Origin: a virus | Direction: 5' to 3' (one strand) | Length of the DNA stretch: 64,000 nucleotides | Virus record (IMG/VR): IMGVR_UViG_3300013132_000026 | Span: 1 to 64,000 of that record | Part shown: one piece after another, positions 1-64,000 of the stretch | Position numbering within the stretch: the stretch's first letter is position 1 | Layout: the number at the start of each line of letters is the position of its first letter | Notes under the pieces: model-generated | What the model was told of the DNA's origin: nothing | Seen by the model: only the letters and a program-made list of their open reading frames with translations | Database searches by the model: none | Program-made: the position numbers and the translations under genes

Positions 1-920
1 GACCCGACGACTCTCGCGCCGCCTTTAATCGTGGATGGTATGAACTGCGCGATGGCAACTTCCGCCTCGGCCACCAACTGCTGCGCCGTGGTCGTAAGGT
101 AGGAGTGTTTGGCAACAGCAAGCCCAACACGCCCCAGCCAGAGTGGAACGGCAAGCCCTGTGCTACGCTGCTCATGTACCTTGAAGGCGGACTAGGGGAC
201 CAGATTCAGCAGCTAGGCTATATCCGCAATGTCCGCCAAACGGAAACAGCCGACATCATTGTTTCCTGCTCAGGCGAGCTAGTGCGCTTTGTCCACGACG
301 CCAATCTTTGTTCGGCGGTGGTGCAGCACGGCGCGGAATACGGCGTTTACCACGACTGCTGGATGGCTGGTATGTCAGCTCCGGCATACATGAACTTATC
401 CAAAGAGATGATTCATGGCGACCCGTACCTCGACAAGATCCCATATGTCCGCCAGTCCAAGAAGCTGCGGGTGGGTTTACGTTGGTCGGGCAACAAGCAG
501 TTTGAGGCCCAGCACCATAAGCTATTCCCAGCACCCCTATTCTTTGATGCCGTCAAGCGGGACGACGTAGAGTTCATTAGCCTGCAACGGGACGCCGACT
601 TGGAATACAAGCCCGATTGGGTGCAAACGATACCCCTTGATACATGGTCTGATACCCAAGCCGCCGTCAGCACCTGCGACCTCGTAATCTCGTCCTGCAC
701 GTCCGTTTCGCACCTTTCTGCGGCAATGGGCGTGCCAACGTGGGTTGTCATTCCTGTAATGGGGTATTATCTGTATGCGGAACCCGGTCCCAAGACGCCC
801 TACTACAACTCTATGCGGCTGTTTCGCCAGCAGAAGTATGGCGATTGGTCGTATCCATTTGGACAAATCAAACAAGAACTGCTTACTTTAGCAGAAAATC
901 ACCAAAGTATTAAAATATAA
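1..920 (+). CDS. TPR/GT-B glycosyltransferase-like protein, 5'-truncated
   Basis: The reading frame is open to the left edge (first in-frame codon at base 3), so this is the C-terminal 305 residues of a longer gene. The GTG at 105 is not the start: the frame before it reads as a TPR-type helix pair (SRAAFNRGWYELRDGNF). The rest is a Rossmann-like GT9/heptosyltransferase-type domain, with a glycine loop EGGLGDQI at the beginning and a CTSVSHLSAAMG segment late, where this fold binds the nucleotide sugar. The same layout recurs in the 444-residue gene at 11045. It probably transfers a sugar to a phage or host glycan; the substrate is unknown. It looks visibly richer in GC than its downstream neighbours, which may mean separate ancestry. 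Confidence 0.75.
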   Translation, partial: PDDSRAAFNRGWYELRDGNFRLGHQLLRRGRKVGVFGNSKPNTPQPEWNGKPCATLLMYLEGGLGDQIQQLGYIRNVRQTETADIIVSCSGELVRFVHDANLCSAVVQHGAEYGVYHDCWMAGMSAPAYMNLSKEMIHGDPYLDKIPYVRQSKKLRVGLRWSGNKQFEAQHHKLFPAPLFFDAVKRDDVEFISLQRDADLEYKPDWVQTIPLDTWSDTQAAVSTCDLVISSCTSVSHLSAAMGVPTWVVIPVMGYYLYAEPGPKTPYYNSMRLFRQQKYGDWSYPFGQIKQELLTLAENHQSIKI

Positions 921-948
921 TTTCGTAGAGATTTCGAGTATTTTTAAT

Positions 949-957
949 GTGTAAATA
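949..957 (+). promoter_or_regulatory. Late-promoter-like element GTGTAAATA
   Basis: Exact copy of a 9-base element also found at 20249, 44814 and 58620. It lies 5 bases before the ATG at 963, which has no Shine-Dalgarno. If it acts as a -10 element, the transcript would start at or next to the AUG. The promoter role is inferred from recurrence and position. Confidence 0.5.
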
Positions 958-962
958 AAGCT

Positions 963-1412
963 ATGAACTATGTATATGTAGAAGACGGCGAAATCATTGA
1001 AGGGCCGCGAGGATTGCCAAGGTCTTGGCGCAATATTTCTGGTTTAAATTTGCTCGACAATGACTCGCTCAAGAGTCTAGGATGGCTACCCGTTCGACTA
1101 GAAGAAGGAACGCCAGATGAAAAGTTTGTTGGGTCTACATTCACTATCCGAGAAAATGAAGTTGCAGAAACTAAACAGTGGAGAAAATATACAGTTGAAG
1201 AAAAACAAGAGATTGAAGTCCAAAAGGCAAAACAAACGAGATCGGAACGCAATCAAAAGCTTAAAGATTCCGATTGGACGCAAGTTCTCGACGCGCCATT
1301 AAACGAACAGGGTAAAAATTCTTGGACCGTTTATCGCCAAGCTTTGCGCGACGTTCCTTCGCAACAAGGTTTTCCTTGGAACGTAACTTGGCCAACGCTC
1401 CCATCCTCATAA
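963..1412 (+). CDS. Tail assembly chaperone-like protein (Phage_tail_APC type C-terminus)
   Basis: A 149-residue protein. Its last 55 residues match the pattern of the phage tail assembly chaperone family (Pfam Phage_tail_APC, from memory): a charged helix, SDWTQVLDAPL, then a WTVYRQALRDVP segment and a FPWNVTWP ending. The N-terminal 90 residues are not recognised. Such proteins are encoded beside fibre genes and are thought to help fibres fold or attach. A second, truncated copy of the C-terminus sits at 4320-4469, with a 34-base exact DNA match. The start is the ATG right after a late-promoter-like element; there is no ribosome binding site. The gene ends before a terminator at 1440. Confidence 0.75.
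   Translation: MNYVYVEDGEIIEGPRGLPRSWRNISGLNLLDNDSLKSLGWLPVRLEEGTPDEKFVGSTFTIRENEVAETKQWRKYTVEEKQEIEVQKAKQTRSERNQKLKDSDWTQVLDAPLNEQGKNSWTVYRQALRDVPSQQGFPWNVTWPTLPSS
1347..1380 (+). repeat. 34-bp direct repeat, copy 1
   Basis: Identical to 4404-4437. It encodes the RDVPSQQGFPW segment of the tail-assembly-chaperone C-terminus. The perfect DNA identity points to recent duplication or recombination between the two loci. Confidence 0.9.
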
Positions 1413-1439
1413 CCTTCAATATCACGGGATTCAGCCTTC

Positions 1440-1470
1440 AAAGCCCTCATTTTGGGGGCTTTTTTATTTA
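1440..1470 (+). terminator. Rho-independent terminator
   Basis: The AAAGCCC arm pairs with GGGGCTTT across a short AU-rich loop, followed by a run of T with one interruption. It lies 27 bases after the stop of the 149-residue gene and separates it from the fibre genes. Confidence 0.75.
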
Positions 1471-1499
1471 ATTTATCGCAGCTATACTTACAATTTTAG

Positions 1500-1510
1500 A
1501 TGTAAAGTAT
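1500..1510 (+). promoter_or_regulatory. Late-promoter-like element ATGTAAAGTAT
   Basis: Exact 11-base copy of the element found before the 1,178-residue fibre (29742) and, on the minus strand, before the major tail protein (16254). It lies 22 bases before the ATG at 1533 and just after a terminator, as expected for a promoter of the fibre operon. Confidence 0.55.
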
Positions 1511-1532
1511 ACTAAGGTCAACGGGCTTTAAC

Positions 1533-2177
1533 ATGGGCAAATATTATCTAGGTCTACAGTCTGGCACACAAACGAATTTTTCGGTTGTGGATGCTACTGG
1601 AGTAATCAGTGACCTAGACCTTTCTGGCCTATACCTGAGCGCAACGGGAAAAGCCGCAGATGCGGAGCTTTTGGACGGTTTGGACGGTACATATTACCGC
1701 AATGCCGCGAACCTTACAGGAACGCTTTTTGTCGAAATTACGGGAACCGTACCCAACTCTGAAAAGCTTAACGGCCAATCTGGATCTTACTACCGCGATA
1801 TCACGAATATTACGGGTGCTTTAACTACTGGCTCTTCACTCTTATATGGCGACGGATCGGGCAGATTTGCCAACGCTACGATAGGAAGTGGCCTTTTGTT
1901 CACTGGAGGCGTTTTACACGCTACTGGTGGGGCAAACTTAACTGGCGGCGCGAACATCTTGGTAACGAGTACCGGATCGGGCAATATCACAATTTCAACA
2001 ACAACTGGAGCCTACAGCGGGACGTTCTCGGGAATGTTCACTGGAGTTTTCTTAACTAGACAAGTATACAATGAAGATATCACGATTCCGAGTGGCTTCA
2101 ATGGACTATTAGTCGGTCCAGTCGGCATTAACTCAAACTCTTCAGTTGAAGCTGGAGGCTACTTAGTTGTAATTTAA
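1533..2177 (+). CDS. Tail fibre protein with LDG..YYR.AANLTGT repeats
   Basis: A 214-residue low-complexity structural protein rich in Gly, Thr, Ser and Asn. It has two copies of a fibre repeat (LLDGLDGTYYRNAANLTGTL, then a SYYRDITNITG version) and a C-terminus of the common virion type in which short beta strands end in VEAGGYLVVI. The repeats are shared with the fibres at 2179 and 4480, so these genes are paralogues. No enzymatic motif is present. The gene is first in the fibre operon after the late-promoter-like element, and its stop is one base before the next ATG. Confidence 0.8.
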   Translation: MGKYYLGLQSGTQTNFSVVDATGVISDLDLSGLYLSATGKAADAELLDGLDGTYYRNAANLTGTLFVEITGTVPNSEKLNGQSGSYYRDITNITGALTTGSSLLYGDGSGRFANATIGSGLLFTGGVLHATGGANLTGGANILVTSTGSGNITISTTTGAYSGTFSGMFTGVFLTRQVYNEDITIPSGFNGLLVGPVGINSNSSVEAGGYLVVI

Positions 2178-2178
2178 A

Positions 2179-2985
2179 ATGAGCGTTTTAAAAGTAAATA
2201 ATATTCAACCATTTACGAGCGGCGCAACAGTGACGTTCGGGCAAGTATCTTTCCCCAGTGGCGTCGTTGGCGCTTTAAATGCAACTACATTAGACAGTCA
2301 ATCGGGCGCGTATTATCGCGATGCTGCAAACTTAACGGGTACGATCAACGCAACACAGCTTAACAGTCAACCAGATTCTTATTATTTAAATTTAGCAAAT
2401 GTTACTGGTACTTTGCCAGTATCAAAAGGCGGAAGCGGGGCGACAACTTTAAGTGGGATTTTAAAAGGAAATGGAACTGACGCTTTTTCGGCGGCTACGG
2501 CAGGCACAGATTATGTCGTCTCCTCATCTCCAACTGTTTTCACAGCAACTCAAACATTTAGTGGAACTACAAGTGGCATTTCAATGGTTCTTAATGACGC
2601 CGCAGAAGTTGTTACTGTAACTGGAGTTGCTGCGGGCAGCACAATTAATTATGATGTAACAACTCAGTCCGTATTGTATTATACATCAAATGCAACTGGC
2701 AACTGGACAACAAATTTCCGCGCTTCGTCTGGAACTAGCTTGAACACGGCTTTGGCGATTGGTCAAAGTGCGACGGTAGTTTTTCTTGTGACTAACGGAA
2801 GCACAGCCTATTACAACTCAAGCGTGCAGGTTGACGGAACGACTAGTGGCGTCAGCACTAAATGGCAAGGAGGCACAGCTCCGACGGCGGGCAACGCATC
2901 AAGCATTGACGCTTACTCGTATACGGCCATAAAAACTGCAAACGCGACATTTACAGTTCTAGCGTCGCAAACTCGGTTTGCCTAA
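2179..2985 (+). CDS. Tail fibre protein, paralogue with LTGT repeats
   Basis: A 268-residue fibre. The N-terminal motif LKVNNIQPFTSGATVTFG also appears, changed, in the 4480 gene (LRTDSIVPFTSG) and probably attaches the fibre to the tail. It is followed by YYR.AANLTGTINATQL repeats and then a VSKGGSGATTLSG segment, frequent at the collar or shaft of phage fibres. The C-terminal half has alternating Thr/Ser-rich strands (TATQTFSGTTSG onward) and resembles receptor-facing domains of aquatic phage fibres. No catalytic residues are seen. The role as an adhesin or fibre shaft is inferred from composition and context. Confidence 0.8.
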   Translation: MSVLKVNNIQPFTSGATVTFGQVSFPSGVVGALNATTLDSQSGAYYRDAANLTGTINATQLNSQPDSYYLNLANVTGTLPVSKGGSGATTLSGILKGNGTDAFSAATAGTDYVVSSSPTVFTATQTFSGTTSGISMVLNDAAEVVTVTGVAAGSTINYDVTTQSVLYYTSNATGNWTTNFRASSGTSLNTALAIGQSATVVFLVTNGSTAYYNSSVQVDGTTSGVSTKWQGGTAPTAGNASSIDAYSYTAIKTANATFTVLASQTRFA

Positions 2986-2986
2986 A

Positions 2987-3958
2987 ATGCCACTACTGCA
3001 AACTACAGCATCTGCATCTGCGCGCGGCTTTGGCTTCCTAGCTCGCAGCGCCGTGCCACTTGAGGTGAGCTATCTTGTCGTAGCTGGCGGAGGCGGAGCC
3101 GGTTCTGGCATGGGTGGCGGCGGCGGTGCTGGCGGGTTCAGGACGGCAACAGGATTCATAGTCTTTCGCGGAACGACGTACACTGTCACGGTAGGAGCAG
3201 GTGGAGCGGGAGCCTCAGCTGGTTTAGGAAACGTCGGATTTAGCGGAGGCGACTCAGTTTTCTCAACGATCACTTCAACAGGCGGTGGTCGCAGCGGTGC
3301 ATTCATCACAGCTGGCGCGTCAGGAGGTAGCGGCGGTGGTGGAGGTCAAGCACCGTCTGGAAGCGCCGGAGGAGCAGGCAACACGCCATCAACAAGTCCA
3401 TCGCAAGGAAGCAGCGGCGGAAATGGAACATCTGACTATGCTGCTACCGGAGGCGGTGGCGGGTCCGCTGGTGTTGGTCCCAACGGTGTAACAAATTCGG
3501 CAGGATTTGTTGGGGATGTTTATACAGTCTATGCGACCAGTGGCAGCGGTGGAGCAAAAACTGATAGCAACTACAGCGGCGGTAATGTAGTTTACTCAGG
3601 CGGCGGTGGTGGAGGAGCAAGAACCGATAGCAGTTCTACGCCGGGAGCTGAGTACGCTTACTATGGCACACAAGGCGCCGCCGCCCCCGGTGTCGGTTCT
3701 GGTTCTATAGGATCGAATAGTTCTTCTTACAATGCAGGGAGTCAAAACGGTCTTGCAAATCAAGGAATGGGCGGTGGCGGCGGTGGATACGACAGTATCG
3801 GCGGAGCTGGTCAAGGTGGCAATGGTGGATCTGGCCGCGTCGTAATCATTTATCCAGACACCTTTGACGCTGCGGCAACCTACAGCGGAGCAACTTATAC
3901 GGTATCTGGAGGCTTTCGTCGTTACGTCTTCGACTCATCCGGTTCAATTCGTTTCTAA
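2987..3958 (+). CDS. Glycine-rich tail fibre adhesin
   Basis: A 323-residue protein dominated by glycine runs (for example GGGGAGSGMGGGGGAGG). It opens with a strand of the SYLVVAGGGGAG type and ends in SGRVVIIYPDTF and a short beta-rich tail. Known glycine-rich adhesins, such as gp38 of T-even-like phages, pack polyglycine type II helices into a sandwich whose loops bind the receptor. The composition fits this, but homology was not tested. I chose the ATG at 2987, one base past the previous stop, over an in-frame TTG at 2978. Confidence 0.7.
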   Translation: MPLLQTTASASARGFGFLARSAVPLEVSYLVVAGGGGAGSGMGGGGGAGGFRTATGFIVFRGTTYTVTVGAGGAGASAGLGNVGFSGGDSVFSTITSTGGGRSGAFITAGASGGSGGGGGQAPSGSAGGAGNTPSTSPSQGSSGGNGTSDYAATGGGGGSAGVGPNGVTNSAGFVGDVYTVYATSGSGGAKTDSNYSGGNVVYSGGGGGGARTDSSSTPGAEYAYYGTQGAAAPGVGSGSIGSNSSSYNAGSQNGLANQGMGGGGGGYDSIGGAGQGGNGGSGRVVIIYPDTFDAAATYSGATYTVSGGFRRYVFDSSGSIRF

Positions 3959-3959
3959 C

Positions 3960-4316
3960 ATGGCCCACTTCGCAAAAGTTGAAAACGGAATCGTAACAAA
4001 CGTGATCGTAGCGGATCAGGAAGTTATTGATTCTGGAATTTTTGGTCATGACTGGGTTCAGACGTCATACAATACGATAGGCGGGCAACATCCAGAAGGC
4101 AGGCCGCTCCGTAAGAATTTCGCATCTGTTGGGTTTTCATACGATGCAACGCGCGACGCCTTCATACCTCCGCAGCCTTTTCCGTCTTGGACACTTAACG
4201 AAAACACTTGCTTGTGGGAACCACCGATTGCGTATCCTATAGGAGGTCCGCTGCACCATTGGGACGAAGAATCTCAATCTTGGATCAAAATTCCTTTCCC
4301 GTCTGTAAGCCAATAA
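3960..4316 (+). CDS. Conserved aquatic-phage protein, 'MAHFAKV' type
   Basis: A 118-residue protein starting MAHFAKVENGIVTNVIVA, with a later RKNFASVGFSYDATRDAF segment and a WTLNENTCLWEPP segment. I recognise this as a family widespread in marine and freshwater phages, including cyanophages, and usually placed among fibre genes. Its biochemical function is unknown. The frame is open further upstream, but the conserved sequence begins at this ATG, which lies immediately after the previous stop. It supports an aquatic origin for the phage. Confidence 0.75.
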   Translation: MAHFAKVENGIVTNVIVADQEVIDSGIFGHDWVQTSYNTIGGQHPEGRPLRKNFASVGFSYDATRDAFIPPQPFPSWTLNENTCLWEPPIAYPIGGPLHHWDEESQSWIKIPFPSVSQ

Positions 4317-4319
4317 ATC

Positions 4320-4469
4320 ATGGCAACTCTATCGAACACCATCAAGCCGACCAATGTTCTGACAGCGACCAGCACCGCGTGGGTGTCCTACCGCCAAGCC
4401 CTCCGCGACGTTCCTTCGCAACAAGGTTTTCCTTGGAGCGTTGTCTGGCCAACTGAACCAAATTCTTAA
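4320..4469 (+). pseudogene. Chimeric 49-residue fibre/tail-chaperone remnant
   Basis: This short frame has two unlike parts. The first 20 residues (MATLSNTIKPTNVLTATSTA) resemble the N-terminal attachment segment of aquatic-phage fibres. The remaining 29 (WVSYRQALRDVP to VVWPTEPNS) are the C-terminal end of the tail-chaperone gene at 963, with a 34-base perfect DNA match. The middle of both parents is missing. It most likely records a deletion or illegitimate recombination. It could also be a working mini-protein, since frame, start and stop are intact. Confidence 0.6.
4404..4437 (+). repeat. 34-bp direct repeat, copy 2
   Basis: Identical to 1347-1380; see that entry. Flanking bases have diverged, mostly at synonymous sites. 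Confidence 0.9.
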
Positions 4470-4479
4470 TTTCTAAACT

Positions 4480-5190
4480 GTGAGCGCACTAAGAACAGAT
4501 AGCATAGTTCCATTCACAAGCGGAATCGCAATTTCGTTTGGATTATCTTCGTTCCCCGAAGGCATATCTGGCGCATTGAACGCTACTAGCCTCGGCGGTG
4601 AATCTGGGTCGTATTATCTGAACTATGCGAATTTCACTGGCACGCCACAAGTTTCTGGGTCGTTCACTGGCACTTTAAGTGGCACAGCTTCGAATGCCGA
4701 TTTCTTGGATGGCCTTGATAGCACATATTTCAGAGACGGCGCGAACTTGACGGGTACGATTAATGCAACACAGCTTGATGGTCAAACTTCGGCATACTAC
4801 AGAAACGCTGCAAATCTTTCAGGTACAGCGCAGCTTTCTGGTTCGTTTACTGGTTCTTTTTCGGGCAACTTAACTGGTACAGCATCTAACGCAGACTTCT
4901 TAGATAATCTCGACAGCACTTATTTCCGCAATGCCGCGAACTTAACTGGCACGGCGAGCTTATCTGGCACATTTTCGGGCGTGTTTCGCTCTAACGCCAG
5001 CACAACTGGCAGTGCATCGATTAACTTGCCGCACGGAACCGCGCCAACATCGCCCGTTAACGGCGACCTTTGGACAACAAACTCGGGCCTTTACGTTCAG
5101 ATTAGCGGATCATCAATCGGTCCATTGACCACTGGCGCTGGTGGCGGCGCAGACGAATTTGCGAGAACAATTGCCCTTATCGGACTGTAA
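4480..5190 (+). CDS. Tail fibre protein, third LTGT-repeat paralogue
   Basis: A 236-residue fibre with a GTG start 10 bases after the preceding stop. It has the attachment motif SALRTDSIVPFTSG and at least three repeats of the type FLDGLDSTYFR.GANLTGT, alternating with SGSFTGTLSGTASNA spacers. The C-terminus (LPHGTAPTSPVNGDLWTTN, then YVQISG) is the common segment by which phage fibres end in a small beta domain. It shares its repeats with the genes at 1533 and 2179. No enzymatic motif is present. It is the last fibre before the RCC1 genes. Confidence 0.8.
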   Translation: MSALRTDSIVPFTSGIAISFGLSSFPEGISGALNATSLGGESGSYYLNYANFTGTPQVSGSFTGTLSGTASNADFLDGLDSTYFRDGANLTGTINATQLDGQTSAYYRNAANLSGTAQLSGSFTGSFSGNLTGTASNADFLDNLDSTYFRNAANLTGTASLSGTFSGVFRSNASTTGSASINLPHGTAPTSPVNGDLWTTNSGLYVQISGSSIGPLTTGAGGGADEFARTIALIGL

Positions 5191-5224
5191 TGTAAAAAAC
5201 CAAACCAATTTATAATATAAACAA

Positions 5225-6601
5225 ATGGCCGCGAGTAAAGAAGGTTTAATCGACAATATCAACTGCAAACTAACTGCGGGTGGACTTACGGATATGCAAG
5301 CTTCGCAGCTTGCGGGCGCGGCGCAAGCTTTGTGCTGCTCGTCATTTTATGCGGTTGCTTGTGCGGCTTGTTTGCCAAATGCGGCGCTGAATAAGGGAAG
5401 GTTCGTTTACGTTCAAGACACTGGAAGATATACATATAGTAATGGGACAAGTTGGACAAATGAGTTTTGTTCTGCTATAACAGTGGCAAATTTATGGGCA
5501 TGGGGAAATAATGGCAGCGGTCAGCTTGGAACCGGAACAACAACAAGCGCCGCCTCACCAACGACAACTGCTGGCGGCGGCACTAATTGGTGTCAAATTT
5601 CTACGGCCAGAGGTCCAACTTATAATTTCTCAGCTGGCGTAAAGACAGACGGGACTTTATGGACTTGGGGATACAATACATACGGATCGCTAGGTGACGG
5701 AACAACCACGAATCGGTCTTCGCCAGGAACAGTTGCAGGAGGCGGAAGTACTTGGTGCCTAGTAAAATTAGGAGGCCTCTCCTCGGCAGCAGTCAAGACG
5801 GACGGAACTCTTTGGACTTGGGGATATAATGGCAATGGAATATTGGGAACGGGAACAACCACGGCTCGGTCTTCGCCAGGAACGGTTGCTGGAGGTGGCA
5901 CAACTTGGAAAGATGTTTCATTAGGCGGCGGACTTTTCATTTTCAACCATGCAATGGCAGTAAAGACCGATGGAACTTTATGGACTTGGGGAATAAATGG
6001 ATATGGTCAGCTTGGAACTGGAAATACTACAGCAAGATCTTCTCCTGGCACTGTAGCTGGAGGAGGCTCAACTTGGTGTGGTGTGGCCACGACAAACCAT
6101 TACTCGGCAGCGGTCAAGACGGACGGTACGCTATGGACGTGGGGAACTAACGGATATGGTCAGCTTGGAGACGGAACAACGACGAGTCGTTCATCGCCAG
6201 GAACAACTGCTGGTGGAGGTAATACTTGGTGCGCAGTTTCAGCTGGGCAGCTATATGTGGCTGCTTTAAAAACTGATGGTACGCTATGGACTTGGGGAAA
6301 TAACGGATATGGTCAGCTTGGAGACGGAACAACGACAAGCCGTAGATCGCCAGGAACTACGGCTGGAGGCGGAACAACTTGGTGTCTTATTTGCGCTGCC
6401 GAATGTGCTATGGGTGCCGTTAAAACAGACGGAAGTCTTTGGTTATGGGGACAAAATTGTTGCGATAAATTTGGAGACGGATCATCATCAAATCGCTGTT
6501 CTCCAGTCTCTTTGGCCGCTCCATCTGGAACTTCTGGGTGGAAATCTGTAGCTCCTAGTCGTCAGTTTACTATGGGCATAGCAAACCCAACTGGATTCTA
6601 A
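5225..6601 (+). CDS. RCC1-repeat beta-propeller tail protein A
   Basis: A 458-residue protein. After about 90 N-terminal residues, which include a Cys-rich stretch ([19 protein letters not shown]) and a [16 protein letters not shown] segment like those that end phage fibres, it has seven or so repeats of about 50 residues. Each repeat carries [22 protein letters not shown] and [13 protein letters not shown]. This is the RCC1/BNR propeller signature; seven blades would close one propeller. RCC1 folds bind proteins or glycans, so a receptor-binding role is likely in this fibre cluster. It is paralogous to the genes at 6613 and 8577, with long exact DNA repeats between them. Confidence 0.85.
6069..6145 (+). 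repeat. 77-bp exact repeat between RCC1 genes, copy 1
   Basis: Identical to 7568-7644 in the next gene. It covers one propeller blade boundary ([19 protein letters not shown] and following). Many shorter exact matches link the three RCC1 genes. Confidence 0.9.
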
Positions 6602-6612
6602 TATTTAATTTC

Positions 6613-7932
6613 ATGAACGTCTCAAATTTAGAGTTAATTCTTGTTCAAAAAATTAGCAATTCAACTTCAACGTTGGATACGCTGATTTACTCTAAAGCTT
6701 TGCAAGAATTGAAGACTGGTACAATTACAGTTGTAAATACAACTGCCGATTTGCCGAATCCAAACACAGCTTTCATTGGACATTTGTTTTACGAAAAGAC
6801 TACCGAGGCAATGTATATTGTTGACAAGTTAGGCTATGCAAAAAAAATACCGATAGAAAGAAGTTTATACACTTGGGGAAATAACGGATATGGTCAGCTT
6901 GGAGACGGAACAACGACGAGTCGTTCATCGCCAGGAACAGTGGCTGGACCTAAAGCGGACTGGATTGCGGTAAGTTCTGGGCGTGTTGTAACGGCTGCGA
7001 TTAAAATTGACGGTACGCTATGGACTTGGGGGGGTAATAATGTCGGCCAATTAGGAGACGGAACAACGACGAGTCGTTCCTCACCAGGAACAGTGGCTGG
7101 AGGCGGAAGTACTTGGTGCTCGGCTTCTTCTGGTCACTGTCATACCGCTGCCGTTAAAAGCGATGGAACTTTATGGACTTGGGGATACAATTCATGGGGA
7201 ATGCTAGGTGACGGAACAACGACAAGCCGTAGATCGCCAGGAACTACGGCTGGAGGCGGAACAACTTGGTGCGCCGTAAGTGCTGGTCGTTGTTATACCG
7301 CTGCCGTTAGAACCGATGGTACGCTATGGACTTGGGGAGTAAATGGATATGGTCAGCTTGGAGACGGAACAACAACGGCTCGGTCTTCGCCAGGAACAGT
7401 TGCAGGAGCTGGAACAACTTGGTGCTTGGCTTCTTCTGGTTTCTTTCATACCGCTGCCGTTAAAAGCGATGGAACTTTATGGACTTGGGGAAATAATGGC
7501 AACGGTCGCTTAGGAGATGGAACAACCACGAATCGGTCTTCGCCAGGAACAGTTGCAGGAGCTGGAACAACTTGGTGTGGTGTGGCCACGACAAACCATT
7601 ACTCGGCAGCGGTCAAGACGGACGGTACGCTATGGACGTGGGGATACAATGCATACGGATCGCTAGGTGACGGAACAGTCACGGCTCGGTCTTCGCCAGG
7701 AACTACGGCTGGAGGCGGAACAACTTGGTGCGCCGTAAGTGCTGGTCGTTGTTATACCGCTGCCGTTAAAACCGATGGTACGCTATGGACTTGGGGAATA
7801 AATGGATATGGTCAACTTGGAACTGGAAATACGACACAGCGTTCATCGCCAGGAACAGTGGCTGGAGGAGGAACAACTTGGAGTAAAGTGAGTGCTGGAT
7901 ACTTTCATACTGCCGCGATTGGACCTCTCTAA
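6613..7932 (+). CDS. RCC1-repeat beta-propeller tail protein B
   Basis: A 439-residue protein. Its first 90 residues are unlike those of gene A: a helical start, then TTADLPNPNTAFIGHLFYE and MYIVDKLGYAKK, a pattern seen where fibres present a small beta domain. Seven RCC1-type repeats follow, ending FHTAAIGPL. The blades are nearly identical to those of the flanking paralogues, often at the DNA level, while the N-termini differ. This fits three alternative or co-assembled adhesins with separate anchors and exchangeable propellers. Only 11 bases separate it from gene A. No Shine-Dalgarno is obvious. Confidence 0.85.
   Translation: MNVSNLELILVQKISNSTSTLDTLIYSKALQELKTGTITVVNTTADLPNPNTAFIGHLFYEKTTEAMYIVDKLGYAKKIPIERSLYTWGNNGYGQLGDGTTTSRSSPGTVAGPKADWIAVSSGRVVTAAIKIDGTLWTWGGNNVGQLGDGTTTSRSSPGTVAGGGSTWCSASSGHCHTAAVKSDGTLWTWGYNSWGMLGDGTTTSRRSPGTTAGGGTTWCAVSAGRCYTAAVRTDGTLWTWGVNGYGQLGDGTTTARSSPGTVAGAGTTWCLASSGFFHTAAVKSDGTLWTWGNNGNGRLGDGTTTNRSSPGTVAGAGTTWCGVATTNHYSAAVKTDGTLWTWGYNAYGSLGDGTVTARSSPGTTAGGGTTWCAVSAGRCYTAAVKTDGTLWTWGINGYGQLGTGNTTQRSSPGTVAGGGTTWSKVSAGYFHTAAIGPL
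7568..7644 (+). repeat. 77-bp exact repeat between RCC1 genes, copy 2
   Basis: Identical to 6069-6145. Such identity over coding DNA implies recent exchange rather than selection on protein sequence alone. Confidence 0.9.
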
Positions 7933-7941
7933 TTTTTCTTT

Positions 7942-8568
7942 ATGTACGTCTTATCTTATAAAAACAGAGTCATCGCGGGACCGAGGGACTGGAACGCTGG
8001 AATGTTCACCTACGCTCTTGAGAGCGTCGGGATTCAAAAGCCAGTGCCGAGCGTCGCGCCAGCGGAGCTTCCGCTCACGATCAACGCAGATGCTAAAATT
8101 AGCGAATGCACGCTCGTTTATCCCGAGTATAATAAAAAAATCCAATATATTCACGGGCCATTCTGGGACTTTTCCAAGGACGTTACTGTTGGCACGTTCG
8201 AAGTTAAAGAAACGCCGCTCGAACTCATTCAGAACGACTTGAAGGCAATCGTTGCTGCCGAACGTTACAAGAATGAAACGGCAGGCACAAAGACGACCAT
8301 TCAAAACAAAGAAGTTACCATCGACACGACTCGCGGAGCGCGAGACATCTTTGCGCAAAAGTATTTGTTGATGACCGATAACGAAACTGTTAACTGGAAG
8401 TTTCCAGAGGGCTGGCTCACGCTCACAAAGCCCGAATTGGGCCAAATTGTGAATGCGGCAGTTGCGCACATTCAAAGCAAATTCGATTGGGAAAAGAACA
8501 AGAGTGCCGAGATTAACGCCGCTACAACTGGCGCACAACTCGACGCGATTGTATTAACAGAAGAGTAA
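7942..8568 (+). CDS. DUF4376-type tail fibre assembly protein
   Basis: A 208-residue protein whose C-terminal 110 residues match what I know of DUF4376: an internal [12 protein letters not shown] helix and a final [20 protein letters not shown] helix ending [10 protein letters not shown]. Members lie beside phage fibre genes and are presumed assembly factors. The N-terminal half ([22 protein letters not shown]) is a separate small domain; a similar start occurs in fibre-linked proteins of aquatic phages. It lies between two RCC1 genes with 9-base gaps, so it probably serves those adhesins. Confidence 0.75.
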
Positions 8569-8576
8569 ACTTTAAA

Positions 8577-9938
8577 ATGGCGCTTCTTAACACAGGATGT
8601 TTAATCTCAACGATTCAGGCAGACGTGACCGGAATAACAACTGGTTATGCGGCGGAATGCTTTGCGGTGCTTGCTGCTGCCGTTGATAGCGCAACGCAAG
8701 ACCGTTGCGTTACTGTACCAACGAGCGGTTCGTTGCCGAGCCTTTATCCTACGCAAACAATTCCGCAAGGCCAAGTGATGTTTGTGGAGGATGTGGGCGT
8801 TCCTGTAATCGCGGCGAGTGGAAAGTGGATAGGGTTCGACCAGAGAGCGTTTAGATATGACTTCCCAACAAAAACATTATATACTTGGGGGTGCGGTAAT
8901 GCGCTTGGAGTCGGAGCTAATACAAGTCGATCCTCACCTGGAACAACGGTTGGCAATATCGTAACTTGGAGTTCTGTATCTGCTGGGCAAGATGCAGCCG
9001 CTGGAATTAAAACTGACGGTACATTATGGACTTGGGGCGTTGGAAATTATGGCATGCTGGGAAATGGAGCGGGGTATACGACAAATTCTCCAGGAACAAC
9101 TGCTGGAGGCGGAACTAACTGGTGTCGAATTTCAGTAGGAAGCGCTCATATGGCAGGCATCAAAACTGATGGCACCCTATGGACTTGGGGATATAATGGC
9201 AGTGGTCAGTTAGGAACTGGAAATACAACATCTCGTAACTCTCCTGGTACAGTCGCTGGAGGTGGATCAACGTGGTGTCAGGTTTCGGCGGCAAGAGCTT
9301 ACACTGTAGCTGTAAAAACAGATGGTACATTTTGGAGTTGGGGGGCAAATGGATATGGTCAACTCGGGAACGCGACAAATACAAATCGATCATCGCCTGG
9401 GACTCTCTCTGGAGGTGGAACTATATGGTGCAAGGCTATTGCTAGTAGTATGTCGTGTCATACCGCTGGATTAAAAACAGACGGGACAATTTGCACTTGG
9501 GGGGCGGGTGGATATGGAAGATTGGGAGGTGGCTCAACAGCTAACATAAACGCACCAAGCGCTGTTTCTGGAGGCGGAACAACTTGGTGCGATGCAGCTG
9601 TAGGATCTAATTTCACTGTGGCGTTAAAAAGCGATAATACTCTTTGGACTTGGGGACATAATGGATATGGAACATTGGGAACGGGAACAACCACGAATCG
9701 GTCTTCGCCAGGAACAGTGGCTGGAGGCGGAAGTACTTGGTGCTCGGCTTCTTCTGGTCTCTCGCATACCGCTGCCGTTAAAACCGATGGAACTTTATGG
9801 ACTTGGGGCTGCAATGGCAACGGTCGCTTAGGAGATGGTACAACAACTAATAGATCGTCTCCTGGCACAACAGCGGGCGGAGGTACGACTTGGAGTGCAG
9901 TTGGCGCTGGTCAACTTTATTCTCTAGGCTTAAGATAA
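8577..9938 (+). CDS. RCC1-repeat beta-propeller tail protein C
   Basis: A 453-residue protein with a third distinct N-terminus: an [20 protein letters not shown] helix, then [21 protein letters not shown], a beta segment like those of the other two. Seven RCC1-type blades follow, more diverged than in A and B in the central part ([31 protein letters not shown]) but almost identical in the last two blades. It probably forms one propeller and binds a receptor. It is the last gene of the fibre cluster. Confidence 0.85.
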
Positions 9939-9954
9939 TATTAAAATTCTGTTT

Positions 9955-9975
9955 CGTACCATATAATATGGTATG
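9955..9975 (+). promoter_or_regulatory. Hairpin overlapping a start codon
   Basis: TACCATA (9957-9963) and TATGGTA (9967-9973) are perfect inverted arms around a TAA loop. A G-U and a C-G pair can extend the stem over all three bases of the ATG at 9973. The loop region also contains TATAAT, so it could instead be a -10 box. Confidence 0.45.
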
Positions 9976-10503
9976 AACTTCCTCTGCATCGAAAACTTTT
10001 CTGGAGAAACGTTATCGCAAGTTATTCGCGATCTTCAGTTCAAAGACAAAGATCTCGGCCAAGAAATCGACTGTTTCAATTTTGTTGACCCGAGTTACGA
10101 AGAAATCTTCTCGGGCATTTTGCGCCAAAAAGTATCTTTACCAAAACACTGGGGGTTCTTCCGCAAAGCGAATTCCACGATTCATTTCGAGACTCACTCT
10201 GGACGAAGTTTATTCGCCGCTGTTCTCGCGCTAGACAGTCTTGTATTTACGAGCTACAAGCATAAAAAGCTTGGCGCAAGAACCGTTTATTGCCTCCCAC
10301 CAGAATCGGTTCCCGCCTTTATTCAAGAAAATTCTAACGTTCCCGAAAATTGGGACGTTGAGAATCGAATCGCGATTCCACAAGGTTCACTTTTCTTTTA
10401 CGAGCCTTGGTATTGGCACACTTTTTCAAACGGAACTGCGCAACACTTTCTTGTTGAAAGACCCTCTGAAACCAATAAAATTGATGAAACACCAAAAGCA
10501 TGA
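9973..10503 (+). CDS. Cupin / 2OG-oxygenase-like protein, function unknown
   Basis: A 176-residue protein, not firmly recognised. The C-terminal third (GSLFFYEPWYWHTFSNG, then HFLVERP) looks like the last strands of a double-stranded beta-helix, where a Trp-His pair often supplies the distal metal ligand of cupins and 2OG-Fe(II) oxygenases. The earlier STIHFETHSG segment could supply other ligands, but the HxD/E motif is not clear, so metal binding is a guess. It starts the modification operon and its stop overlaps the next ATG. A hairpin covers its start codon. Confidence 0.5.
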   Translation: MNFLCIENFSGETLSQVIRDLQFKDKDLGQEIDCFNFVDPSYEEIFSGILRQKVSLPKHWGFFRKANSTIHFETHSGRSLFAAVLALDSLVFTSYKHKKLGARTVYCLPPESVPAFIQENSNVPENWDVENRIAIPQGSLFFYEPWYWHTFSNGTAQHFLVERPSETNKIDETPKA

Positions 10504-11048
10504 AACTAAACATTGGTTCTGGCGGCATCAAACTCGATGGATTCGTTACTTGTGATTACGATCTTCTCGCAAAGCCAGATTATTTATTTAATCTGGAAAA
10601 AGACCCTTTCCCATTTACTGACAATTCAGTAGAACTCGTTGTTGCGAGTCACATCTTCGAGCATCTTGGCGAAGGTTATTTTCACTGCTTAAAAGAGCTT
10701 TATCGCGTTTGTAAGCACGGCGCGATCATTGACGTTACGGTTCCGCATCATCGCAACGATTATTTCTTCGATGATCCGACGCACCGCAGGCCAATCACAG
10801 TTGGCGGCTTGCGCCTTTTCAGCAAGAAGCACAATGCGCTGTGCAAAGCTCAAGGCGCGGCATCTTCTAGACTCGGAGACTACTTTGACGTAGATTTTGA
10901 GATCTTAGAGTTCCATCACGATCCGATGCCACAATATAGATCCGTGTTCGAAGGAAAGCCTCGCGAAGAAGTTGAGCGCTATATCTTTGAGCATAGCAAT
11001 GTACTCGAACAGTTGAACATTAAGCTTGTTGTTATCAAGCAACCATGA
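10500..11048 (+). CDS. Class I SAM-dependent methyltransferase
   Basis: A 182-residue Rossmann methyltransferase of the type 11 kind. Motif I is KLNIGSGGIKLDGFVTCD at the extreme N-terminus, an acidic loop PFPFTDNSVELVVASHIFEHL is the usual motif IV region, and LKELYRVCKHGAIIDVTVPH is the post-motif strand. The substrate is not visible. The neighbours are sugar-transfer and oxidation genes, so methylation of a glycan or its precursor is plausible. It overlaps both neighbours by 4 bases (translational coupling). Confidence 0.8.
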   Translation: MKLNIGSGGIKLDGFVTCDYDLLAKPDYLFNLEKDPFPFTDNSVELVVASHIFEHLGEGYFHCLKELYRVCKHGAIIDVTVPHHRNDYFFDDPTHRRPITVGGLRLFSKKHNALCKAQGAASSRLGDYFDVDFEILEFHHDPMPQYRSVFEGKPREEVERYIFEHSNVLEQLNIKLVVIKQP

Positions 11049-12379
11049 GCGATATCTCGCACATCAGACAAACTGTTCTCGATTTGATCGCGAAAGAAAA
11101 ACGAAAGACAGTTTTTGAAATCATCGACTTTTACTACGCCAAGGCTAAGACTTTAGCCGAGTTCGATGTTCTCGGAGAGTTGTCTTTAAAGGCCGAGTAT
11201 CACGAAGTATATTTGCAGTGCGCAGAAGCGGCGTATTCTTGCGCGAGTACAAGCGAGCAAATTGCCGCTGCTCGCACGAACCTCTATCAAGCTTACAATC
11301 GTCTCAATTATCCAGAGAAGGCTCTGTTTTATATCGATCTTCACTATAAGCGCGACCCAGACAACTTCGAAGGATTGATGAACAAGGCATTTAACCTTGC
11401 GTTATTGGGTCAGAGAAAAGAATCGGAAACGATTTTGGAAGGCTTGAGAGCAAGAAGCGCCGAAGATGCTGAAAACTTGCGATACTCTCTTTCGGGTAAA
11501 ATGCTTCGTTCTGGCGAAACTGCCGATGGAATCATCAACTTTATCGACACGTTCAAGCCTAGAAGCAAGCTGTTTGAGGATAGCTTCAACATGAAAAAGT
11601 GGGTCGGCGGTCCACAGCCTGGCCGCACAATCTTCGTTAACGGCGAAGGCGGCGTTGGCGACGAGATTATTAACATTCGCTTCTTCAAGCATCTCAAAGA
11701 TCTTGGAATGAATCCAGTCTTGTACTCTTGCTGGTCAATGTATCGCCCAGATATTGTTGACGTGTTTCGCCGTCACGGTCACGAAGTTATCTCGGAAACG
11801 TATTCTATCGACAAGACTGCACTGTGGACAAATATGATGCCGCTGCCCGGTTATCTTGGCCTCGAAGAAAAAGATCTTTGGTACGGTCCATACCTCACGC
11901 CAAAGCGCGATCCGAAGAATCGCCTCGAAAGCAAGAAGTTTAAAATTGGTATTAAAGCTAACGGTAACCCGTACTTTTCTCAGGACATTTATCGGCGCAT
12001 TCCAATCGATCAAATCATTGAAGCCTTGTCCGAGTTCAAGGATATCGAAATCTACTTCTTTGATAAAGAGCAAGCTCACTCAAAGTGCATCAATATGAAA
12101 GACAAGTTGAACTCTTGGGACGATACGCTCGACTACATTGACCAAATGGACGTGATCTTAAGCTCTTGTACGAGCCTCGTTCACGCTGCTGGAGCAATCG
12201 GCAAAACAACTATCGTTATGACGCCGATTGCCGAGTATTATGTTTGGACAAGCACGCGCACGAACAATAGCACGCCTTGGTATGGAGATAACTTCTATGT
12301 TGCGAAACAAGAGAAGCTGCGCTCTTGGGCAGAACCGTTACAAAAAGCTAAAGAAATTATAAAGGGACTAATCGGATGA
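11045..12379 (+). CDS. TPR-glycosyltransferase (GT9/GT41-like)
   Basis: A 444-residue protein with helical TPR-like repeats over about residues 1-170 (for example YLQCAEAAYSCA and NYPEKALFYIDLHYKRDPDN), then a GT-B-like domain. The domain opens with the glycine loop NGEGGVGDEIINIRFF near residue 199 and has a late donor-site segment SSCTSLVHAAGAIGK. The design is the same as the truncated gene at the left edge, and the loop and the SSCTS segment align. It probably transfers a sugar from a nucleotide donor, with the TPR part binding the acceptor. It overlaps both neighbours by 4 bases. Confidence 0.75.
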   Translation: MSDISHIRQTVLDLIAKEKRKTVFEIIDFYYAKAKTLAEFDVLGELSLKAEYHEVYLQCAEAAYSCASTSEQIAAARTNLYQAYNRLNYPEKALFYIDLHYKRDPDNFEGLMNKAFNLALLGQRKESETILEGLRARSAEDAENLRYSLSGKMLRSGETADGIINFIDTFKPRSKLFEDSFNMKKWVGGPQPGRTIFVNGEGGVGDEIINIRFFKHLKDLGMNPVLYSCWSMYRPDIVDVFRRHGHEVISETYSIDKTALWTNMMPLPGYLGLEEKDLWYGPYLTPKRDPKNRLESKKFKIGIKANGNPYFSQDIYRRIPIDQIIEALSEFKDIEIYFFDKEQAHSKCINMKDKLNSWDDTLDYIDQMDVILSSCTSLVHAAGAIGKTTIVMTPIAEYYVWTSTRTNNSTPWYGDNFYVAKQEKLRSWAEPLQKAKEIIKGLIG

Positions 12380-13035
12380 AATTTGAATACTGGTTTCCAA
12401 CTGTTCTCGCCGTTCATCACGCCGAGGACAATTGCAGAAATGCAACTAAAGAAAAGATCTCGAAGTGGATCGAAAGCGGCGAGCACACAAAGTACCTCGA
12501 AGCTTGCCGCGAAGATAACTTGACAACGAGTTATTTTAAATGGCACGACACTCTCGGAGACTTGAAGCTAACAGAGTTACACGCCGAGATCTTAGCTCAA
12601 ACGGCAAAGTTCATTGAGCATATGGGTTTACATCTTGAAACTAAGAACCTCAAAGTAGACTCTTGGATCAATTTCTTTTACCCGAATCAAACAGAACATC
12701 AGCACAACCATTACGGCAACTTCATTTCGGGCGTTTACTACGTTACTGGCAACGAGAAATCGGGCGCTTTTAGATTCTTCGATCCTGCCGTTCAAAAAAC
12801 AATGTGGCGCGGTCAGTATTTATCGAATTCGGCACAGTCGATTGTTAACTTAACGAGCGGTCAGTATCTCCCAGAAGACGGCAAAATGATCTTGTTTCCT
12901 AGCTGGTTAGAGCACTCGGTGTTGAAAAACACGTCGGACGAACCTAGAATCTCGATAGCATTCAATATCAATTTAAAGAATCAAAATGAAAAAGACGTAT
13001 CACATGATCACTGGTCTCCCGCGTTCGGGATCTAG
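12376..13035 (+). CDS. Putative 2OG-Fe(II) oxygenase
   Basis: A 219-residue protein matching the small 2OG-Fe(II) oxygenase family frequent in cyanophages (PF13759 type, from memory). The core reads WINFFYPNQTEHQHNHYGNF, then SGVYYVTGNEKSGAFRFFDP, then LFPSWLEHSVLKNTS and RISIAFNI. The first His cluster and the His of WLEHSV are the likely iron ligands, and the Arg of RISIAF would bind 2-oxoglutarate. It would hydroxylate an unknown substrate. Its 3' end overlaps the sulfotransferase gene by 50 bases, more than is usual here. Confidence 0.8.
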   Translation: MKFEYWFPTVLAVHHAEDNCRNATKEKISKWIESGEHTKYLEACREDNLTTSYFKWHDTLGDLKLTELHAEILAQTAKFIEHMGLHLETKNLKVDSWINFFYPNQTEHQHNHYGNFISGVYYVTGNEKSGAFRFFDPAVQKTMWRGQYLSNSAQSIVNLTSGQYLPEDGKMILFPSWLEHSVLKNTSDEPRISIAFNINLKNQNEKDVSHDHWSPAFGI

Positions 13036-13759
13036 TTTGTTGACCGCGATTCTAAAGCAGAACCCACGCTTTCACTCTTCGATCACGGACGGATTTGCCG
13101 CTTCTATTCCAAAGGCTTTGGAAGCTTGCCAAGGAGCGCCCGGTATGCGTTCCGAGTTTCCAGACCAACGCAAGCGCGATCTTGTTGAGGCAATGTTCGA
13201 TGGCTTCTACAAGTGCGTAGACAAGGAAGTTGTTTTCAACACTAGCCGAGGCTGGACGTATCTCACGTCGATTGTTAAAGATCTTTATCCAAACTCGAAG
13301 ATGCTCGTTTGCGTTCGCGACATCAAGTGGATCTTAGACAGCTTTGAACTCGCCTTTCGCAGAAACCCTTACACGGTGAATAGCGTATCGTTCGGTGGTT
13401 TGAGCGGTAGCGTTTACTCTCGCGCAGATTCGTTTATGAGCGACGACGGCATCGTTGGCTTCGCTTACAACGGTTTGAAGCAAGGCATCACTAGCGGCGA
13501 GAAGAAGAGTTTGATGCTCGTTGAGTACGATCAGCTCTGCAAGAACCCGAAGGGCATGATGACTGCGATCTATAACTTCATTGGAGAGCCGCAGTTCGAG
13601 CACGACTTCAACAACGTTCAAATGTCTTGGGACGAGTACGACGCAGAGATCGGCATTAAGCTGCACAATGTTCGCAAAAAGATCAAATATACTCAGCGCG
13701 AAACGATTCTCCCTCCTGACCTTATTCACAAGTATTCGGGCTTAGAAGTTTGGCGTTAA
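12986..13759 (+). CDS. Sulfotransferase
   Basis: A 257-residue PAPS-dependent sulfotransferase. The 5'-phosphosulfate loop GLPRSGSS is at residues 10-17, directly after the first strand, which supports this start despite the long overlap with the upstream gene. MLVCVRDIKWILDSFE carries the Arg and Ser of the 3'-phosphate binding motif, and LMLVEYDQLCKNPKGMM is the usual following strand and helix. It would add sulfate to a sugar, lipid or protein. With the adjoining glycosyltransferases, a sulfated surface or virion glycan is a reasonable inference. Confidence 0.85.
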   Translation: MKKTYHMITGLPRSGSSLLTAILKQNPRFHSSITDGFAASIPKALEACQGAPGMRSEFPDQRKRDLVEAMFDGFYKCVDKEVVFNTSRGWTYLTSIVKDLYPNSKMLVCVRDIKWILDSFELAFRRNPYTVNSVSFGGLSGSVYSRADSFMSDDGIVGFAYNGLKQGITSGEKKSLMLVEYDQLCKNPKGMMTAIYNFIGEPQFEHDFNNVQMSWDEYDAEIGIKLHNVRKKIKYTQRETILPPDLIHKYSGLEVWR

Positions 13760-14127
13760 TGCAAGAACGCACGTTCAGAGAATGCGGCGAGTGTTACGCT
13801 TGCTGTGATGGTCACTTGTTCGCTAATGCTCACGGCAACAAGTTCGGTGCTGGCTGCGCTTGTGCTTTTTTAGTAAACAAGAAATGCTCCGTTTACGAGA
13901 ACCGACCCGATGTTTGCCGCAAATATCAGTGCGCTTGGACGCAGCATCTTCTCGACGTGGATATGCGCCCAGACAAGTGCGGCATCATGGTTTCCGTAGA
14001 GATTGACGCTAATAAAAAGCAGTATCTCAAAGTGATGCAGATCAAAGAATTTGTAGGCTACGAGGTTTACAAAAAACTTGACGAATGCGCGAAAAAACTT
14101 CATACCTATTGGATTAAAGCTTCATGA
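13759..14127 (+). CDS. YkgJ-like Cys-rich metal-binding protein
   Basis: A 122-residue protein of the CxxCxxxCC family (YkgJ, zinc- or iron-chelating). It has clustered cysteines in ECGECYACCDGH, then CACAFLVNKKCSVYENRPDVCRKYQC. Family members bind a metal or Fe-S cluster; their reactions are mostly unknown. I chose the ATG that overlaps the upstream stop (TAATG) over an in-frame TTG 9 bases earlier. It lies between a sulfotransferase and a glycosyltransferase and overlaps the latter by 4 bases. Confidence 0.75.
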   Translation: MQERTFRECGECYACCDGHLFANAHGNKFGAGCACAFLVNKKCSVYENRPDVCRKYQCAWTQHLLDVDMRPDKCGIMVSVEIDANKKQYLKVMQIKEFVGYEVYKKLDECAKKLHTYWIKAS

Positions 14128-15053
14128 ACACAACTTTCATTATTAGTGGCGGCGCGGGTCGAGTAATTGCAGCAGTTCCAGCGTTAGAGAAGTATGCGCG
14201 GCTAAATCCAAATGACGATTTCAAAGTTCTCGTTTATGGATGGGAGAGTTTGTTCTGGAGCCACCCAGTTTTACAAAGCCGCACGTTCTCGATTCATCAG
14301 AAAGGAACGTTCGAAGTTAGTATCAAAAATAATCGTGTCGTTTGTCCTGAGCCTTACTACGTTCATGACTACTACAATCAGAAGATTTCTTTAGCGCAAG
14401 CCTTTGACGCCGAGATCAACAAAACATCTGACTATTCTGATTTAACGCCGCCGAAGCTTTATATCTCGACTCTTGAGCGTAACTCGGCTCTTAGAATCGT
14501 GCGCGAGACTAGCAAGGAACGCGCAAAAACGCTCGTTATTCAGCCGTATGGTAGTGGGATGGGCATTTTGAATAATCGCCCGTTTGATTCGAGTCATCGT
14601 AGCTTGGACGTGGACGCCTATTTAAAAATCGTTAAGCGCTTATCCGAGAAGAATCGCGACCTTTCGATCATTTACTTTGGCGACCAAAACTATCGCCACC
14701 CTGCCGATGACGTGTCCGTAGACCTTAAGCCTTACGGTCCCGATCTTCGCGCATACTTGTCTTTGATTGCAGTTAGCGATTACTTTTTGGGTTGCGATAG
14801 CGTTGGGCAACACATGGCTCGCGCCCTTAACAAGAACGGAATGGTCTTAATGGGATCGACCGACGAAACTAACGTTTCTTACCCAGACTATTTTACGATC
14901 TATCGCAAAAAGGGTCACGTTCCAACTTACAGTCCGATTCGTCTCTCTGGTTTAGATTGCGAGTTTGCCGACAGATTAAATGACGGCATCATGAACTTCA
15001 ACGACGAAGAGATAGAAGAGATTTGCGATACGGTAAACGCGAGCCTCTATTAA
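14124..15053 (+). CDS. GT9/heptosyltransferase-like glycosyltransferase
   Basis: A 309-residue GT-B protein without TPRs. The N-terminal Rossmann unit has the glycine loop ISGGAGRVIAAVPALEKYA, where GT9 enzymes have GDxxxxxP. The C-terminal unit starts TLVIQPYGSGMG and has DYFLGCDSVGQHMARALNK, the donor phosphate-binding segment (DSxxxHxA) of GT9. It probably moves a heptose-like sugar. It is the last gene of the modification operon, followed by a strong bidirectional terminator. Confidence 0.75.
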   Translation: MNTTFIISGGAGRVIAAVPALEKYARLNPNDDFKVLVYGWESLFWSHPVLQSRTFSIHQKGTFEVSIKNNRVVCPEPYYVHDYYNQKISLAQAFDAEINKTSDYSDLTPPKLYISTLERNSALRIVRETSKERAKTLVIQPYGSGMGILNNRPFDSSHRSLDVDAYLKIVKRLSEKNRDLSIIYFGDQNYRHPADDVSVDLKPYGPDLRAYLSLIAVSDYFLGCDSVGQHMARALNKNGMVLMGSTDETNVSYPDYFTIYRKKGHVPTYSPIRLSGLDCEFADRLNDGIMNFNDEEIEEICDTVNASLY

Positions 15054-15054
15054 C

Positions 15055-15089
15055 AAAAAACCCCCGAATTTCTTCGGGGGTCTTTTTTT
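15055..15089. terminator. Bidirectional rho-independent terminator
   Basis: ACCCCCGAA and TTCGGGGGT form a perfect 9-bp stem with a 4-base loop (TTTC on plus, GAAA on minus), flanked by A6 on the left and T7 on the right. It ends the plus-strand modification operon and the minus-strand tail genes that converge here. Confidence 0.95.
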
Positions 15090-15105
15090 GTTTCTACAGT
15101 CTGTC

Positions 15106-16233
15106 TTAGTTCGTAGTCGCAACGAACACGCCGTTAACCGTGTCCTGTGGCGCACCGATCTGGGTCGTGTACACAAGGTCAACCGTCTTGTTGTCACCGA
15201 TGGCGCTTGAGTGATTTTCACTTACAAGCTTCGCACCCTTGACTTGATAAATGATCTTGTTGTTGCCAGCGGGGTCTTTGAAGGTGAACTTGAGGGTCTT
15301 CGTTTCGTCGTTAGAAACGAGGAGGTCAAGATTACCCGACTGCTTAAGGTCGGCAAGAATCGCGGAAACGTTCACCGTTACTTCGATTGGGAAGTCGATA
15401 ACCTTCGCGAAGCCGAAGCGTGAGCCGAGGCGCTGGAGGGTTGTACGACCAACTGGGATTTCAATCGAGAACGACTGAATGTGAGCCGCAGTGTTGCCAG
15501 AATCGGCACCCGTTGGGAAGTCAGCGAGAACAGGGTCAGCGAGTTCGAGCGTGATGTCGCCTGGGCGCAGAGCGGAGATACCGATTGCACCGCTGTTTGG
15601 CGCAGGAAGCTGGAACTGGTTATCGCCAGTTGCGCTGGTTTCGACCGTAAGAGACGGCAGAGTGCCAGAGCTACCTTCAACAACGTTAATGTTCAGACCT
15701 TCTACCGAAACCGAAACCGTTGGAAGACCACCTACAGCAGCTTCTACCGAGTAATTCGTGATAAAGCCGTTACCGATGGTGATCGTGCTGGCGGCAGCGC
15801 CAGTGAACGAAGCGTCGGTTGAGCTTACGCCGTTAGCGTCGTTACCTTCAGGGGAGGTAAAGATGTGGAAGTTACGACCAGAAAGGGTCGCAGTGTCCGA
15901 GGTTTGGGTCGCATCGATAAGGCCCGAAATGAACGAGCGGGTCGTTCCGAGACCAGTACCTACCGAGAAACCGAGGGCCGTTTCGTTATTACCAGTGTGC
16001 AGGTAATAAGTCATATCCATCGTGACGGTGGGTGGTTCAAGGATGATAGCGTCAATACGAGCAAGGTTGCCGAATTGATTAACGTCCTGACGAGCGACAG
16101 AGAAGCCGTAGTTGGCCGACTGTACGCGGTGGAGCTGCTTGATGTTGCCGCTTGGGTGGGTCGCCGTTGGAATGAGCGTCCCGTCGCTCACAAAAAGAGC
16201 TTCGGATTGGTAGATTACTCTATTTCTTGCCAT
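15106..16233 (-). CDS. Major tail tube protein
   Basis: A 375-residue structural protein. It has features seen in three paralogues of this window: GNGFITNYSVEAAVGGLP, an RPGDITLEL strand, an IQSFSIEIPVGRTTLQRLGS segment, and a C-terminal half with DFPIEVTVNVSA followed by a hydrophilic beta region. No enzyme motif is present. The abundant-looking Thr/Ser/Val composition and the position next to connector genes make it the best candidate for the main tube subunit. A late-promoter-like element lies 22 bases upstream and a strong terminator directly downstream, so it may be made from its own abundant message. Confidence 0.75.
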   Translation of the reverse strand: MARNRVIYQSEALFVSDGTLIPTATHPSGNIKQLHRVQSANYGFSVARQDVNQFGNLARIDAIILEPPTVTMDMTYYLHTGNNETALGFSVGTGLGTTRSFISGLIDATQTSDTATLSGRNFHIFTSPEGNDANGVSSTDASFTGAAASTITIGNGFITNYSVEAAVGGLPTVSVSVEGLNINVVEGSSGTLPSLTVETSATGDNQFQLPAPNSGAIGISALRPGDITLELADPVLADFPTGADSGNTAAHIQSFSIEIPVGRTTLQRLGSRFGFAKVIDFPIEVTVNVSAILADLKQSGNLDLLVSNDETKTLKFTFKDPAGNNKIIYQVKGAKLVSENHSSAIGDNKTVDLVYTTQIGAPQDTVNGVFVATTN

Positions 16234-16253
16234 AAGTTAGAAGAAGGTTTTAA

Positions 16254-16264
16254 ATACTTTACAT
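16254..16264 (-). promoter_or_regulatory. Late-promoter-like element ATGTAAAGTAT
   Basis: Exact 11-base match, on the minus strand, to the elements at 1500 and 29742. It lies 20 bases before the major tail protein ATG and inside the 54-base gap after the upstream structural gene. Confidence 0.6.
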
Positions 16265-16287
16265 TTATTTGGGGCAGAATGGAATAT

Positions 16288-17133
16288 TTACGCCCTTGGA
16301 TATCGATAATTAATAACCTCAAAATCTAGGAACCCGATGTACGAACGGGCCGACCCGCGAGAGTCCTTGAACTTCGAAACTGTCACGTCATCAATAAATA
16401 GCTCAACGCTAGGGTCTGGGTTCGTGTAGTAGTCATCGAACGAGAACGGCGGGGTCTTGATGTCGCCGAACTCGTTGATCGGGTAGCTGCCAAAGTCCTT
16501 TTGCTTGAAAACGCGGTTCTTAGAGTCGGCAAAGATCGACAATACCCCGTCTAACGAGTAGGGGTCGTCCGCAAACACGATAGACCGCATCATTGAGCGC
16601 GTCTCGTCTTCGCCGCCGAAAGAAAACGGCGTGTTTTCGAACGAATCGGACATGATATAAATCGCGGGCAAAGTCTGATCGTAAGGCGGCAAATAAGTTG
16701 CACCGCTCCAAGGAAACTTCTTTTGCGAGGACAAGTTCTTCTCGATGACCAGATCTTCCTCGTTTTCGTTCGAGAGATAAACGTTGAAGTCCTTGACCGA
16801 GAAGCTGCCCGTTACTGCTGCGCCCGTAGCTACGCCTGCGCCCGTAGCGAGCACGCGACCGTTCAAAAAGTCGATCTTCAGTGCGCTCGACCTTGGCGTA
16901 AAAGTCGAATTGATAAAGACGCCACTAGGAATCGTTGCGCCCGTGATAGTCGAGTCGTAAACCCACTGGCGATATTGCGTGCCGAAAGCTTTATAGGTTG
17001 AAGGCAAACGAGCGTCTTGGTTATAGTAAAACCGCCCAGTTTGATTCGTGTATGCTTCGCCTTTTTGCAAAAGGTAGTGGTCGAGCCACAGTGCGAAGGA
17101 CGTTGTTACGTTATGCTGATATTGCGGTTTCAT
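16288..17133 (-). CDS. Virion structural protein, head-tail region
   Basis: A 281-residue protein, not recognised by family. It is mixed beta with a Gly/Ala-rich turn region (RVLATGAGVATGAAVTG) and ends in an acidic, Tyr-rich part (SFDDYYTNPDPSVELFIDD). No signal peptide, membrane segment or enzyme motif is visible. It lies between the tail tube gene and a probable connector gene and overlaps the latter by 23 bases. A role in head-tail completion or as a tail terminator is inferred from position only. Confidence 0.55.
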   Translation of the reverse strand: MKPQYQHNVTTSFALWLDHYLLQKGEAYTNQTGRFYYNQDARLPSTYKAFGTQYRQWVYDSTITGATIPSGVFINSTFTPRSSALKIDFLNGRVLATGAGVATGAAVTGSFSVKDFNVYLSNENEEDLVIEKNLSSQKKFPWSGATYLPPYDQTLPAIYIMSDSFENTPFSFGGEDETRSMMRSIVFADDPYSLDGVLSIFADSKNRVFKQKDFGSYPINEFGDIKTPPFSFDDYYTNPDPSVELFIDDVTVSKFKDSRGSARSYIGFLDFEVINYRYPRA

Positions 17134-17722
17134 CTAAATTTGAGAATTCCTTTTGGTACTTGGCTAAGATCGCGCTAATGTATTTTACATTTTTAAATCG
17201 GGTTTTTCCGCGAATTTTACCTTGTTGCGTTTGAATTGCGGTTCCCGAGCGAGAGTTTTTCAACGATGTTCTTTGATCGTAGAGGTACTGACCGATACCA
17301 GAAATGCCCGTTTCGATACCTCGCGCCCAGCTTCTGCCCGAAGCCCACGGCATCGGTGAAACTTCCCAAACGTCCTCGCGTGCTGGCATGAAGATCGTCC
17401 AGTTCGCGCCATCTGGAACGGTCCCAACAAACTGAAGCGCTGTCTTTTCGAACAAATCTAAAATTGGCTGAATCGGCTCGTCACCATCGTAAAAGCCGAT
17501 GTAAGAAAATAAATTGCCGTATCCGCCAAGAGTGCCGCTAGTGTTCGGAGAAGATGGGCCAGCTAAAATTTCTTTTGTGATTGGATGATCAAGGAACTCT
17601 CGGATCATTCTCCGCTTGATTGCATTGAAGCGTGCAGTAACTTGCTTCTCGAAAGATCTGCGAATGATTTCGCCAGATTCGCGAGCGATCAATGCTTCAA
17701 CACCACGGGGAAGTCTTGCCAT
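17111..17722 (-). CDS. Putative head-tail connector / tail completion protein
   Basis: A 203-residue protein with a basic helical N-terminus (RRSFEKQVTARFNAIKRRMIREF) and a beta-rich C-terminal part (ENVWEVSPMPWASGRSWARG-like segment, then KYISAILAKYQKEFSNL). A basic helical start followed by beta structure is common in phage proteins that close the tail end. Its family is not recognised. It is separated from the upstream gene by one base and overlaps the downstream one, so the three form an operon. Confidence 0.5.
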   Translation of the reverse strand: MARLPRGVEALIARESGEIIRRSFEKQVTARFNAIKRRMIREFLDHPITKEILAGPSSPNTSGTLGGYGNLFSYIGFYDGDEPIQPILDLFEKTALQFVGTVPDGANWTIFMPAREDVWEVSPMPWASGRSWARGIETGISGIGQYLYDQRTSLKNSRSGTAIQTQQGKIRGKTRFKNVKYISAILAKYQKEFSNLDETAISA

Positions 17723-17723
17723 T

Positions 17724-18179
17724 TTATTCGTTAATCGGAGTCAAGAGAAACGAGTAGTATCTTGGGCCAAACATTCCGTTTGGTTTGTAATCTGAGACGA
17801 ACTGGTAGCGGCGACCATCAAACTCGACTTTGCGAGCTTCTTTCAGGTAAGGCCATGCAGCTGCGTCAACTTTAACCTTAACTGTTCCTGCGGGATACAA
17901 CATTCGTGTCTGATTAGTTGATCCGGGGTACATGGGCTTGTCGTTAGACAAGTATCTAATCTTTGCCTTAAACGTGTAGGACTTTGTAGTGTACGTTGGT
18001 TCGTTAACGGCACGGGAATCGTCTGCTCCATAGAATGCATTGTAGCTACTAGAAGTTGTTAGAATCGTCATTTCTGGATTCATGATAACAGTAATGGTTC
18101 GTTGAAACGTCTCGAAAACGTCATCAAAAATACTGTTAATGTAGGATTTTTGAGAATCAGAAATGTATGAGGTTGGCAT
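17724..18179 (-). CDS. Putative head-tail joining protein
   Basis: A 151-residue protein with a helical start (ISDSQKSYINSIFDDVFETFQR) and a small beta barrel (KSYTFKAKIRYLS, then AGTVKVKVDAAAWPYLKEA, KVEFDGRRYQFVSDYKPNGMFGP). The last segment resembles the compact barrel of phage head-tail joining proteins, which often contain ..v.i.G..Y.v.....dG.fgp. Assignment rests on that and on gene order. It is the first gene of the minus-strand tail operon. Confidence 0.5.
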   Translation of the reverse strand: MPTSYISDSQKSYINSIFDDVFETFQRTITVIMNPEMTILTTSSSYNAFYGADDSRAVNEPTYTTKSYTFKAKIRYLSNDKPMYPGSTNQTRMLYPAGTVKVKVDAAAWPYLKEARKVEFDGRRYQFVSDYKPNGMFGPRYYSFLLTPINE

Positions 18180-18185
18180 ATTTTT

Positions 18186-18193
18186 CTTTACAC
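18186..18193 (-). promoter_or_regulatory. Late-promoter-like element GTGTAAAG
   Basis: Variant of the recurring element, on the minus strand, ending 6 bases before the ATG at 18179. No Shine-Dalgarno lies between. The same gap must hold the plus-strand promoter for the gene at 18233, where only a poor TTTACA/TATAGT pair is seen. Confidence 0.45.
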
Positions 18194-18232
18194 TTTTTAT
18201 CTCTAATTTATTATATAGTAAGGCAAAAGGTT

Positions 18233-18529
18233 ATGACGGGCAAAGAATACCTGAACGACAGGGTTAAGGTCAACACCTCTGATTTATTCAAGAGGATGTT
18301 AATGATTTTGGAAGACATTAAGCATGAACATGATAGGCAATTTGCAAAATTGCTAGAAGCTGCGCCCGAAAGCTTCAAACCAGTTGTCTCCCAAGCTAAC
18401 TATCTAGATGACGAAAAAGCCGCATATTTGCGGAAACGTATCTTAGATGTTGGCAACGAACTGCTTAGAAAACTAGCTTCTGAGCTAGAGCAAGTTCGCG
18501 TCGAATTTCACCATACATTTAAACAATAA
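18233..18529 (+). CDS. Small coiled-coil tail-module protein
   Basis: A 98-residue, mostly helical and highly charged protein (TSDLFKRMLMILEDIKHEHDRQF, then EKAAYLRKRILDVGNELLRKLASELEQV). The family is not recognised. It begins the plus-strand tail operon and ends one base before the chaperone gene, so a role in tail assembly is inferred. The frame is open 66 bases further upstream through the divergent promoter region; I chose the ATG preceded by AAAAGG. Confidence 0.55.
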   Translation: MTGKEYLNDRVKVNTSDLFKRMLMILEDIKHEHDRQFAKLLEAAPESFKPVVSQANYLDDEKAAYLRKRILDVGNELLRKLASELEQVRVEFHHTFKQ

Positions 18530-18530
18530 C

Positions 18531-19277
18531 ATGAAAGAACTCTATAGTTTCACCGTAAATCTCGAAAAAGAAGTCGAAAAGACCGAGACTAAAGAAGAGG
18601 ACGGCAAGACGATCACCGTTACCCAAAAGGTAAAGGAAGAGGTTCCCGTGAAGCTAATCATCAAGCAGCCTTCGCGAAAGAATATCGAAGACGCCGATCT
18701 TCAGTATAGCATCGAGATGTCCTCGTGCATTAAGAAGGGTATTTTGACGCGAGGGATGTTAATGAAGAAATACGCCGATACGGGCGGCGTTCTTACCGAG
18801 AGTGACGCTCAAGAGATGCTCAAGATCTACGGAACTATTGCGGGTTTAGAACAGGAGTATGTGAGTATGGTAGCGCGCACTGAAAATCGCGACAAAGAAA
18901 ATGAAACGCGCATTCTTGAGAAGATTATGGCAGGGAAGCAGCGGCTAATGCAACTAGAGTCGTCGTATTCGAATTTGATTTCAAACACTGCCGATATGAT
19001 TGCGGTCAATAATGTTATTCGCTGGTATTGTTTGACTCTTATTCACAAGCAAACTCTGCCAGACGGTCAGATCGAGCCAATGTTCCCCGGTTATACTCTC
19101 GAAGATAAGATCGAGACGCTACACAAGCTCGATGAAGAAGAAGATCCGCTGTATAAAAAAACTTACAAGAAATTGGCTAGCTTTGTAGCTTTCTGGTATT
19201 ATAGCAAGAATGCGACTCGCGAAGACTTTGACGCTTTAAACAAAGACATTGAAGAAGGACAATTCACTAGCGAGTAA
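18531..19277 (+). CDS. Tail assembly chaperone, first part (G-like)
   Basis: A 248-residue acidic helical protein placed two genes before the tape measure, where lambda G-type chaperones sit. The start has a beta pair (LYSFTVNLEKEVEKTE, PVKLIIKQPSRKNIED), as is common in such chaperones, followed by a long helix (EQEYVSMVARTENRDKENETR). Its 3' end overlaps the next frame by up to 38 bases. The next frame has no ATG for about 188 codons, as expected if it is reached by ribosomal frameshift. It ends with an acidic EEGQFTSE tail. Confidence 0.65.
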   Translation: MKELYSFTVNLEKEVEKTETKEEDGKTITVTQKVKEEVPVKLIIKQPSRKNIEDADLQYSIEMSSCIKKGILTRGMLMKKYADTGGVLTESDAQEMLKIYGTIAGLEQEYVSMVARTENRDKENETRILEKIMAGKQRLMQLESSYSNLISNTADMIAVNNVIRWYCLTLIHKQTLPDGQIEPMFPGYTLEDKIETLHKLDEEEDPLYKKTYKKLASFVAFWYYSKNATREDFDALNKDIEEGQFTSE

Positions 19278-20241
19278 GCTTTTCCTACTGTTTTATGAAA
19301 TATCGAAAGGTTTCGCAAAAAGAGATTTTTGCGGAAAAGATATTTACATCAAACATCTAGGAGTTAACGAAAAATCGTTTTTCGACTATCGTTATCAAGA
19401 GTTTTTAAAGCACGCTAAAGATGCTGGAATTCCGACTGAAGAAGAGGCTCTGAAAAAAGCCAGTGAAGAAGGTTTTTGGACAGACTCTGACGAGAAGGAA
19501 ATCGAGACGACAAAAAGCTATATTGATCGCCTCATAGGTACGAGAAAAAGTCTTTTTCGGCAACTTGAGATTAAAGAGATCAACGAGCAAATAACTGCCG
19601 AAAGAGAGAAGTTACACAAAAAAATTCAACAGCGGCGCGAAGTCCTCGGTAAGACCGCTGAAGAATATGCGAGCAACAGGTCAAATGACTATATCATTTA
19701 CCAAAGCTTGTACAAAGACGAGAGTTTAAAAGAGCGTCTATTTTCGAAAGAAGATTTCGAGGAAATCACTTACGAAGACCTTATTCGTTATATTTTGTTT
19801 TATAACGAGTATATGACCGAGATCGAAGACCTGAATTTACAGAAGATCGTTTTGGCCGACTTCTTTCAGGTCTACTTCTTAGTTTTGGAGCAACCGATTC
19901 AATTCTTCGGTAAGCCGATGATCGAACTGAGCGACTTACAAGTTCGATTAATCGTTTACGGCAAGATCTTTAAGAACATATTCGAGACAACACAGAACAT
20001 TCCAGACAACATTCGTCAAGATCCAGAGGCGTTGTTGCAATACGTCGATAAGACAAAGGCCAAAGAGCGTTTCGACTCGAAGAAAAAGACTAATGAAAAT
20101 GCTAGCGCCGAGATGGTATTCGGCGCAACAAAGGAAGAATTGCCACAAGGAGCCGAAAAAGGCAAATCGCTCAATAAAATCATGCGCGAGAAGAAGGTTA
20201 TGAATATGGAGGAGCTAATGAAATTACATGGTGAGGAGTAA
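19240..20241 (+). CDS. Tail assembly chaperone, second part (GT-like extension)
   Basis: About 330 residues, open from base 19240 (just after an in-frame TAA) to 20241, in the +1 frame relative to the previous gene. There is no ATG in the first 188 codons, and the only near start is a TTG at 19249 without a ribosome binding site. It is charged and helical (ETTKSYIDRLIGTRKSLFRQ), with a globular part around IVLADFFQVYFLVLEQPIQFF. Gene order (chaperone, overlapping extension, tape measure) is that of lambda G/GT. A +1 shift at AAA-G (codon at 19242) would join the frames. Initiation at the TTG is the alternative. Confidence 0.6.
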   Translation, partial: TKTLKKDNSLASKLFLLFYEISKGFAKRDFCGKDIYIKHLGVNEKSFFDYRYQEFLKHAKDAGIPTEEEALKKASEEGFWTDSDEKEIETTKSYIDRLIGTRKSLFRQLEIKEINEQITAEREKLHKKIQQRREVLGKTAEEYASNRSNDYIIYQSLYKDESLKERLFSKEDFEEITYEDLIRYILFYNEYMTEIEDLNLQKIVLADFFQVYFLVLEQPIQFFGKPMIELSDLQVRLIVYGKIFKNIFETTQNIPDNIRQDPEALLQYVDKTKAKERFDSKKKTNENASAEMVFGATKEELPQGAEKGKSLNKIMREKKVMNMEELMKLHGEE

Positions 20242-20248
20242 CTTTTGG

Positions 20249-20257
20249 GTGTAAATA
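20249..20257 (+). promoter_or_regulatory. Late-promoter-like element GTGTAAATA
   Basis: Exact copy of the recurring 9-mer in the 33-base gap before the tape measure gene, 17 bases before its ATG. Here an AAAGG-type ribosome binding site does follow, so the message would have a short leader. Confidence 0.55.
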
Positions 20258-20274
20258 ACTCAAAAGGTTAAAGA

Positions 20275-23200
20275 ATGGCAAAAGGAATCCAAGTACCCGT
20301 AACGCAGACTGGGCTAAGTCAGTCTATTAATCAAGCCGTTAAGAAAGTAGGGCCGATTAATGTACCGATTAACGTCAATCCCAATGCGTTCAAGAACCTT
20401 TCACAGCCACTTGGTAGAATCACGGGTCTTGCCAGCGAGTTTGAAAAGTCAATTGCGGCGTCTAATGCGCGTGTTATCGCATTCGGCGCGTCAGTAGGTA
20501 TCATCAATGGCTTTCAGAACGCCCTTTCTCAACTTGTAAAAACGGGCATTGAAGTTCAAAAAACTCTTGCCGATATTTCTGCTATCAGTGGGGCAACTGG
20601 CGTTGAGCTTTCTAAGCTCGCAGATGGTATTTTCGATGTTGCCAAAAATACGGGTCAGTCATTCAAAACGGCATCTGAAGCTGCACTAGAGTTTTCTCGC
20701 CAAGGTTTGGCGTTAGAAGAAACGATCAAGAGAACAAACGATGCGTTAACACTGAGCCGCTTTACTGGTTTAAGCGCAGCCGATTCGGTAGATACTCTAA
20801 CTGCCGCATTTAACTCGTTCCAAGAGTCTGGAGTCACTACGGCAGAAATTCTGAATAAGTTAGTCGCAGTTGACTCGGCTTATGCAGTTTCTGCTGCTGA
20901 CCTTGCAAAAGCTATTTCTCGCGTAGGTTCAGTAGGTATCGAGGCTGGCGTTTCGCTAGATGAACTTAATGCTGCGGTAACGGCAGTTCAGCAGAGAACT
21001 GCGCGTGGTGGTGCAGTTATTGGTAACGCATTCAAGACGATTTTTACAAACCTTAGATCCGAGAATGCGATCAAGGCTTTGCGCGATATTGGAGTAGAGT
21101 CTCTTGACCTTCAGGGAAATTTAAAGCCTTCGCTACAAGTTATTAAAGAACTTGCGGTCGCCGTGCAAGGTTTAGGAGAGGGTGAACGTGTTCAGATTTT
21201 AGAAACGATCGCTAGTAAGTACAACATTAACATTTTGTCTGCACTTATTGGCGATTTGACGGATAAGCAGAGTGCATTTACTGGAGCGCTGGAAAAGAGC
21301 GCCAATGCAGCGTCAGAAGCTTACGATAGACAAAAGCAGTTAAACGAAACTTTGGCGGCGGCGATTAACAATACGACCGTTTCCGTAACGCAACTTTTCA
21401 ACAAGCTCTCAGAAATTGGAGTAAACGAAAATCTAACTGCGCTGCTGAAGTTTGTAAACGATTTACTATCTGGTTTCAATAAGCTGCTCGACTCTGAAAG
21501 CGTCGGCGGAAACATTGCGAAGGGTTTGATCAAGGGCATCAGCGATGTATTTTTCACCGTTGGTCTTCCAATCATTGCGGCCATCTTCGTAAAACTGACT
21601 CGCGATATTGCTCAGTTCGGTATCGAGTCTTTAAAAACTATTCTCGGAATCAATCAACAGGTGCGCGAGCGTCAGGCTCTTGAACAAGCCGTAGTAAATA
21701 CGCTAATTAAAGATCAGCAAGTAATGGCTACGATTCTTGCTCTGAGTGGAGACAGGGCAAAGCAAGAGCAGTATTTACTTAATGTTTACAATCAGCAGAT
21801 TGCCGCACTACAAAAGGTTCAGAGCATCGCACAATCTGTTGCTCCTGCTCTTCAAGGCGCTGGACTTAGCGCGACATCTGGTCAAGTTCGCAGACGCGCA
21901 GCTGGTGGTTATCTGCCAAGTCAAGAAGCCTCCGATGTTCGTCGCGGTGTTGGCGGCGCAAGTCCATCCTCAAAAGTAGTTTCGATTCCAAATTTCGCAT
22001 TTGGCGGCGGTAAGCACGGGACAATGATCGCCAATACGAGCGAGTATATTGTTCCTAATTTTGCGAACGGTGGGTCGGCAATCTTTAATCCTGATATGGT
22101 TAAGGCTTATGGATTGCCAGCGGGAGCCAAGAAGATCAATGCGTCTGGCGGCTATGTCCCGAATTTTGCTAGATATGTTTATGATGCTGACCGTATCGTA
22201 GCAGATAAAAATGCCTTATTAAAGGCAATTTTAGCTTCTAGAGCGAAAAAGAATTTGATTGTCGGACCAGCCGGAGCCGGTAAAAGTACTTATGGCGGAG
22301 GGCTTGGATCGTTCATAACGAACGTTGCTCAACTAGGCGATGCTACTGAAATTGATATTTTATCTAGCGCGGGCAGAACAAAGGAGGGGGGATTTTCGAA
22401 AAATTTCCAAGAACTTGTAAACGCCGTAAACGTTTCTGGAGGCAAAGTTTCTTATCTATATGCTAGTAATATGGATATCCTTTCTCGCCGCTATGGAAGA
22501 ACAGAAAATGCTATTCAAGAAGGAGATTTGAGAAGTAAAAAGCAAATTGTAGGCACAATTTATGCGCCATTAAATCAATTTGACTTTATTTCAAAGATGA
22601 AAGGAAGTTCTAAAAACTTCCAGATGACTCGCGGATCTGGCGGCTTTATTCCAAATTTTGTAAATGAGCTACCCGGTAAAACGCCTGCATATAGTCAGCC
22701 AAAAACTAAACCAAAAGGTTCTAATTTAGATTCAGTTACAGTAGACGCAAGATGGTCGGGAGGAGCAGTTATGCTTTTGCCGTCCAGCAAGCAAAGACAG
22801 AAATTTTTAAAGCAAGGATACAGTACAGCGCCAAGTGCAAACGTAAGCAAAAAGGAAGTTCTACCTGATGGGAGAAGAATTTCGGGTGTTCTTTTTGATG
22901 CTTTCGCTGTAATACCAAGTGAATTAAAAAGTAGAAGTGGACAAGAAATTGCAAATATTGAAGAACGAGTTAAAAAGGTTGTTTATCAAACTGGATCTGA
23001 AATAATAGCAGATTTTGATCCACTACAAAGACCGCAAGTAGGAGCAGATGAGTTTGCAAGAGTATATGATAAAAAAGGTGGTGCCGCTGGTGCCGCATCC
23101 GCAGTTGCTGGATCGATTTTTGAAGCTGCCGTTGACTATGCATTAAATCCACAAAAAGCAACGAATGTACAAAGTACGCTCGATGTTCCTAGGTTATCAC

Positions 23201-26200
23201 CAGAATTAATTAAAGCCTTTGGAATTACCACTCCTTATGGAACATCGTCTGGAGGCGATTATAAAATTAGTGCCGAGAGAGCACAAGCGTTTGCAGACCA
23301 AATTATTAGAAATAAAGTGTATCAGCCGCCAGCTCCAAAAGCTGCTGCGTCTACTGGTTACGTTCCAAATTTTGCGAAACAATCGGCGCTTTCTGATGCT
23401 ATCGGACGTGAAATTGGCGCTGGAGTTAATCCAAGCCAAATCCGAGTCACGCAAGACGGAAGACTCAGAAACTCGCAAAATCCAAATGGCCTTGCAGTAA
23501 TCAACACAAGAGACGAGCCAAACGGAAAAGTTCCAAACTTTGCCAGAGAAAGATATGCCGCTGGAGAAATTGTAAATGGGAAAAAGGTTGGTGGACAGTT
23601 TAAACCAGCATCGGCAGCTTCTGGTCGGACCGCGAGTGCAACTACGCCACTAACAGATCAAACTGCAAAATTGTTTTTGGCATTTTCTGGACTAACTCTT
23701 GTTTCTTCGACTCTACAATCAACATTCAAAGATACTGAATCTAGTATAGCTAAATTCGCCACTGCAACATCTAATGTTGTTCAAACGCTTTCAAGTGGTG
23801 CGCTGCTTGGTAATTTAGTGCAGCAAACTGGATTGTCTGGTTTGGCTAAAAGAGGAGGTGTTCTTGGAAGTGTTGGACGTATAGCTGGAAATGCTGGAAT
23901 AATTGGCGCAATCGGTGGCGCTGGTATAGGTATTTATCAAGAAATTCAGGCAGCAAGAGAAGCGGAACGTCAACGACCAATTTTAGCTGGAGAAGAAGGA
24001 GCTGGTCGTAGAATCGCAGATATCGCCGCTCAAGAAACCAATCCTGAGTCAATCAGAGAACAGCTACTTAAAGATTTCCAAGCTGGACAAGCAGAATTTG
24101 AAAGAATTCAAGCTCAATTACAACAAGGAAGCGAAAGAGCTGCGGCGGCTCGGCTTAATGTCGCCGCTTTTGGAACTGGTGGAGAATTCGACCCACAGCT
24201 TCAAGAAAATGTAAAATTTTTAGAAGAAAGAAAAAAACTGGAAGAAGAGCTTAATACTTTACTGGGAGGTCAGCAAAAATTTTTGCAACAAATTGGAGCA
24301 ACGACAAATGATATAGAAAATGCTGCCAAGAGAAAAGAAAAATTAGAAAAAGAAGCGAATACCGAAGCTGAAAGACGCATAAATCTAGAGCAGGCTTTTG
24401 AAAAAATTGCTTTATCTATTTTAAAGGGCGATAATGAACGTTTGAAAGCGCGTGCGCAAATTGCCGCGCAAGATATTAAAAATGCAGCCAATCTTAATAG
24501 TTTTCAAAAACAAGAATTAGAGTTTAATAGAAAAATTCAAGACTTTGAAGAAGAGTCAACGCAGAAGCAAAGAGACCTTTTAAATTTAACTGTTCAGCAG
24601 TTAATTAAGGGCGGAAGTTTAGCGAGCGTAACTGAAGAACAAGCGAATAGGCTCAAGCAGATACTTGAAAGTGGAACAGAAATTGCCGATAACTCGCAAT
24701 TAATTGCAGATCTTGGAATTAAAAATGCAACTGTAGTTAATGAAGAAATTGAAAAAGTATCGAACAAAATAGCTTTGCAAAAGGAAGAGACTCGTGGGCT
24801 AATAGAGCGTTTTTCAATTACTCAAAGAGCCTCAATTGAGGCGTCTAAACAGTTAGGTTTTATTGAAGCTCAAACAAGAGCTTTAAATGCTCAAGCTGAA
24901 ACTGCAAGGGAAATTGAAATAATAGAAGCTAAAAGAAGTCGCTTAAGATCGGGAAAGGCTCAAGAATTAAATATTGAAAATATAAGATCAGGTATAGCGA
25001 CAAGAGGCATAGCTTCTCCGACGCAAACTAGACAGCTTCTAGAAGCTGAAAAAAATCTTAATTTTGTAACTAAAAGAAATAATGTAGAAGAAACTTATAG
25101 GCGCTCTCAAGAAGAAGGCTTTAACGCTTTAAGAAATGCATATATTGAACAAGTAAATGGTTCTGAATTCATATCTGACGCAGAGCAAAAACGGGCGGAA
25201 AGTTTATTGCAATCAGCTAAAACAGCAGAAGATTTACAAAAGATTTATGCTGCATTTGACCCTAGTTTTTCTGGAATTGGGACAAACGAAAATCGAGCAT
25301 TAGAATATCAATTGTCTTTATTTGAACAGTCAAAAGCTATATTAGAAGAAAGAAAAAAAATAATAGACGCTAATATAAGTTTATCGAAAGAGGAAAGAGA
25401 CCTCGAAATTCAAAAGCTAAATATTGAAATTAAGCGCAGAGATCGCGTATTAGAAATTGCGAAAATCAGAGAAAGCTCTAGGCTAAAAGCTGGGGTTGCT
25501 ACCGCGCTTGACGACTTAGAGGCTGAATCAGAAAACTTTTATGAAACACTCGGCAACAGAACTACAATAGCTTTTAGGGATGGCTTAACAGACGCATTGA
25601 GTGCGGCTATTTCTCAAACTGACGATCTTGGTGATGCGCTGCAAAATGTTGCGCGTAATTTCTTGCAGACGATTCAGCAGGCATTTTTGCAACAAGCTTC
25701 GGGGCAAATTGTGCAGTTAATCGGAAAGAGCTTCAATTTTGCCAATGGTGGAATCGTAAAAAAATACGCTGGAGGCGGAAAGGTAGTTGGAGGAAGCGGC
25801 TATAAAGATGACGTTCCAGCGATGCTCACAAGCGGAGAGTTTGTGATGAGAAAGTCTGCCGTGCAGAAGTATGGCATGGAAAATCTTGAAAGAATGAACA
25901 ACGGCGGGATCTTCCTGCCCGGTGTTCGTGGCGCTGGTGCAATCTCTGGCTACGGCGACATCACAAAGTTCGCAAAGCAGACAACTACTAGCGGCGCAAC
26001 AGACGTTATGATGGGCGGCGCGTCTTCGGCATTCATTAACCTTGAAGATCAAAGCGCAAGGCTTTCTCGTTTTGGACTTCTAAACGAAGATACGATTAAT
26101 CAAGAAATTAGAGCGGCACAAGAACAGGGCTTAAATCTTATTAGAGAAAGAGAAGCTTATAGAACGGCACAGAGAAAAGCGTTCCAGCAACAGCTGGTTA

Positions 26201-26850
26201 GCACTTTAGCTTCTGCCGCAATAAGCTTCGGAGTTGGAAAATTGACCGCTCCAAAGGTAACGGGCCTTCCCGCATCTTTATCAAAAACAGGAACTCCATT
26301 TGCTGCAAACGCTGGCCCAGCATCATTTGGCAATGTCGCTTTATTAAAGGGCGCTCCAATTAAATTTAGTGGCGGAATTGGTTCATTTATGAATCCAGTT
26401 GGCGCAAAGCCAATTCCATTTCGTGCTTATGGTGGATTGATGCGCCGCTACGCTGCTGGAGGTCCAACTGACGACATTCCTGCTCTATTGATGGGCGGCG
26501 AATATGTCATGAGCCGTCAATCGACGCGCAAATACGGCAAGCAGTTCTTCGATGCGATGAACCAAGGTAGAGCGCCAAGATTCGCAGAAGGCGGGGTGGT
26601 CGGTGGAGCTAACGGAACTGAACTTGGGGATAAGTTTGACAAGCTCTCTACCAAACTCGAAACGACCGCAGCTTCGAACATTAGCATCAACATTAATGTC
26701 ACGAACGGCGGATCGTCAGAAACTCAAACTCAAGGCGACACGAATCGCGGCGGCATCGATTACAAGAAGATGGGCGATCAGATTCGCCAAGTTGTTATCC
26801 AAACGATCAACGAAGAAAAACGCCTCGGTGGTTCACTGAGAAGTAGATAA
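20275..26850 (+). CDS. Tail tape measure protein with embedded P-loop and nuclease-like modules
   Basis: A 2,191-residue tape measure. Residues about 45-450 are the TP901-type core (QKTLADISAISGATGVELSKL, then a TGLSAADSVDTLTAAFNSF helix). Residues 1843-1868 and 2066-2090 hold the two classic C-terminal motifs (DDVPAMLTSGEFVMRKSAVQ, DDIPALLMGGEYVMSRQSTR). The centre is unusual. Six (I/V)PNF(A/V) motifs begin at residues 571, 593, 628, 792, 1030 and 1086. Between them lie a Walker A loop GPAGAGKST (664-672) in a 160-residue module and a 230-residue module with IFEAAVDYAL (E950) and GGDYK (D995, K997), loosely like a PD-(D/E)XK nuclease. A long charged coiled coil follows at about 1200-1790. 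DNA from about 22.2 to 25.6 kb looks more AT-rich than its flanks. The protein sets tail length and is ejected with the genome, so the modules could act in the host; this is inference. Confidence 0.9.
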   Translation: MAKGIQVPVTQTGLSQSINQAVKKVGPINVPINVNPNAFKNLSQPLGRITGLASEFEKSIAASNARVIAFGASVGIINGFQNALSQLVKTGIEVQKTLADISAISGATGVELSKLADGIFDVAKNTGQSFKTASEAALEFSRQGLALEETIKRTNDALTLSRFTGLSAADSVDTLTAAFNSFQESGVTTAEILNKLVAVDSAYAVSAADLAKAISRVGSVGIEAGVSLDELNAAVTAVQQRTARGGAVIGNAFKTIFTNLRSENAIKALRDIGVESLDLQGNLKPSLQVIKELAVAVQGLGEGERVQILETIASKYNINILSALIGDLTDKQSAFTGALEKSANAASEAYDRQKQLNETLAAAINNTTVSVTQLFNKLSEIGVNENLTALLKFVNDLLSGFNKLLDSESVGGNIAKGLIKGISDVFFTVGLPIIAAIFVKLTRDIAQFGIESLKTILGINQQVRERQALEQAVVNTLIKDQQVMATILALSGDRAKQEQYLLNVYNQQIAALQKVQSIAQSVAPALQGAGLSATSGQVRRRAAGGYLPSQEASDVRRGVGGASPSSKVVSIPNFAFGGGKHGTMIANTSEYIVPNFANGGSAIFNPDMVKAYGLPAGAKKINASGGYVPNFARYVYDADRIVADKNALLKAILASRAKKNLIVGPAGAGKSTYGGGLGSFITNVAQLGDATEIDILSSAGRTKEGGFSKNFQELVNAVNVSGGKVSYLYASNMDILSRRYGRTENAIQEGDLRSKKQIVGTIYAPLNQFDFISKMKGSSKNFQMTRGSGGFIPNFVNELPGKTPAYSQPKTKPKGSNLDSVTVDARWSGGAVMLLPSSKQRQKFLKQGYSTAPSANVSKKEVLPDGRRISGVLFDAFAVIPSELKSRSGQEIANIEERVKKVVYQTGSEIIADFDPLQRPQVGADEFARVYDKKGGAAGAASAVAGSIFEAAVDYALNPQKATNVQSTLDVPRLSPELIKAFGITTPYGTSSGGDYKISAERAQAFADQIIRNKVYQPPAPKAAASTGYVPNFAKQSALSDAIGREIGAGVNPSQIRVTQDGRLRNSQNPNGLAVINTRDEPNGKVPNFARERYAAGEIVNGKKVGGQFKPASAASGRTASATTPLTDQTAKLFLAFSGLTLVSSTLQSTFKDTESSIAKFATATSNVVQTLSSGALLGNLVQQTGLSGLAKRGGVLGSVGRIAGNAGIIGAIGGAGIGIYQEIQAAREAERQRPILAGEEGAGRRIADIAAQETNPESIREQLLKDFQAGQAEFERIQAQLQQGSERAAAARLNVAAFGTGGEFDPQLQENVKFLEERKKLEEELNTLLGGQQKFLQQIGATTNDIENAAKRKEKLEKEANTEAERRINLEQAFEKIALSILKGDNERLKARAQIAAQDIKNAANLNSFQKQELEFNRKIQDFEEESTQKQRDLLNLTVQQLIKGGSLASVTEEQANRLKQILESGTEIADNSQLIADLGIKNATVVNEEIEKVSNKIALQKEETRGLIERFSITQRASIEASKQLGFIEAQTRALNAQAETAREIEIIEAKRSRLRSGKAQELNIENIRSGIATRGIASPTQTRQLLEAEKNLNFVTKRNNVEETYRRSQEEGFNALRNAYIEQVNGSEFISDAEQKRAESLLQSAKTAEDLQKIYAAFDPSFSGIGTNENRALEYQLSLFEQSKAILEERKKIIDANISLSKEERDLEIQKLNIEIKRRDRVLEIAKIRESSRLKAGVATALDDLEAESENFYETLGNRTTIAFRDGLTDALSAAISQTDDLGDALQNVARNFLQTIQQAFLQQASGQIVQLIGKSFNFANGGIVKKYAGGGKVVGGSGYKDDVPAMLTSGEFVMRKSAVQKYGMENLERMNNGGIFLPGVRGAGAISGYGDITKFAKQTTTSGATDVMMGGASSAFINLEDQSARLSRFGLLNEDTINQEIRAAQEQGLNLIREREAYRTAQRKAFQQQLVSTLASAAISFGVGKLTAPKVTGLPASLSKTGTPFAANAGPASFGNVALLKGAPIKFSGGIGSFMNPVGAKPIPFRAYGGLMRRYAAGGPTDDIPALLMGGEYVMSRQSTRKYGKQFFDAMNQGRAPRFAEGGVVGGANGTELGDKFDKLSTKLETTAASNISININVTNGGSSETQTQGDTNRGGIDYKKMGDQIRQVVIQTINEEKRLGGSLRSR

Positions 26851-27620
26851 TGAAATCATCGATCTCAAATTATGAAAACAGTCTATATCTCAGTGGCCTC
26901 AAGATCTTTGGGGTCACAGATACAAACTTTGGCTACTCGCTTCCCGTTGAGCACATCAACGTAATCGGCAATTCAAAGTTCGCGACGTTCACGAACGGCG
27001 CACCACAGTCGTCACTCAGCGTTCAAAAATACCTTTCGAAAGACGACTTTTTGCTGAGAATGACTGGCGAAGGTCCGATTAGCGGCGGCTTATTCTACAA
27101 TAATAAGAATTTTTCCTTTCGTTCAGCTTATTTGAATTCTTATTCGGTATCGTGCGCAGTTGGCAACTTCCCGAATCTTAGCGCAGACTTTTCCGTATTT
27201 GGCGACATTGGTACAGGATTGGCCCAGTCAACGTCGGGTGAAACGGGCAAACTAAGCGTCATTAGACCCGCCGATATCCTCATCGAATGCGATGGTAGCG
27301 GGTCGAACCGAATCGAGGCGTTTACCTACTCTCTTGAGTGCGCCAGACAAGCTTTCTATCATCCAACGGGTTCGGCTCCGATGGACGTGGTGACTCAAAA
27401 GCCATTCCGAGTAACGGCGCAGTTCACGATTGCGATAGATGACTACGAATCGAAAAGACTTTTCGATTATGTTGTAGATTCGAATAAAAGAAACGTTAGT
27501 ATAACAGTAGGTTCGTTAGCTACGTTTACAATGGCAAATATGGAGCTTCTCAGCGAAACGGTCAACAGCACAGCAACGGACGACCTTGTGCTGACGCTTA
27601 ACTATCAAGGATTCATCTAA
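26850..27620 (+). CDS. Tail tube-like paralogue
   Basis: A 256-residue protein that starts on the last base of the tape measure stop. It shares with the major tail protein a NSYSVSCAVGNFPNLSADFSV segment (compare TNYSVEAAVGGLPTVSVSV), a following SVIRPADILIECDG strand (compare LRPGDITLEL) and an IEAFTYSLECARQAFYHP segment (compare IQSFSIEIPVGRTTLQRL). It therefore probably has the tube fold. Next to the tape measure, a distal tail or tail tip ring role is likely. No membrane or enzyme motif is present. Confidence 0.6.
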   Translation: MKSSISNYENSLYLSGLKIFGVTDTNFGYSLPVEHINVIGNSKFATFTNGAPQSSLSVQKYLSKDDFLLRMTGEGPISGGLFYNNKNFSFRSAYLNSYSVSCAVGNFPNLSADFSVFGDIGTGLAQSTSGETGKLSVIRPADILIECDGSGSNRIEAFTYSLECARQAFYHPTGSAPMDVVTQKPFRVTAQFTIAIDDYESKRLFDYVVDSNKRNVSITVGSLATFTMANMELLSETVNSTATDDLVLTLNYQGFI

Positions 27621-28585
27621 TGTCATTCCTTTACGATAGAGACCAAAACGTAACTGGAACGATTCCGCCGTCGTTCACTTTCAAACCGTCTTACGGAACG
27701 ACCGTTTCGTTCAACGCTGACCTTTCGCAGTACGAGACGACCGACAATTATATCTATACGATGCCAAAGGGCGCGAATCATTTGCAACTAGAGTTTGCGA
27801 TGAATTTCGACAACAGAAAAGAAGAAGAGGCGCGTCAGATCTTAGGTTTCTTCGAAAGCTTGAACGGCACTGGCTACTTTCAGTATACGGACCCAGCGGG
27901 CATCTACAAACCGATCAATTTGTTCACGAACGACTTTACAAATTCGTTCGACAAAAATGATTTGCACTCGATCACCGCAAATCTGAATTCGGACCAGTTT
28001 TCAAGTCTGCTCAACTGGAACAATCCTTTTTTAGCTCAAACCGCCAATGTTAAAGGGGACTGGGCTACTAGCACCTCTTATCTCGAATACGACGTAGTGA
28101 GATACACGGGAAACGCAACATATCCAAGTAACACGGGCAACCTATACGACTCATTTTACTACTGCACTGGAGACCACACTTCAGACGCGAGCTTCAGCGC
28201 GTCAAATATGAACAACGATAAGTGGACTCGCGACTTCTTCTTCCAGCCAACTTACTCGTCGCAAATCCAAAAAGAGACCGCAGTTGTAAAAACGCAGCTA
28301 CCTTACTCGTACACGAAGCGCACAGACTTTGGCCTGCACTCGAACACGATAAAGTCTTTCAATCTAGAGTTCAAGGGAGTTTCGGATAAGGAAGCGCGAT
28401 GCATCTTGCACTTCTTGATCTCGAAACAGGGTTTTCGCCGCTTTCAATACAAGTTCCCAAAGATCTACAATCAGAACAAATACTTCTTCGCGACAACTTG
28501 GTCGCACACGATGGTTTACAAGGACGTTAACGATATTTCGATAACGATTCGCGAAGACCCGTTAGGCGTTAGGAAATCATACTAA
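27620..28585 (+). CDS. Minor tail protein, lambda gpM-like, with inserted CBM-like module
   Basis: A 321-residue protein that looks like a duplicated gpM-type domain. Copy one has NHLQLEFAMNFDNRKEEEARQILGF, then GTGYFQYTDPAG; copy two has IKSFNLEFKGVSDKEARCILHF, then GFRRFQYKFPK. Both show beta strand, helix and aromatic strand in the same order. Between them, about residues 145-210, lies GDWATSTSYLEYDVVRYTGN and YCTGDHTSD...W, resembling carbohydrate-binding modules of family 5/12 that bear surface aromatics. gpM-like proteins sit at the tail tip, so this insert may contact host glycans. The gene abuts both neighbours. Confidence 0.6.
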   Translation: MSFLYDRDQNVTGTIPPSFTFKPSYGTTVSFNADLSQYETTDNYIYTMPKGANHLQLEFAMNFDNRKEEEARQILGFFESLNGTGYFQYTDPAGIYKPINLFTNDFTNSFDKNDLHSITANLNSDQFSSLLNWNNPFLAQTANVKGDWATSTSYLEYDVVRYTGNATYPSNTGNLYDSFYYCTGDHTSDASFSASNMNNDKWTRDFFFQPTYSSQIQKETAVVKTQLPYSYTKRTDFGLHSNTIKSFNLEFKGVSDKEARCILHFLISKQGFRRFQYKFPKIYNQNKYFFATTWSHTMVYKDVNDISITIREDPLGVRKSY

Positions 28586-29742
28586 TGAGACAAGCAATTT
28601 CATATGAAATGCAGATGATGTTCGTTGGCTCCAGCGGAGCCTTCGTAGCTGCACAAAATACTGGACAAAAGATATCTCGCTTAGACTTTATCCAGTCATA
28701 TGACTTTTCTTTCGATGTAGATCGTCAAGCATTGAAACAAATTGGGTCAAATGCTTTTGCTTCGCGTCAAACGCAACTTGCTCCCGACGTTTCTTTGAAC
28801 GTGTCTTATCTGTTAAATGACGGGTGGAACGAAAAGCACTTGGGTCTAGAGTTTGTTAGTGGCTCTTACTCGAATCCATTAACTTCTGTATTTGCAAATA
28901 CTGGAGATAGAAATTTTTATGTTTTAATTGCGCAAGATCAGTACCAAGATGCGAACGCCGACACTTCGGCGCAAGATTATAATGTTCTCGGCATCGGTAA
29001 TGCGTTCATTACAAATTACGAGATTTCGCTATCTGTTGGAGGTCTAGCTTCGGCCACTTGTTCGTTTGTTGGGGCGAACGCAAGCATTACGAACTATTCG
29101 AATGACCGTTACGTTCCTGCGGTTAATGTTGGCAATACGGGCGAAACGGCAGAGATGGATGACGTGAGATACGGAATCGACTTCTTGGACAACTCGCGCT
29201 CTTCGCGCTACATCACTGGTTTCAAAGACGTGTTTGATAGCGGGTGCTCTTACAATGGTTGCACGATCTCAGCAACGCCAACGTTAGTATCGGGCATGAG
29301 GCTCGGCTTTGACTTTGATAACTTTCAGTCTGTTAGCGTGTCTATTCCACTGGAAAGAAAAGCCTTGTATGGTTTTGGCAGTAACTATCCAACAACGCGC
29401 AAGATTCAGATTCCAGTAGTCGCGGCCTTATCTATCGATTCGATAGTTGACTCGTTCCAAGCCGAAAACTTGGCAAATACATTCAAGAGCGAAGACGTGG
29501 CGATCAGCGGCTACGATTTTGATGTCTTGTTTAAAAACTCAAGAGGCGTGGAAAAGTTTGGACTTAAAGTCCAAAATGCACGCTTAGACTCGTATTCGCT
29601 CGGAGCGCAAATCGGAGATAGAACTTCGGTTCAAACTTCTTGGTCTTTCGAGATCACTCCAACGACTGGAATACTAGTTTCTGGATCGTTTGGAACGCCA
29701 ACTTTAAGTTCAATTTATATTAACGAGTCAATCAACCCTTAA
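28585..29742 (+). CDS. Tail tube-like paralogue, distal tail protein
   Basis: A 385-residue protein and the closest relative in the window of the 375-residue major tail protein. Shared segments include GNAFITNYEISLSVGGL, a VSVSIPLERKALYGFGSNYP strand pair, IPVVAALSIDSIVDSF and a final beta region around LKVQNARLDSYSLGAQIGDR. It is similar in length to that protein, so it probably forms a tube ring, perhaps as a minor or distal subunit. It lies between the gpM-like gene and the large fibre, with a late-promoter-like element directly after its stop. Confidence 0.65.
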   Translation: MRQAISYEMQMMFVGSSGAFVAAQNTGQKISRLDFIQSYDFSFDVDRQALKQIGSNAFASRQTQLAPDVSLNVSYLLNDGWNEKHLGLEFVSGSYSNPLTSVFANTGDRNFYVLIAQDQYQDANADTSAQDYNVLGIGNAFITNYEISLSVGGLASATCSFVGANASITNYSNDRYVPAVNVGNTGETAEMDDVRYGIDFLDNSRSSRYITGFKDVFDSGCSYNGCTISATPTLVSGMRLGFDFDNFQSVSVSIPLERKALYGFGSNYPTTRKIQIPVVAALSIDSIVDSFQAENLANTFKSEDVAISGYDFDVLFKNSRGVEKFGLKVQNARLDSYSLGAQIGDRTSVQTSWSFEITPTTGILVSGSFGTPTLSSIYINESINP

Positions 29743-29752
29743 TGTAAAGTAT
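29742..29752 (+). promoter_or_regulatory. Late-promoter-like element ATGTAAAGTAT
   Basis: Exact 11-base copy of the recurring element. It starts on the last base of the preceding stop codon and ends 5 bases before the ATG at 29758. No Shine-Dalgarno is present. Confidence 0.6.
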
Positions 29753-29757
29753 ATAGA

Positions 29758-32700
29758 ATGAGCAAAAGAATTTCAGACGTTACAGAGGCAACGCGGATCG
29801 ACTCGAACGATCAGATCTTGTTCTTGCAAGCTTCTTCTAAGAAAACCAAAAGAATCTCAAGAGATAACTTTGCCAAGAGCCCCGGTTTCGGTGGAGCTAT
29901 TCCTGAACTTTCTGGAGACATTGAAGCTCCAGCTACGCCAACTGGACTCGCAGTAACTACTGCGTCTGAAATCATGCCAGATGGCACCGAGCGTGTCATT
30001 ATTCGTGCCAAGATCACGCCAAATACAGAAGAAGATTTAGAGTCGTATAGTTGGTATCTTAGACGTGCAAGCGGGACTCCAACGTTCGATGGCAGCGGCG
30101 TTTTGACTGGCTATTCGGTCGCTCAGGTTTTTACTCCAGTACTGGAGTCGATGCCAGCAGAAGGTAGTATTGGCACAGATGGCAAAGTAACTAAAGAGTG
30201 GACGGTAGTTGCGAATAGTTATTACGAAGTTCGAGTTGCTGCTTTAGATACAGATGGAAATTTTTCTGATTACACGCAACTCAATAACACGAATGTAATC
30301 TTGTCATCAAAAGACTCGGTTGCGCCAAATGCGCCAACAAGCGTCGCTGCGACATCTGCAATTAGATCTGTATTTTTGACTTGGGTTAATCCAGCCGATA
30401 AAGATTTGGCTTATGTTAGAGTTTTTAGACCAACAAATGTAACCAATGCCTATAACATTGTTTCGGCAACAAGAAGCGCTACAACAGTAACGATTACAAC
30501 AGCAACTGCGCATGGATACGCCAATGGAAATTCCGCAACGGTTGTGGGATTATCTGGGACCGTAAATCCAAACGGTTCAAAGACGGTTACGGTCGTAAAC
30601 TCGACGCAGTTTACATACACGATAGCTTCTGCTATCGGATCTGAAACGTATGCCATAACTAATGGAACAACGACATTAACGTCTAATGTTTTTTCTGTCT
30701 TTGATGGCTACGCAGATGCTTTTACCGACACTAGCACAGAACAGGGAAAGACTTATAGCTACTGGTTAACTGCCGTAGACTATTCTGGAAATGAAAGCAC
30801 TTATCCTTCGAATGTTGGTAGAACAACACCCGGTACTGTAGAAACGACCGACGTAAAAGATTTTGCCATCAATGCAACCAAGATGTACAACAATACGATT
30901 GTACTCGAAGGTGATTCTTGGACGAGCAATACTGGTACATATACTATTTCTTGGAACAGCCATTTTCTGTATTATCACGGAGTAAAGTATACTGTCGCAT
31001 CTGGAAGCTTAACTGCGTCTTCTGAAGTTGCTGGGGCTAGAACTGCGTATGTTTACGCTACGATTCCAGTTTCTGGATCAACAATCACTTATAGCACATT
31101 TGTAGTTACTGGCACCACTTATCCAAATGATTATCCAGTCTTAACCGACTCGATGTTCATGATCGCTACAAATGTTAATGGCGCTTATGACTTAGCTTGG
31201 AACGCTATTGCAAATGCGGTAATTGGTTCGGCGTATATCAAAAACGCGGCGATCGATAGCGCGAAGATCAGAGAAGTTATTGCTGACAGAATTTCAACTG
31301 GAACAATTGATGCTAAAACACTAACGATCACTGGCGGCGGCGTTATCAAGAGCGCGGGCGTAACTAACTTCAGTTCAGGTCAAGGCTTTTATCTCGAAGG
31401 TACATCTTCGGGAACAACTTCTAGGTTTGGCGTTGGCGACTTAAGTGGCTCCGGTTCTTTCGTAAAGTTTGACGTTAACACGCTAACTGTTCAGGGAACG
31501 CTTCAAGCGACCGCTGGTCACTTCGGCGGCGCAACTGGCGTCACAATCAACGCTTCTGGTTTAACAGTATCGACTACTGGTATAATCAATTCTACTGGCA
31601 CCAACTATAATTCTGGAACAACTCAATTCGATGGAACGGGCGGTTTCTTCTTGGGAAGAGTTGGAGGCGCGTATCAATTTTTTGTTGGGTACACAGCAGC
31701 AGATAAATTCATTCGATGGAACGGAACCGACCTGACCGTTCGCGGAACGATCAATGCCACCGCTGGCTACTTTGGGTCTTCGGCTAGCGTTGTTGCGGTA
31801 GACTCTTCTGGTTTGACAGTTTCAACGTCTGGAAGAATCAACGCTTCCGGCGTAACTTACAATTCTGGAACTACTGCTTTTGATGGTAATGGATTTTTCT
31901 TAGGTTATGCTGGTGCCGCTTATCAGTTTTTTACTGGAAGTGTCGCAAGCGGAAAGTTCATACGTTGGAACGGAACCGACTTAACTGTTCAGGGAACGCT
32001 TCAAGCGACCGCTGGTCACTTCGGCGGCGCCGATGGCGTCACAATCAACGCTTCTGGTTTGACAGTTTCAACGTCTGGAAGAATCAATGGAAACGTTAAC
32101 TATAACGTTTCCTTTTCTCCTCCATTTGGAGGTGGCGACAGCAAGGGCTTTTTCTTAGGTTATGCTGGTGGCGCTTATCAATTTTTTATTGGACATGGTG
32201 GCGCGTCGCCTGGTCAATACCTATATTGGAACGGAACTTCCTTATCTATTACTGGAGAAATTAGAGCGATATCTGGTTATATCGGAGGGACGACTAGTGG
32301 CTGGGAAATTACTTCGGGAACGATATCAAATTATAACGCAGCAAGCGGAAGAACTACTACGCTAACCTCTGATGCTAAAATCGCAATATCAAATCCGCTG
32401 AGTACTATGACGCTAGACAATTCTTCTAATCAGGGAAGCATTACTATCAGCGGAACATATCCAGCGGTTCTTACCGCTGGCGTAGCAAATAGCGTTTTAA
32501 CGCTTGGATCTGGAACAGCTAGATCTATCTTAAATCAAACTTCTGGTTTGTTTTTGGATGACGATGGAGTAGGAACTAGAAAAGTAACAATTAATACTAC
32601 CTCGCCAGTAGAGCTTAGACGAGATGGATTATTTTTAGGGGTAGGTACTGGTAAAAAGATTGTCGTCGGATCGAGTACATATTCTAGCATTCAAGATATC

Positions 32701-33294
32701 ACAACTAGTGGATTTGCCATAAATGTAAAAGATGCTATAGTTGAAGTCGTCTCGACTATCCCAGACAATACTGGTCTTCTTAACCAAGGGCTAGAAACTT
32801 ACAGAATGCGCGGGAACCCAACTACCGCAAACAATGAAATTTATTTGCGACAATATTTTAATCGTCATACGTTCGGTAGTACTTGGGATGGCGTTGGCAT
32901 CAGATTCCAGCATCATGTTTATCAAAGCTTATATGGATTTATAGAGTTTAATTCGGCAATAGGAGTTGCTGGAAGAGACACAGATAAGTCTGTTGCTATT
33001 GGCAGCGGAGTCGATGAAAGACTAAGAATTAATCCTTTGTCCGTAAATATCAAAGATGTTAATCTGCGTATTTATAGCGGATCGACTCAATCGTGTAGAA
33101 TTGACTACACTAATGGAGACTACTATATTCTTGGCAATAAGATTATTAGCGCAAGAAGAACGGGCTGGACCGCCGCGACTGGGACCGCAACAAGAACGTC
33201 TTTCGACACATCAACTGTAACTACAGCGCAGCTGGCAGAGCGCGTCAAAGCTCTACTAGACGATCTAATCGCCCACGGATTAGTCGGAGCTTAA
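29758..33294 (+). CDS. Large tail fibre / central tip protein with fibronectin-type domains
   Basis: A 1,178-residue fibre. The start (MSKRISDVTEATRIDSNDQI) is a known attachment-type segment. About residues 55-180 and 190-365 look like fibronectin III domains (PTGLAVTT, VFLTWVNPADKDLAYVRVF, YSYWLTAVDYSGNES). About residues 490-530 have the gpJ-like IGSAYIKNAAIDSAKIREV segment found where tip proteins turn into fibres. Four or so repeats follow, each with FIRWNGTDLTVQGTLQATAG and TINASGLTVSTSG. The C-terminus (RTGWTAATGTATRTSFDTST) is a common fibre end. It is probably the central or side fibre contacting the host. It converges on, and overlaps by 4 bases, the next gene. Confidence 0.8.
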   Translation: MSKRISDVTEATRIDSNDQILFLQASSKKTKRISRDNFAKSPGFGGAIPELSGDIEAPATPTGLAVTTASEIMPDGTERVIIRAKITPNTEEDLESYSWYLRRASGTPTFDGSGVLTGYSVAQVFTPVLESMPAEGSIGTDGKVTKEWTVVANSYYEVRVAALDTDGNFSDYTQLNNTNVILSSKDSVAPNAPTSVAATSAIRSVFLTWVNPADKDLAYVRVFRPTNVTNAYNIVSATRSATTVTITTATAHGYANGNSATVVGLSGTVNPNGSKTVTVVNSTQFTYTIASAIGSETYAITNGTTTLTSNVFSVFDGYADAFTDTSTEQGKTYSYWLTAVDYSGNESTYPSNVGRTTPGTVETTDVKDFAINATKMYNNTIVLEGDSWTSNTGTYTISWNSHFLYYHGVKYTVASGSLTASSEVAGARTAYVYATIPVSGSTITYSTFVVTGTTYPNDYPVLTDSMFMIATNVNGAYDLAWNAIANAVIGSAYIKNAAIDSAKIREVIADRISTGTIDAKTLTITGGGVIKSAGVTNFSSGQGFYLEGTSSGTTSRFGVGDLSGSGSFVKFDVNTLTVQGTLQATAGHFGGATGVTINASGLTVSTTGIINSTGTNYNSGTTQFDGTGGFFLGRVGGAYQFFVGYTAADKFIRWNGTDLTVRGTINATAGYFGSSASVVAVDSSGLTVSTSGRINASGVTYNSGTTAFDGNGFFLGYAGAAYQFFTGSVASGKFIRWNGTDLTVQGTLQATAGHFGGADGVTINASGLTVSTSGRINGNVNYNVSFSPPFGGGDSKGFFLGYAGGAYQFFIGHGGASPGQYLYWNGTSLSITGEIRAISGYIGGTTSGWEITSGTISNYNAASGRTTTLTSDAKIAISNPLSTMTLDNSSNQGSITISGTYPAVLTAGVANSVLTLGSGTARSILNQTSGLFLDDDGVGTRKVTINTTSPVELRRDGLFLGVGTGKKIVVGSSTYSSIQDITTSGFAINVKDAIVEVVSTIPDNTGLLNQGLETYRMRGNPTTANNEIYLRQYFNRHTFGSTWDGVGIRFQHHVYQSLYGFIEFNSAIGVAGRDTDKSVAIGSGVDERLRINPLSVNIKDVNLRIYSGSTQSCRIDYTNGDYYILGNKIISARRTGWTAATGTATRTSFDTSTVTTAQLAERVKALLDDLIAHGLVGA

Positions 33295-33671
33295 TAGTCT
33301 ACTTTGATATGCTTCGACTCGAACTTCTTCTTTTGTTCGGGATGCTTCGCGCCTTTTCTGCTATCCGAGTATTCTTTGAAGAACTTGTCTTTGACGGGAT
33401 CGCTGCCGCCGTTTTTGTCTGCGCGTTTTTCACTCAGTTCTTTGCTCTTGTCTAGCAAATCGCCCATCGATCCCTTCTTGTTGCGCGTTGCGTCTAAGAA
33501 TGCTTGTGGGTTATTCGGGTCTATTTGCGAGTCTGTTGACGCATTGGGGATAGAGAACACTCTGTTCCACTTTAGCCCGTTTTCGTCGGTATATGAGTGG
33601 TCCTCGTTCATTGTTTGAACGATATCGACTCGCTCGCCAGTCTCGGGATGCTCGTAAGTGTAAATAGGCAT
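33291..33671 (-). CDS. FmdB-like phage protein lacking zinc-ribbon cysteines
   Basis: A 126-residue protein starting MPIYTYEHPETGERVDIVQTM, the beta hairpin typical of FmdB-type regulatory proteins, but with none of their zinc-ribbon cysteines. A charged helical tail follows (GDLLDKSKELSEKRADKNGG, then VKDKFFKEYSDSRKG). I recognise this two-part form from other aquatic phages, where its job is unknown. The stop codon shares bases with the stop of the converging fibre gene, so no terminator separates them. Confidence 0.65.
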   Translation of the reverse strand: MPIYTYEHPETGERVDIVQTMNEDHSYTDENGLKWNRVFSIPNASTDSQIDPNNPQAFLDATRNKKGSMGDLLDKSKELSEKRADKNGGSDPVKDKFFKEYSDSRKGAKHPEQKKKFESKHIKVDY

Positions 33672-33688
33672 ATAAAATGATAATAAAA

Positions 33689-33710
33689 AAGGCGCTTTTT
33701 CAAGCGCCTT
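33689..33710 (-). terminator. Rho-independent terminator after Hsp20 gene
   Basis: AAGGCGCTT and its complement form a perfect 9-bp stem, with a GAAA tetraloop as read on the minus strand, followed there by a T6 run. It sits 6 bases past the Hsp20 stop and before the FmdB-like gene, which would need read-through or its own promoter. Confidence 0.9.
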
Positions 33711-33715
33711 TGTTT

Positions 33716-34159
33716 TTAGTCGATTCGAACTTTGCGGGGTTTGGCCGCTTCCTTGAATGGAATCCTAATAGTTAGGACCTCTTCGCGAAGCGTAGAATTG
33801 ATCTGATCAAGATCGTAGTCTTGAAGAAGAGTGAGCCTGAAGTGAATCGGCTTCGTCTTCTGGTTGTCCATATCTACAACAACGTCTCCACCGTTAGGCT
33901 CAACAGAAACGTCGATCTGAGAAGCTTTAAAGTCGGGAGCAAAAAGCTTCAGAACGAATTCTTTGTCGTCAGCAGTTTGCTGAAGAATCGTTGGTTGTGG
34001 GTCAATGTCGATCTTACTGAACTGAGACTCGCTCGTTAGCGTGCCTGCCGCCAATTCAAGCAAATCAGCGAATCTACCGCCATAAGAGCTATAAGTCGAA
34101 TACGAATAGACGTTAGGATTAAATGTAACTTTTGGATTTGATATTGTGAATAGTTGCAT
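33716..34159 (-). CDS. Small heat-shock protein (Hsp20/alpha-crystallin)
   Basis: A 147-residue protein. The central 90 residues fit an alpha-crystallin domain: DDKEFVLKLFAPDFKASQIDV is the opening strand and turn, GDVVVDMDN the next strand, FRLTLLQDYDLDQINSTLRE the usual loop with its following segment, and VLTIRIPFKE the closing strand. Family members hold unfolded proteins as large oligomers. Phage copies occur in cyanophages and may protect virion proteins during assembly. It is flanked by a palindrome-rich gap upstream and a terminator downstream, so it may be its own transcription unit. Confidence 0.75.
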   Translation of the reverse strand: MQLFTISNPKVTFNPNVYSYSTYSSYGGRFADLLELAAGTLTSESQFSKIDIDPQPTILQQTADDKEFVLKLFAPDFKASQIDVSVEPNGGDVVVDMDNQKTKPIHFRLTLLQDYDLDQINSTLREEVLTIRIPFKEAAKPRKVRID

Positions 34160-34188
34160 ATTGCGCCATAGTTGGCTTTTATTCTATT

Positions 34189-34221
34189 GCACGCTGCGTG
34201 CCAAATTTTCCCTAGGGAAAA
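34189..34221. repeat. Two adjacent palindromes in a 65-bp gap
   Basis: TTTTCCCTAGGGAAAA (34206-34221) is a perfect 16-bp palindrome. GCACGC-T-GCGTGC (34189-34201) is a perfect 6-bp inverted repeat around one base. They lie between the glycosyltransferase stop and the Hsp20 start, both on the minus strand. They could be an operator or an RNA processing/termination hairpin; no T-run follows directly. Confidence 0.6.
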
Positions 34222-34224
34222 CGT

Positions 34225-35322
34225 CTAAACCTTTGCCAGAACGTCTCTTATATGAGTCAAAGTGTTCGCGTAAGTGAGTTTTTGACCCAACGCAACGCCA
34301 GCGTCGTTCTTCTTACCAGATAAGGTAAGCTCAACAGCCTTTTCGATAGCAGCTACGGCAGCATCGTCCGAGAAATCGTAAATGTTGCCTTGGTTAAAGT
34401 CGGAACCTTTCTTGAAGAAAGTCCCGTCATAAGCCTCGATTTTGCCCGTTGACTCAACGAGGATAGAGTTATCCTTGGTCGCCCAGTCTTTGTGGCTCGT
34501 AGCGTTCAGTACGATGCTCCACTTGCCAAGGCAAGTTGCGTTGAACGCAGGAAGACCCCAACCTTCTGCGCCGCTAAGACCAGAGAGGTCAATATCGGCA
34601 GAGTTAATGATGTCGTTGACTTCGGCGTTCGTCGCGACGAAAGGCAGGAAGTTGATATTTGAAGCGAGGCTCTTGTAGCCCATTACCATCTTCTTCATCA
34701 GTTCCTTGTCGAGAAACGGATTCATAACCGAGCAACTAAGTTGGAACTTTGGATTGTTGCCGTACTTCTTTGCCCAGAGCTTAATGATCTTGTCCGTATG
34801 CTTGCGCTTTTCGAACTTGCCCATCAGCAAGAAGTGAGTCTTTCCCTCAAGATACTTTTTATTCGTTTTAAAGAAACTCGGATCGAAACCAAGCGGAGCA
34901 GAGTACACGTTAGCGCACCCGTTGCTTACGAACGAGTCTCTAGCATACGAGCTAGAGAAGATCGTCGCGTCTTGAAGCGCAACTATTGCATTTTCTACAA
35001 CAGTTGGCTGATCGAGTTCATAAAACGAAAACAGTACTTGCTTTTTCGTGAGACGCTTCTCGGCTCCGTTAATGTGCCAAAGCTTCAAAGACACTGCATC
35101 CTTAGAAAGATCTCTGTACCGATTGTCGATTAGACTTTTGATCCAATCGACAAACTCGGCGTCTTTCTTATCGAACGCAGACAGGTCTACGTTCGAGATC
35201 GGAAAGTACGAAACCTTAAAGGACGAGTCGCTTTGCTGGAGCTTGTAAAGCTCTTTGAGAATGTTATACGCAACATTCCCAAACGACACTTGGTTTAACG
35301 GAGCTTCGAAGACAACGTGCAT
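34225..35322 (-). CDS. Glycosyltransferase, GT4-like
   Basis: A 365-residue GT-B protein. The C-terminal domain begins THFLLMGKFEKRKHTDKIIKL (acceptor-to-donor strand), continues INFLPFVATNAEVNDIINSA and carries GAEGWGLPAFNATCLGK, the E-x7-E-like region where GT4 enzymes bind the donor sugar and diphosphate. An N-terminal VVFEAPLNQVSFGNVAYNIL is the first Rossmann loop. It would extend a glycan from a nucleotide sugar. It lies in an operon with SSB, sigma factor and dUTPase, an unusual place for a sugar gene. Its ATG overlaps the SSB stop. Confidence 0.75.
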   Translation of the reverse strand: MHVVFEAPLNQVSFGNVAYNILKELYKLQQSDSSFKVSYFPISNVDLSAFDKKDAEFVDWIKSLIDNRYRDLSKDAVSLKLWHINGAEKRLTKKQVLFSFYELDQPTVVENAIVALQDATIFSSSYARDSFVSNGCANVYSAPLGFDPSFFKTNKKYLEGKTHFLLMGKFEKRKHTDKIIKLWAKKYGNNPKFQLSCSVMNPFLDKELMKKMVMGYKSLASNINFLPFVATNAEVNDIINSADIDLSGLSGAEGWGLPAFNATCLGKWSIVLNATSHKDWATKDNSILVESTGKIEAYDGTFFKKGSDFNQGNIYDFSDDAAVAAIEKAVELTLSGKKNDAGVALGQKLTYANTLTHIRDVLAKV

Positions 35323-35798
35323 TAGATTGGAATTTCTTCGTCGTTAGACTCTTCCTGCTGACGTGGAGCGGGCTTTGCCTTTTGATAAGTTGGCTTGGCT
35401 GGAGCCGAGGAAAACTTATTCGTGTTGGCAGCGGGTCGCGCCGCAGGGCGTGCAGCTTGAGCAACGTCTTCTTCGCCTTGAGCCTCGTCCTTACGCTTGC
35501 TTCCGATGAAGCTGACACGCTCGGCAACAACGAGAATCTTCGAACGCTTCTCGCCGTTCTTTTCCCAAGTGTCTTGCTTGAGACGACCAGTTACTGCAAC
35601 TGCACTACCCTTCTTGACATAGTTCGTGACGAAGTCCGCTTGCTTTTCCCAAGCATCGACATCGATATAAACCGTTTCCTTGTCGTTGATTGGATTGTTA
35701 ATGGCGAGGCGAATCGTCGCGATGGCCTTTCCTGTCAAAGTCGATCTCGCTTCTGGGTCCGAGACGACGTTTCCTGCTAGTACTACTACATTAATCAT
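35322..35798 (-). CDS. ssb: Single-stranded DNA-binding protein (SSB)
   Basis: A 158-residue bacterial-type SSB. The OB fold covers residues 1-105 (INVVVLAGNVVSDPEARST, TVYIDVDAWEKQADFVTNYVKKG, GSAVAVTGRLKQDTWEKNG). A low-complexity Ala/Pro linker follows, and the acidic tip ends EESNDEEIPI. In bacterial SSB this tip (DDDIPF) recruits replication and repair proteins; here the last residue is Ile, not Phe, which may tune it to the phage's own partners. It would coat ssDNA at phage forks. It overlaps the sigma factor gene by 8 bases. Confidence 0.9.
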   Translation of the reverse strand: MINVVVLAGNVVSDPEARSTLTGKAIATIRLAINNPINDKETVYIDVDAWEKQADFVTNYVKKGSAVAVTGRLKQDTWEKNGEKRSKILVVAERVSFIGSKRKDEAQGEEDVAQAARPAARPAANTNKFSSAPAKPTYQKAKPAPRQQEESNDEEIPI

Positions 35799-36372
35799 GA
35801 TGTTTTTGATAGTTTTTTTTCAGAGTTTTGAATGCTGAATTGTGGATATTGATACATCCTTGAATCGATAAGTCAAGTTCTTTTGCGATTTTTCTCCAAG
35901 GCGTGGGCTTTTTCTTGCCGTTTAAATAACGTAACCGAAAAATCTTTTCGATACGTTTGTCGTCAAAACACGCGAGTTCTTTAAAAATTTCTTTTAAAAC
36001 TTTTTGGTCAGATGTTTCCGTGTTCTCGGAAGTTTCAAACGCGCAGTCGAAACCGTCTTCCATTGGAAGGTGCCGCTTCTTGTTCGAAGAGTTCAAACAC
36101 AACCAACGAGTATGGTTTCCAAGGTAAGTTGAGAATTTGATGTTACGTTTCTCGTCGAACGATTTGACTGCGTCAAAAATATGAGACTCGCGCCCATTGA
36201 TAAGATCGTGAAAATTATCGATAGAAGTTTCTCTCGGGGCATAATTGTGGACCATCTGCAAGTAGATGCCCGAATGGCGATTTACAATCTCTTTAAAACA
36301 AAGACTGTCGCCGTTGTGACGGACCTCCTCGATCAAATCGAGGTCGTTCATTTGTTCGGGCATCAACTTCAT
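35791..36372 (-). CDS. Phage sigma-70-family factor, possible late sigma
   Basis: A 193-residue minimal sigma factor. Residues about 45-110 fit region 2 (IFDAVKSFDEKRNIKFSTYLGNHTRWLCL), including the FSTYL...RW core-binding and -10 recognition helices. Residues about 135-190 fit a region 4 helix-turn-helix (RIEKIFRLRYLNGKKKPTPWRKIAKEL, then LSIQGCINIHNSAFKTLKK). Regions 1 and 3 are absent, as in T4 gp55, the late sigma. I infer that it directs host RNA polymerase to the recurring GTGTAAATA-type elements in this window. It is coupled to dUTPase by an ATGA overlap. Confidence 0.75.
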   Translation of the reverse strand: MKLMPEQMNDLDLIEEVRHNGDSLCFKEIVNRHSGIYLQMVHNYAPRETSIDNFHDLINGRESHIFDAVKSFDEKRNIKFSTYLGNHTRWLCLNSSNKKRHLPMEDGFDCAFETSENTETSDQKVLKEIFKELACFDDKRIEKIFRLRYLNGKKKPTPWRKIAKELDLSIQGCINIHNSAFKTLKKNYQKHHD

Positions 36373-36884
36373 GCGCCTGTGCTACCGAAGCCCGCCTTTC
36401 CGCGAAGAGACTCATCGAGACTTTCGGCTACAAAAAGTTTGGGTTTTACCGCTGGCATAAACACAAGCTGACCAATCTTGTCGCCCATTTTGTAAATCTT
36501 ATCGAACTCTGGAACAGTCTTGCCGAAGTACCTAAAGCGCAGTTTAATCGAACCTCTGTAACCGCTGTCGATTACCCCCACAGAGTTCGTCAAGGCTAGC
36601 TGATAATTGCTGATGCTCGACCTCGGGAAAACAAGAGAGAAACAATTAGTTGGAGGTTGGATTACAACGCCCGTATCGTACTCGATGTACATGGGCTTTA
36701 AGCTCTTCGATTTTCTATCGTAAATCAGATGAGGAATCGTTGAGGCTACGAGATCCCAACCAACATCGCCTTCTGCTGGGGCGATCAGGTTGTTTTCAAA
36801 GCCATTTTTGAGAACTTTGAACGCTGGAGACGGGTAAGAATTTTGCTTTCCTGCTTGCTTCGAAACGTAGAGATTTTCTTCCAT
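36369..36884 (-). CDS. dut: dUTPase (trimeric type)
   Basis: A 171-residue dUTP pyrophosphatase. All five motifs are readable: AEGDVGWDL (I), PRSSIS (II), GVIDSGYRGSIKL (III, with the uracil-binding hairpin), KIGQLVFMP (IV) and RGKAGFGSTGA (V, the mobile arm over the nucleotide). It hydrolyses dUTP to dUMP, keeping uracil out of phage DNA and feeding ThyX, also in this window. I chose the ATG that begins MEENLYVSK; an upstream in-frame ATG lies inside the promoter. It is the first gene of the minus-strand early operon. Confidence 0.9.
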   Translation of the reverse strand: MEENLYVSKQAGKQNSYPSPAFKVLKNGFENNLIAPAEGDVGWDLVASTIPHLIYDRKSKSLKPMYIEYDTGVVIQPPTNCFSLVFPRSSISNYQLALTNSVGVIDSGYRGSIKLRFRYFGKTVPEFDKIYKMGDKIGQLVFMPAVKPKLFVAESLDESLRGKAGFGSTGA

Positions 36885-36891
36885 GACCGCA

Positions 36892-36920
36892 GAGTAGATC
36901 AACATAATCGAACTTGTCAA
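36892..36920 (-). promoter_or_regulatory. Sigma70-like early promoter for the dUTPase operon
   Basis: On the minus strand: TTGACA (36920-36915), a 17-base spacer and CTACTC (36897-36892), 7 bases before the dUTPase ATG. The -35 is perfect and the -10 is poor, so an activator or another spacing may be involved. Confidence 0.45.
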
Positions 36921-36976
36921 TGGTTTTTCCACAAGGTCACGCGAAGCGTAATTTAAAACCGATAGGTTTTAAATTT

Positions 36977-37086
36977 AAGGATAGGGATAGGGTGAGCGGA
37001 GCGGTTGGGGGATAATAGGGGGGAGAGTCCGAGAGGGGGGAAAGAAGGGGGAAGGAGAGGAGAGAGGGAAAGGGAAAGGAAGGGGG
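36977..37086 (+). repeat. Polypurine, G-run-rich tract
   Basis: About 110 bases, almost all A and G on the plus strand. 37031-37086 is 56 purines without interruption. It contains G runs of 6, 5, 3, 3 and 5, plus GGATAGGGATAGGG near its left end. Such DNA can form a triplex or G-quadruplexes and can stall polymerases. It fills most of the 258-base gap between divergent early and late operons. No gene is supported here. Confidence 0.9.
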
Positions 37087-37128
37087 TTTTTCTGCCGAAC
37101 AAAATTCTATTTGTTTTTTGCATTTTTC

Positions 37129-37138
37129 GTGTAAAAAT
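37129..37138 (+). promoter_or_regulatory. Late-promoter-like element GTGTAAAAAT
   Basis: Variant of the recurring element, 4 bases before the holin ATG at 37143, with no Shine-Dalgarno. Confidence 0.4.
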
Positions 37139-37142
37139 TAGT

Positions 37143-37463
37143 ATGTCTGATGACAAAGATCTTCTAAAACTTTTCCTCGAAAGCGGATGGATGGTATCGA
37201 TAATCGGAGCCGCAGGAATGATCGCCAGACTAGTTTCAAACCCGCTCAAAAAGGCCAATTGCATGGACTATTTCCGCAAGATCTTTGTTGCCTCGGTTAC
37301 TTCAACAATTGCTTGGTTTATCGTTGAGCAGATTGAGATTAGCTCGATCACGAAAGCCATAACTTATGGCGTGGTTGGCGTCGTAAGTCCAGAGATCATC
37401 GATGCCTTGATTAATCTTGCGAAGGGCGTTTCAAAAGATCCGATCAAAATCATCAAAAAGTAA
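37143..37463 (+). CDS. Holin, LydA-like
   Basis: A 106-residue membrane protein with three hydrophobic segments: about residues 12-28 (GWMVSIIGAAGMIARL), 45-62 (IFVASVTSTIAWFIV) and 70-90 (SITKAITYGVVGVVSPEII). The order and the SPEIIDALI end are those of LydA-type holins. It would make the pore that starts lysis. The frame continues upstream through the polypurine tract as an Arg/Glu/Gly-rich stretch, which I reject as protein. It overlaps the next gene by one base. No endolysin was found nearby. Confidence 0.75.
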   Translation: MSDDKDLLKLFLESGWMVSIIGAAGMIARLVSNPLKKANCMDYFRKIFVASVTSTIAWFIVEQIEISSITKAITYGVVGVVSPEIIDALINLAKGVSKDPIKIIKK

Positions 37464-38101
37464 TGTCTCCAAAGATTAAAATACTATTACTTGGACTTAT
37501 AGGTTTGGTATTTTCAGCATACGGTTACGTTCTGTCGGAAAGAACCGTCGAAAACTTCCAAAAATCGGAGCAATGTTTCAAAAATGTAACATACCAACTC
37601 AGTCCGATGTTCGACGCACACACATTGCTGATCGTTGACTCTCACGTTAAAACTGCCCACGGACTAATGTCGTTCGAGGATTTTTGCAAAAACATGGAAG
37701 CGGCAGAAACTACGATCAAAAAAACTTTAAAGAGCTATGAGAAAAATCTCGACTCAGAGACTGAAAAAGAAATGTTTTTAAGTCTTGAGCAACGTTGCGA
37801 AGAGACATTCGATTATGTCAAAAATGTGAAGAAAATTTGCCAAGAAAAGAGCAAAGAAAAGATCGAGGAGCTTATTTCGAACGGCGAACTTTACAAAAAT
37901 ACGGACCCGACATTAGATCTTATTAATGAGGCACTAGAAAAGGAACTTTTACTATCATCCGATTACAATTCTCGCTCGATCAAATCGCTCAAAAACTTCG
38001 AGAAGTTTATAACGATGTTTATGGGTTTTTCAATCGTTTTGTCGGCAGCGGCATTCTTCCCTATAAAAGCCGAGAAAAAGATCAAAAGACGTGTAAAATA
38101 A
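37463..38101 (+). CDS. Two-TM four-helix-bundle membrane protein, possible lysis regulator
   Basis: A 212-residue protein with a TM helix at about residues 6-24 (ILLLGLIGLVFSAYGYVL) and another at about 186-203 (FITMFMGFSIVLSAAAFFPI). Between them are some 160 residues of amphipathic helix, and a short basic tail follows (KAEKKIKRRVK). This is the plan of a methyl-accepting-type four-helix-bundle sensor with no signalling domain. Paired with a holin, it could be an antiholin or a lysis timer, as T4 RI is. The family is not recognised, so the function is inferred from layout and neighbour. Confidence 0.5.
   Translation: MSPKIKILLLGLIGLVFSAYGYVLSERTVENFQKSEQCFKNVTYQLSPMFDAHTLLIVDSHVKTAHGLMSFEDFCKNMEAAETTIKKTLKSYEKNLDSETEKEMFLSLEQRCEETFDYVKNVKKICQEKSKEKIEELISNGELYKNTDPTLDLINEALEKELLLSSDYNSRSIKSLKNFEKFITMFMGFSIVLSAAAFFPIKAEKKIKRRVK
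38091..38100 (+). promoter_or_regulatory. Late-promoter-like element GTGTAAAATA
   Basis: Variant of the recurring element, overlapping the end of the preceding gene. It is followed by ACTTATATG, almost the same context as the element at 58620 (TACTTATATG). It ends 6 bases before the ATG. Confidence 0.4.
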
Positions 38102-38106
38102 CTTAT

Positions 38107-39342
38107 ATGGAACTCGATTTTTCTGAACAAATCTTAGCGAAGAAGCGCCCAGGTCCCAAAAGCTCTGCTCAAACACCAGCCAAACCAGAAGACAGACTGA
38201 AGGGTTCGCCAAAGAACCAGCCTGGCTCCGCTGGCACAAAGCCAGATGCTAAAGAAAAAGCCCAGAAAGCCTTAGAGCGCAAAGACGAAAAGAAAGTCGT
38301 AAAGGCAGCTATCACGTTCAGCGATAAGGTAACAAAAGCTCTGAAGAATAAAGTTCAGCAGCATAACGAAAAACACTCTCGCAAAGTAACGCTTTCACAG
38401 CTTAAGAAAGTATATCGTCGCGGTGCAGGAGCCTTCTCTGCGTCAAGCAGGCCCGGTAAAAGCCGTGGACAGTGGGCAATGGCTCGCGTCAATACTTTTC
38501 TAAGGATGATGGCTGGCGGCAAAGTTAAGGATGCTTACCGTGCCGCTGATCAAGACATCGCAAAAGCCAGCGATAACAACGTCAAAACTCTATCGCAAAA
38601 GTCACTGACATCAATCGACTTTGATGAATATGAGTTGGTTATCGCTGCTTCCGATTTAGTAAAGTCGAACGTCTCGCTCGCAGAAATGGACGAGATGTAC
38701 GAATCAGAAGACGAAGAAGAGTATAACGAAATGTCAGAGGCCGAAAAGAAAACTCTGAACAAGCCGTTTCGCCTTCCTTCTGGTTCAAAGAAGAAGTTCG
38801 GCGTTTACGTTAAGAACGAGAACGGCAACGTCGTTAAGGTAACGTTTGGCGATCCAAACATGGATATCAAGCGCGACGATCCAGAACGCCGCAAGAACTT
38901 CCGTGCTCGCCATCAGTGTGACACGAACCCCGGTCCAAAGTGGAAAGCCCGTTACTGGTCATGCAGAATGTGGGAAGCTGGTAAGTCTGTTACTCAAGTA
39001 ACCAAAGGATCTTACGCAGAGTACATGATGCAGATGGACGAAGTCTACAGTCAAGAAGACTTGATGAAAGAAAATCCATCTTTGAAAGATGTTCCAGAAA
39101 TGGACGAGAATATGGAGGAGATCAAAGAGTACTCAGAAGAGTCTATCGAGATGTCTATTGGCTCACTTTCGTCTGTTAAGATGAAGGCCGAAGAACTCGT
39201 TATGGCGATCCAGTCCAATCAGAAAATTGCTATTGGCGCAACTGAGCCTTGGGTAGCTTCAAAGATCACACTGATCGACGACTACATCAACAGCATCTAC
39301 AATTACCTCATGTTCTCCGAAAAGGGAGAAAAAGAGGATTAA
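38107..39342 (+). CDS. Phage structural/maturation protein with DUF5824-like domain
   Basis: A 411-residue protein made of conserved phage pieces. Residues about 65-150 hold FSDKVTKALKNKVQQHNEKH, LKKVYRRGAGAFSAS and RGQWAMARVNTFLRMM, the pattern of DUF5824. Residues about 220-295 hold PFRLPSGSKKKFGVYVKN, then RRKNFRARHQCDTNPGPKWK and YWSCRMWE, a domain I associate with phage prohead or capsid maturation proteins. The C-terminus has PWVASKITLIDDYINSIYNY, another recurrent phage segment. The N-terminal 60 residues are disordered and charged. Exact role unknown. Confidence 0.65.
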   Translation: MELDFSEQILAKKRPGPKSSAQTPAKPEDRLKGSPKNQPGSAGTKPDAKEKAQKALERKDEKKVVKAAITFSDKVTKALKNKVQQHNEKHSRKVTLSQLKKVYRRGAGAFSASSRPGKSRGQWAMARVNTFLRMMAGGKVKDAYRAADQDIAKASDNNVKTLSQKSLTSIDFDEYELVIAASDLVKSNVSLAEMDEMYESEDEEEYNEMSEAEKKTLNKPFRLPSGSKKKFGVYVKNENGNVVKVTFGDPNMDIKRDDPERRKNFRARHQCDTNPGPKWKARYWSCRMWEAGKSVTQVTKGSYAEYMMQMDEVYSQEDLMKENPSLKDVPEMDENMEEIKEYSEESIEMSIGSLSSVKMKAEELVMAIQSNQKIAIGATEPWVASKITLIDDYINSIYNYLMFSEKGEKED

Positions 39343-39358
39343 TTTTTAGAATATCGCG

Positions 39359-39387
39359 AGTCATACCCTAAAATCTCGGGTATGACT
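39359..39387 (+). promoter_or_regulatory. Start-codon hairpin before GMP reductase gene
   Basis: AGTCATACCC (39359-39368) and GGGTATGACT (39378-39387) form a perfect 10-bp stem with a 9-base loop. The ATG at 39382 lies wholly in the right arm, so translation should need the stem opened. No Shine-Dalgarno is present. Confidence 0.65.
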
Positions 39388-40383
39388 TACGATCAAATTG
39401 CTCTAGTCCCTCGATATTTTGACGGGTATAGCAGGTCCGACTTGGATGTCGAGACCGAGTTTTTAGGCTATACGTTCAAGCTTCCGGTAGTTCCGGCGAA
39501 CATGAGTTCCGTAGTCGGCGTCGATACTTGCCGCTACTTGGCCAACAACGGGTATTTTTACATCATGCATAGGTTCTTGCATGAAGACGATGGATGGATC
39601 AAGTTCGTGCGGACGGCTAATAAAGAAAATTGGCCGATTATTAGCGTTAGCGTCGGAGTTTCAAACGATGAGCTTGCGCTAATCAAGCGAGTCATTGACG
39701 AACAGCTTCGAATCGATTTTGTTACTATCGATATCGCTCATGGTCACTGCGCATTGATGCAGCGAGCAATCGAGTTCATCAAGAAGACGATGCCCGATGT
39801 TAAGATCATTGCTGGCAACGTTTGCACTTCAGATGGCGCGTTCGATCTTTACAAGTGGGGCGCAGACTGTGTTAAAGTTGGCATCGCTCAAGGTGGCGCT
39901 TGCTCCACTTACGGAAAGACTGGATTCGGACTCGGTATGCCAGAGACGCTAGATACGATCTTTAGCCGAGGTGAGATTTTTCCGATCATCGCTGATGGTG
40001 GAGTCAGAACAAACGGAGATATCGCCAAGGCAATCGCTCTCGCTGGCGAGTCGATGAGATATGCCCATGAAGGCGTTGGCGCGAAAGATCTAACCTATTA
40101 TCCTCCAATTTTGGTTATGGCTGGATCTATTTTTGCAGCCTGCACAGATTCTCCAACCTTCGAAAATGAATCGGGCGAAAAGCTTTATTATGGTTCAGCT
40201 TCGAGAACGCAGAAAGGCCACTCGAAGAATGTCGAAGGCTTTGAAGTTTGGATTCCAAATAACGGAATGACGCTCGAAGAGAAGCTCGAAGAAATCAAAC
40301 AAGATCTTCAGAGTGCAGTTTCGTATTCTGGCGGGACAAGTCTGGAGTCATTAAAGACAACTCCAAATTCATTTTCTAGATAG
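39382..40383 (+). CDS. guaC: GMP reductase / IMP dehydrogenase family enzyme
   Basis: A 333-residue (beta/alpha)8 enzyme. GGACSTYGKTGFGLG carries the catalytic Cys174 loop (family C-x-T). VPANMSSVVGVDTCRYLANNGYF is the N-terminal signature, and IIADGGVRTNGDIAKAIA is the phosphate-binding strand (family DGG). CBS domains, normal in IMPDH, are absent, and the length suits GMP reductase (about 345). GuaC converts GMP to IMP with NADPH; IMPDH does IMP to XMP. I favour GuaC with reserve. It may rebalance purines during phage DNA synthesis. Confidence 0.85.
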   Translation: MTYDQIALVPRYFDGYSRSDLDVETEFLGYTFKLPVVPANMSSVVGVDTCRYLANNGYFYIMHRFLHEDDGWIKFVRTANKENWPIISVSVGVSNDELALIKRVIDEQLRIDFVTIDIAHGHCALMQRAIEFIKKTMPDVKIIAGNVCTSDGAFDLYKWGADCVKVGIAQGGACSTYGKTGFGLGMPETLDTIFSRGEIFPIIADGGVRTNGDIAKAIALAGESMRYAHEGVGAKDLTYYPPILVMAGSIFAACTDSPTFENESGEKLYYGSASRTQKGHSKNVEGFEVWIPNNGMTLEEKLEEIKQDLQSAVSYSGGTSLESLKTTPNSFSR

Positions 40384-40955
40384 TGAATATAATTCAAATA
40401 GGCTGCAATAATTGTGACGATCACGTCTTTGAGTTCGTCTCTCAAAACAAAGATAAAATTACCAACTTTTTGGTGATTGACGCTATGCCCAAGTGCGTAG
40501 AAATAGCAAAAGATAAATATTTTTTTTTGGGCGAAAAGCTAATTGCAATTAATTGCGCCGTTGGTATCGAAAACAGAATCTTACAATTCTTTTATCCAGA
40601 AAATGACGAAACATCGCCCCACGCTTCGATACTTAGTTTCCATGTAAAAAATCACAGACACCCAAATCTAAAGTCTTTTTACGTTCCGTGTTTAAACATA
40701 AACAACATCGTCGATATTTTTGACAATGGAGTCGATAGACTTTACGTCGATATGGAAGGTCTTGATGTAGTCACTCTGCTTTCTTTAGATTACAATAACT
40801 GTAAACCCAAGTACATAGAATACGAGTTCTATCATTCAGACGGGTCTTTTTCTAGCGGTAAAAATCATGCACAGCTAGTCGATCTTTTAAGGAATCACGG
40901 ATACAGCATAAGGAAATCTAGCGAATATAATGCGGTAGCAGAATATAATTCATGA
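40383..40955 (+). CDS. FkbM-like methyltransferase
   Basis: A 190-residue protein with a GTG start sharing its first base with the GMP reductase stop. The SAM site is MNIIQIGCNNCDDHVFEFV, then LVIDAMPKCVEIAKDKY. RLYVDMEGLDVVTLLSL is the FkbM-type VDxEG strand, with YIEYEFYHSDG downstream. FkbM enzymes O-methylate sugars or other small acceptors. It is followed by sugar-transfer genes, so a glycan substrate is reasonable. It overlaps the next gene by 4 bases. Confidence 0.75.
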   Translation: MNIIQIGCNNCDDHVFEFVSQNKDKITNFLVIDAMPKCVEIAKDKYFFLGEKLIAINCAVGIENRILQFFYPENDETSPHASILSFHVKNHRHPNLKSFYVPCLNINNIVDIFDNGVDRLYVDMEGLDVVTLLSLDYNNCKPKYIEYEFYHSDGSFSSGKNHAQLVDLLRNHGYSIRKSSEYNAVAEYNS

Positions 40956-41653
40956 AATTTGGATCTAAAACTGGAGGACTCGGAGATATCCTTCTGCTTA
41001 CATCTGTTTGTAAATATTTCCCAAACAGGTTCACAATTCAACTGCCCAAAGAAAAGGAGCGGTTCAAGATCCTATTTACCGGACTAGCTCAAGTAGAAAT
41101 CTGTGACCAAAACGAAATTCAGCCACTTCTAGATATTGGAACTGGACATTACGCAACAAGAAAGCTTCGAAACTTTTTTGGCGAAGCTGCGGACGGAATG
41201 AACAATCGACCTCTCGTTCTTCACTCGAATCCAGAAGATGAAAAGTGGGCTTACGAGTTTTTAAAAAAGATTGGCCCAGCAGCGGTATTTGTCCCGACCT
41301 GTTCAAAAGAGTGGGCTGCGGTGCGGAATCTTCCAAAGAAGGCTATCGATTTTTCCATCGATCAAATCAAATCCACTGGATCTACGCCAATCGTTTGTCA
41401 ATCATCGAGCAATAGAATCGAGACATCTGAAATCGAACTAGTCGATTTAGACTTGTCTAAATACATTTCTCTGCTGCGCCAAACTGGTGGATACTGTGGA
41501 GCGAATACTGGCGATGAACATTTAGCCGCCGCAGTTGGCTGCATGACATACGTTTTTCAACCTAGGGACGGCAAAGGCTTCTTCGCGTCTGAGTGGAACT
41601 ACGACCACCCCTGTTCAGCTTACTATATTTGGGATGATAACATTACCAGTTGA
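40952..41653 (+). CDS. GT9-like short glycosyltransferase
   Basis: A 233-residue protein in GT9 style but shorter than usual (about 300-350). The N-terminal glycine loop is KTGGLGDILLLTSVCKYFP (GDxLLxT). The C-terminal domain is VFVPTCSKEWAAVRNLPKK, and the donor segment is GGYCGANTGDEHLAAAVGC, with the D-x-H pattern of heptosyltransferases. The shortness comes from a small N-terminal domain. It is probably a sugar transferase. Its 3' end overlaps the next gene by 20 bases. Confidence 0.7.
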   Translation: MKFGSKTGGLGDILLLTSVCKYFPNRFTIQLPKEKERFKILFTGLAQVEICDQNEIQPLLDIGTGHYATRKLRNFFGEAADGMNNRPLVLHSNPEDEKWAYEFLKKIGPAAVFVPTCSKEWAAVRNLPKKAIDFSIDQIKSTGSTPIVCQSSSNRIETSEIELVDLDLSKYISLLRQTGGYCGANTGDEHLAAAVGCMTYVFQPRDGKGFFASEWNYDHPCSAYYIWDDNITS

Positions 41654-41978
41654 TGAGGGCTACGCCTACGATTACTTGGCTATATTGCAAATAAAGGTAA
41701 ACAAGAATGTTGCAAATAGCGGCAATGCTTTTACGCAATGTTACGATCACATCGTGAATGAAGTGGGGACCGATCTGCATTCTCGAATCTGCCGTTCATC
41801 AGAGTTCTTTGCTTTAATACAAGCAAACGAAAAGACTTTCGATTGCGTTGAACGCGCTAGATACGGCGAGATTTCAGCTAAGGAGGTCGATGAAGCAAAT
41901 ATGGGAAGATATCGGTGCAAAGTTAATCTACAAAAGAAATTCTTTCCATTATCTAACGTCACAGAGCAAAAAAGTTGA
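41634..41978 (+). CDS. Hypothetical protein linked to sugar genes
   Basis: A 114-residue protein with a helical start (VDEGYAYDYLAILQIKVNKN) and a region rich in charged helix (RSSEFFALIQANEKTFDCVERARYGEISAKEVDEAN). The EGYAYDYLAILQIK start recalls small proteins (DUF6165-like) next to glycosyltransferases in other phages, but I cannot confirm it. No motif for catalysis or membrane insertion is present. It overlaps the previous gene by 20 bases. Function unknown. Confidence 0.5.
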   Translation: MITLPVDEGYAYDYLAILQIKVNKNVANSGNAFTQCYDHIVNEVGTDLHSRICRSSEFFALIQANEKTFDCVERARYGEISAKEVDEANMGRYRCKVNLQKKFFPLSNVTEQKS

Positions 41979-42008
41979 ATTAGTTTCTTAAATAAAATCT
42001 TCAAAAAA

Positions 42009-43043
42009 ATGAAAAACGTAATTATTACTGGCGTCACGGGTCAGGATGGCAGTTTAATGGTAGACTTTCTTCTCAAGAACACGACGTACAATATTTATGG
42101 TGCGGTTCGTAGACTCAGCGTTTCGAATCACACGAACATCAGCCATGTAACGAACGAACGTTTCAAGCTGATCGATCTCGATATCACAGATCCGCAAAGC
42201 GTCGAGATTGCAATCGAGAAATACAAACCAGACTATTTCGTCAATTTCGCCGCCAATTCTTTTGTTGGTTCTAGTTGGCAAATGCCAGCTAACCATATGC
42301 ACACGAATTGTCTCGCGGTAATGTATCAACTCGAAGCAATTCGAAAGTTCGCGCCCGCTTGCCGCTACTACAACGCTGGTTCTTCCGAAGAGTTTGGTGA
42401 TGTTCTTTCTGTTCCTCAGAATGAAACGCATCCACTTCGTCCACGCAGTCCATATGGCGCATCTAAAGCTGCTGCTCGCCATATCGTAAAAGTTTGGCGC
42501 GAGTCATATAATGTTTTCGCAGTTCAAGGCTGGCTATTTAACCACGAAGGAGTTCGCAGGGGCAAGGAGTTTGTTACTCGAAAAATCACTACTAATGTTG
42601 CTCGTCTCCGCAAAGAGCTTCGCGATGGGCAAAAGGTAAATCCGCTCAGTCTTGGAAACTTGAGCGCAAAGCGCGACTGGAGCGACGCAGAAGACTTTGT
42701 AGAGGGTGTTTGGCTTATGCTTAATAACTCGACACCCAAGGAGTACGTTCTTTCCTCAAATGAAACCCACACGGTTCGTGAGTTTGTAACGTTATCTTTC
42801 AAGGCTGCTAATATTGAAGGATACTGGGAAGGTGAGGCTGGATCGCTCGAAGAAAAGTTCATTCACCTTGGAACAAAGCAGGCACTCGTAGTTGTTGATC
42901 CAAAGTTCTTCCGCCCAGCAGAAGTCGAGATCTTGCTCGGTGATTCTACATTTGCCCGCAGAGATCTGAATTGGGTTCCGCGCATCTCATTCCAGCAGCT
43001 TGTCACGAAGATGACAGAGAGCGACTTGAAGAATAATCCATGA
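42009..43043 (+). CDS. gmd: GDP-mannose 4,6-dehydratase-like SDR
   Basis: A 344-residue extended short-chain dehydratase. GVTGQDG (residues 6-12) is the NAD(P) loop, NAGSSEEFG the active-site serine and glutamate region, and YGASK the catalytic Tyr-x3-Lys. VRRLSVSNHTNI matches the Gmd segment that binds the cofactor's adenosine phosphate. Gmd converts GDP-mannose to GDP-4-keto-6-deoxymannose, the precursor of fucose, rhamnose and perosamine. It would provide a deoxysugar donor for the adjacent transferases. TTAAATAAAAT, 9 bases upstream, could be a promoter element. Confidence 0.9.
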   Translation: MKNVIITGVTGQDGSLMVDFLLKNTTYNIYGAVRRLSVSNHTNISHVTNERFKLIDLDITDPQSVEIAIEKYKPDYFVNFAANSFVGSSWQMPANHMHTNCLAVMYQLEAIRKFAPACRYYNAGSSEEFGDVLSVPQNETHPLRPRSPYGASKAAARHIVKVWRESYNVFAVQGWLFNHEGVRRGKEFVTRKITTNVARLRKELRDGQKVNPLSLGNLSAKRDWSDAEDFVEGVWLMLNNSTPKEYVLSSNETHTVREFVTLSFKAANIEGYWEGEAGSLEEKFIHLGTKQALVVVDPKFFRPAEVEILLGDSTFARRDLNWVPRISFQQLVTKMTESDLKNNP

Positions 43044-43969
43044 ACAAGTTTCTTAAGTATTGCTTGTTCAATGAGTTAGATACTCGAAGAATCGATCCAC
43101 CGAGAGATCCATTCTCGGTAAAGCTTTACAAGAACGAAGCGCACTTTTCTCTGCGTGACTCGCAGCTAAAGGTCGAGCGTCGGCACGAAAACGTTGATCC
43201 GATGCGATTTAACTTCTTTGTAGACTTCACGCAGCAGACGATCAAACATCTTAACCTTCAAAATCTTAACTTTGGCTTTATAGTTAATTTTAATGACGGA
43301 CCAGAGAACGAGGCCACAGAGACCCGCTTTTGCTTTGCCAGACCTAGAAACAGCCCCCATATCTGCGTTCCTGACTCTCATATAAGCCGATTATCGTCGA
43401 TTTGTGAGGCTATCCCATCTTGGGATATACCCTTTGACGAAAAGCTCGATAAAATGCTCTTTATAGGGTCAGATACGGGTCGAAAGTACCCAGACGGTAC
43501 TGTTCAGCGGGTAAACTTCTGTAAACGCTACCAAAACAGCGAAGAGATCGTTGCTAAGATCAATAACTTCGTTGAACAGCCATTCGACGCCTGCATCTAT
43601 GGCGAAACCGAGTCGATTCGCGATCAACTCAAGTACAAATACTTGTTAAACATTAACGGCAACACAACGTCTTGGGAGCGGCTAATCTGGATCATGAAGT
43701 CAAATTCGTTCTGCGTCTTTTTAAAGCCGCCTGCCCACCAAAATGAGATTTCTTGGTACTACCACTGTTTCGAGCTTCTTCAGCCATTCATTTATATCGA
43801 TGAGCTTGGCGCGGATAACTTTATGGCAGTCGCAAAAGACTTGGAGCCGCAAATCTCTCTGCTGAAAGACTTTCAGAGAAGCTACGCAGAAATGCTCGGA
43901 AAGATCGACTTTCACGCTCATTACTACGCTCAAGTGTTAGTGAACTACAACGCCCTACTTAAAACATGA
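43040..43969 (+). CDS. GT90 / CAP10-like glycosyltransferase
   Basis: A 309-residue protein matching the glycosyl transferase family 90 (CAP10) pattern in its second half: DACIYGETESIRDQLKYKYL, then LLNINGNTTSWERLIWIMKS and SNSFCVFLKPP, EISWYYHCFELLQPFIYID. In that family KY..n.dG....sR....l..gs is the core. It may transfer xylose, glucose or a similar sugar. The N-terminal half is not recognised. It overlaps the Gmd gene by 4 bases, so the deoxysugar donor and the transferase are co-translated. Confidence 0.75.
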   Translation: MNKFLKYCLFNELDTRRIDPPRDPFSVKLYKNEAHFSLRDSQLKVERRHENVDPMRFNFFVDFTQQTIKHLNLQNLNFGFIVNFNDGPENEATETRFCFARPRNSPHICVPDSHISRLSSICEAIPSWDIPFDEKLDKMLFIGSDTGRKYPDGTVQRVNFCKRYQNSEEIVAKINNFVEQPFDACIYGETESIRDQLKYKYLLNINGNTTSWERLIWIMKSNSFCVFLKPPAHQNEISWYYHCFELLQPFIYIDELGADNFMAVAKDLEPQISLLKDFQRSYAEMLGKIDFHAHYYAQVLVNYNALLKT

Positions 43970-44193
43970 ACTCATTCATCGTAATTATACTCGTATCTTT
44001 CGGAGCACTGATGTTTCTCCTCGGCTACTTCTTTCCGTTTCGTATGCGAAAGTTTAAGCCAGAAAAGAAAACTACCAACTCGGATGCGGTTTACTACGTT
44101 GTAAATATTAACTCTACAGATTACGCTTTTACGTTCGAACAGCTTGACGTTGCCGAAAAACGTGCTAAGAAGCTCGACATAGACGTATTCTAA
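43966..44193 (+). CDS. Small single-TM membrane protein
   Basis: A 75-residue protein. Residues about 4-24 form one TM helix (SFIVIILVSFGALMFLLGYF), followed by a basic turn (RMRKFKPEKK) that places the remaining 45 residues in the cytoplasm. That tail (VYYVVNINSTDYAFTFEQLDVAEKRAKK) is a small beta-helix unit without known family. It overlaps both neighbours (GT90 and ThyX). Function unknown; a membrane anchor or lysis accessory is possible. Confidence 0.6.
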   Translation: MNSFIVIILVSFGALMFLLGYFFPFRMRKFKPEKKTTNSDAVYYVVNINSTDYAFTFEQLDVAEKRAKKLDIDVF

Positions 44194-44819
44194 TGAGCAA
44201 TCAAAACACAGTTGAACTTATCGGTTTCTATGGCGATGACCTAACGCACGCTTGCTCTGCTTGGACATCAACGAGCAGAGAAGTTACTCCAGAGAAGAAG
44301 AGCCGCATTGGTTCGCTTCTTAAAATGCTCGCGGAGAATGGACACCACACTCCATTCGAAAAGTCTTCACTTCACTTCCTAATTAAGACGGATATCGCTA
44401 GTCATGTGCATTTAATCAAGCACCGGGTTGGCGTATCGGTGAACGGCGAGTCTGCTCGCTACAAAGAGATCAAGGAAGACAACTTTTTGCTGCCCGAAGA
44501 TTGGCCCGTAGAGTGGCGCGACATCATGAAAGCGTACACTGAGCGTGGCCTCGATCTTTATCACAAGTGCGTCGAAGATCTTGTTAAGAATCACGGTTTT
44601 GATCGTAAGCGGGCCAAAGAGTCGGCTCGATTCTTCCGACCGTACAATACACAGATCACGTCCGACGTTATGTTCAACTGGCGTTCATTTTATCACTTTT
44701 TAAACCTGAGAAACAAGCCTGACGCTCAAAAAGAGATCCGAGACATCGCAAGTCAGATGCTAGAGCTAGTAAAACAAACAAATAAGTTTCCACTTACAAT
44801 CGAGGCATTTGGAGTGTAA
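44193..44819 (+). CDS. thyX: Flavin-dependent thymidylate synthase (ThyX)
   Basis: A 208-residue FAD-dependent thymidylate synthase. The ThyX signature RHR-x7-S appears as IKHRVGVSVNGESARYKEI, with Lys in place of the first Arg. TPFEKSSLHFLIKTDI is the segment before it, and VMFNWRSFYHFLNLR is the late FAD/dUMP helix. It makes dTMP from dUMP using methylene-tetrahydrofolate and NADPH. Together with dUTPase, it supplies thymidine nucleotides for phage DNA. The stop codon lies inside a late-promoter-like element. Confidence 0.9.
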   Translation: MSNQNTVELIGFYGDDLTHACSAWTSTSREVTPEKKSRIGSLLKMLAENGHHTPFEKSSLHFLIKTDIASHVHLIKHRVGVSVNGESARYKEIKEDNFLLPEDWPVEWRDIMKAYTERGLDLYHKCVEDLVKNHGFDRKRAKESARFFRPYNTQITSDVMFNWRSFYHFLNLRNKPDAQKEIRDIASQMLELVKQTNKFPLTIEAFGV

Positions 44820-44822
44820 ATA
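44814..44822 (+). promoter_or_regulatory. Late-promoter-like element GTGTAAATA
   Basis: Exact copy of the recurring 9-mer, 9 bases before the holin-like ATG at 44832. It overlaps the ThyX stop, so chance from codon choice is possible. Confidence 0.4.
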
Positions 44823-44831
44823 TGAGTAACG

Positions 44832-45263
44832 ATGCCTACGGAACTTCTCAGCTTATTCGGTGGAGCCGCTACGGGCTTCATTTTCCGTATCATCGCAGTT
44901 AAGGCTCAAGAAAGCCGCGCTCGCTTCGACCGAATGATGCGAGCTATCGACAAGAGCGACGAGTCGGCAGACAGAGCCGCGAAAAGAGACTTAGACGGTG
45001 GGAAAATCGTAAGGCAGTTTATTGTAATTGCCGTAATATTTTCTATCGTCATTTCTCCGTTTGTGATGGCTTTGTTGGACATCCCAACCTATCTGGAAGT
45101 CGATTACCAAGAAGGCGGCGGTCTTTTTGGTCTTCTCGGGTCTAAAACGAACAAAGCTTTCGTTGAGATCGCTGGCAATTTGATCACTTCCGAGATCAGA
45201 CAGTGCTTGATCGCCATTACTGGCTTTTACTTCGGATCTGCATCCGCTTCGAACAAGTCATAA
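44832..45263 (+). CDS. Three-TM holin-like membrane protein
   Basis: A 143-residue protein with TM segments at about 5-24 (LLSLFGGAATGFIFRIIAV), 61-83 (FIVIAVIFSIVISPFVMALL) and 118-137 (QCLIAITGFYFGSASAS). A charged helix between the first two (ESRARFDRMMRAIDKSDESADRAAKRD) fits the GTA_holin_3TM family. It could be a second holin or a pinholin partner of the LydA-like protein at 37143. An upstream ATG at 44822 reads a different frame. The alternative is a membrane protein unrelated to lysis. Confidence 0.6.
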   Translation: MPTELLSLFGGAATGFIFRIIAVKAQESRARFDRMMRAIDKSDESADRAAKRDLDGGKIVRQFIVIAVIFSIVISPFVMALLDIPTYLEVDYQEGGGLFGLLGSKTNKAFVEIAGNLITSEIRQCLIAITGFYFGSASASNKS

Positions 45264-45297
45264 AAGACTTGACATTCTCAACGGTTCCTGTTCTGAT
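45262..45297 (+). promoter_or_regulatory. Sigma70-like early promoter of the replication operon
   Basis: AAAAGACTTGACA (45262-45274) is repeated exactly at 51017. TTGACA is followed at 17 bases by TCTGAT (45292-45297), a weak -10. It lies in the only 42-base gap before the RecA operon, 8 bases before ATG 45306. Confidence 0.5.
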
Positions 45298-45305
45298 CTA
45301 TTCGC

Positions 45306-45635
45306 ATGAAAGCGAAGATCAATAGGAAATCTATCTTAGAGAATCTCTTAAAAGCCCCAGAAGGGGCCGACGCTAATTTCTGGAAGCGCGAGATGACTTT
45401 TCTCAAGCGTCTTGAGAAGAAGTATGGCCTCGCATTTTTGAAGCAATTCGTTCCAAATAAGAAGGTTCCGACGTTGGCATTCTTTTACGCCGATTGGCAG
45501 CAGAAGTTGCTTGAAACCGAGTCGAAGGAGTTTTACTATAAAAACCTTCACAAAGCTGACTTGTCTAAGGTGGACAAAGTTGGAGAGGATGCTGAAGTTA
45601 AACCCAAGAAAACTATTAAAGGATTTTTATCATGA
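45306..45635 (+). CDS. Hypothetical protein, first in replication operon
   Basis: A 109-residue basic helical protein (NRKSILENLLKAPEG, WKREMTFLKRLEKKYGLAFLKQF) with a Lys-rich C-terminus (KPKKTIKGFLS). It has no motif I know. It overlaps the RecA-like gene by 4 bases and is the first gene after an early promoter, so it could be a recombination or replication accessory. Its basic charge would allow nucleic-acid binding, but nothing proves it. Confidence 0.55.
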   Translation: MKAKINRKSILENLLKAPEGADANFWKREMTFLKRLEKKYGLAFLKQFVPNKKVPTLAFFYADWQQKLLETESKEFYYKNLHKADLSKVDKVGEDAEVKPKKTIKGFLS

Positions 45636-46780
45636 GCCGCAAAGCAAAAGAAGAAGAAAAAGACGACACAATCTCATCAAAGAGCATTTTAGGTTCTTTC
45701 TTAAAGAACAACAAAGAGGACCATTACAATTTCGAGAACGTAGTAAACTATCGCGTATCGACTGGTTCGCTTAATCTAGATATGCAGACAGACGGAGGTC
45801 TTGGGCCGGGTCTGCACCGATTCGTTGGATTTACAGAAGGAGGCAAAACTTCTGCCGCTCTTCAAGTTATGCTTAACTTTTTGAAGACGGTCCCAAAAGG
45901 CAAAGGTTTTTACGTCAAAGCAGAAGGACGCCTTTCCGATGAGATGATGAAGCGTTCGGGCATAAAGTTTGTATTTGATGCCGACGAGTGGGAAGATGGA
46001 ACGTGCTTCGTATTCGAATCGAACATCTACGAAACTGTTGTAGACGCAATGCGCCAACTTGTTCAGTTTAACGAAGAGGAGAACAAGTATATGTTTATCC
46101 TAGATTCTGTTGACGGTCTAATCACGAAGGGCGATTTGGCTAAGACTTTCGAAGACTCTACAAAGGTAGCTGGCGGCGCAGTTATCGCGGCCAACTTCAT
46201 GAAGCGTATGTCCATCGGGCTGTCGAAGCGCGGCCACATGGCAATCTTTATTTCTCAGGTCCGTAGCGACATTAAGCTCGATCCGTACTCAGCGGCTCCG
46301 ATTCGCCAAACTTCAGCAACTGGCGGCAACGCTCTGCTTCACTTCTCGAACTTCATCTTTGAATTCGAACCACGATTCGAGGGCGACGTAATACTTAAAG
46401 ACCCCTCGATCAAGAAAGCCGATCCAGTTAAGAATCCGATCATCGGTCATATGTGCAAGATTTACATCAAGAAGAGTCCAAACGAAAAGAGCAAGACTCG
46501 TTTCTCGTACCCAATTAAGTATGGCAGAAGTGATGGTCGATCCATTTGGGTCGAGAAGGAAATCGTAGAGATGCTGCTCCTTTGGGAACTCGTCACAAAG
46601 GCTGGAGCTTGGTACAACATTACCGACGACTTAGCCGCGCTCTTGAAGGAAAACGGTCTTTCCATGCCCGAAAAGTTTCAGGGAGAGAATGCCCTGTTCT
46701 CACATATCGAGTCTGATCAAAAACTTGTAAGCTTCTTGCACAAATACTTCGTTGAAGAGATCGCGAGCAAACGGGAATGA
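45632..46780 (+). CDS. RecA/UvsX-like recombinase
   Basis: A 382-residue strand-exchange ATPase. Walker A GFTEGGKT is at residues 66-73, Walker B is MFILDSVDGLI, and AIFISQVRSDIKLDPYSAAP with SATGGNALLHFSN is the RecA loop region with the sensor Gln and a GGNAL L2-like segment. The glutamate after the second strand (KAEGRLSDEMM) corresponds to the catalytic base position. It pairs homologous DNA for phage recombination-dependent replication and repair. The N-terminus (SSKSILGSFLKNNKEDHYNF) is UvsX-like rather than bacterial RecA. It lies upstream of nuclease and helicase genes. Confidence 0.85.
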   Translation: MSRKAKEEEKDDTISSKSILGSFLKNNKEDHYNFENVVNYRVSTGSLNLDMQTDGGLGPGLHRFVGFTEGGKTSAALQVMLNFLKTVPKGKGFYVKAEGRLSDEMMKRSGIKFVFDADEWEDGTCFVFESNIYETVVDAMRQLVQFNEEENKYMFILDSVDGLITKGDLAKTFEDSTKVAGGAVIAANFMKRMSIGLSKRGHMAIFISQVRSDIKLDPYSAAPIRQTSATGGNALLHFSNFIFEFEPRFEGDVILKDPSIKKADPVKNPIIGHMCKIYIKKSPNEKSKTRFSYPIKYGRSDGRSIWVEKEIVEMLLLWELVTKAGAWYNITDDLAALLKENGLSMPEKFQGENALFSHIESDQKLVSFLHKYFVEEIASKRE

Positions 46781-47187
46781 AATTTAAAACCATCAATGGC
46801 AAAGAGCGTTTCTTAAAAAACGCAAAGAATTATGCTGTGAAATGGGACAAAGGCTGCAGAAGCAAAATCCAGTTTCGCGTAAAGCAGTTTCTTTATCCTT
46901 ATTGGAAGCACGACATTGTGTTCGAAGAGTTGCGCATCGTAGGCACGCGCCTATCTTTGGACCTTTACAACGCCAACAAGAAGGTCGCCATTGAGGTTCA
47001 GGGCAAGCAGCACCAGACTTATAATGAATTTTTTCACGGGAATGATCGCCAAAAATGGCTATCGCAACTCAGAAGAGACGATCTTAAGTTGAATTTCTGC
47101 TTGACAAACGGTATTAAGCTCATAGAGATCTACGAAGACGACGAACTGTCGCTAGACTTGTTCGCCAAATATGGACTCATCTTATGA
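46777..47187 (+). CDS. PD-(D/E)XK-type nuclease (Vsr/DUF559-like)
   Basis: A 136-residue protein with the core RLSLDLYNANKKVAIEVQGKQH: an Asp, then Glu-x-Gln, followed by a His-rich loop. This is the active-site pattern of the Vsr/DUF559/MmcB-like restriction-fold enzymes. RRDDLKLNFCLTNGIKLIEIYE is the usual following helix and strand. It probably nicks or cuts DNA. It sits between RecA and DnaB genes with 4-base overlaps, so a recombination or junction-processing role is more likely than homing. Confidence 0.7.
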   Translation: MKFKTINGKERFLKNAKNYAVKWDKGCRSKIQFRVKQFLYPYWKHDIVFEELRIVGTRLSLDLYNANKKVAIEVQGKQHQTYNEFFHGNDRQKWLSQLRRDDLKLNFCLTNGIKLIEIYEDDELSLDLFAKYGLIL

Positions 47188-47432
47188 ACGAACCAACTGA
47201 AGAAAAACCAAAGGACTTTGTTTTCCCAACAGAACTCATCGAGCAAATCTATGAGCTTTCTGGCGGGGCAGAAACTTACAAAGGTGTAGTAGTTTGCGTG
47301 TGCTCTTCGAAAGGAACGCCGCAAATCTATACGCGATTCGAATCGGTTCTCACTTCTCTTGGCATGAAAAAAGCCTTGGAGCAGTGGCTGGTCAACGAAG
47401 ATAACAAGCTCACAGAACAAGAATCCGAATAA
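47184..47432 (+). CDS. Small hypothetical protein in replication operon
   Basis: An 82-residue acidic protein: a short helix (FPTELIEQIYELSGG), a beta pair with two cysteines (YKGVVVCVCSSKGTP) and a C-terminal helix (VLTSLGMKKALEQWLVNEDN). It is not recognised. It overlaps both the nuclease gene and the helicase gene, so it is co-translated with them. A helicase-loader or small replication adaptor is one guess, with no sequence proof. Confidence 0.5.
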   Translation: MNEPTEEKPKDFVFPTELIEQIYELSGGAETYKGVVVCVCSSKGTPQIYTRFESVLTSLGMKKALEQWLVNEDNKLTEQESE

Positions 47433-48952
47433 TGCTCTACTCTCTAGAAGTCGAAAAGCAATTTCTCGCTGGACTAATTCAGCATCCAGAAACTTACGCA
47501 GAGATTTGCGACTTTATCTCCGAGTCAGATTTTTATTCTGACGATACGGTAGTTCACAAGACGATCTACCATATCGTAAAAAAATGTATCGAAGCGAGCG
47601 ATAAAGTCGATGAGATCATTATCGCGCAGCGAATCAAAGAAATCGGAATCTCATTCAAGGATAACATCGACATCTTTGACTATCTTCGCTCGCTTGCTGT
47701 TCGCAAGACGAACAAGAACACGGCAGTAATGGCCGCGAAGGAAGTGAAGAAGTATTCGATTCGCCGCTCGATTCACTCGTCAGCTCTTGAGGTTGCCGAG
47801 AAGATGAAGAAGATGGCTCCCGACTCTTCGTATCAAACGATCATCGACGAAGCGGACACAACATTCAATAAGATCATCAATATTTATGAGAACAACGAAG
47901 AAAAGCCAATCAACATCTTTGAAGAGATGGAGAGCGTCATTGAAGAACGCGGTAATAACCCCGTTACTGAGTTTGGTCTCATGGGGCCGTTTCCCACTAT
48001 TAATAAGGTTTACGGCTCTCTTCTCCGCCCCGGTAATATTACAGTTATTGTCGCCCGATCTGGCGTAGGTAAGACGCTTCTTGCCCTTAACTACACGACG
48101 AAGGTATCGGCTCAGTACGATGTTCCCGTTCTTCACTTCGATAACGGCGAAATGAGCAAAGAGGAAGTGATCATGCGTCAATGCGCCGCATTGAGTCACG
48201 TTCCGATGCATCTTCTCGAAACTGGTCTCTGGCGTAAAGCTGGTGACGATGTTGTTCAGCGCGTGCGCTCAACGTGGGCGAAGATCAAGAATCTCAAGTT
48301 TTATTATTACAACGTTGGCGGCATGACAACCGATCAGATGATCAATAATCTGAAGCGGTTCTACTACTCGAAGATTGGTCGCGGGAACAAGCTCATCTTT
48401 AGCTTCGACTACATCAAGCCGTCTGCCGATGCGGACGGTAATCGTCCAGAGTGGCAAGTGATCGGTGATATGTTGAATAAGTTCAAGAAGACGATTCAGC
48501 GCGACACCGTTCAAGATCAAAAGCCGATGATCACGATGTTCTCATCTATTCAGTCGAATAGAGGCGGCATCACAACAAATAGAAACTCGGACTCGATTAA
48601 TGACGACGAGAGTATCGTGTCGATGTCTGACCGCATCACCCACTACTGTTCGCACATGGCGATTCTTCGCCCAAAGACAGCGGACGAGCAACAGGAAGAG
48701 GGCGCGGCATTCGGGTCTCACAAGCTTATCTTCGTTAAGAGCCGCTTCTTAGGCTCCGACGTTGCAGGCGCACTTCAGCTAGTTAGAATTCAAGACGGTT
48801 CACTTAAAAAGAATTTTATCAATCTTCAATTCCACAACTTCGATATTGAAGAGCGCGGTGACTTGCGAGACATTGTAAATTCAGTAGACACAGGTCAAAC
48901 AACGCTTAGAAGAAACCACGATGCGGACGATGTCCCAAACTTCAACAGTTGA
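47432..48952 (+). CDS. dnaB: Replicative DNA helicase, DnaB-like
   Basis: A 506-residue DnaB-family helicase. The N-terminal domain begins SLEVEKQFLAGLIQHPETYAE. The ATPase domain has Walker A ARSGVGKT at residues 208-215, the HFDNGEMSKEEVIMRQ segment typical of DnaB (family E.....l..R), and Walker B in LIFSFDYIKPS. IFVKSRFLGSDVAG lies near the end, in place of the usual KNRFG finger. It would unwind the phage fork 5' to 3'. Its 3' end overlaps the primase gene by 32 bases. Confidence 0.9.
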   Translation: MLYSLEVEKQFLAGLIQHPETYAEICDFISESDFYSDDTVVHKTIYHIVKKCIEASDKVDEIIIAQRIKEIGISFKDNIDIFDYLRSLAVRKTNKNTAVMAAKEVKKYSIRRSIHSSALEVAEKMKKMAPDSSYQTIIDEADTTFNKIINIYENNEEKPINIFEEMESVIEERGNNPVTEFGLMGPFPTINKVYGSLLRPGNITVIVARSGVGKTLLALNYTTKVSAQYDVPVLHFDNGEMSKEEVIMRQCAALSHVPMHLLETGLWRKAGDDVVQRVRSTWAKIKNLKFYYYNVGGMTTDQMINNLKRFYYSKIGRGNKLIFSFDYIKPSADADGNRPEWQVIGDMLNKFKKTIQRDTVQDQKPMITMFSSIQSNRGGITTNRNSDSINDDESIVSMSDRITHYCSHMAILRPKTADEQQEEGAAFGSHKLIFVKSRFLGSDVAGALQLVRIQDGSLKKNFINLQFHNFDIEERGDLRDIVNSVDTGQTTLRRNHDADDVPNFNS

Positions 48953-50006
48953 TCCGTTGATCCTCAAAGGGTCACTAGAGTCTATGGGCTACAAGCTCAA
49001 AGACTATGGCAGTTATTGGCGAGCTTGCGCGATTTATCGTGGAGGAGATAACACAACTGCGCTCAAGATCTACAAGAACAGCGGCGTCTGGACCGACTAC
49101 GCTCAAGGCAGCACAAAGAGCTATCCGTTTCAGCGTCTCGTTGAGCTTACGCTAGATACCAAGGAATCGCACATCATAAATAAGTATGTAAAGTTCGATC
49201 CTCAGAATATAATACACGCCGAAGTAAAAGAGAGAATCGAAATGGAAAAGATCTACCCAGAATCGCTTTTAGACAATCTTTTGCCGCATCTTGACTTTTA
49301 TCAGAAGAAAAAGATCTCAGACGCGACGCTTCAGTTTTATAAGTGTGGGTATGCGACTGGCGGTCAAATGTTCAAGCGCATCGTTTTTCCGATTTACAAT
49401 CAGTACGGTCAGATTCACGGTTTTTCTGGTCGCGCACCGCTTTGGCAGAAGAGCGACGAGTTTCCAAAATGGAAGCACCTTGGAAAGCGGGCAAACTGGG
49501 TCTATCCGCTATACATGAAACGCAACGGAATCGAAGAAGTCCGCGAATCCATAGAGAAGTCTAAGCGCGTATTTATCGTCGAAAGTATTGGCGACAGCAT
49601 GGCTCTTTTCGAAAACGGCTATAAAAATAACCTTGCCACGTTTGGCTTGGGAGTTTCTTCGAAATTCTGCTCCGCGCTGCTTTCTTTGGACGTTGATAAA
49701 ATTACTATTGCTTACAACAACGATTCGTCTTCCGAGATAAATCACGGTCTTGTCTCTGCCTGTAAAGCCTATTTGCAGCTTTTATCCGTTTTCGACCCGT
49801 CGAAACTCGAAATTAGACTCCCGCCAAGAAATGACTTTTCGGATCTTTTTCTAGAAGAGGGTTGCCACGAAGTTTTTCAAGAATGGCTCAAGAAAGAAAT
49901 TCGCCAAGCCGATCAGATAAATGCTATTTTAGAAATAGCTGTTGCAAATAAATTCCCCGACAATTTAGTCGAAAGGGCAAAAAAGTTAGTAGAAGACATT
50001 GGATAA
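48921..50006 (+). CDS. DNA primase, DnaG-like TOPRIM protein
   Basis: A 361-residue primase-like protein. The N-terminus (GSYWRACAIYRGGDNTTALKIYKNSGVW, then FQRLVELTL) fits the zinc-binding domain of DnaG but without the zinc cysteines. The middle (KRIVFPIYNQYGQIHGFSGR) is the RNA polymerase domain strand. VFIVESIGDSMALFENG is the TOPRIM glutamate motif, and ITIAYNNDSSSEINHGL replaces the usual DxD by NND. It would make RNA primers with the adjoining helicase. An ATG at 48930 is an alternative start. It overlaps both neighbours. Confidence 0.8.
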   Translation: MRTMSQTSTVDPLILKGSLESMGYKLKDYGSYWRACAIYRGGDNTTALKIYKNSGVWTDYAQGSTKSYPFQRLVELTLDTKESHIINKYVKFDPQNIIHAEVKERIEMEKIYPESLLDNLLPHLDFYQKKKISDATLQFYKCGYATGGQMFKRIVFPIYNQYGQIHGFSGRAPLWQKSDEFPKWKHLGKRANWVYPLYMKRNGIEEVRESIEKSKRVFIVESIGDSMALFENGYKNNLATFGLGVSSKFCSALLSLDVDKITIAYNNDSSSEINHGLVSACKAYLQLLSVFDPSKLEIRLPPRNDFSDLFLEEGCHEVFQEWLKKEIRQADQINAILEIAVANKFPDNLVERAKKLVEDIG

Positions 50007-51027
50007 ACCTAAACACACGGCACTTTCCGCTAGCAGAATCAAAACATTAGAAAAATGCAGTTGGTCATATTGGTGCTCTTATGTTCTCAAGTTGCCCGAT
50101 AAGGCGAACGACGGCTCGTCTCGCGGAAACGTTGTCCACTTGGTCCTTGAAATGCTTGCTAAAAAAAATCGTAAGCAATACGTTAACGATATCTTATTCG
50201 CGAAGAATATTTTTTGCGTTCCGTCGATCAAGAAGCTCACTTTAAAGCACGCCAGAAAGCATAATGTTTCCGATCAAGAGAACATTGAGCTAATCAAGCA
50301 AATGACGCTGACCGCCCTAGAGCATGACTTCTGGGGTAAGGGTAACGGTAAAGTTCTGCAAGATTTGCAAGAAAGAACTTTCGATATTGACATTTCAGAA
50401 GAAAATAAAAGCTATCGTTTAAGGGGTTTTATTGACCGCCAGTTCATGTACGAAGACGGATCATCGGTTGTTCGCGATTACAAGACTAGCAAAGCGGTAT
50501 TTAGCGGCAAAGATGCCGATGACAATCTTCAGCATTTTATTTATACTCTTGCGTCTAAAAAGCTCGATCCAAAATACGAGGTTGCTATGGAATTTTTATT
50601 TCTAAAATTCGACCTGCAGAAGAAAAAGGGCGGCGGCTTGTTGAAGATGGAGCCTCTATCGGAAAAAGACCTTTCCGATTTTGAGCTTCACCTTACAGAA
50701 GTGCAAAAAGTAATTGACAACTTTTCCGAGAGGGACGCTTATTCAAATTTTGCTGCCGACAAACCAATGCCTTCTGATGGTTCATTTTCTGGGAAATTGT
50801 CTTGCGGCTTCGCGAAATACAAAGGTCAGCTAAAGAAAGACGGCAATCCAATGTGGCATTGCCCCTACAAGTTTGATTTTATTTACTACGCTCTTCGAGA
50901 CAAAGAAAATAAAATTGTAAAAACTGCATTTGGAGAAGACGCTGGAGATCTTTTTAAAGGTATGCCAGAGGGCTTTAAGGTCACAAAAGAGCAGTATGCT
51001 GGTTGTCCAGCGCATCAAAAGACTTGA
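49999..51027 (+). CDS. RecB/Cas4-like exonuclease
   Basis: A 342-residue PD-(D/E)XK nuclease of the RecB/Cas4 type. TALSASRIKTLEKCSWSYWC is the N-terminal motif, GNVVHLVLEMLA holds the His, RGFIDRQFMYEDGS has the first Asp (about 146), VVRDYKTSK has Asp160 and Lys162, and DDNLQHFIYTLAS is the QxxxY helix. Cysteines at the N-terminus and near the end (LSCGF, WHCPYKF, AGCPAH) could ligate an Fe-S cluster, as in Cas4 and AddB. It would resect DNA ends. The start is TTG, inside the primase stop region. Confidence 0.75.
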   Translation: MDKPKHTALSASRIKTLEKCSWSYWCSYVLKLPDKANDGSSRGNVVHLVLEMLAKKNRKQYVNDILFAKNIFCVPSIKKLTLKHARKHNVSDQENIELIKQMTLTALEHDFWGKGNGKVLQDLQERTFDIDISEENKSYRLRGFIDRQFMYEDGSSVVRDYKTSKAVFSGKDADDNLQHFIYTLASKKLDPKYEVAMEFLFLKFDLQKKKGGGLLKMEPLSEKDLSDFELHLTEVQKVIDNFSERDAYSNFAADKPMPSDGSFSGKLSCGFAKYKGQLKKDGNPMWHCPYKFDFIYYALRDKENKIVKTAFGEDAGDLFKGMPEGFKVTKEQYAGCPAHQKT

Positions 51028-51051
51028 CAAGTCTCGTTCTCTTGTTATTTA
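51017..51051 (+). promoter_or_regulatory. Sigma70-like early promoter before the polymerase genes
   Basis: AAAAGACTTGACA (51017-51029) exactly repeats the element at 45262. TTGACA-16-TATTTA is a good sigma70 promoter. It ends 6 bases before the ATG at 51058, so the message would begin at or next to that codon. Confidence 0.6.
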
Positions 51052-51057
51052 TGAGTA

Positions 51058-51795
51058 ATGGTCCCTTTATTCAAGTCTCACTTTTCCGTGGGGAAAAGCA
51101 TTTTAACTCTGGCTGAACCAGAAAAGCAAAAGCCAGACGGTCCAGACAGTATTATTTCCATCGCAATCGAGAACGGATTAAAAGAAATCTATCTCGTAGA
51201 AGACTCGCTGACTGGCTTTTTGACGGCTTTCAAATCGTGCAAAGCGCACGATATTCATCTCAAGTTCGGGTTAAGAATTTCTGTTTGCAACTCGTATGAT
51301 TCAGTAGAGACTTCTAGTCACAAAGTCGTTTTGTTTGCCTTGAACGACAACGGGTTCAAGGACTTGAATAAGATTTACACGCACGCCTTCGTTCATCACG
51401 AAGGCACGATTTCTAACGATGATATTGTAGCCAAATTAACGGAGAACGTGCTTGTTGCAATTCCGTTTTACGACTCGTACATCTGGAATAATATGTATAG
51501 CTTTTCAGACTGTATGCCGAGCTTTAATGCGCACGTTTATTTTGTGGAAGACAACAATCTTCCGTTCGATAAGCTTACCGCCGATTTTATCCGTTCGAAA
51601 CAAAACAAATCTTCCATTGTAGAAGCCAAGTCGATCTACTATTATAAGAGAGACGACTTTGACGCTTGGATAACGTACAAGATCGCTTGCAATCGACGCA
51701 TGGGCAAATCGCAGACCTTGTCTGCGCCAGAGATCAATGGGTGCGGAAGCCGCGAGTTCTGCTTCGAATCTTGGGCTCAGAGAAGCTATGAATAA
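51058..51795 (+). CDS. DNA polymerase III alpha, separate PHP-domain subunit
   Basis: A 245-residue protein equivalent to the N-terminal part of DnaE. LFKSHFSVGKSILTL sits where DnaE has its first metal-binding H-x-H strand, but only one His remains. FALNDNGFKDLNKIYTHAF matches DnaE's AKNxxGYxNL region, and SIYYYKRDDFDAWITYKIAC, then GSREFCFESW, match the segment before the palm domain. Much of the metal site appears lost, so the domain may be structural. The rest of the polymerase is encoded at 52411, after the exonuclease gene. The stop overlaps that gene. Confidence 0.75.
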   Translation: MVPLFKSHFSVGKSILTLAEPEKQKPDGPDSIISIAIENGLKEIYLVEDSLTGFLTAFKSCKAHDIHLKFGLRISVCNSYDSVETSSHKVVLFALNDNGFKDLNKIYTHAFVHHEGTISNDDIVAKLTENVLVAIPFYDSYIWNNMYSFSDCMPSFNAHVYFVEDNNLPFDKLTADFIRSKQNKSSIVEAKSIYYYKRDDFDAWITYKIACNRRMGKSQTLSAPEINGCGSREFCFESWAQRSYE

Positions 51796-52414
51796 TCTTT
51801 TAAAACAGAAAATTAACCAAAAGTTTGTTGTCTTCGATACAGAAACCGAAGGACTGTCTTTGACCTCTTCGCGTCCTTGGCAACTTTCTTGGATCGTTTG
51901 TCAAGGCGATCAAATTTTAGAGAGACACGACGAGTTTGTGAAATACGATGATTTGAACGTTTCAGAGGATGCGGCTAAAGTTACAGGATTTAATTTTGCA
52001 AATTACTCTGCAAAAGCAAAAGACCCGATGGATGTTTGGAGAAAGTTTGCCAAGTATCTTTACGATGACCAGTACATTTTCGTCGGGCATAATATTCTCA
52101 ACTTCGATATTTACATCCTCAATACAATGATGCGCGGGCTTGGACTTAAAAATGATTGGCGTTTCGTGTCAAGAATGATCGATACCCGTTCTCTTGCCGT
52201 TGCAATGTTTAAGAAGATCAAGCGAAACGGCGATTTGATTCCTTGGCAAATTAAGCTTATTAACGTTCGCGAAAAAGGGCTAAAGGCTAGTCAAGGATTC
52301 CTTTTGAAGCATTTTGCCGTTGATCACGATCCGTCGAAACTGCACAACGCTCTGTACGACATTGAAATGAATTATATTTTATTCAGAAAACTTATCGCGG
52401 AGGTCGAAGTATGA
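51788..52414 (+). CDS. dnaQ: DnaQ-like 3'-5' exonuclease (epsilon)
   Basis: A 208-residue DEDDh exonuclease. FDTETEG (Asp17, Glu19) is ExoI, GHNILNFDIYILN is ExoII with its Asp, and HNALYDIEMNYILF is ExoIII with His and Asp. It proofreads for the alpha subunit. It lies between the PHP-domain gene and the catalytic polymerase gene and overlaps both by a few bases, which mimics the exonuclease inserted in the PHP domain of PolC. I chose the ATG at 51788 because the frame's earlier start lies wholly inside the PHP gene. Confidence 0.85.
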   Translation: MNNLLKQKINQKFVVFDTETEGLSLTSSRPWQLSWIVCQGDQILERHDEFVKYDDLNVSEDAAKVTGFNFANYSAKAKDPMDVWRKFAKYLYDDQYIFVGHNILNFDIYILNTMMRGLGLKNDWRFVSRMIDTRSLAVAMFKKIKRNGDLIPWQIKLINVREKGLKASQGFLLKHFAVDHDPSKLHNALYDIEMNYILFRKLIAEVEV

Positions 52415-54981
52415 GTCTTTTGCTCGAAACATTCAAAAGATACGAACATCCAGTACCGCCCGGCGTTCGACTCCCAGAAATTAAAATCGACGCCAAATAC
52501 TACGAAACACTTGGCATAGACAGTACTGTTTCTAATTTTGAGTTCTTGCGTCAACTTTGTTTGCGTGCAGTTGTCGCTAAAGGAATCGATAAACTTCCAA
52601 ATAAAAAAGAATACTACGAGCGAGCCAAGATGGAACTTGCCGTATTCAACGAACTCGGCTTCGTTGACTATATTTTGCTTAATTGGGACATTCTGAAATA
52701 CGCCCACGAAAACAATATCCCGACTGGGTACGGTCGCGGCTCTGCCGCTGGATCTCTGATTCTTTATTTACTTTCGGTCACTAACGTTGACCCAATCAAA
52801 AACGGCTTGTTCTTTGAGCGTTTCGTGTCCAAGAGTCGCGCAAAGAAGATCGTTGTTGATGGAATTACTTATCTCGATGGTTCGCTGATGCCAGATGTTG
52901 ATAACGATATCGAATTTTCTAAGCGTCACGAAGTTATCAATTATATCAAGACGAAGTACTCCGGTAAGACTTGCAAAATTCTTACCATGAACACGCTAAC
53001 TGGTAAACTATGCATCAAAGAGTGCGCGAAGATTATCGCCGAGATGAGCGAAGACGAAGTAAATGCGATTAGCGACGTTATTCCGAAACAGTTCGGCAAA
53101 GTATTCCCTCTCAAGGATGCCTATGACCAAAGCGAACAATTCAAAGCTTTTTGCGACAAGAATACCAAGGTATTCAAAATAGCAAAGAAAATCGAAGGGC
53201 TAAATAAAAATACGGGCGTTCACCCGTCTGGCATTTCGATTTCTTACTACGATAACGAAGAGATTATGCCTTTGCAAAAGACTGGCGACGGAGAAGTTGT
53301 GTCGGCTTACGACATGAACAATATTTCCGAGATCACCGTAAAGTTCGATATTCTTGGTCTCAGAACACTTACAGTCGTTTATGATACTTGCCAACGTCTC
53401 GGCTTAGACTTCAAGAATCTCGATTTCGATAAACCTGCTACTTACAAGTTCCTTCAAGACTTGCAGAATCCAAAGGGCTTGTTTCAAATTGAGGCGAATA
53501 CGAACTTCCATGTCTGCCGCAAAGTGAAGCCTCGCAATATGCTTGAACTTGCTTGTGTTCTTTCTCTTGCTCGACCGGGCGCTTTGGACTTCGTAGAACA
53601 GTATGCTCGTTACGTTGAGACTAATCAACTCCAATCAGTCCATCCATTTTTTGATGATATTTTGAGCGTAACTGGAGGTATCCCGATCTTTCAAGAACAG
53701 TTGATGAAAATGGTTGTTAAGGTTGGATTCACGCTCGATGAAGCAGAAACTGTTCGCCGTATCGTTGGCAAAAAGAAGGTTAGCGAAATGCCCGCTTGGC
53801 AAGAAAAAATTCGCAATAAAGTTGCCGAGAACGATCTAGAATCTCAAGTGGCGGACGTTCTTTGGAAGGTAGCTGAAGATAGCGCGAACTATTCGTTTTG
53901 CGCCGCCCATGCCTTTTCCTACGGAACCCTAAGCGCATTAACAACTTACCTAAAATTTAATCATCCAAAAGAATTTTTCTTAGCTCTCTTAAAGTCTTCA
54001 AAGCACGAACCAGATCCGCACGAAGAGATCGAGACGATCTCTCAGGAACTCAGTTTCTTCGGTATCCGACTGCTTCCTCCCGACTTAGCAAAGTCTCACG
54101 CAGATTTTGAGATCGAGGGAGATAATATCCGATTCGGATTGAACGCGATTAAGGGCGTATCAGATAAGGTTCTTGAAAACCTTCTTACGTTTCGAGAAGC
54201 CGAGTTTAAAAACAAAATTGATTGTTTCGACGGGGCGAAAGAAGCTGGCGTAAATATCGGAGTTTTATCTTCTTTGATTCAAGCAGGAACGTTATCGAGC
54301 TTTAGTGAAAAGCGCTGCCGTCTCGTTCTTGAGGCTCAGAGCTACAATATTCTTACCGATAGAGAAAAGCGGAATGTTAAGCTTGTCGCTGATAAATATC
54401 AACACGACGCTCTAACTGCGATTTCAGAAATGGCGAAAGCTAAGGCTGTCGGCGACGACAATAAGCCGTTCATGACTGAAAAACGCTTTAATACATTTAA
54501 AACCAAATACGAGTCTTACAAAAAGATTTATGACATGAACAAGCAATACGAGAAGTTCGCCAATTGGTTTTTCGAAAAGCGATTGCTTGGCTACAGCTAC
54601 ACTTACAAGCTTAAAGAAGTTTTTCATCAAGACGAGCACGAACGACTATTCACGACTTACGAAGTTTCTCAAGCCCAAGTTCGAGATGCTGTAAAAATGG
54701 TTGGAGTCGTAAAAGAGGCTCGTAAAAAAGTGAGCAGAGCAGGCAGACCTTACTTATTGGTTAAAATTGCTGACGAGTACGGTCAAACCGTATGCCGTCT
54801 AACCGATGGCGGTCGCGACGACAAGTTTACGATGTACTACGAAGGAGGAGGCAAAACTCCAAAAGAAGACGATATCGTTGTCGTCTACGGCTCTAAAGCC
54901 GAGGACTCTATTTTCTTAAATGGCTTGACAATACTTTCGGAAAGGATCTATACTAAGCTATCGCAGATCGAATCTGTGTAA
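52411..54981 (+). CDS. dnaE: DNA polymerase III alpha, catalytic subunit without PHP domain
   Basis: An 856-residue C-family polymerase that begins just after the point where DnaE's PHP domain ends. All three catalytic acids remain: MPDVDND (Asp162, Asp164) and KFDILGLRTLT (Asp313). GYGRGSAAGSLILYLL is the nucleotide-binding loop, RIVGKKK and FCAAHAFSYGTLSALT are fingers motifs, and VGVVKEARKKVSRAGRPYLLVK begins the C-terminal OB domain. Tau-binding parts of bacterial DnaE are shorter or absent. It synthesises phage DNA with the separate PHP and exonuclease proteins. No sliding clamp was seen in this window. Confidence 0.9.
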   Translation: MSLLLETFKRYEHPVPPGVRLPEIKIDAKYYETLGIDSTVSNFEFLRQLCLRAVVAKGIDKLPNKKEYYERAKMELAVFNELGFVDYILLNWDILKYAHENNIPTGYGRGSAAGSLILYLLSVTNVDPIKNGLFFERFVSKSRAKKIVVDGITYLDGSLMPDVDNDIEFSKRHEVINYIKTKYSGKTCKILTMNTLTGKLCIKECAKIIAEMSEDEVNAISDVIPKQFGKVFPLKDAYDQSEQFKAFCDKNTKVFKIAKKIEGLNKNTGVHPSGISISYYDNEEIMPLQKTGDGEVVSAYDMNNISEITVKFDILGLRTLTVVYDTCQRLGLDFKNLDFDKPATYKFLQDLQNPKGLFQIEANTNFHVCRKVKPRNMLELACVLSLARPGALDFVEQYARYVETNQLQSVHPFFDDILSVTGGIPIFQEQLMKMVVKVGFTLDEAETVRRIVGKKKVSEMPAWQEKIRNKVAENDLESQVADVLWKVAEDSANYSFCAAHAFSYGTLSALTTYLKFNHPKEFFLALLKSSKHEPDPHEEIETISQELSFFGIRLLPPDLAKSHADFEIEGDNIRFGLNAIKGVSDKVLENLLTFREAEFKNKIDCFDGAKEAGVNIGVLSSLIQAGTLSSFSEKRCRLVLEAQSYNILTDREKRNVKLVADKYQHDALTAISEMAKAKAVGDDNKPFMTEKRFNTFKTKYESYKKIYDMNKQYEKFANWFFEKRLLGYSYTYKLKEVFHQDEHERLFTTYEVSQAQVRDAVKMVGVVKEARKKVSRAGRPYLLVKIADEYGQTVCRLTDGGRDDKFTMYYEGGGKTPKEDDIVVVYGSKAEDSIFLNGLTILSERIYTKLSQIESV

Positions 54982-54983
54982 AA

Positions 54984-57398
54984 ATGAATAAAGTGCAACA
55001 AATCAACTTCACTCCTAGGGCAACGCGGGCGCTAGAAATCTCCAAGCAGCGCTGTTTGGAGAATAACTATCATGAGATTACCGAAGACTTTTTGCTCCAC
55101 GCAATTTTGTTTTCCGAATCAATGATTGTTAATACGGTGTTTAGCGCCTTAAATATTCATACTAAACAAGTTGTGATTGCGCTATCGAAGACACTTCCGT
55201 CAAATAAAAAGAAACTGCCAAGCTCAGATATTCCGTTTGGTTCCGTCTCTGCCGAGGTTATTAAAAACTCTCAAATTATTTCTGAAGCGTTTAAGCAAAA
55301 CTATACTGGCGTAGAGCATATCTTTTTATCGCTTTTGAGGCACTCTGAACTTGTAAAAAAGTTCTTAAAAAAGAACTCGATTGACGTTGGCTTCTTGACA
55401 GATAAAACGGAAAAAGAGTGCGAACTCATTTCGAATCCGATTAAAAAGCCCGCGCCGCCTCAGTCTGACAGAACTAGCAACGAAAGCTTAATTTCATCTC
55501 ACTGCGTAGACTACAATGAAAAAGCTTCCAAGGGAGAATTTGACCATATATCTTTTCGCGAAAAAGAAGTCGAGCAGATGTTTGAAATCCTTTGTCGCAA
55601 GCAAAAGCGGAATCCGATGCTTATCGGAGATGCTGGAGTAGGCAAGAGTGCCGTTGTAGGGCTAATCGCAAAAAACATCATTTCGTGCAATTGCACAGAG
55701 TTTCTTTTGAATAAGAAGGTTTTATCTCTTGATCTTGGGGCTCTTATCTCTGGCACAAGGCTTCGCGGCGAGTTTGAAGAGAAGCTTGTAAAAATTATGA
55801 CGGAAATCAAAGCTATGGGCAATGTAATTTTGTTCATTGACGAGATTCATAATATTATTGGACTCGGCAATGACGCGGGTCAAATGGACGGAGCGAATAT
55901 CCTAAAGTCCTATTTTACTGCCGAAGACCTTTCGTTTATCGGGGCGACAACGCAACAAGAATACGACAAGTACTTTGCGAAAGACTCGGCTATGTCTCGG
56001 CGCTTCGAGAACGTCTTTGTTCGTGAGCCAACTAAAGACGAGACTTTCGGCATTTTGAAGAACGTGAAATCATTCTATCAGACGTTCCATATGATCGAGT
56101 ATCCAAATTCGGTCCTGATGAACATCGTTAATGTTTGCGATAAGTATATGCCAAATAGACGCTTCCCAGATAAGGCTATTGATCTTCTCGATCAGATCGG
56201 AGCTAAAGTTAAAATTCGAGGTTTTGCGCGTCCAGACGAAATTAAAAACATTGAAAAACTAATCATTCAATTCGAAAAGTTTGCTCCCGATGACGTGAAG
56301 AAAAACCACTTGCCTAACTTAATAAGAGATTACGAATCAAAATACAATGTCTGGGTAGAAGCCGCTAAGGAAAAAAAGGTTCGAGCGAAGAAGAAAGACG
56401 TTTACAAGGCTTTGTCAGATAAGCTCGGCAAAGTCATTGACTCAAATTCTGACAACGACGGAATCAAGAATATTTACAGCAACCTGCAAAAGCACGTCTT
56501 TGGACAAGACAAGGCTTTAAAGAAGATTTCCGATTGTATCTTGCGTTCATCATTTGGCTTGTCAAAGAATAGTCGCCCGCTTGGGAATTTTATGTTTATT
56601 GGCCCAACTGGCTCAGGAAAGAGTCATTTGGCTCGAACGCTAGCGAAACAGGCTTTCGGGAGCGATTCTAATCTTTGCGTAATAGATATGTCAGAGTTTA
56701 TGGAAAGTCATTCGGTTTCGAAACTGATTGGCGCTCCCCCCGGTTACGTTGGGTGTAATCAAGTAAGTGTTTTAACCGCTCATTTAACTCGCCACCCATC
56801 GTCAGTATTTCTTTTTGACGAAATCGAGAAAGCTCACCCAGACATAGTTAATGTTTTGCTCCAGATCATGGATAGCGGACAACTCACAACTTCTGACGGG
56901 GAAAAGCTTTCGTTTAAAAATTCAATCATCATTATGACCGGAAACGTTGGCTATCAAATCAACGATAATAAACGAATGGGTTTTATGGCGACTGCTCAAT
57001 CAACGCCTACAAAAGATACTGTTCTAGAAAGCTTAAAGAAGTTCTTCCGCCCAGAATTCTTGGCCCGCTTAAATGATATTGTTATTTTCGACGAACTTAG
57101 CGAAGAATCGCTGATCAAAGTGGTCGAATCCGAGTTTTCCCAGATTCAAGCATCGCTGCTTGAGAGCGGAACGAAAGTTTCTTTCTCGCCGGAAGTTATC
57201 GACTTTATTTTGCAGAAAACAAAAGATTCTAGCACGGGAGCAAGAAAAATCGTTTTTTACGTCGAAAATGAGATCAAAACCAAAATTGTAGACATCTTGC
57301 GGGCAAATACATACAATAAAATCAAGATCTCCATTAAAGACGGAGAGTTGACCATCAATGGAAAAACGAAGAAACTTCTTGCGACACACAGTATCTAG
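54984..57398 (+). CDS. ClpA/ClpC-like AAA+ unfoldase
   Basis: An 804-residue Hsp100 protein. The N-domain starts INFTPRATRALEISKQRC (repeat N). D1 has Walker A GDAGVGKS (215-222) and ILFIDEIHNIIG. D2 has Walker A GPTGSGKS (540-547) and VFLFDEIEKAHPDIV. Only a short linker stands where ClpB has its long middle domain. KRMGFMAT (665-667 MGF) lies where ClpA and ClpC carry the IGL/F loop that docks onto ClpP. It may unfold proteins for host ClpP or act alone. It ends the polymerase operon, 2 bases after dnaE. Confidence 0.85.
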   Translation: MNKVQQINFTPRATRALEISKQRCLENNYHEITEDFLLHAILFSESMIVNTVFSALNIHTKQVVIALSKTLPSNKKKLPSSDIPFGSVSAEVIKNSQIISEAFKQNYTGVEHIFLSLLRHSELVKKFLKKNSIDVGFLTDKTEKECELISNPIKKPAPPQSDRTSNESLISSHCVDYNEKASKGEFDHISFREKEVEQMFEILCRKQKRNPMLIGDAGVGKSAVVGLIAKNIISCNCTEFLLNKKVLSLDLGALISGTRLRGEFEEKLVKIMTEIKAMGNVILFIDEIHNIIGLGNDAGQMDGANILKSYFTAEDLSFIGATTQQEYDKYFAKDSAMSRRFENVFVREPTKDETFGILKNVKSFYQTFHMIEYPNSVLMNIVNVCDKYMPNRRFPDKAIDLLDQIGAKVKIRGFARPDEIKNIEKLIIQFEKFAPDDVKKNHLPNLIRDYESKYNVWVEAAKEKKVRAKKKDVYKALSDKLGKVIDSNSDNDGIKNIYSNLQKHVFGQDKALKKISDCILRSSFGLSKNSRPLGNFMFIGPTGSGKSHLARTLAKQAFGSDSNLCVIDMSEFMESHSVSKLIGAPPGYVGCNQVSVLTAHLTRHPSSVFLFDEIEKAHPDIVNVLLQIMDSGQLTTSDGEKLSFKNSIIIMTGNVGYQINDNKRMGFMATAQSTPTKDTVLESLKKFFRPEFLARLNDIVIFDELSEESLIKVVESEFSQIQASLLESGTKVSFSPEVIDFILQKTKDSSTGARKIVFYVENEIKTKIVDILRANTYNKIKISIKDGELTINGKTKKLLATHSI

Positions 57399-58341
57399 CA
57401 CAACTCTCCTGCCAGTTGAGCAGGAGATGCTAGACTCTGTATGCGAGAAGATCGAAGCGGAGCTTGAGGCTCCGATCTCAAGGAAAACACGCACGGCTAG
57501 TGAGGTTTTGTACGATCGATACGATCTGACTTCTGGCAAAGATTCGTATGTTCTGAAGGTCAACCTGTCTCCAGATACTCCAAATTTCTGGAGAGAGCTT
57601 CGCGAAAATCATTTTTCGTTTCACCCAGAAATCGTGGCGTCATCATTTGATGACGATTTCACTTTTTACTGTTATAAGACGACAAAGACATTCTCGGCGT
57701 CTAGCTTGACCGAGTTTCTGCTATCTAAGCGGCTTGGACTACAACACAAGATCGCAGAAGTCTTGAACGAGACTCATGCGATTAAGCTTTCGGACGTTGA
57801 TCAAACAACGGAAGTATTTCGCTCAATGCTGCCGATAGAAGCTGGCGCGTCAGTATCTTCGTTCCCGTTAGCTCACTTGTTTCTGCAGTGCAAACAGATA
57901 TTTGCGAAGCTGTACAAGCCAACGACTGATCTTGGCCTTTGCCACTTTGATGTTTCACCGCGAAATCTCTTGTACAATAATAGTGATTTTAAATTAATAA
58001 ATTTTGAGTATGCGGCGAATGCGAACGTCTATATCAACACGCTCTTAGTCAAAGAGACGCTAAACGGATCGGACGAGAGCTTCAACGATCTTTTGTCCGA
58101 CATGACAATCGACAAAACGAAGCTCGTTAAGTATCTTGATGCCGCAGAGATTTTTACATTCTGTTATTTTAATTCTAAGATTCTCGCAGAGTACTTGACT
58201 TTCGGGACTAGAAACGAACAGCTTTTGAGGTACTGGGTTCAGAAATCCGAGGCGATTTATAAAAATATCAAACAGAAGTTTTTTCTTCAAAAACCTATTG
58301 ACAAATCCATAGACGCCTTTTATGATGCTTGGAGACAATAA
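57358..58341 (+). CDS. Choline-kinase/APH-like protein with altered metal motif
   Basis: A 327-residue protein whose C-terminal half has the aminoglycoside/choline kinase catalytic loop CHFDVSPRN (His196, Asp198, Asn203), followed by KLINFEYA. In choline kinases this is IDFEYA, so the metal-binding Asp is Asn (215). VLKVNLSPDTPNFWRELREN resembles the N-lobe strand and helix. It may phosphorylate a small alcohol or amine, or be a pseudokinase. It overlaps the unfoldase gene by 41 bases, and the ATG at 57358 has a GGAGAG site upstream. Confidence 0.65.
   Translation: MEKRRNFLRHTVSSTTLLPVEQEMLDSVCEKIEAELEAPISRKTRTASEVLYDRYDLTSGKDSYVLKVNLSPDTPNFWRELRENHFSFHPEIVASSFDDDFTFYCYKTTKTFSASSLTEFLLSKRLGLQHKIAEVLNETHAIKLSDVDQTTEVFRSMLPIEAGASVSSFPLAHLFLQCKQIFAKLYKPTTDLGLCHFDVSPRNLLYNNSDFKLINFEYAANANVYINTLLVKETLNGSDESFNDLLSDMTIDKTKLVKYLDAAEIFTFCYFNSKILAEYLTFGTRNEQLLRYWVQKSEAIYKNIKQKFFLQKPIDKSIDAFYDAWRQ
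58298..58326 (+). promoter_or_regulatory. Near-consensus sigma70 promoter
   Basis: TTGACA (58298-58303), exactly 17 bases, TATGAT (58321-58326). This is the best sigma70 promoter in the window. It lies in the last codons of the kinase-like gene and would start a 20-base leader before ATG 58355. A terminator at 58591 ends the unit. Confidence 0.85.
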
Positions 58342-58354
58342 GTCATATCAAAAC

Positions 58355-58570
58355 ATGAGTACCAATACAAATCGTGCTATCAACGCTATTCGCGGCACTT
58401 CAGGTCGTTACTTCGGCCTTCGCACCACAACGGAAACGGTCAATGCTCGCCTCCTGAGCGAAACTCCATCAACGATTCTCGTTGAAGATCGCAACGCTGG
58501 TCGCGTTCGTCGTTTCCGGAAGTCCAGCATCCGTAATGTTACCTTCGAGGGTTGCAGTTACAACCGTTAA
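58355..58570 (+). CDS. Small basic early protein, unknown (71 residues)
   Basis: A 71-residue basic protein (MSTNTNRAINAIRGTSGRYF start). It has a compact beta-like region, FGLRTTTETVNARLLSETP, then STILVEDRNAGRVRRFRKSS, a pattern suggesting a small SH3-like barrel that binds nucleic acid or protein. The family is not recognised. It is transcribed alone from a near-consensus promoter and ended by a strong terminator, so it should be made early and in quantity. That is typical of host-takeover proteins. I rejected the start at 58322, inside the promoter. Confidence 0.7.
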   Translation: MSTNTNRAINAIRGTSGRYFGLRTTTETVNARLLSETPSTILVEDRNAGRVRRFRKSSIRNVTFEGCSYNR

Positions 58571-58590
58571 TTAGCGCAGTGGTCATCACT

Positions 58591-58619
58591 AAAGCCCACG
58601 GGAAACCGTGGGCTTTTTT
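58591..58619 (+). terminator. Rho-independent terminator
   Basis: AAAGCCCACGG and CCGTGGGCTTT form an 11-bp perfect stem with a GAAA tetraloop, followed by T. It ends the 71-residue gene's unit. A late-promoter-like element begins on the next base. Confidence 0.95.
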
Positions 58620-58628
58620 GTGTAAATA
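58620..58628 (+). promoter_or_regulatory. Late-promoter-like element GTGTAAATA
   Basis: Exact copy of the recurring 9-mer, between a terminator and the ATG at 58636, 7 bases before it. No Shine-Dalgarno is present. The position right after a terminator is what a promoter should show. Confidence 0.6.
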
Positions 58629-58635
58629 TACTTAT

Positions 58636-58848
58636 ATGCCAATCCCAACACCAAAGCCCGATCAAGAAGAGTCCGAGTTTATCGGCTCTTGTATGTCTTC
58701 TAAGTCAATGAACGAAGACTACCCAAATCAGAAGCAACGCTATGCGATTTGCATCTCCCAGTTTAACCGTAAAAAGAAGAAGAACGAAGGATCAATGGAC
58801 GCTGTAAAGTGGGATGAAAAAGACGTTTCTCGCGTTATCATAGAGTAA
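58636..58848 (+). CDS. Small conserved phage protein, 'C.S...M....P...QR.A.C..Q' type
   Basis: A 70-residue protein: MPIPTPKPDQEESEFIGSCM, then SKSMNEDYPNQKQRYAICISQFNR. I recognise the Cys, Met-x-x-(E/D)-x-P and QR-x-A-x-C-x-x-Q pattern as a short domain common in phage capsid or protease-linked genes. Its function is unknown; the two Cys may bind metal. The frame is open upstream through the terminator hairpin, which I do not count as coding. It ends one base before the next ATG. Confidence 0.7.
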   Translation: MPIPTPKPDQEESEFIGSCMSSKSMNEDYPNQKQRYAICISQFNRKKKKNEGSMDAVKWDEKDVSRVIIE

Positions 58849-58849
58849 C

Positions 58850-59185
58850 ATGACCGCATACAATTGGACGTTCCCCTCTTTTGATTGCTATCCAGTTCAA
58901 TCTGGTTTGGCAGACGTAGTTGCTATGGTTCACTGGCAAATTCGAGCCGTTGAATCTGGCTCTAATGGAACAATATATATCTCTGAGGCTGGCGCAGGAA
59001 CTTCGCTTCCAGCAGTTAATCCAGAAGACTTTATTCCGTTCGATCAGCTCACTACGGGAGAGGCTGCGTCTTGGGTAATTCAGCTTGAGAACATTACTGG
59101 CACGAACGGAGTATATGAGAGACTTGCCTTAGATATCGAAAATCAGAAGAATCCACCGATTATAAAAAAGACTCTCGTTAGCTAA
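58850..59185 (+). CDS. Conserved phage protein, MTYNWT type
   Basis: A 111-residue protein: AYNWTFPSFDCYPVQSGLADVVAMVHWQIRA start, with a last part LALDIENQKNPPIIKKTLVS. It follows the pattern of a small phage family that reads Y.W.i...d.yp...g..dvv..vhW and ends with an ..npp.. motif. It is found near structural genes in aquatic phages, with no known role. No TM helix or enzyme motif. The spacing of one base to the preceding gene indicates co-translation. Confidence 0.6.
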   Translation: MTAYNWTFPSFDCYPVQSGLADVVAMVHWQIRAVESGSNGTIYISEAGAGTSLPAVNPEDFIPFDQLTTGEAASWVIQLENITGTNGVYERLALDIENQKNPPIIKKTLVS

Positions 59186-59208
59186 TACTTTAGTTTAAAA
59201 AATATTAG

Positions 59209-59246
59209 GGCGCGTTATCATCTCTAAACCAGATGATATATGCGCC
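59209..59246 (+). promoter_or_regulatory. Start-codon hairpin before the ssDNA-binding-like gene
   Basis: TATCATCT (59216-59223) and AGATGATA (59231-59238) form a perfect 8-bp stem with a 7-base loop. GGCGC (59209-59213) and GCGCC (59242-59246) extend it beyond a small internal loop that holds the A and U of the ATG at 59240. A translational operator is likely. Confidence 0.65.
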
Positions 59247-59701
59247 TTAAATTTTATAAGCCCAACAAGTCAAACACTGGAACAGCATTATCTTTTAATG
59301 TTGTTCAGCGTCAAAAAGAGGGAGACGATAAGGGTCTCGACCTCTATGTTAGTTTTGTAAAGCAAGCTTCTTGGAACGAACAGAGTCGTAAAGGCTCATT
59401 TGCCGAGAACGCAAAGAATCCAGAAAAGACAGCTTCGCTAAAGCTGAACGAGACAGAAGCGGCGACGATCATTCGCGCTATTCGTCTCGGCACGAAGTTC
59501 TCGACAGTTCATGCGTATCAAGGCGCGACAACGTCGATCATGTTTGGCCCGTATCAAAAGAAGAACGGCGACCATGCGTTTTCGTTCTCTATCAAGAAGG
59601 GTGAACAGTCTTTTTTGATCGGCTTCGAACTCGGAGAGGGCGAGCTTGTCGCTCAGTTCCTTGAGAATTATTTGGCTCAATCGTTCGCCGTATCAGAATG
59701 A
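59240..59701 (+). CDS. Putative ssDNA-binding protein, Whirly/PC4-like
   Basis: A 153-residue beta-rich protein: MRLKFYKPNKSNTGTALSF, KGLDLYVSFVKQASWNEQSR, EKTASLKLNETEAATIIRAI, and MFGPYQKKNGDHAFSFSIKK, then IGFELGEGELVAQFLENYL. I know a similar family in phages and archaea, believed to fold like Whirly or PC4 and to bind ssDNA, but cannot verify the match. The hairpin over its start codon suggests control of its own synthesis, as some ssDNA-binding proteins have. It overlaps the next gene by 4 bases. Confidence 0.55.
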   Translation: MRLKFYKPNKSNTGTALSFNVVQRQKEGDDKGLDLYVSFVKQASWNEQSRKGSFAENAKNPEKTASLKLNETEAATIIRAIRLGTKFSTVHAYQGATTSIMFGPYQKKNGDHAFSFSIKKGEQSFLIGFELGEGELVAQFLENYLAQSFAVSE

Positions 59702-61599
59702 AAAAAACTGTAGTTCTCCACAGCAACCATAGTCGCATCTTTACAGGATTCGGCAAGAACATGAAGAATGTTCTTTTGTATTTGCACAAGACTGGCAAGT
59801 ACAATTTAATCGAGTTCGCCAACACAAAGCACAAAGATGCTCCCGAGCTACAAACGCTGCCTTGGAAAGCCGTTGGGACACTACCAGATCAAGCTCAACT
59901 TGCTCAGATTCAGTCCGATCAAAACAAGCTCCGCACCGCTACATACGGTCACTACGAGATTGACAATCTAATCAAAGAGTACAAGCCAGACTTCTATATC
60001 GGCATCGAAGATATTTGGGCTCTGTCTCCGCTTGCCGAAAAGAAGTGGTGGAACAAGAACTGCATGATTTGGACGACGCTCGACTCGACTCCGCTATATC
60101 ATGAGGCGATCAAGATCATCCCAAAGGTTAATCATTACTACGCTTGGGCTTCTTTTGCTGGTAAAGAAGTAGAGCGTTTAGGTCATCCGAAGGGTTCGAT
60201 CAAGACGCTACGAGGAGCCACCGAAACTTCTTCATTCTTTGCTCTGTCAAACGAAGAGAAGAAAGCGTTGAGAAAAGAGTTTGGATTGAACGACGAGTTC
60301 ATTATCGGTTTCGTGTTCCGCAATCAGCTCCGAAAGAGCGTTCCGAATCTTCTTCAAGGGTTCAAGCAATTCAAAGAAAAGAATCCAGCGTCTAAGGCGA
60401 AGCTCTTGTTGCATACGCACTGGAGCGAAGGCTGGGATATCGTAAAGCTGATGAAAGATAATGGCGTCAGTCCGAGTGATGTTCTCACAACTTACTTTTG
60501 TAAGAAATGCAAGCAGTACGAGGTTAAGCCATTTAGAGGCCAAAAGATCGCGTGTCGTTTCTGCGACGGCAAAGATACTGTTGAGACCACCAATATCACG
60601 AACGGAGTAAGCGAGCAGCAGCTGAACGAGATCTACAATTTGATGGATGTTTACTGTCATCCATTCACTAGCGGCGGGCAAGAGATTCCCGTAACCGAAG
60701 CGAAGCTGACTGAACTCGTTACTCTAGTAACAAACTATTCTTGCGGCGAAGATTTTTGCACCGAAGAGAGCGGCGGTATGGCGTTGAGTTGGAAGCCGTA
60801 CTTTGAACCGGGCACTAACTTCACAAAGGCTACCACGCTTCCAGAATCAATCGCTGATAAGCTTGAGCGTGTCTATAAAATGTCCCTTTCGAAGCGGCAA
60901 GAGGTGGGCAAGCGGGCAAGACAATTCGTTCTAGACAACCTCTCTGCTGAAGTAATTGGTCGCAAGCTAGAAGAGATCATCGACAATTCGGGTAAAGTTG
61001 ACTGGAACTACGAGTCCGCTTTCGAAGCTCGTAATCCTAAATATGAACCAGCCGACAATCCAAATGATGTTGAGTGGCTGATTGATATTTATAAAAATGT
61101 GCTGCGCATGACCGTCGATGCTAATGATGACGGCTTAAAGGGATGGATGTCTCAGTTAAAGAACGGAATCAGTCGCGAACAAATTCTCGACTTTTTCAGA
61201 AATACGGCAGTCAAGGAAAACAACGAAAATGCCAAAGTAGATTTCAATGACTTGCTCGACAAAGACGACAAAGGTCGGCGCATCTTGTTTGTTCTGCCTC
61301 AAAGTGCTGGCGACGTGTTTATGGCAACGTCGCTATTGCCATCGATCAAACGTGTTTACCCAGACTACAACATCTACTTCGCGACGAAGCCAGAATTTTT
61401 TGAGATCTTAGACTGCAACCCCTACATTCATAAGCGGCTAGTGTTTAGTCCATTCATGGAAAACTTATTGAGCATGGAAGGTCATGCTGGAGGCGAAGGA
61501 TATTTCGACATCACGTTTATCCCGCACATTGGAACACAAAAGATGTTCGACTATCAGCATAACGGCAAAGACATCCTCGAATACCAAACGATCCTTTAA
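59698..61599 (+). CDS. Two-domain glycosyltransferase: GT4-like plus N-half of GT9
   Basis: A 633-residue protein. Residues 1-440 are GT-B, GT4-like: LHSNHSRIFTGFGKNMKNVL is the start loop, FIIGFVFRNQLRKSVPNLLQ begins the donor domain, and VYCHPFTSGGQEIPVTEAKL is the donor site. A four-Cys knuckle (TYFCKKCKQYE, ACRFCDG) near residue 265-285 may bind zinc. Residues about 525-633 are a lone GT9 N-terminal Rossmann unit (RILFVLPQSAGDVFMATSLLP). The missing GT9 C-half is encoded at the start of the next gene. Confidence 0.7.
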   Translation: MKKTVVLHSNHSRIFTGFGKNMKNVLLYLHKTGKYNLIEFANTKHKDAPELQTLPWKAVGTLPDQAQLAQIQSDQNKLRTATYGHYEIDNLIKEYKPDFYIGIEDIWALSPLAEKKWWNKNCMIWTTLDSTPLYHEAIKIIPKVNHYYAWASFAGKEVERLGHPKGSIKTLRGATETSSFFALSNEEKKALRKEFGLNDEFIIGFVFRNQLRKSVPNLLQGFKQFKEKNPASKAKLLLHTHWSEGWDIVKLMKDNGVSPSDVLTTYFCKKCKQYEVKPFRGQKIACRFCDGKDTVETTNITNGVSEQQLNEIYNLMDVYCHPFTSGGQEIPVTEAKLTELVTLVTNYSCGEDFCTEESGGMALSWKPYFEPGTNFTKATTLPESIADKLERVYKMSLSKRQEVGKRARQFVLDNLSAEVIGRKLEEIIDNSGKVDWNYESAFEARNPKYEPADNPNDVEWLIDIYKNVLRMTVDANDDGLKGWMSQLKNGISREQILDFFRNTAVKENNENAKVDFNDLLDKDDKGRRILFVLPQSAGDVFMATSLLPSIKRVYPDYNIYFATKPEFFEILDCNPYIHKRLVFSPFMENLLSMEGHAGGEGYFDITFIPHIGTQKMFDYQHNGKDILEYQTIL

Positions 61600-61600
61600 T

Positions 61601-62785
61601 ATGCATTTACTAGACAGATATGCCTTATCTTGCGGCGTCAAAGCTGAAAAGCCATTCATTGACGAAGCTTACTATCCACTATCGGAGGATAACTACATCG
61701 TTTTCCAAACGAGCGGCAAAGGAAACTCTCGCCAGTACGATTACTGGTCGAAGGTATTTAATCTGATTCGCGAGTACGCGACCGACTACAAGATCATTCA
61801 CGTTGGATTACCCTCGGACCAAACAGTTGGTGGCGTAGACATTGATCTTCGCGGCAGAACTTCGATCAAGCAGTTGGCTTACGTTATCAAGAACTGCAAG
61901 ATGTACCTCGGAGTTGACAGTTTATCGACGCACCTTGCTGGTTTTTATGATAAAAAAATCGTGTCTCTGTACTCGTATAGTTACGCTCAAAACTGTGGCC
62001 CAGTTTTTGGCTCGCCCGAGAACAAGACGCTAATCGAGGTAGACTGGAAGAAGCATGGCAAGCCCTCGTTCTCGTTCAACGAAAAGGAAAAGAAGATCAA
62101 TACGATCTATCCCGAAGTCATTGCTCGCGCTGCGCTCAAGCAACTTGGCGTAGACAACGATTTAGATAAGTTCAACACGATTCATATCGGAGAGCTTTAC
62201 CACTCTCCAACTATTGAAATCATTCCAAACAACCTTCAGATCCACTCAATCGTAAAGGATAAAGTTTGTAACGTTCGAATGGACCTTTTCTTTGGTGAGG
62301 ACGTTTTACTTTCTCTCGCGAGATACGCTTCTATCAATATCATTACTGATCGAGAGATCTCACTTGAAAAGATTTTGCAAATCAAGCAAAAGATTGTTGG
62401 CTTCACGATTGTTGCGAACGATTCAATTTCAATCGCTTACCTTTCCGAGTTGAAAACTCTCGGTATTAAAGTTTCTCTAATAGCTCCAGACGGGCCAGAC
62501 TGGTCTCGTTTGTGTGCGAAATTCTTCGACTTTTGTCTTGACAAGGAGGATATCATCACTAAAAACGATGTAGAAAATGCAGATCAGATCGACGACACTT
62601 GCGTGTTCTCTTCGGAAAAAATCATACTTTCCGATGGAAAAGTGTATTCCAGCAAAATAGCATGGAAAAGCAATTCTCCGAAAACATCGAGAACAACAAA
62701 GGTTGTAGATCACCCAGATTTCTGGGAGGAAAGCGAGCATTTTCATATCTTCAAAGATGAGCGACCAACAAACTCCAATTATTGA
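61601..62785 (+). CDS. C-half of GT9-like transferase with extra domain
   Basis: A 394-residue protein starting one base after the previous stop. Residues about 20-150 are the GT9 C-terminal Rossmann unit (NYIVFQTSGKGNSRQYDYW, then CKMYLGVDSLSTHLAGFYDK, the donor-binding DSxxxHxA). There is no N-terminal unit here; it is fused to the preceding protein. Residues about 185-394 are an unrecognised domain (HSPTIEIIPNNLQIHSIV onward). I rejected a longer frame that starts inside the upstream gene. Confidence 0.7.
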   Translation: MHLLDRYALSCGVKAEKPFIDEAYYPLSEDNYIVFQTSGKGNSRQYDYWSKVFNLIREYATDYKIIHVGLPSDQTVGGVDIDLRGRTSIKQLAYVIKNCKMYLGVDSLSTHLAGFYDKKIVSLYSYSYAQNCGPVFGSPENKTLIEVDWKKHGKPSFSFNEKEKKINTIYPEVIARAALKQLGVDNDLDKFNTIHIGELYHSPTIEIIPNNLQIHSIVKDKVCNVRMDLFFGEDVLLSLARYASINIITDREISLEKILQIKQKIVGFTIVANDSISIAYLSELKTLGIKVSLIAPDGPDWSRLCAKFFDFCLDKEDIITKNDVENADQIDDTCVFSSEKIILSDGKVYSSKIAWKSNSPKTSRTTKVVDHPDFWEESEHFHIFKDERPTNSNY

Positions 62786-63542
62786 CGTAAAGGCTGACAC
62801 GAAGCCACAAAATTCAAGCTTACGCGACGAGCGAGGGCTTTTAAAAGGAATAGATTACATCCTTAATAAGGACGGGACAGTAAACTGGCGAGCAATGATC
62901 AACCCCGCTCACCTCTATCCAAATAAGGATTGGTTTAATCGCCGCAATCTTCCGACCCCAGAGACGAGCGAAGGATTGCGAGACGAACAGCTTTTGATTA
63001 GGCTCGGAGGAATCAAGGAACTGGCAAAGCTTCGTGGATTCGAATGCGTTGACTTCGACTTGCTTAAGCTTGAGCGAGATTACGTTGTTTCGAAATGTAC
63101 GATTAGCTGGATTCGTAATTTTGAGTGCACGTCCGAAGAGTTCTTTTGCTTCATTAAGAATTCCGACGTTGCGAACGCCACGACCGAAAATACTGACGGT
63201 TTCGGGCAAAAGTTTCTAGAGACTATCGCGGCTAACCGCTCGTTTGTTCGAGCCGTTCGTAACTTTCTTGGCATTCATATCGTTGGGGAAGATGAGATTG
63301 CGAAGAGTGGCAGCGGAGGCAAGACTCAAACGGCTGACGGGTCTGCTGACGTTACTCCACAAGCCGTGCTGTCAAAGAAGTTCCAAGAAGTGATCGGCGG
63401 CGAGTTTCCCGATTTCCGTGAGTGGCTCCGCACGCTCTGGAAGGAAGAAACGTATCGCAACGAAGAAGCGAAGAACTGGAACTCTTGGTCCGACGTGCCA
63501 AGCAAGGAAGCTCGCACGTTACTCAAGCACCTCAAGTTATGA
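62757..63542 (+). CDS. Possible Rad52-like annealing protein
   Basis: A 261-residue protein. The middle (DYVVSKCTISWIRNFE, SDVANATTENTDGFGQKFLE, ANRSFVRAVRNFLGIHIV) resembles the Rad52/Sak strand-helix pattern, where a beta strand is followed by an Ala-rich helix and a basic RAxRNFLG end. The N-terminal part (GLLKGIDYILNKDGTVNWRAM) is like those of phage annealing proteins. It would anneal ssDNA for recombination. The ATG overlaps the previous gene by 29 bases. The assignment is tentative. Confidence 0.5.
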   Translation: MSDQQTPIIDVKADTKPQNSSLRDERGLLKGIDYILNKDGTVNWRAMINPAHLYPNKDWFNRRNLPTPETSEGLRDEQLLIRLGGIKELAKLRGFECVDFDLLKLERDYVVSKCTISWIRNFECTSEEFFCFIKNSDVANATTENTDGFGQKFLETIAANRSFVRAVRNFLGIHIVGEDEIAKSGSGGKTQTADGSADVTPQAVLSKKFQEVIGGEFPDFREWLRTLWKEETYRNEEAKNWNSWSDVPSKEARTLLKHLKL

Positions 63543-64000
63543 TCAAGAGGATTGAAAAAGTAACAGAGCTTCGCGAGGTTCTCGATCAGATGGAAAAGTC
63601 TGACCGTTTAGATCTCGTTCTGAAGACTCACAAGCACGTTGCGGGAGATTGGGACTTGCCTCACTTAAAGAGTGAGCTTTCGCATCTCCTGCTTTCTTTC
63701 CGAGACAACGCCGTTGTCTACGTTTACTTTCGCGACGGCAAGCCAAACTCGATCTTTGCGGGACTGATCTCGCAAGATTGGGCTTGCGGCAAAACGGGAC
63801 TCAATGAAATCATTTGGGTCACAACTGGTAAGTCTTTTCTCGATGGAGTTATTGTTTTACAAGAAATCGAGAAACTAGTGGCACAGAGAGGTTTAGATTA
63901 CTTGTCGTGCCACTGGATGTGTAACGGCGGCGATCCGCGAGTGCAGATGTTCTATATGAACAACGGCTTTCGTCTCGATACACTTACCTTTGTAAAGAAT
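63539..64000 (+). CDS. GNAT-like acetyltransferase, 3'-truncated
   Basis: The frame runs from an ATG that overlaps the preceding stop to the right edge without a stop, giving 154 codons. It starts MIKRIEKVTELREVLDQM. The middle has strands (NAVVYVYFRDGKPNSIFAGL, then GLNEIIWVTTG), and the end has MFYMNNGFRLDTLTFVKN, which fits the FYxxxGF and final strand of GNAT acetyltransferases. The acetyl-CoA loop (R/QxxGxG/A) is not obvious. The remainder lies outside this window. Confidence 0.65.
   Translation, partial: MIKRIEKVTELREVLDQMEKSDRLDLVLKTHKHVAGDWDLPHLKSELSHLLLSFRDNAVVYVYFRDGKPNSIFAGLISQDWACGKTGLNEIIWVTTGKSFLDGVIVLQEIEKLVAQRGLDYLSCHWMCNGGDPRVQMFYMNNGFRLDTLTFVKN

What the first reader, a model, noticed from the sequence alone, without database searches (positions are those of the whole stretch)
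21985..23550. Tape measure with P-loop and nuclease-like modules bounded by PNFA motifs
The tape measure has six short (I/V)PNF(A/V) motifs in residues 571-1090 and, between them, whole domains that a length ruler does not need. One carries a textbook Walker A loop (GPAGAGKST). Another is compatible with a PD-(D/E)XK core (E950, D995, K997). A third, about 52 residues, has a REIGAGVNPSQIRV segment. DNA here looks more AT-rich than the flanks. Because tape measures enter the cell with the genome, this looks like a modular cargo array. The motif could be a linker or a cleavage site. To my knowledge this is not an established system, but I could not search.
Basis: partly seen in the sequence, partly recalled or inferred. 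Interest (0 to 1): 0.8.

Follow-up and report, generated by a model that had tools for sequence, protein, structure and literature searches.

The report
Tape measures carrying swappable enzyme cassettes
The protein that sets tail length in a large group of uncultured phages also carries a string of interchangeable enzyme-like modules, separated by one short motif and traded between phages as cassettes, so the phage tail may inject a changeable set of enzymes into the bacterium together with its DNA.

Summary
ORF 20275-26850 is a TP901-type tape measure (TMP) with six PNFA motifs bounding a P-loop module (aa 633-796), a nuclease-like module (797-1034) and a small module (1035-1090). The array is not peculiar to this window. 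An unbiased motif scan of IMG/VR found 79 ORFs. Of the 49 that include the N-terminus, 48 are TMPs, and the motifs start near residue 571. Relatives carry other modules at the same place: HAD-like, kinase-like, GHKL ATPase, HIGH nucleotidyltransferase, further nuclease-like cores. Cassettes are gained, lost, reordered and replaced between phages with 95-97% identical backbones, and 87% of homology breakpoints lie within 20 nt of a PNFA codon block (17% expected). The nuclease-like module diverges to about 20% identity yet keeps acidic-950, D970, D/E995 and K997 in 58 of 58 sequences, which argues for catalysis. AlphaFold shows folded domains joined by low-confidence linkers at the motifs. Foldseek finds no known fold for the nuclease-like module, so a PD-(D/E)XK fold is unproven. 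Best explanation: an exchangeable effector payload built into the TMP and delivered at infection, analogous to polyvalent proteins. Exchange is shown; delivery and enzyme activity are inferred. No prior description was found in the open papers held.

The parts
20275..26850 (+). Tail tape measure protein, 2191 aa (TP901 type)
   Evidence: TIGR01760 tape_meas_TP901 E=9.1e-36; PF10145 E=6.3e-27; many tape-measure PHROGs
20512..21492 (+). TP901 tape-measure domain, aa 80-406
21535..21591 (+). Hydrophobic segment aa 421-439, found at residues ~400-435 in all 27 other TMPs examined
   Evidence: Kyte-Doolittle scan
21985..21999 (+). Motif 1 IPNFA (aa 571-575)
22051..22065 (+). Motif 2 VPNFA (aa 593-597), end of a short segment IANTSEYIVPNFA
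22156..22170 (+). Motif 3 VPNFA (aa 628-632); cassette boundary, the DNA breakpoint in sister phages
22171..22662 (+). P-loop module, aa 633-796 (kinase-like)
   Evidence: AF2 pLDDT mostly 85-97; homologues in more than 30 viral loci; clean in-frame presence/absence cassette
22264..22290 (+). Walker A GPAGAGKST, aa 664-672
   Evidence: lies between strand and helix in the AF2 model; P665, G667, G669, K670, T672 invariant in 29 modules
22648..22662 (+). Motif 4 IPNFV (aa 792-796)
   Evidence: start of a low-pLDDT linker
22663..23376 (+). Nuclease-like module with E-D-(D/E)xK tetrad, aa 797-1034; hypervariable between phages
   Evidence: 58 homologues; AF2 alone pLDDT 85.1, pTM 0.79
23122..23265 (+). 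Putative active site: E950 (23122-23124), D970 (23182-23184), D995 (23257-23259), K997 (23263-23265)
   Evidence: position 950 E54/D4; 970 D58; 995 D35/E23; 997 K58 of 58
23362..23376 (+). Motif 5 VPNFA (aa 1030-1034)
23377..23544 (+). Small conserved last module, aa 1035-1090 (REIGAGVNPSQIRV...NPNGLAVINTRDEPNG), last in most arrays
   Evidence: 72 members
23530..23544 (+). Motif 6 VPNFA (aa 1086-1090)
23545..25749 (+). Glycine-rich hydrophobic stretch (aa ~1190-1215) followed by a long helical region; no motifs
   Evidence: sequence, composition; approximate bounds

Best explanation
It is a modular payload built into a phage tape measure protein. A conserved N-terminal tape-measure part (about aa 1-570) and a C-terminal helical part flank an array of two to eight or more independently folding modules, each ending in A-A-x-G-[YF]-[IV]-P-N-F-A. 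The motif is a conserved seam between domains and the place where DNA homology between related phages breaks, so whole cassettes are gained, lost, reordered and replaced in frame (shown). Several modules keep catalytic signatures under strong constraint while the rest of the sequence diverges: the nuclease-like tetrad, Walker A, HAD and kinase-like motifs (shown at sequence level). Because tape measures fill the tail tube and are discharged into the envelope and inner membrane before or with the DNA, the modules most likely enter the cell and act in the first minutes of infection, as host-takeover, counter-defence or competitor-exclusion enzymes. Swapping the cassettes lets a phage change its payload without changing its tail (inferred; no activity or delivery shown here). 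My probabilities: exchangeable array real about 0.97; modules are active enzymes about 0.75; delivered early-acting payload about 0.6.
For: TMP identity. Generality: the motif scan gave 79 ORFs, 74 with at least 2 motifs; 48 of 49 with an N-terminus match a TMP profile; first motif median aa 571. Swaps: L003/L006 backbones 96-97% identical at DNA level but with different module sets, breakpoints at nt 7698 and 9470 against motifs 7682-7696 and 9476-9490; L042/L177 96.8% and 97.3% with the P-loop cassette cleanly absent in L177; L036/L040 N-terminus 42% and C-terminus 26% identical but P-loop 91% and last module 90%; window/L001 backbone 85%, P-loop 77%, nuclease-like module 32%. Breakpoints: 87% within 20 nt of a motif against 17% expected, 281 ends in 120 pairs. 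Catalytic constraint. Folding. Diverse enzyme classes in relatives: HATPase and HIGH nucleotidyltransferase by Pfam, HAD, kinase-like. TMP access to the cell: lambda TMP is labelled by a reporter fused to an inner-membrane protein during injection (PMC13190303); SPP1 TMP is discharged before DNA, and in AFP a toxin takes the TMP's place in the tube lumen (PMC8718954).
Against: No module has been assayed and no virion proteome exists. Pfam, NCBIfam, PHROGs and PADLOC find nothing confident in the window's modules. Foldseek finds no significant match for the nuclease-like module and only sub-threshold P-loop kinase matches. Folded modules of 160-290 residues must pass a tube of about 40 A or unfold. 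The host is unknown. Nothing shows that the modules stay attached to the packaged TMP.
Confidence: 0.6

Rival explanations
1. Polyprotein: the modules are cut from the TMP at PNFA during late infection and act in the producing cell, never entering the next one. The TMP gene is only a convenient expression vehicle.
For: The motif is highly conserved over 433 distinct instances (P and N are required by the search itself; upstream G, Y/F and downstream A follow) and lies in exposed low-confidence linkers, as a protease site would. Lambda gpH and some other TMPs are processed (established knowledge).
Against: No protease was linked to the array. Takeover functions are of little use late, when TMPs are made. 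A plain linker accounts for the structural data equally well.
Confidence: 0.15
2. Structural: the modules are folded spacers or tail-assembly domains with no enzymatic role; catalytic-looking residues are relics.
For: They sit inside a structural protein; no confident database match for the window's modules.
Against: At a median pairwise identity of 20%, four catalytic-type positions stay chemically invariant in 58 of 58 sequences. Sister phages with 98% identical flanking TMP parts carry different module sets, so no specific module is needed for the tail. Module-free length is the same in them (2064 and 2061 aa) although total length differs by 212 aa.
Confidence: 0.12
3. Polymorphic-toxin-like weapon: the nuclease-like module kills competitors or host, protected by a cognate immunity gene.
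For: Hypervariable nuclease-like module on a conserved carrier; the Sle1-type CIS effectors have TMP-like carriers and exchangeable toxin domains (PMC13277306).
Against: When modules swap between L003 and L006 the adjacent 7.7 kb and 8.5 kb stay 96-97% identical, so no adjacent immunity gene swaps with them. Modules are internal, not C-terminal.
Confidence: 0.08
4. Selfish mobility: cassettes spread by homing driven by the nuclease-like module, the motif DNA being the target site.
For: Breakpoints fall on motif codons; the commonest module is nuclease-like.
Against: Motif codons follow ordinary codon usage with several synonymous forms, so there is no conserved DNA site. Cassettes without nuclease motifs move too (P-loop, F7).
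Confidence: 0.03
5. Assembly or chance artefact.
For: All sequences are from metagenomes.
Against: Uninterrupted 2-3 kaa frames; identical TMPs in five different samples; the same rule in dozens of unrelated contigs; chance expectation 0.003 motifs.
Confidence: 0.02

Closest known systems
Polyvalent proteins of phages and conjugative elements (Iyer et al. 2017, PMC5512222)
   Same: Several domains of disparate biochemistry (kinase, nuclease, NTase, peptidase types) in one polypeptide, predicted to be injected with the DNA
   Different: That paper's text contains no 'tape measure', 'PNFA' or 'linker'. Here the carrier is the tail ruler, one motif ends every module, and exchange breakpoints fall on that motif.
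Sle1-type effectors of actinobacterial contractile injection systems (PMC13277306)
   Same: Carrier related to tape measure proteins, diverse and experimentally swappable functional domains, one acting on nucleic acids
   Different: Bacterial CIS, not phage; a single variable C-terminal domain; a partner protein Sle2; no punctuating motif reported in what was read. Here an internal multi-module array in phages.
Tape measure proteins with built-in cell-wall enzymes (e.g. SPbeta YomI transglycosylase, mycobacteriophage TMPs)
   Same: Enzyme domains fused into a tape measure
   Different: Those act on peptidoglycan to open the envelope; here intracellular-type signatures, many modules, cassette exchange. 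The window matches YomI-type TMPs only over about aa 50-440.
Statistical mosaicism of tape measures (Smug et al. 2023, PMC10684548)
   Same: Reported tape measures as over-represented in sequence-based mosaicism and poorly covered by domain databases
   Different: None of the passages read describes an array, a motif or enzyme-type modules.

Membership tests
TP901-type tail tape measure protein | Match to TIGR01760 above curated cut-off | tested here: met
   123.6 bits against cut-off 28.8, aa 80-406
TP901-type tail tape measure protein | Genome position among tail genes | tested here: met
   Downstream minor tail protein phrog_14 E=1.7e-16 at 27620-28585; upstream ORFs unassigned
PD-(D/E)XK nuclease superfamily (module aa 797-1034) | E ... 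D ... (D/E)xK catalytic set | tested here: met
   58 of 58 sequences keep acidic-950, D970, D/E995, K997; same core in other modules, hhalign 96.9%, E=1.7e-10
PD-(D/E)XK nuclease superfamily (module aa 797-1034) | Structural match to the alpha-beta nuclease core | tested here: inconclusive
   Model pLDDT 85.1, pTM 0.79 with E154 of the model (E950) in a helix and DxK at a strand, but no significant Foldseek hit in PDB or BFVD
PD-(D/E)XK nuclease superfamily (module aa 797-1034) | Metal-dependent nuclease activity | not testable with these tools
   needs biochemistry
P-loop NTPase (module aa 633-796) | Walker A between a beta strand and a helix | tested here: met
   E35-41 / loop / H47-54 in the model; invariant in 29 modules
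P-loop kinase / Zeta toxin / polynucleotide kinase | Significant similarity to one of these families | tested here: inconclusive
   Best PDB folds adenylate kinase E=0.007, PNKP E=0.04, shikimate kinase E=0.08; AAA_30 E=0.002 below cut-off; no Zeta toxin hit
Polyvalent proteins | Multiple domains of disparate activity in one polypeptide | tested here: met
   Window: P-loop plus nuclease-like; relatives: HATPase 8.5e-5, HIGH_NTase1_ass 1.4e-7, HAD-like, kinase-like. Met at the level of sequence signatures, not activity
Polyvalent proteins | Significant Pfam matches to curated domains in the modules | tested here: inconclusive
   None in the window's modules; few in relatives
Polyvalent proteins | Injection with the DNA | not testable with these tools
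   needs virion proteomics and translocation assay
Polymorphic toxins | Variable toxin domain with a linked immunity gene | tested here: not met
   Flanks of swapped arrays stay 96-97% identical
Sle1-type CIS effector | TMP-like part with a variable C-terminal domain next to CIS sheath and Sle2 | tested here: not met
   Array is internal; no sheath-like hit among the tail ORFs scanned

The most novel reading that the evidence does not exclude
A whole clade of uncultured phages uses its tape measure as a general slot-in delivery chassis: any domain framed by the PNFA seam can be carried in the tail and delivered, and phage populations keep a shared, recombining pool of effector cassettes (nucleases, kinases, phosphatases, NTases, GHKL ATPases), a virion-borne counterpart of polymorphic toxin and defence islands.
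Probability: 0.5. Interest if true: 0.92.

Novelty: new variant of a known kind. Interest (0 to 1): 0.84.

Why it matters
Tape measures are regarded as rulers and membrane conduits. If these arrays are payload, tail length and injected enzyme content are set by one gene, phages can reprogramme their first strike by swapping one cassette, and a large set of unannotated early-infection enzymes sits in genes filed simply as 'tape measure'. It makes an open question testable (what besides DNA enters with a siphophage-type tail), points to modular protein delivery, and offers natural sister-phage pairs (L003/L006, L042/L177) that differ almost only in payload within the tape measure.

Tried and rejected
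Searches of window modules in Pfam, PHROGs, NCBIfam and PADLOC gave no confident hit. PDB sequence search with the HAD-like and kinase-like profiles gave nothing relevant; the P-loop profile hit only generic P-loop ATPases, best E=0.002. tblastn of the P-loop, HAD-like and last modules against 50,697 cultured phage records found nothing; the P-loop-like ORF of L048 also found nothing. Foldseek of the nuclease-like module against PDB and BFVD found nothing significant. Tested whether the motif is a DNA-level recombination site by codon usage: no sign. AT-richness as a sign of acquisition rejected: the coiled-coil region is more AT-rich. The one genome-collection scan gave only four loci, all in MAGs, so no reliable host. 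Two early alignment calls failed from wrong coordinates. Literature searches found no description of the motif or array; the library holds open-licence papers only.
Full report
What was claimed and what is there. The finding described a tape measure (TMP) with six PNFA motifs, a Walker A loop, a possible PD-(D/E)XK core and a third small segment. All are present. The ORF 20275-26850 (+) encodes 2191 aa. Motifs lie at aa 571, 593, 628, 792, 1030 and 1086. Composition predicts 0.003 such motifs; no shuffle of 20,000 gave more than two; these six are the only ones in six frames of the window. The protein is a tape measure: TIGR01760 9.1e-36 at aa 80-406, PF10145 6.3e-27, many tape-measure PHROGs. 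The AT-rich remark is weak: the modules are somewhat AT-rich, but the helical region downstream is more so.

The array is a family-wide feature. A scan of IMG/VR with the whole TMP gave 13 loci, and one with the P-loop module gave 34. TMPs of relatives are mostly 2170-3090 aa, with different numbers and orders of segments between motifs. The loci obtained held 79 ORFs with the motif, 74 with at least two and 58 with at least four. Of the 49 ORFs that include the region upstream, 48 match a profile of the TMP N-terminus, and the first motif lies at a median position of 571. A later peptide pattern matched 578 stretches, not all confirmed. All 17 HAD-like and 6 kinase-like loci lie in PNFA-bearing ORFs. 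The modules tested are absent from 50,697 cultured phage records. Among about 85,000 prokaryote genomes only four MAG contigs matched the last module, two of them with a TMP of up to 5001 aa and nine or more motifs.

Cassette exchange is shown. Window and L001 share 85% of the N-terminal 540 residues, 77% of the P-loop module and 82% of the last module, but only 32% of the nuclease-like module. L035/L036 share 98% of the P-loop and 91% of the last module, but 29.5% of the nuclease-like module. L036/L040 share 42% of the N-terminus and 26% of the C-terminus, but 91% and 90% of the P-loop and last modules. L003 and L006 are 96-97% identical at DNA level on both sides, yet one carries P-loop / nuclease-like / second nuclease-like / HAD-like / F7 and the other a different nuclease-like module, another nuclease-like core, HAD-like and F7. 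Homology stops at nt 7698 and resumes at 9470, with motifs at 7682-7696 and 9476-9490. In L042/L177 the P-loop cassette is simply present or absent between 96.8% and 97.3% identical DNA. In L035, L036, L045 and L047 the nuclease-like module precedes the P-loop module, the reverse of the window. Over 281 ends of high-identity matches in 120 pairs, 43% fall inside a 15-nt motif and 86.5% within 20 nt, against 5% and 17.5% for random positions. These ends are not independent and local alignments can drift by some bases, but the pairs with more than 95% backbone identity stand on their own.

The seam is a protein feature. Over 433 distinct instances the consensus is A-[AS]-x-G-[YF]-[IV]-P-N-F-A (P and N are fixed by the search), and codons in it follow ordinary usage with several synonymous forms. 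In the AlphaFold model the residues of pLDDT below 50 are 168-193 and 403-411, which cover or adjoin motifs 4 and 5. So the motif sits in flexible joints between folded domains. Whether a binding partner or protease reads it is unknown.

P-loop module (aa 633-796). Model confidence is mostly 85-97; strand 35-41, then Walker A, then helix 47-54, so it is a genuine P-loop. G667, G669, K670 and T672 are invariant in 29 modules, as are R738, R739, R742, D751 and R753. The nearest PDB folds are adenylate kinases, PNKP and shikimate kinase, all above E=0.001. I read it as a small-molecule or polynucleotide kinase, without a family.

Nuclease-like module (aa 797-1034). In 58 sequences (median pairwise identity 20%, 46 clusters below 50%), position 950 is E54/D4, 970 D58, 995 D35/E23, 997 K58. 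Few other module columns are so conserved (G946; F949 at 91%). This pattern means selection on an active site. The same 76-residue core occurs in other modules (F9 and relatives; hhalign 96.9%, E=1.7e-10), so one TMP can carry more than one nuclease-like core. The isolated model is confident (85.1, pTM 0.79) but matches no known structure. I therefore call it nuclease-like and do not file it as PD-(D/E)XK.

Other modules in relatives, best supported first: HIGH nucleotidyltransferase-type next to a second P-loop (L122; HIGH_NTase1_ass 1.4e-7, above cut-off); GHKL ATPase (L082; HATPase_c_3 8.5e-5, below cut-off); HAD-like phosphatase in three divergent types with DxDxT, T, K and D kept; protein-kinase-like modules with glycine loop, VGVKK, E, DxHGxN and D invariant (L192); a weak GNAT match (L114, 0.02). 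By eye only: ART-like (L110), HExxH zincin-like (L082), further kinase-like modules (L075, L110).

How it most likely works. TMPs fill the tail tube and leave it before or with DNA: SPP1 TMP is discharged on receptor binding, and in the antifeeding prophage a toxin occupies the tube in place of the TMP (PMC8718954). During lambda injection the TMP is labelled by a proximity reporter on the inner-membrane protein ManZ and associates with the defence nuclease SNIPE (PMC13190303). A hydrophobic segment at aa ~400-435 precedes the array in all 27 other TMPs examined, and a second one follows it within about 230 aa in most; a topology with the modules on one side of the membrane is possible but speculative. 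Taken with catalytic constraint and fast turnover, the best reading is a delivered payload acting at once on host or competitor molecules. Against a polymorphic toxin in the strict sense: the DNA beside the TMP does not change when the array changes, so there is no adjacent immunity gene. Against a mere ruler: in L003/L006 the module-free lengths are 2064 and 2061 aa while totals differ by 212 aa. Over all 43 complete TMPs, however, module-free length varies as much as total length, so this holds only between sisters.

What is known. Polyvalent proteins (PMC5512222) are the nearest functional concept; their paper does not mention tape measures. Sle1-type CIS effectors (PMC13277306) are the nearest carrier analogue. 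Smug et al. (PMC10684548) reported tape measures as unusually mosaic; the passages read do not describe this. No text with the motif was found in this context. Only open-licence papers were searched, so an earlier description elsewhere cannot be excluded.

Limits. No delivery, processing or enzyme activity was shown. All relatives are metagenomic and hosts are unknown. The motif survey was capped. Module classes in relatives other than HIGH nucleotidyltransferase rest on sub-threshold or motif evidence.

Noticed in passing
L171 / L172: A TMP of up to 5001 aa with nine or more PNFA-type motifs in contigs of a Halobacteriovorax MAG, probably the largest array seen.
   Followed up: partly
L082 (aa 961-1536 of the TMP) and L112: A 576-aa module with a GHKL ATPase signature and a C-terminal HEAAH zincin-like motif, a possible internal peptidase.
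   Followed up: partly
L122, module after aa 1064: P-loop followed by a HIGH nucleotidyltransferase (GAFAPFTKGHADM), an order reminiscent of NAD-salvage enzymes; could bear on NAD-depleting defences.
   Followed up: no
L048 8980-9358: A short ORF homologous to the P-loop module (38% identity) outside a TMP; no clear start codon before Walker A, so stand-alone gene or fragment.
   Followed up: partly
window 23377-23544 and relatives: The 54-77-aa last module is near-universal with invariant NP-G, V-N and DEP; a second family (M6) takes its place in other phages. Function unknown.
   Followed up: partly
window 5225-9938: Three proteins with RCC1-like repeats (PHROG 4219/7220), upstream of the tail genes.
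   Followed up: no
window 54984-57398: ClpA-like ATP-dependent protease (phrog_4871, E=4.6e-191) encoded by the phage.
   Followed up: no
window 34225-35322 (-) and 59698-61599 (+): Two glycosyltransferase-like ORFs (phrog_2170).
   Followed up: no
window aa 421-439 (21535-21591): Hydrophobic segment before the array, at aa ~400-435 in all 27 other TMPs checked; a second one follows the array in most.
   Followed up: partly
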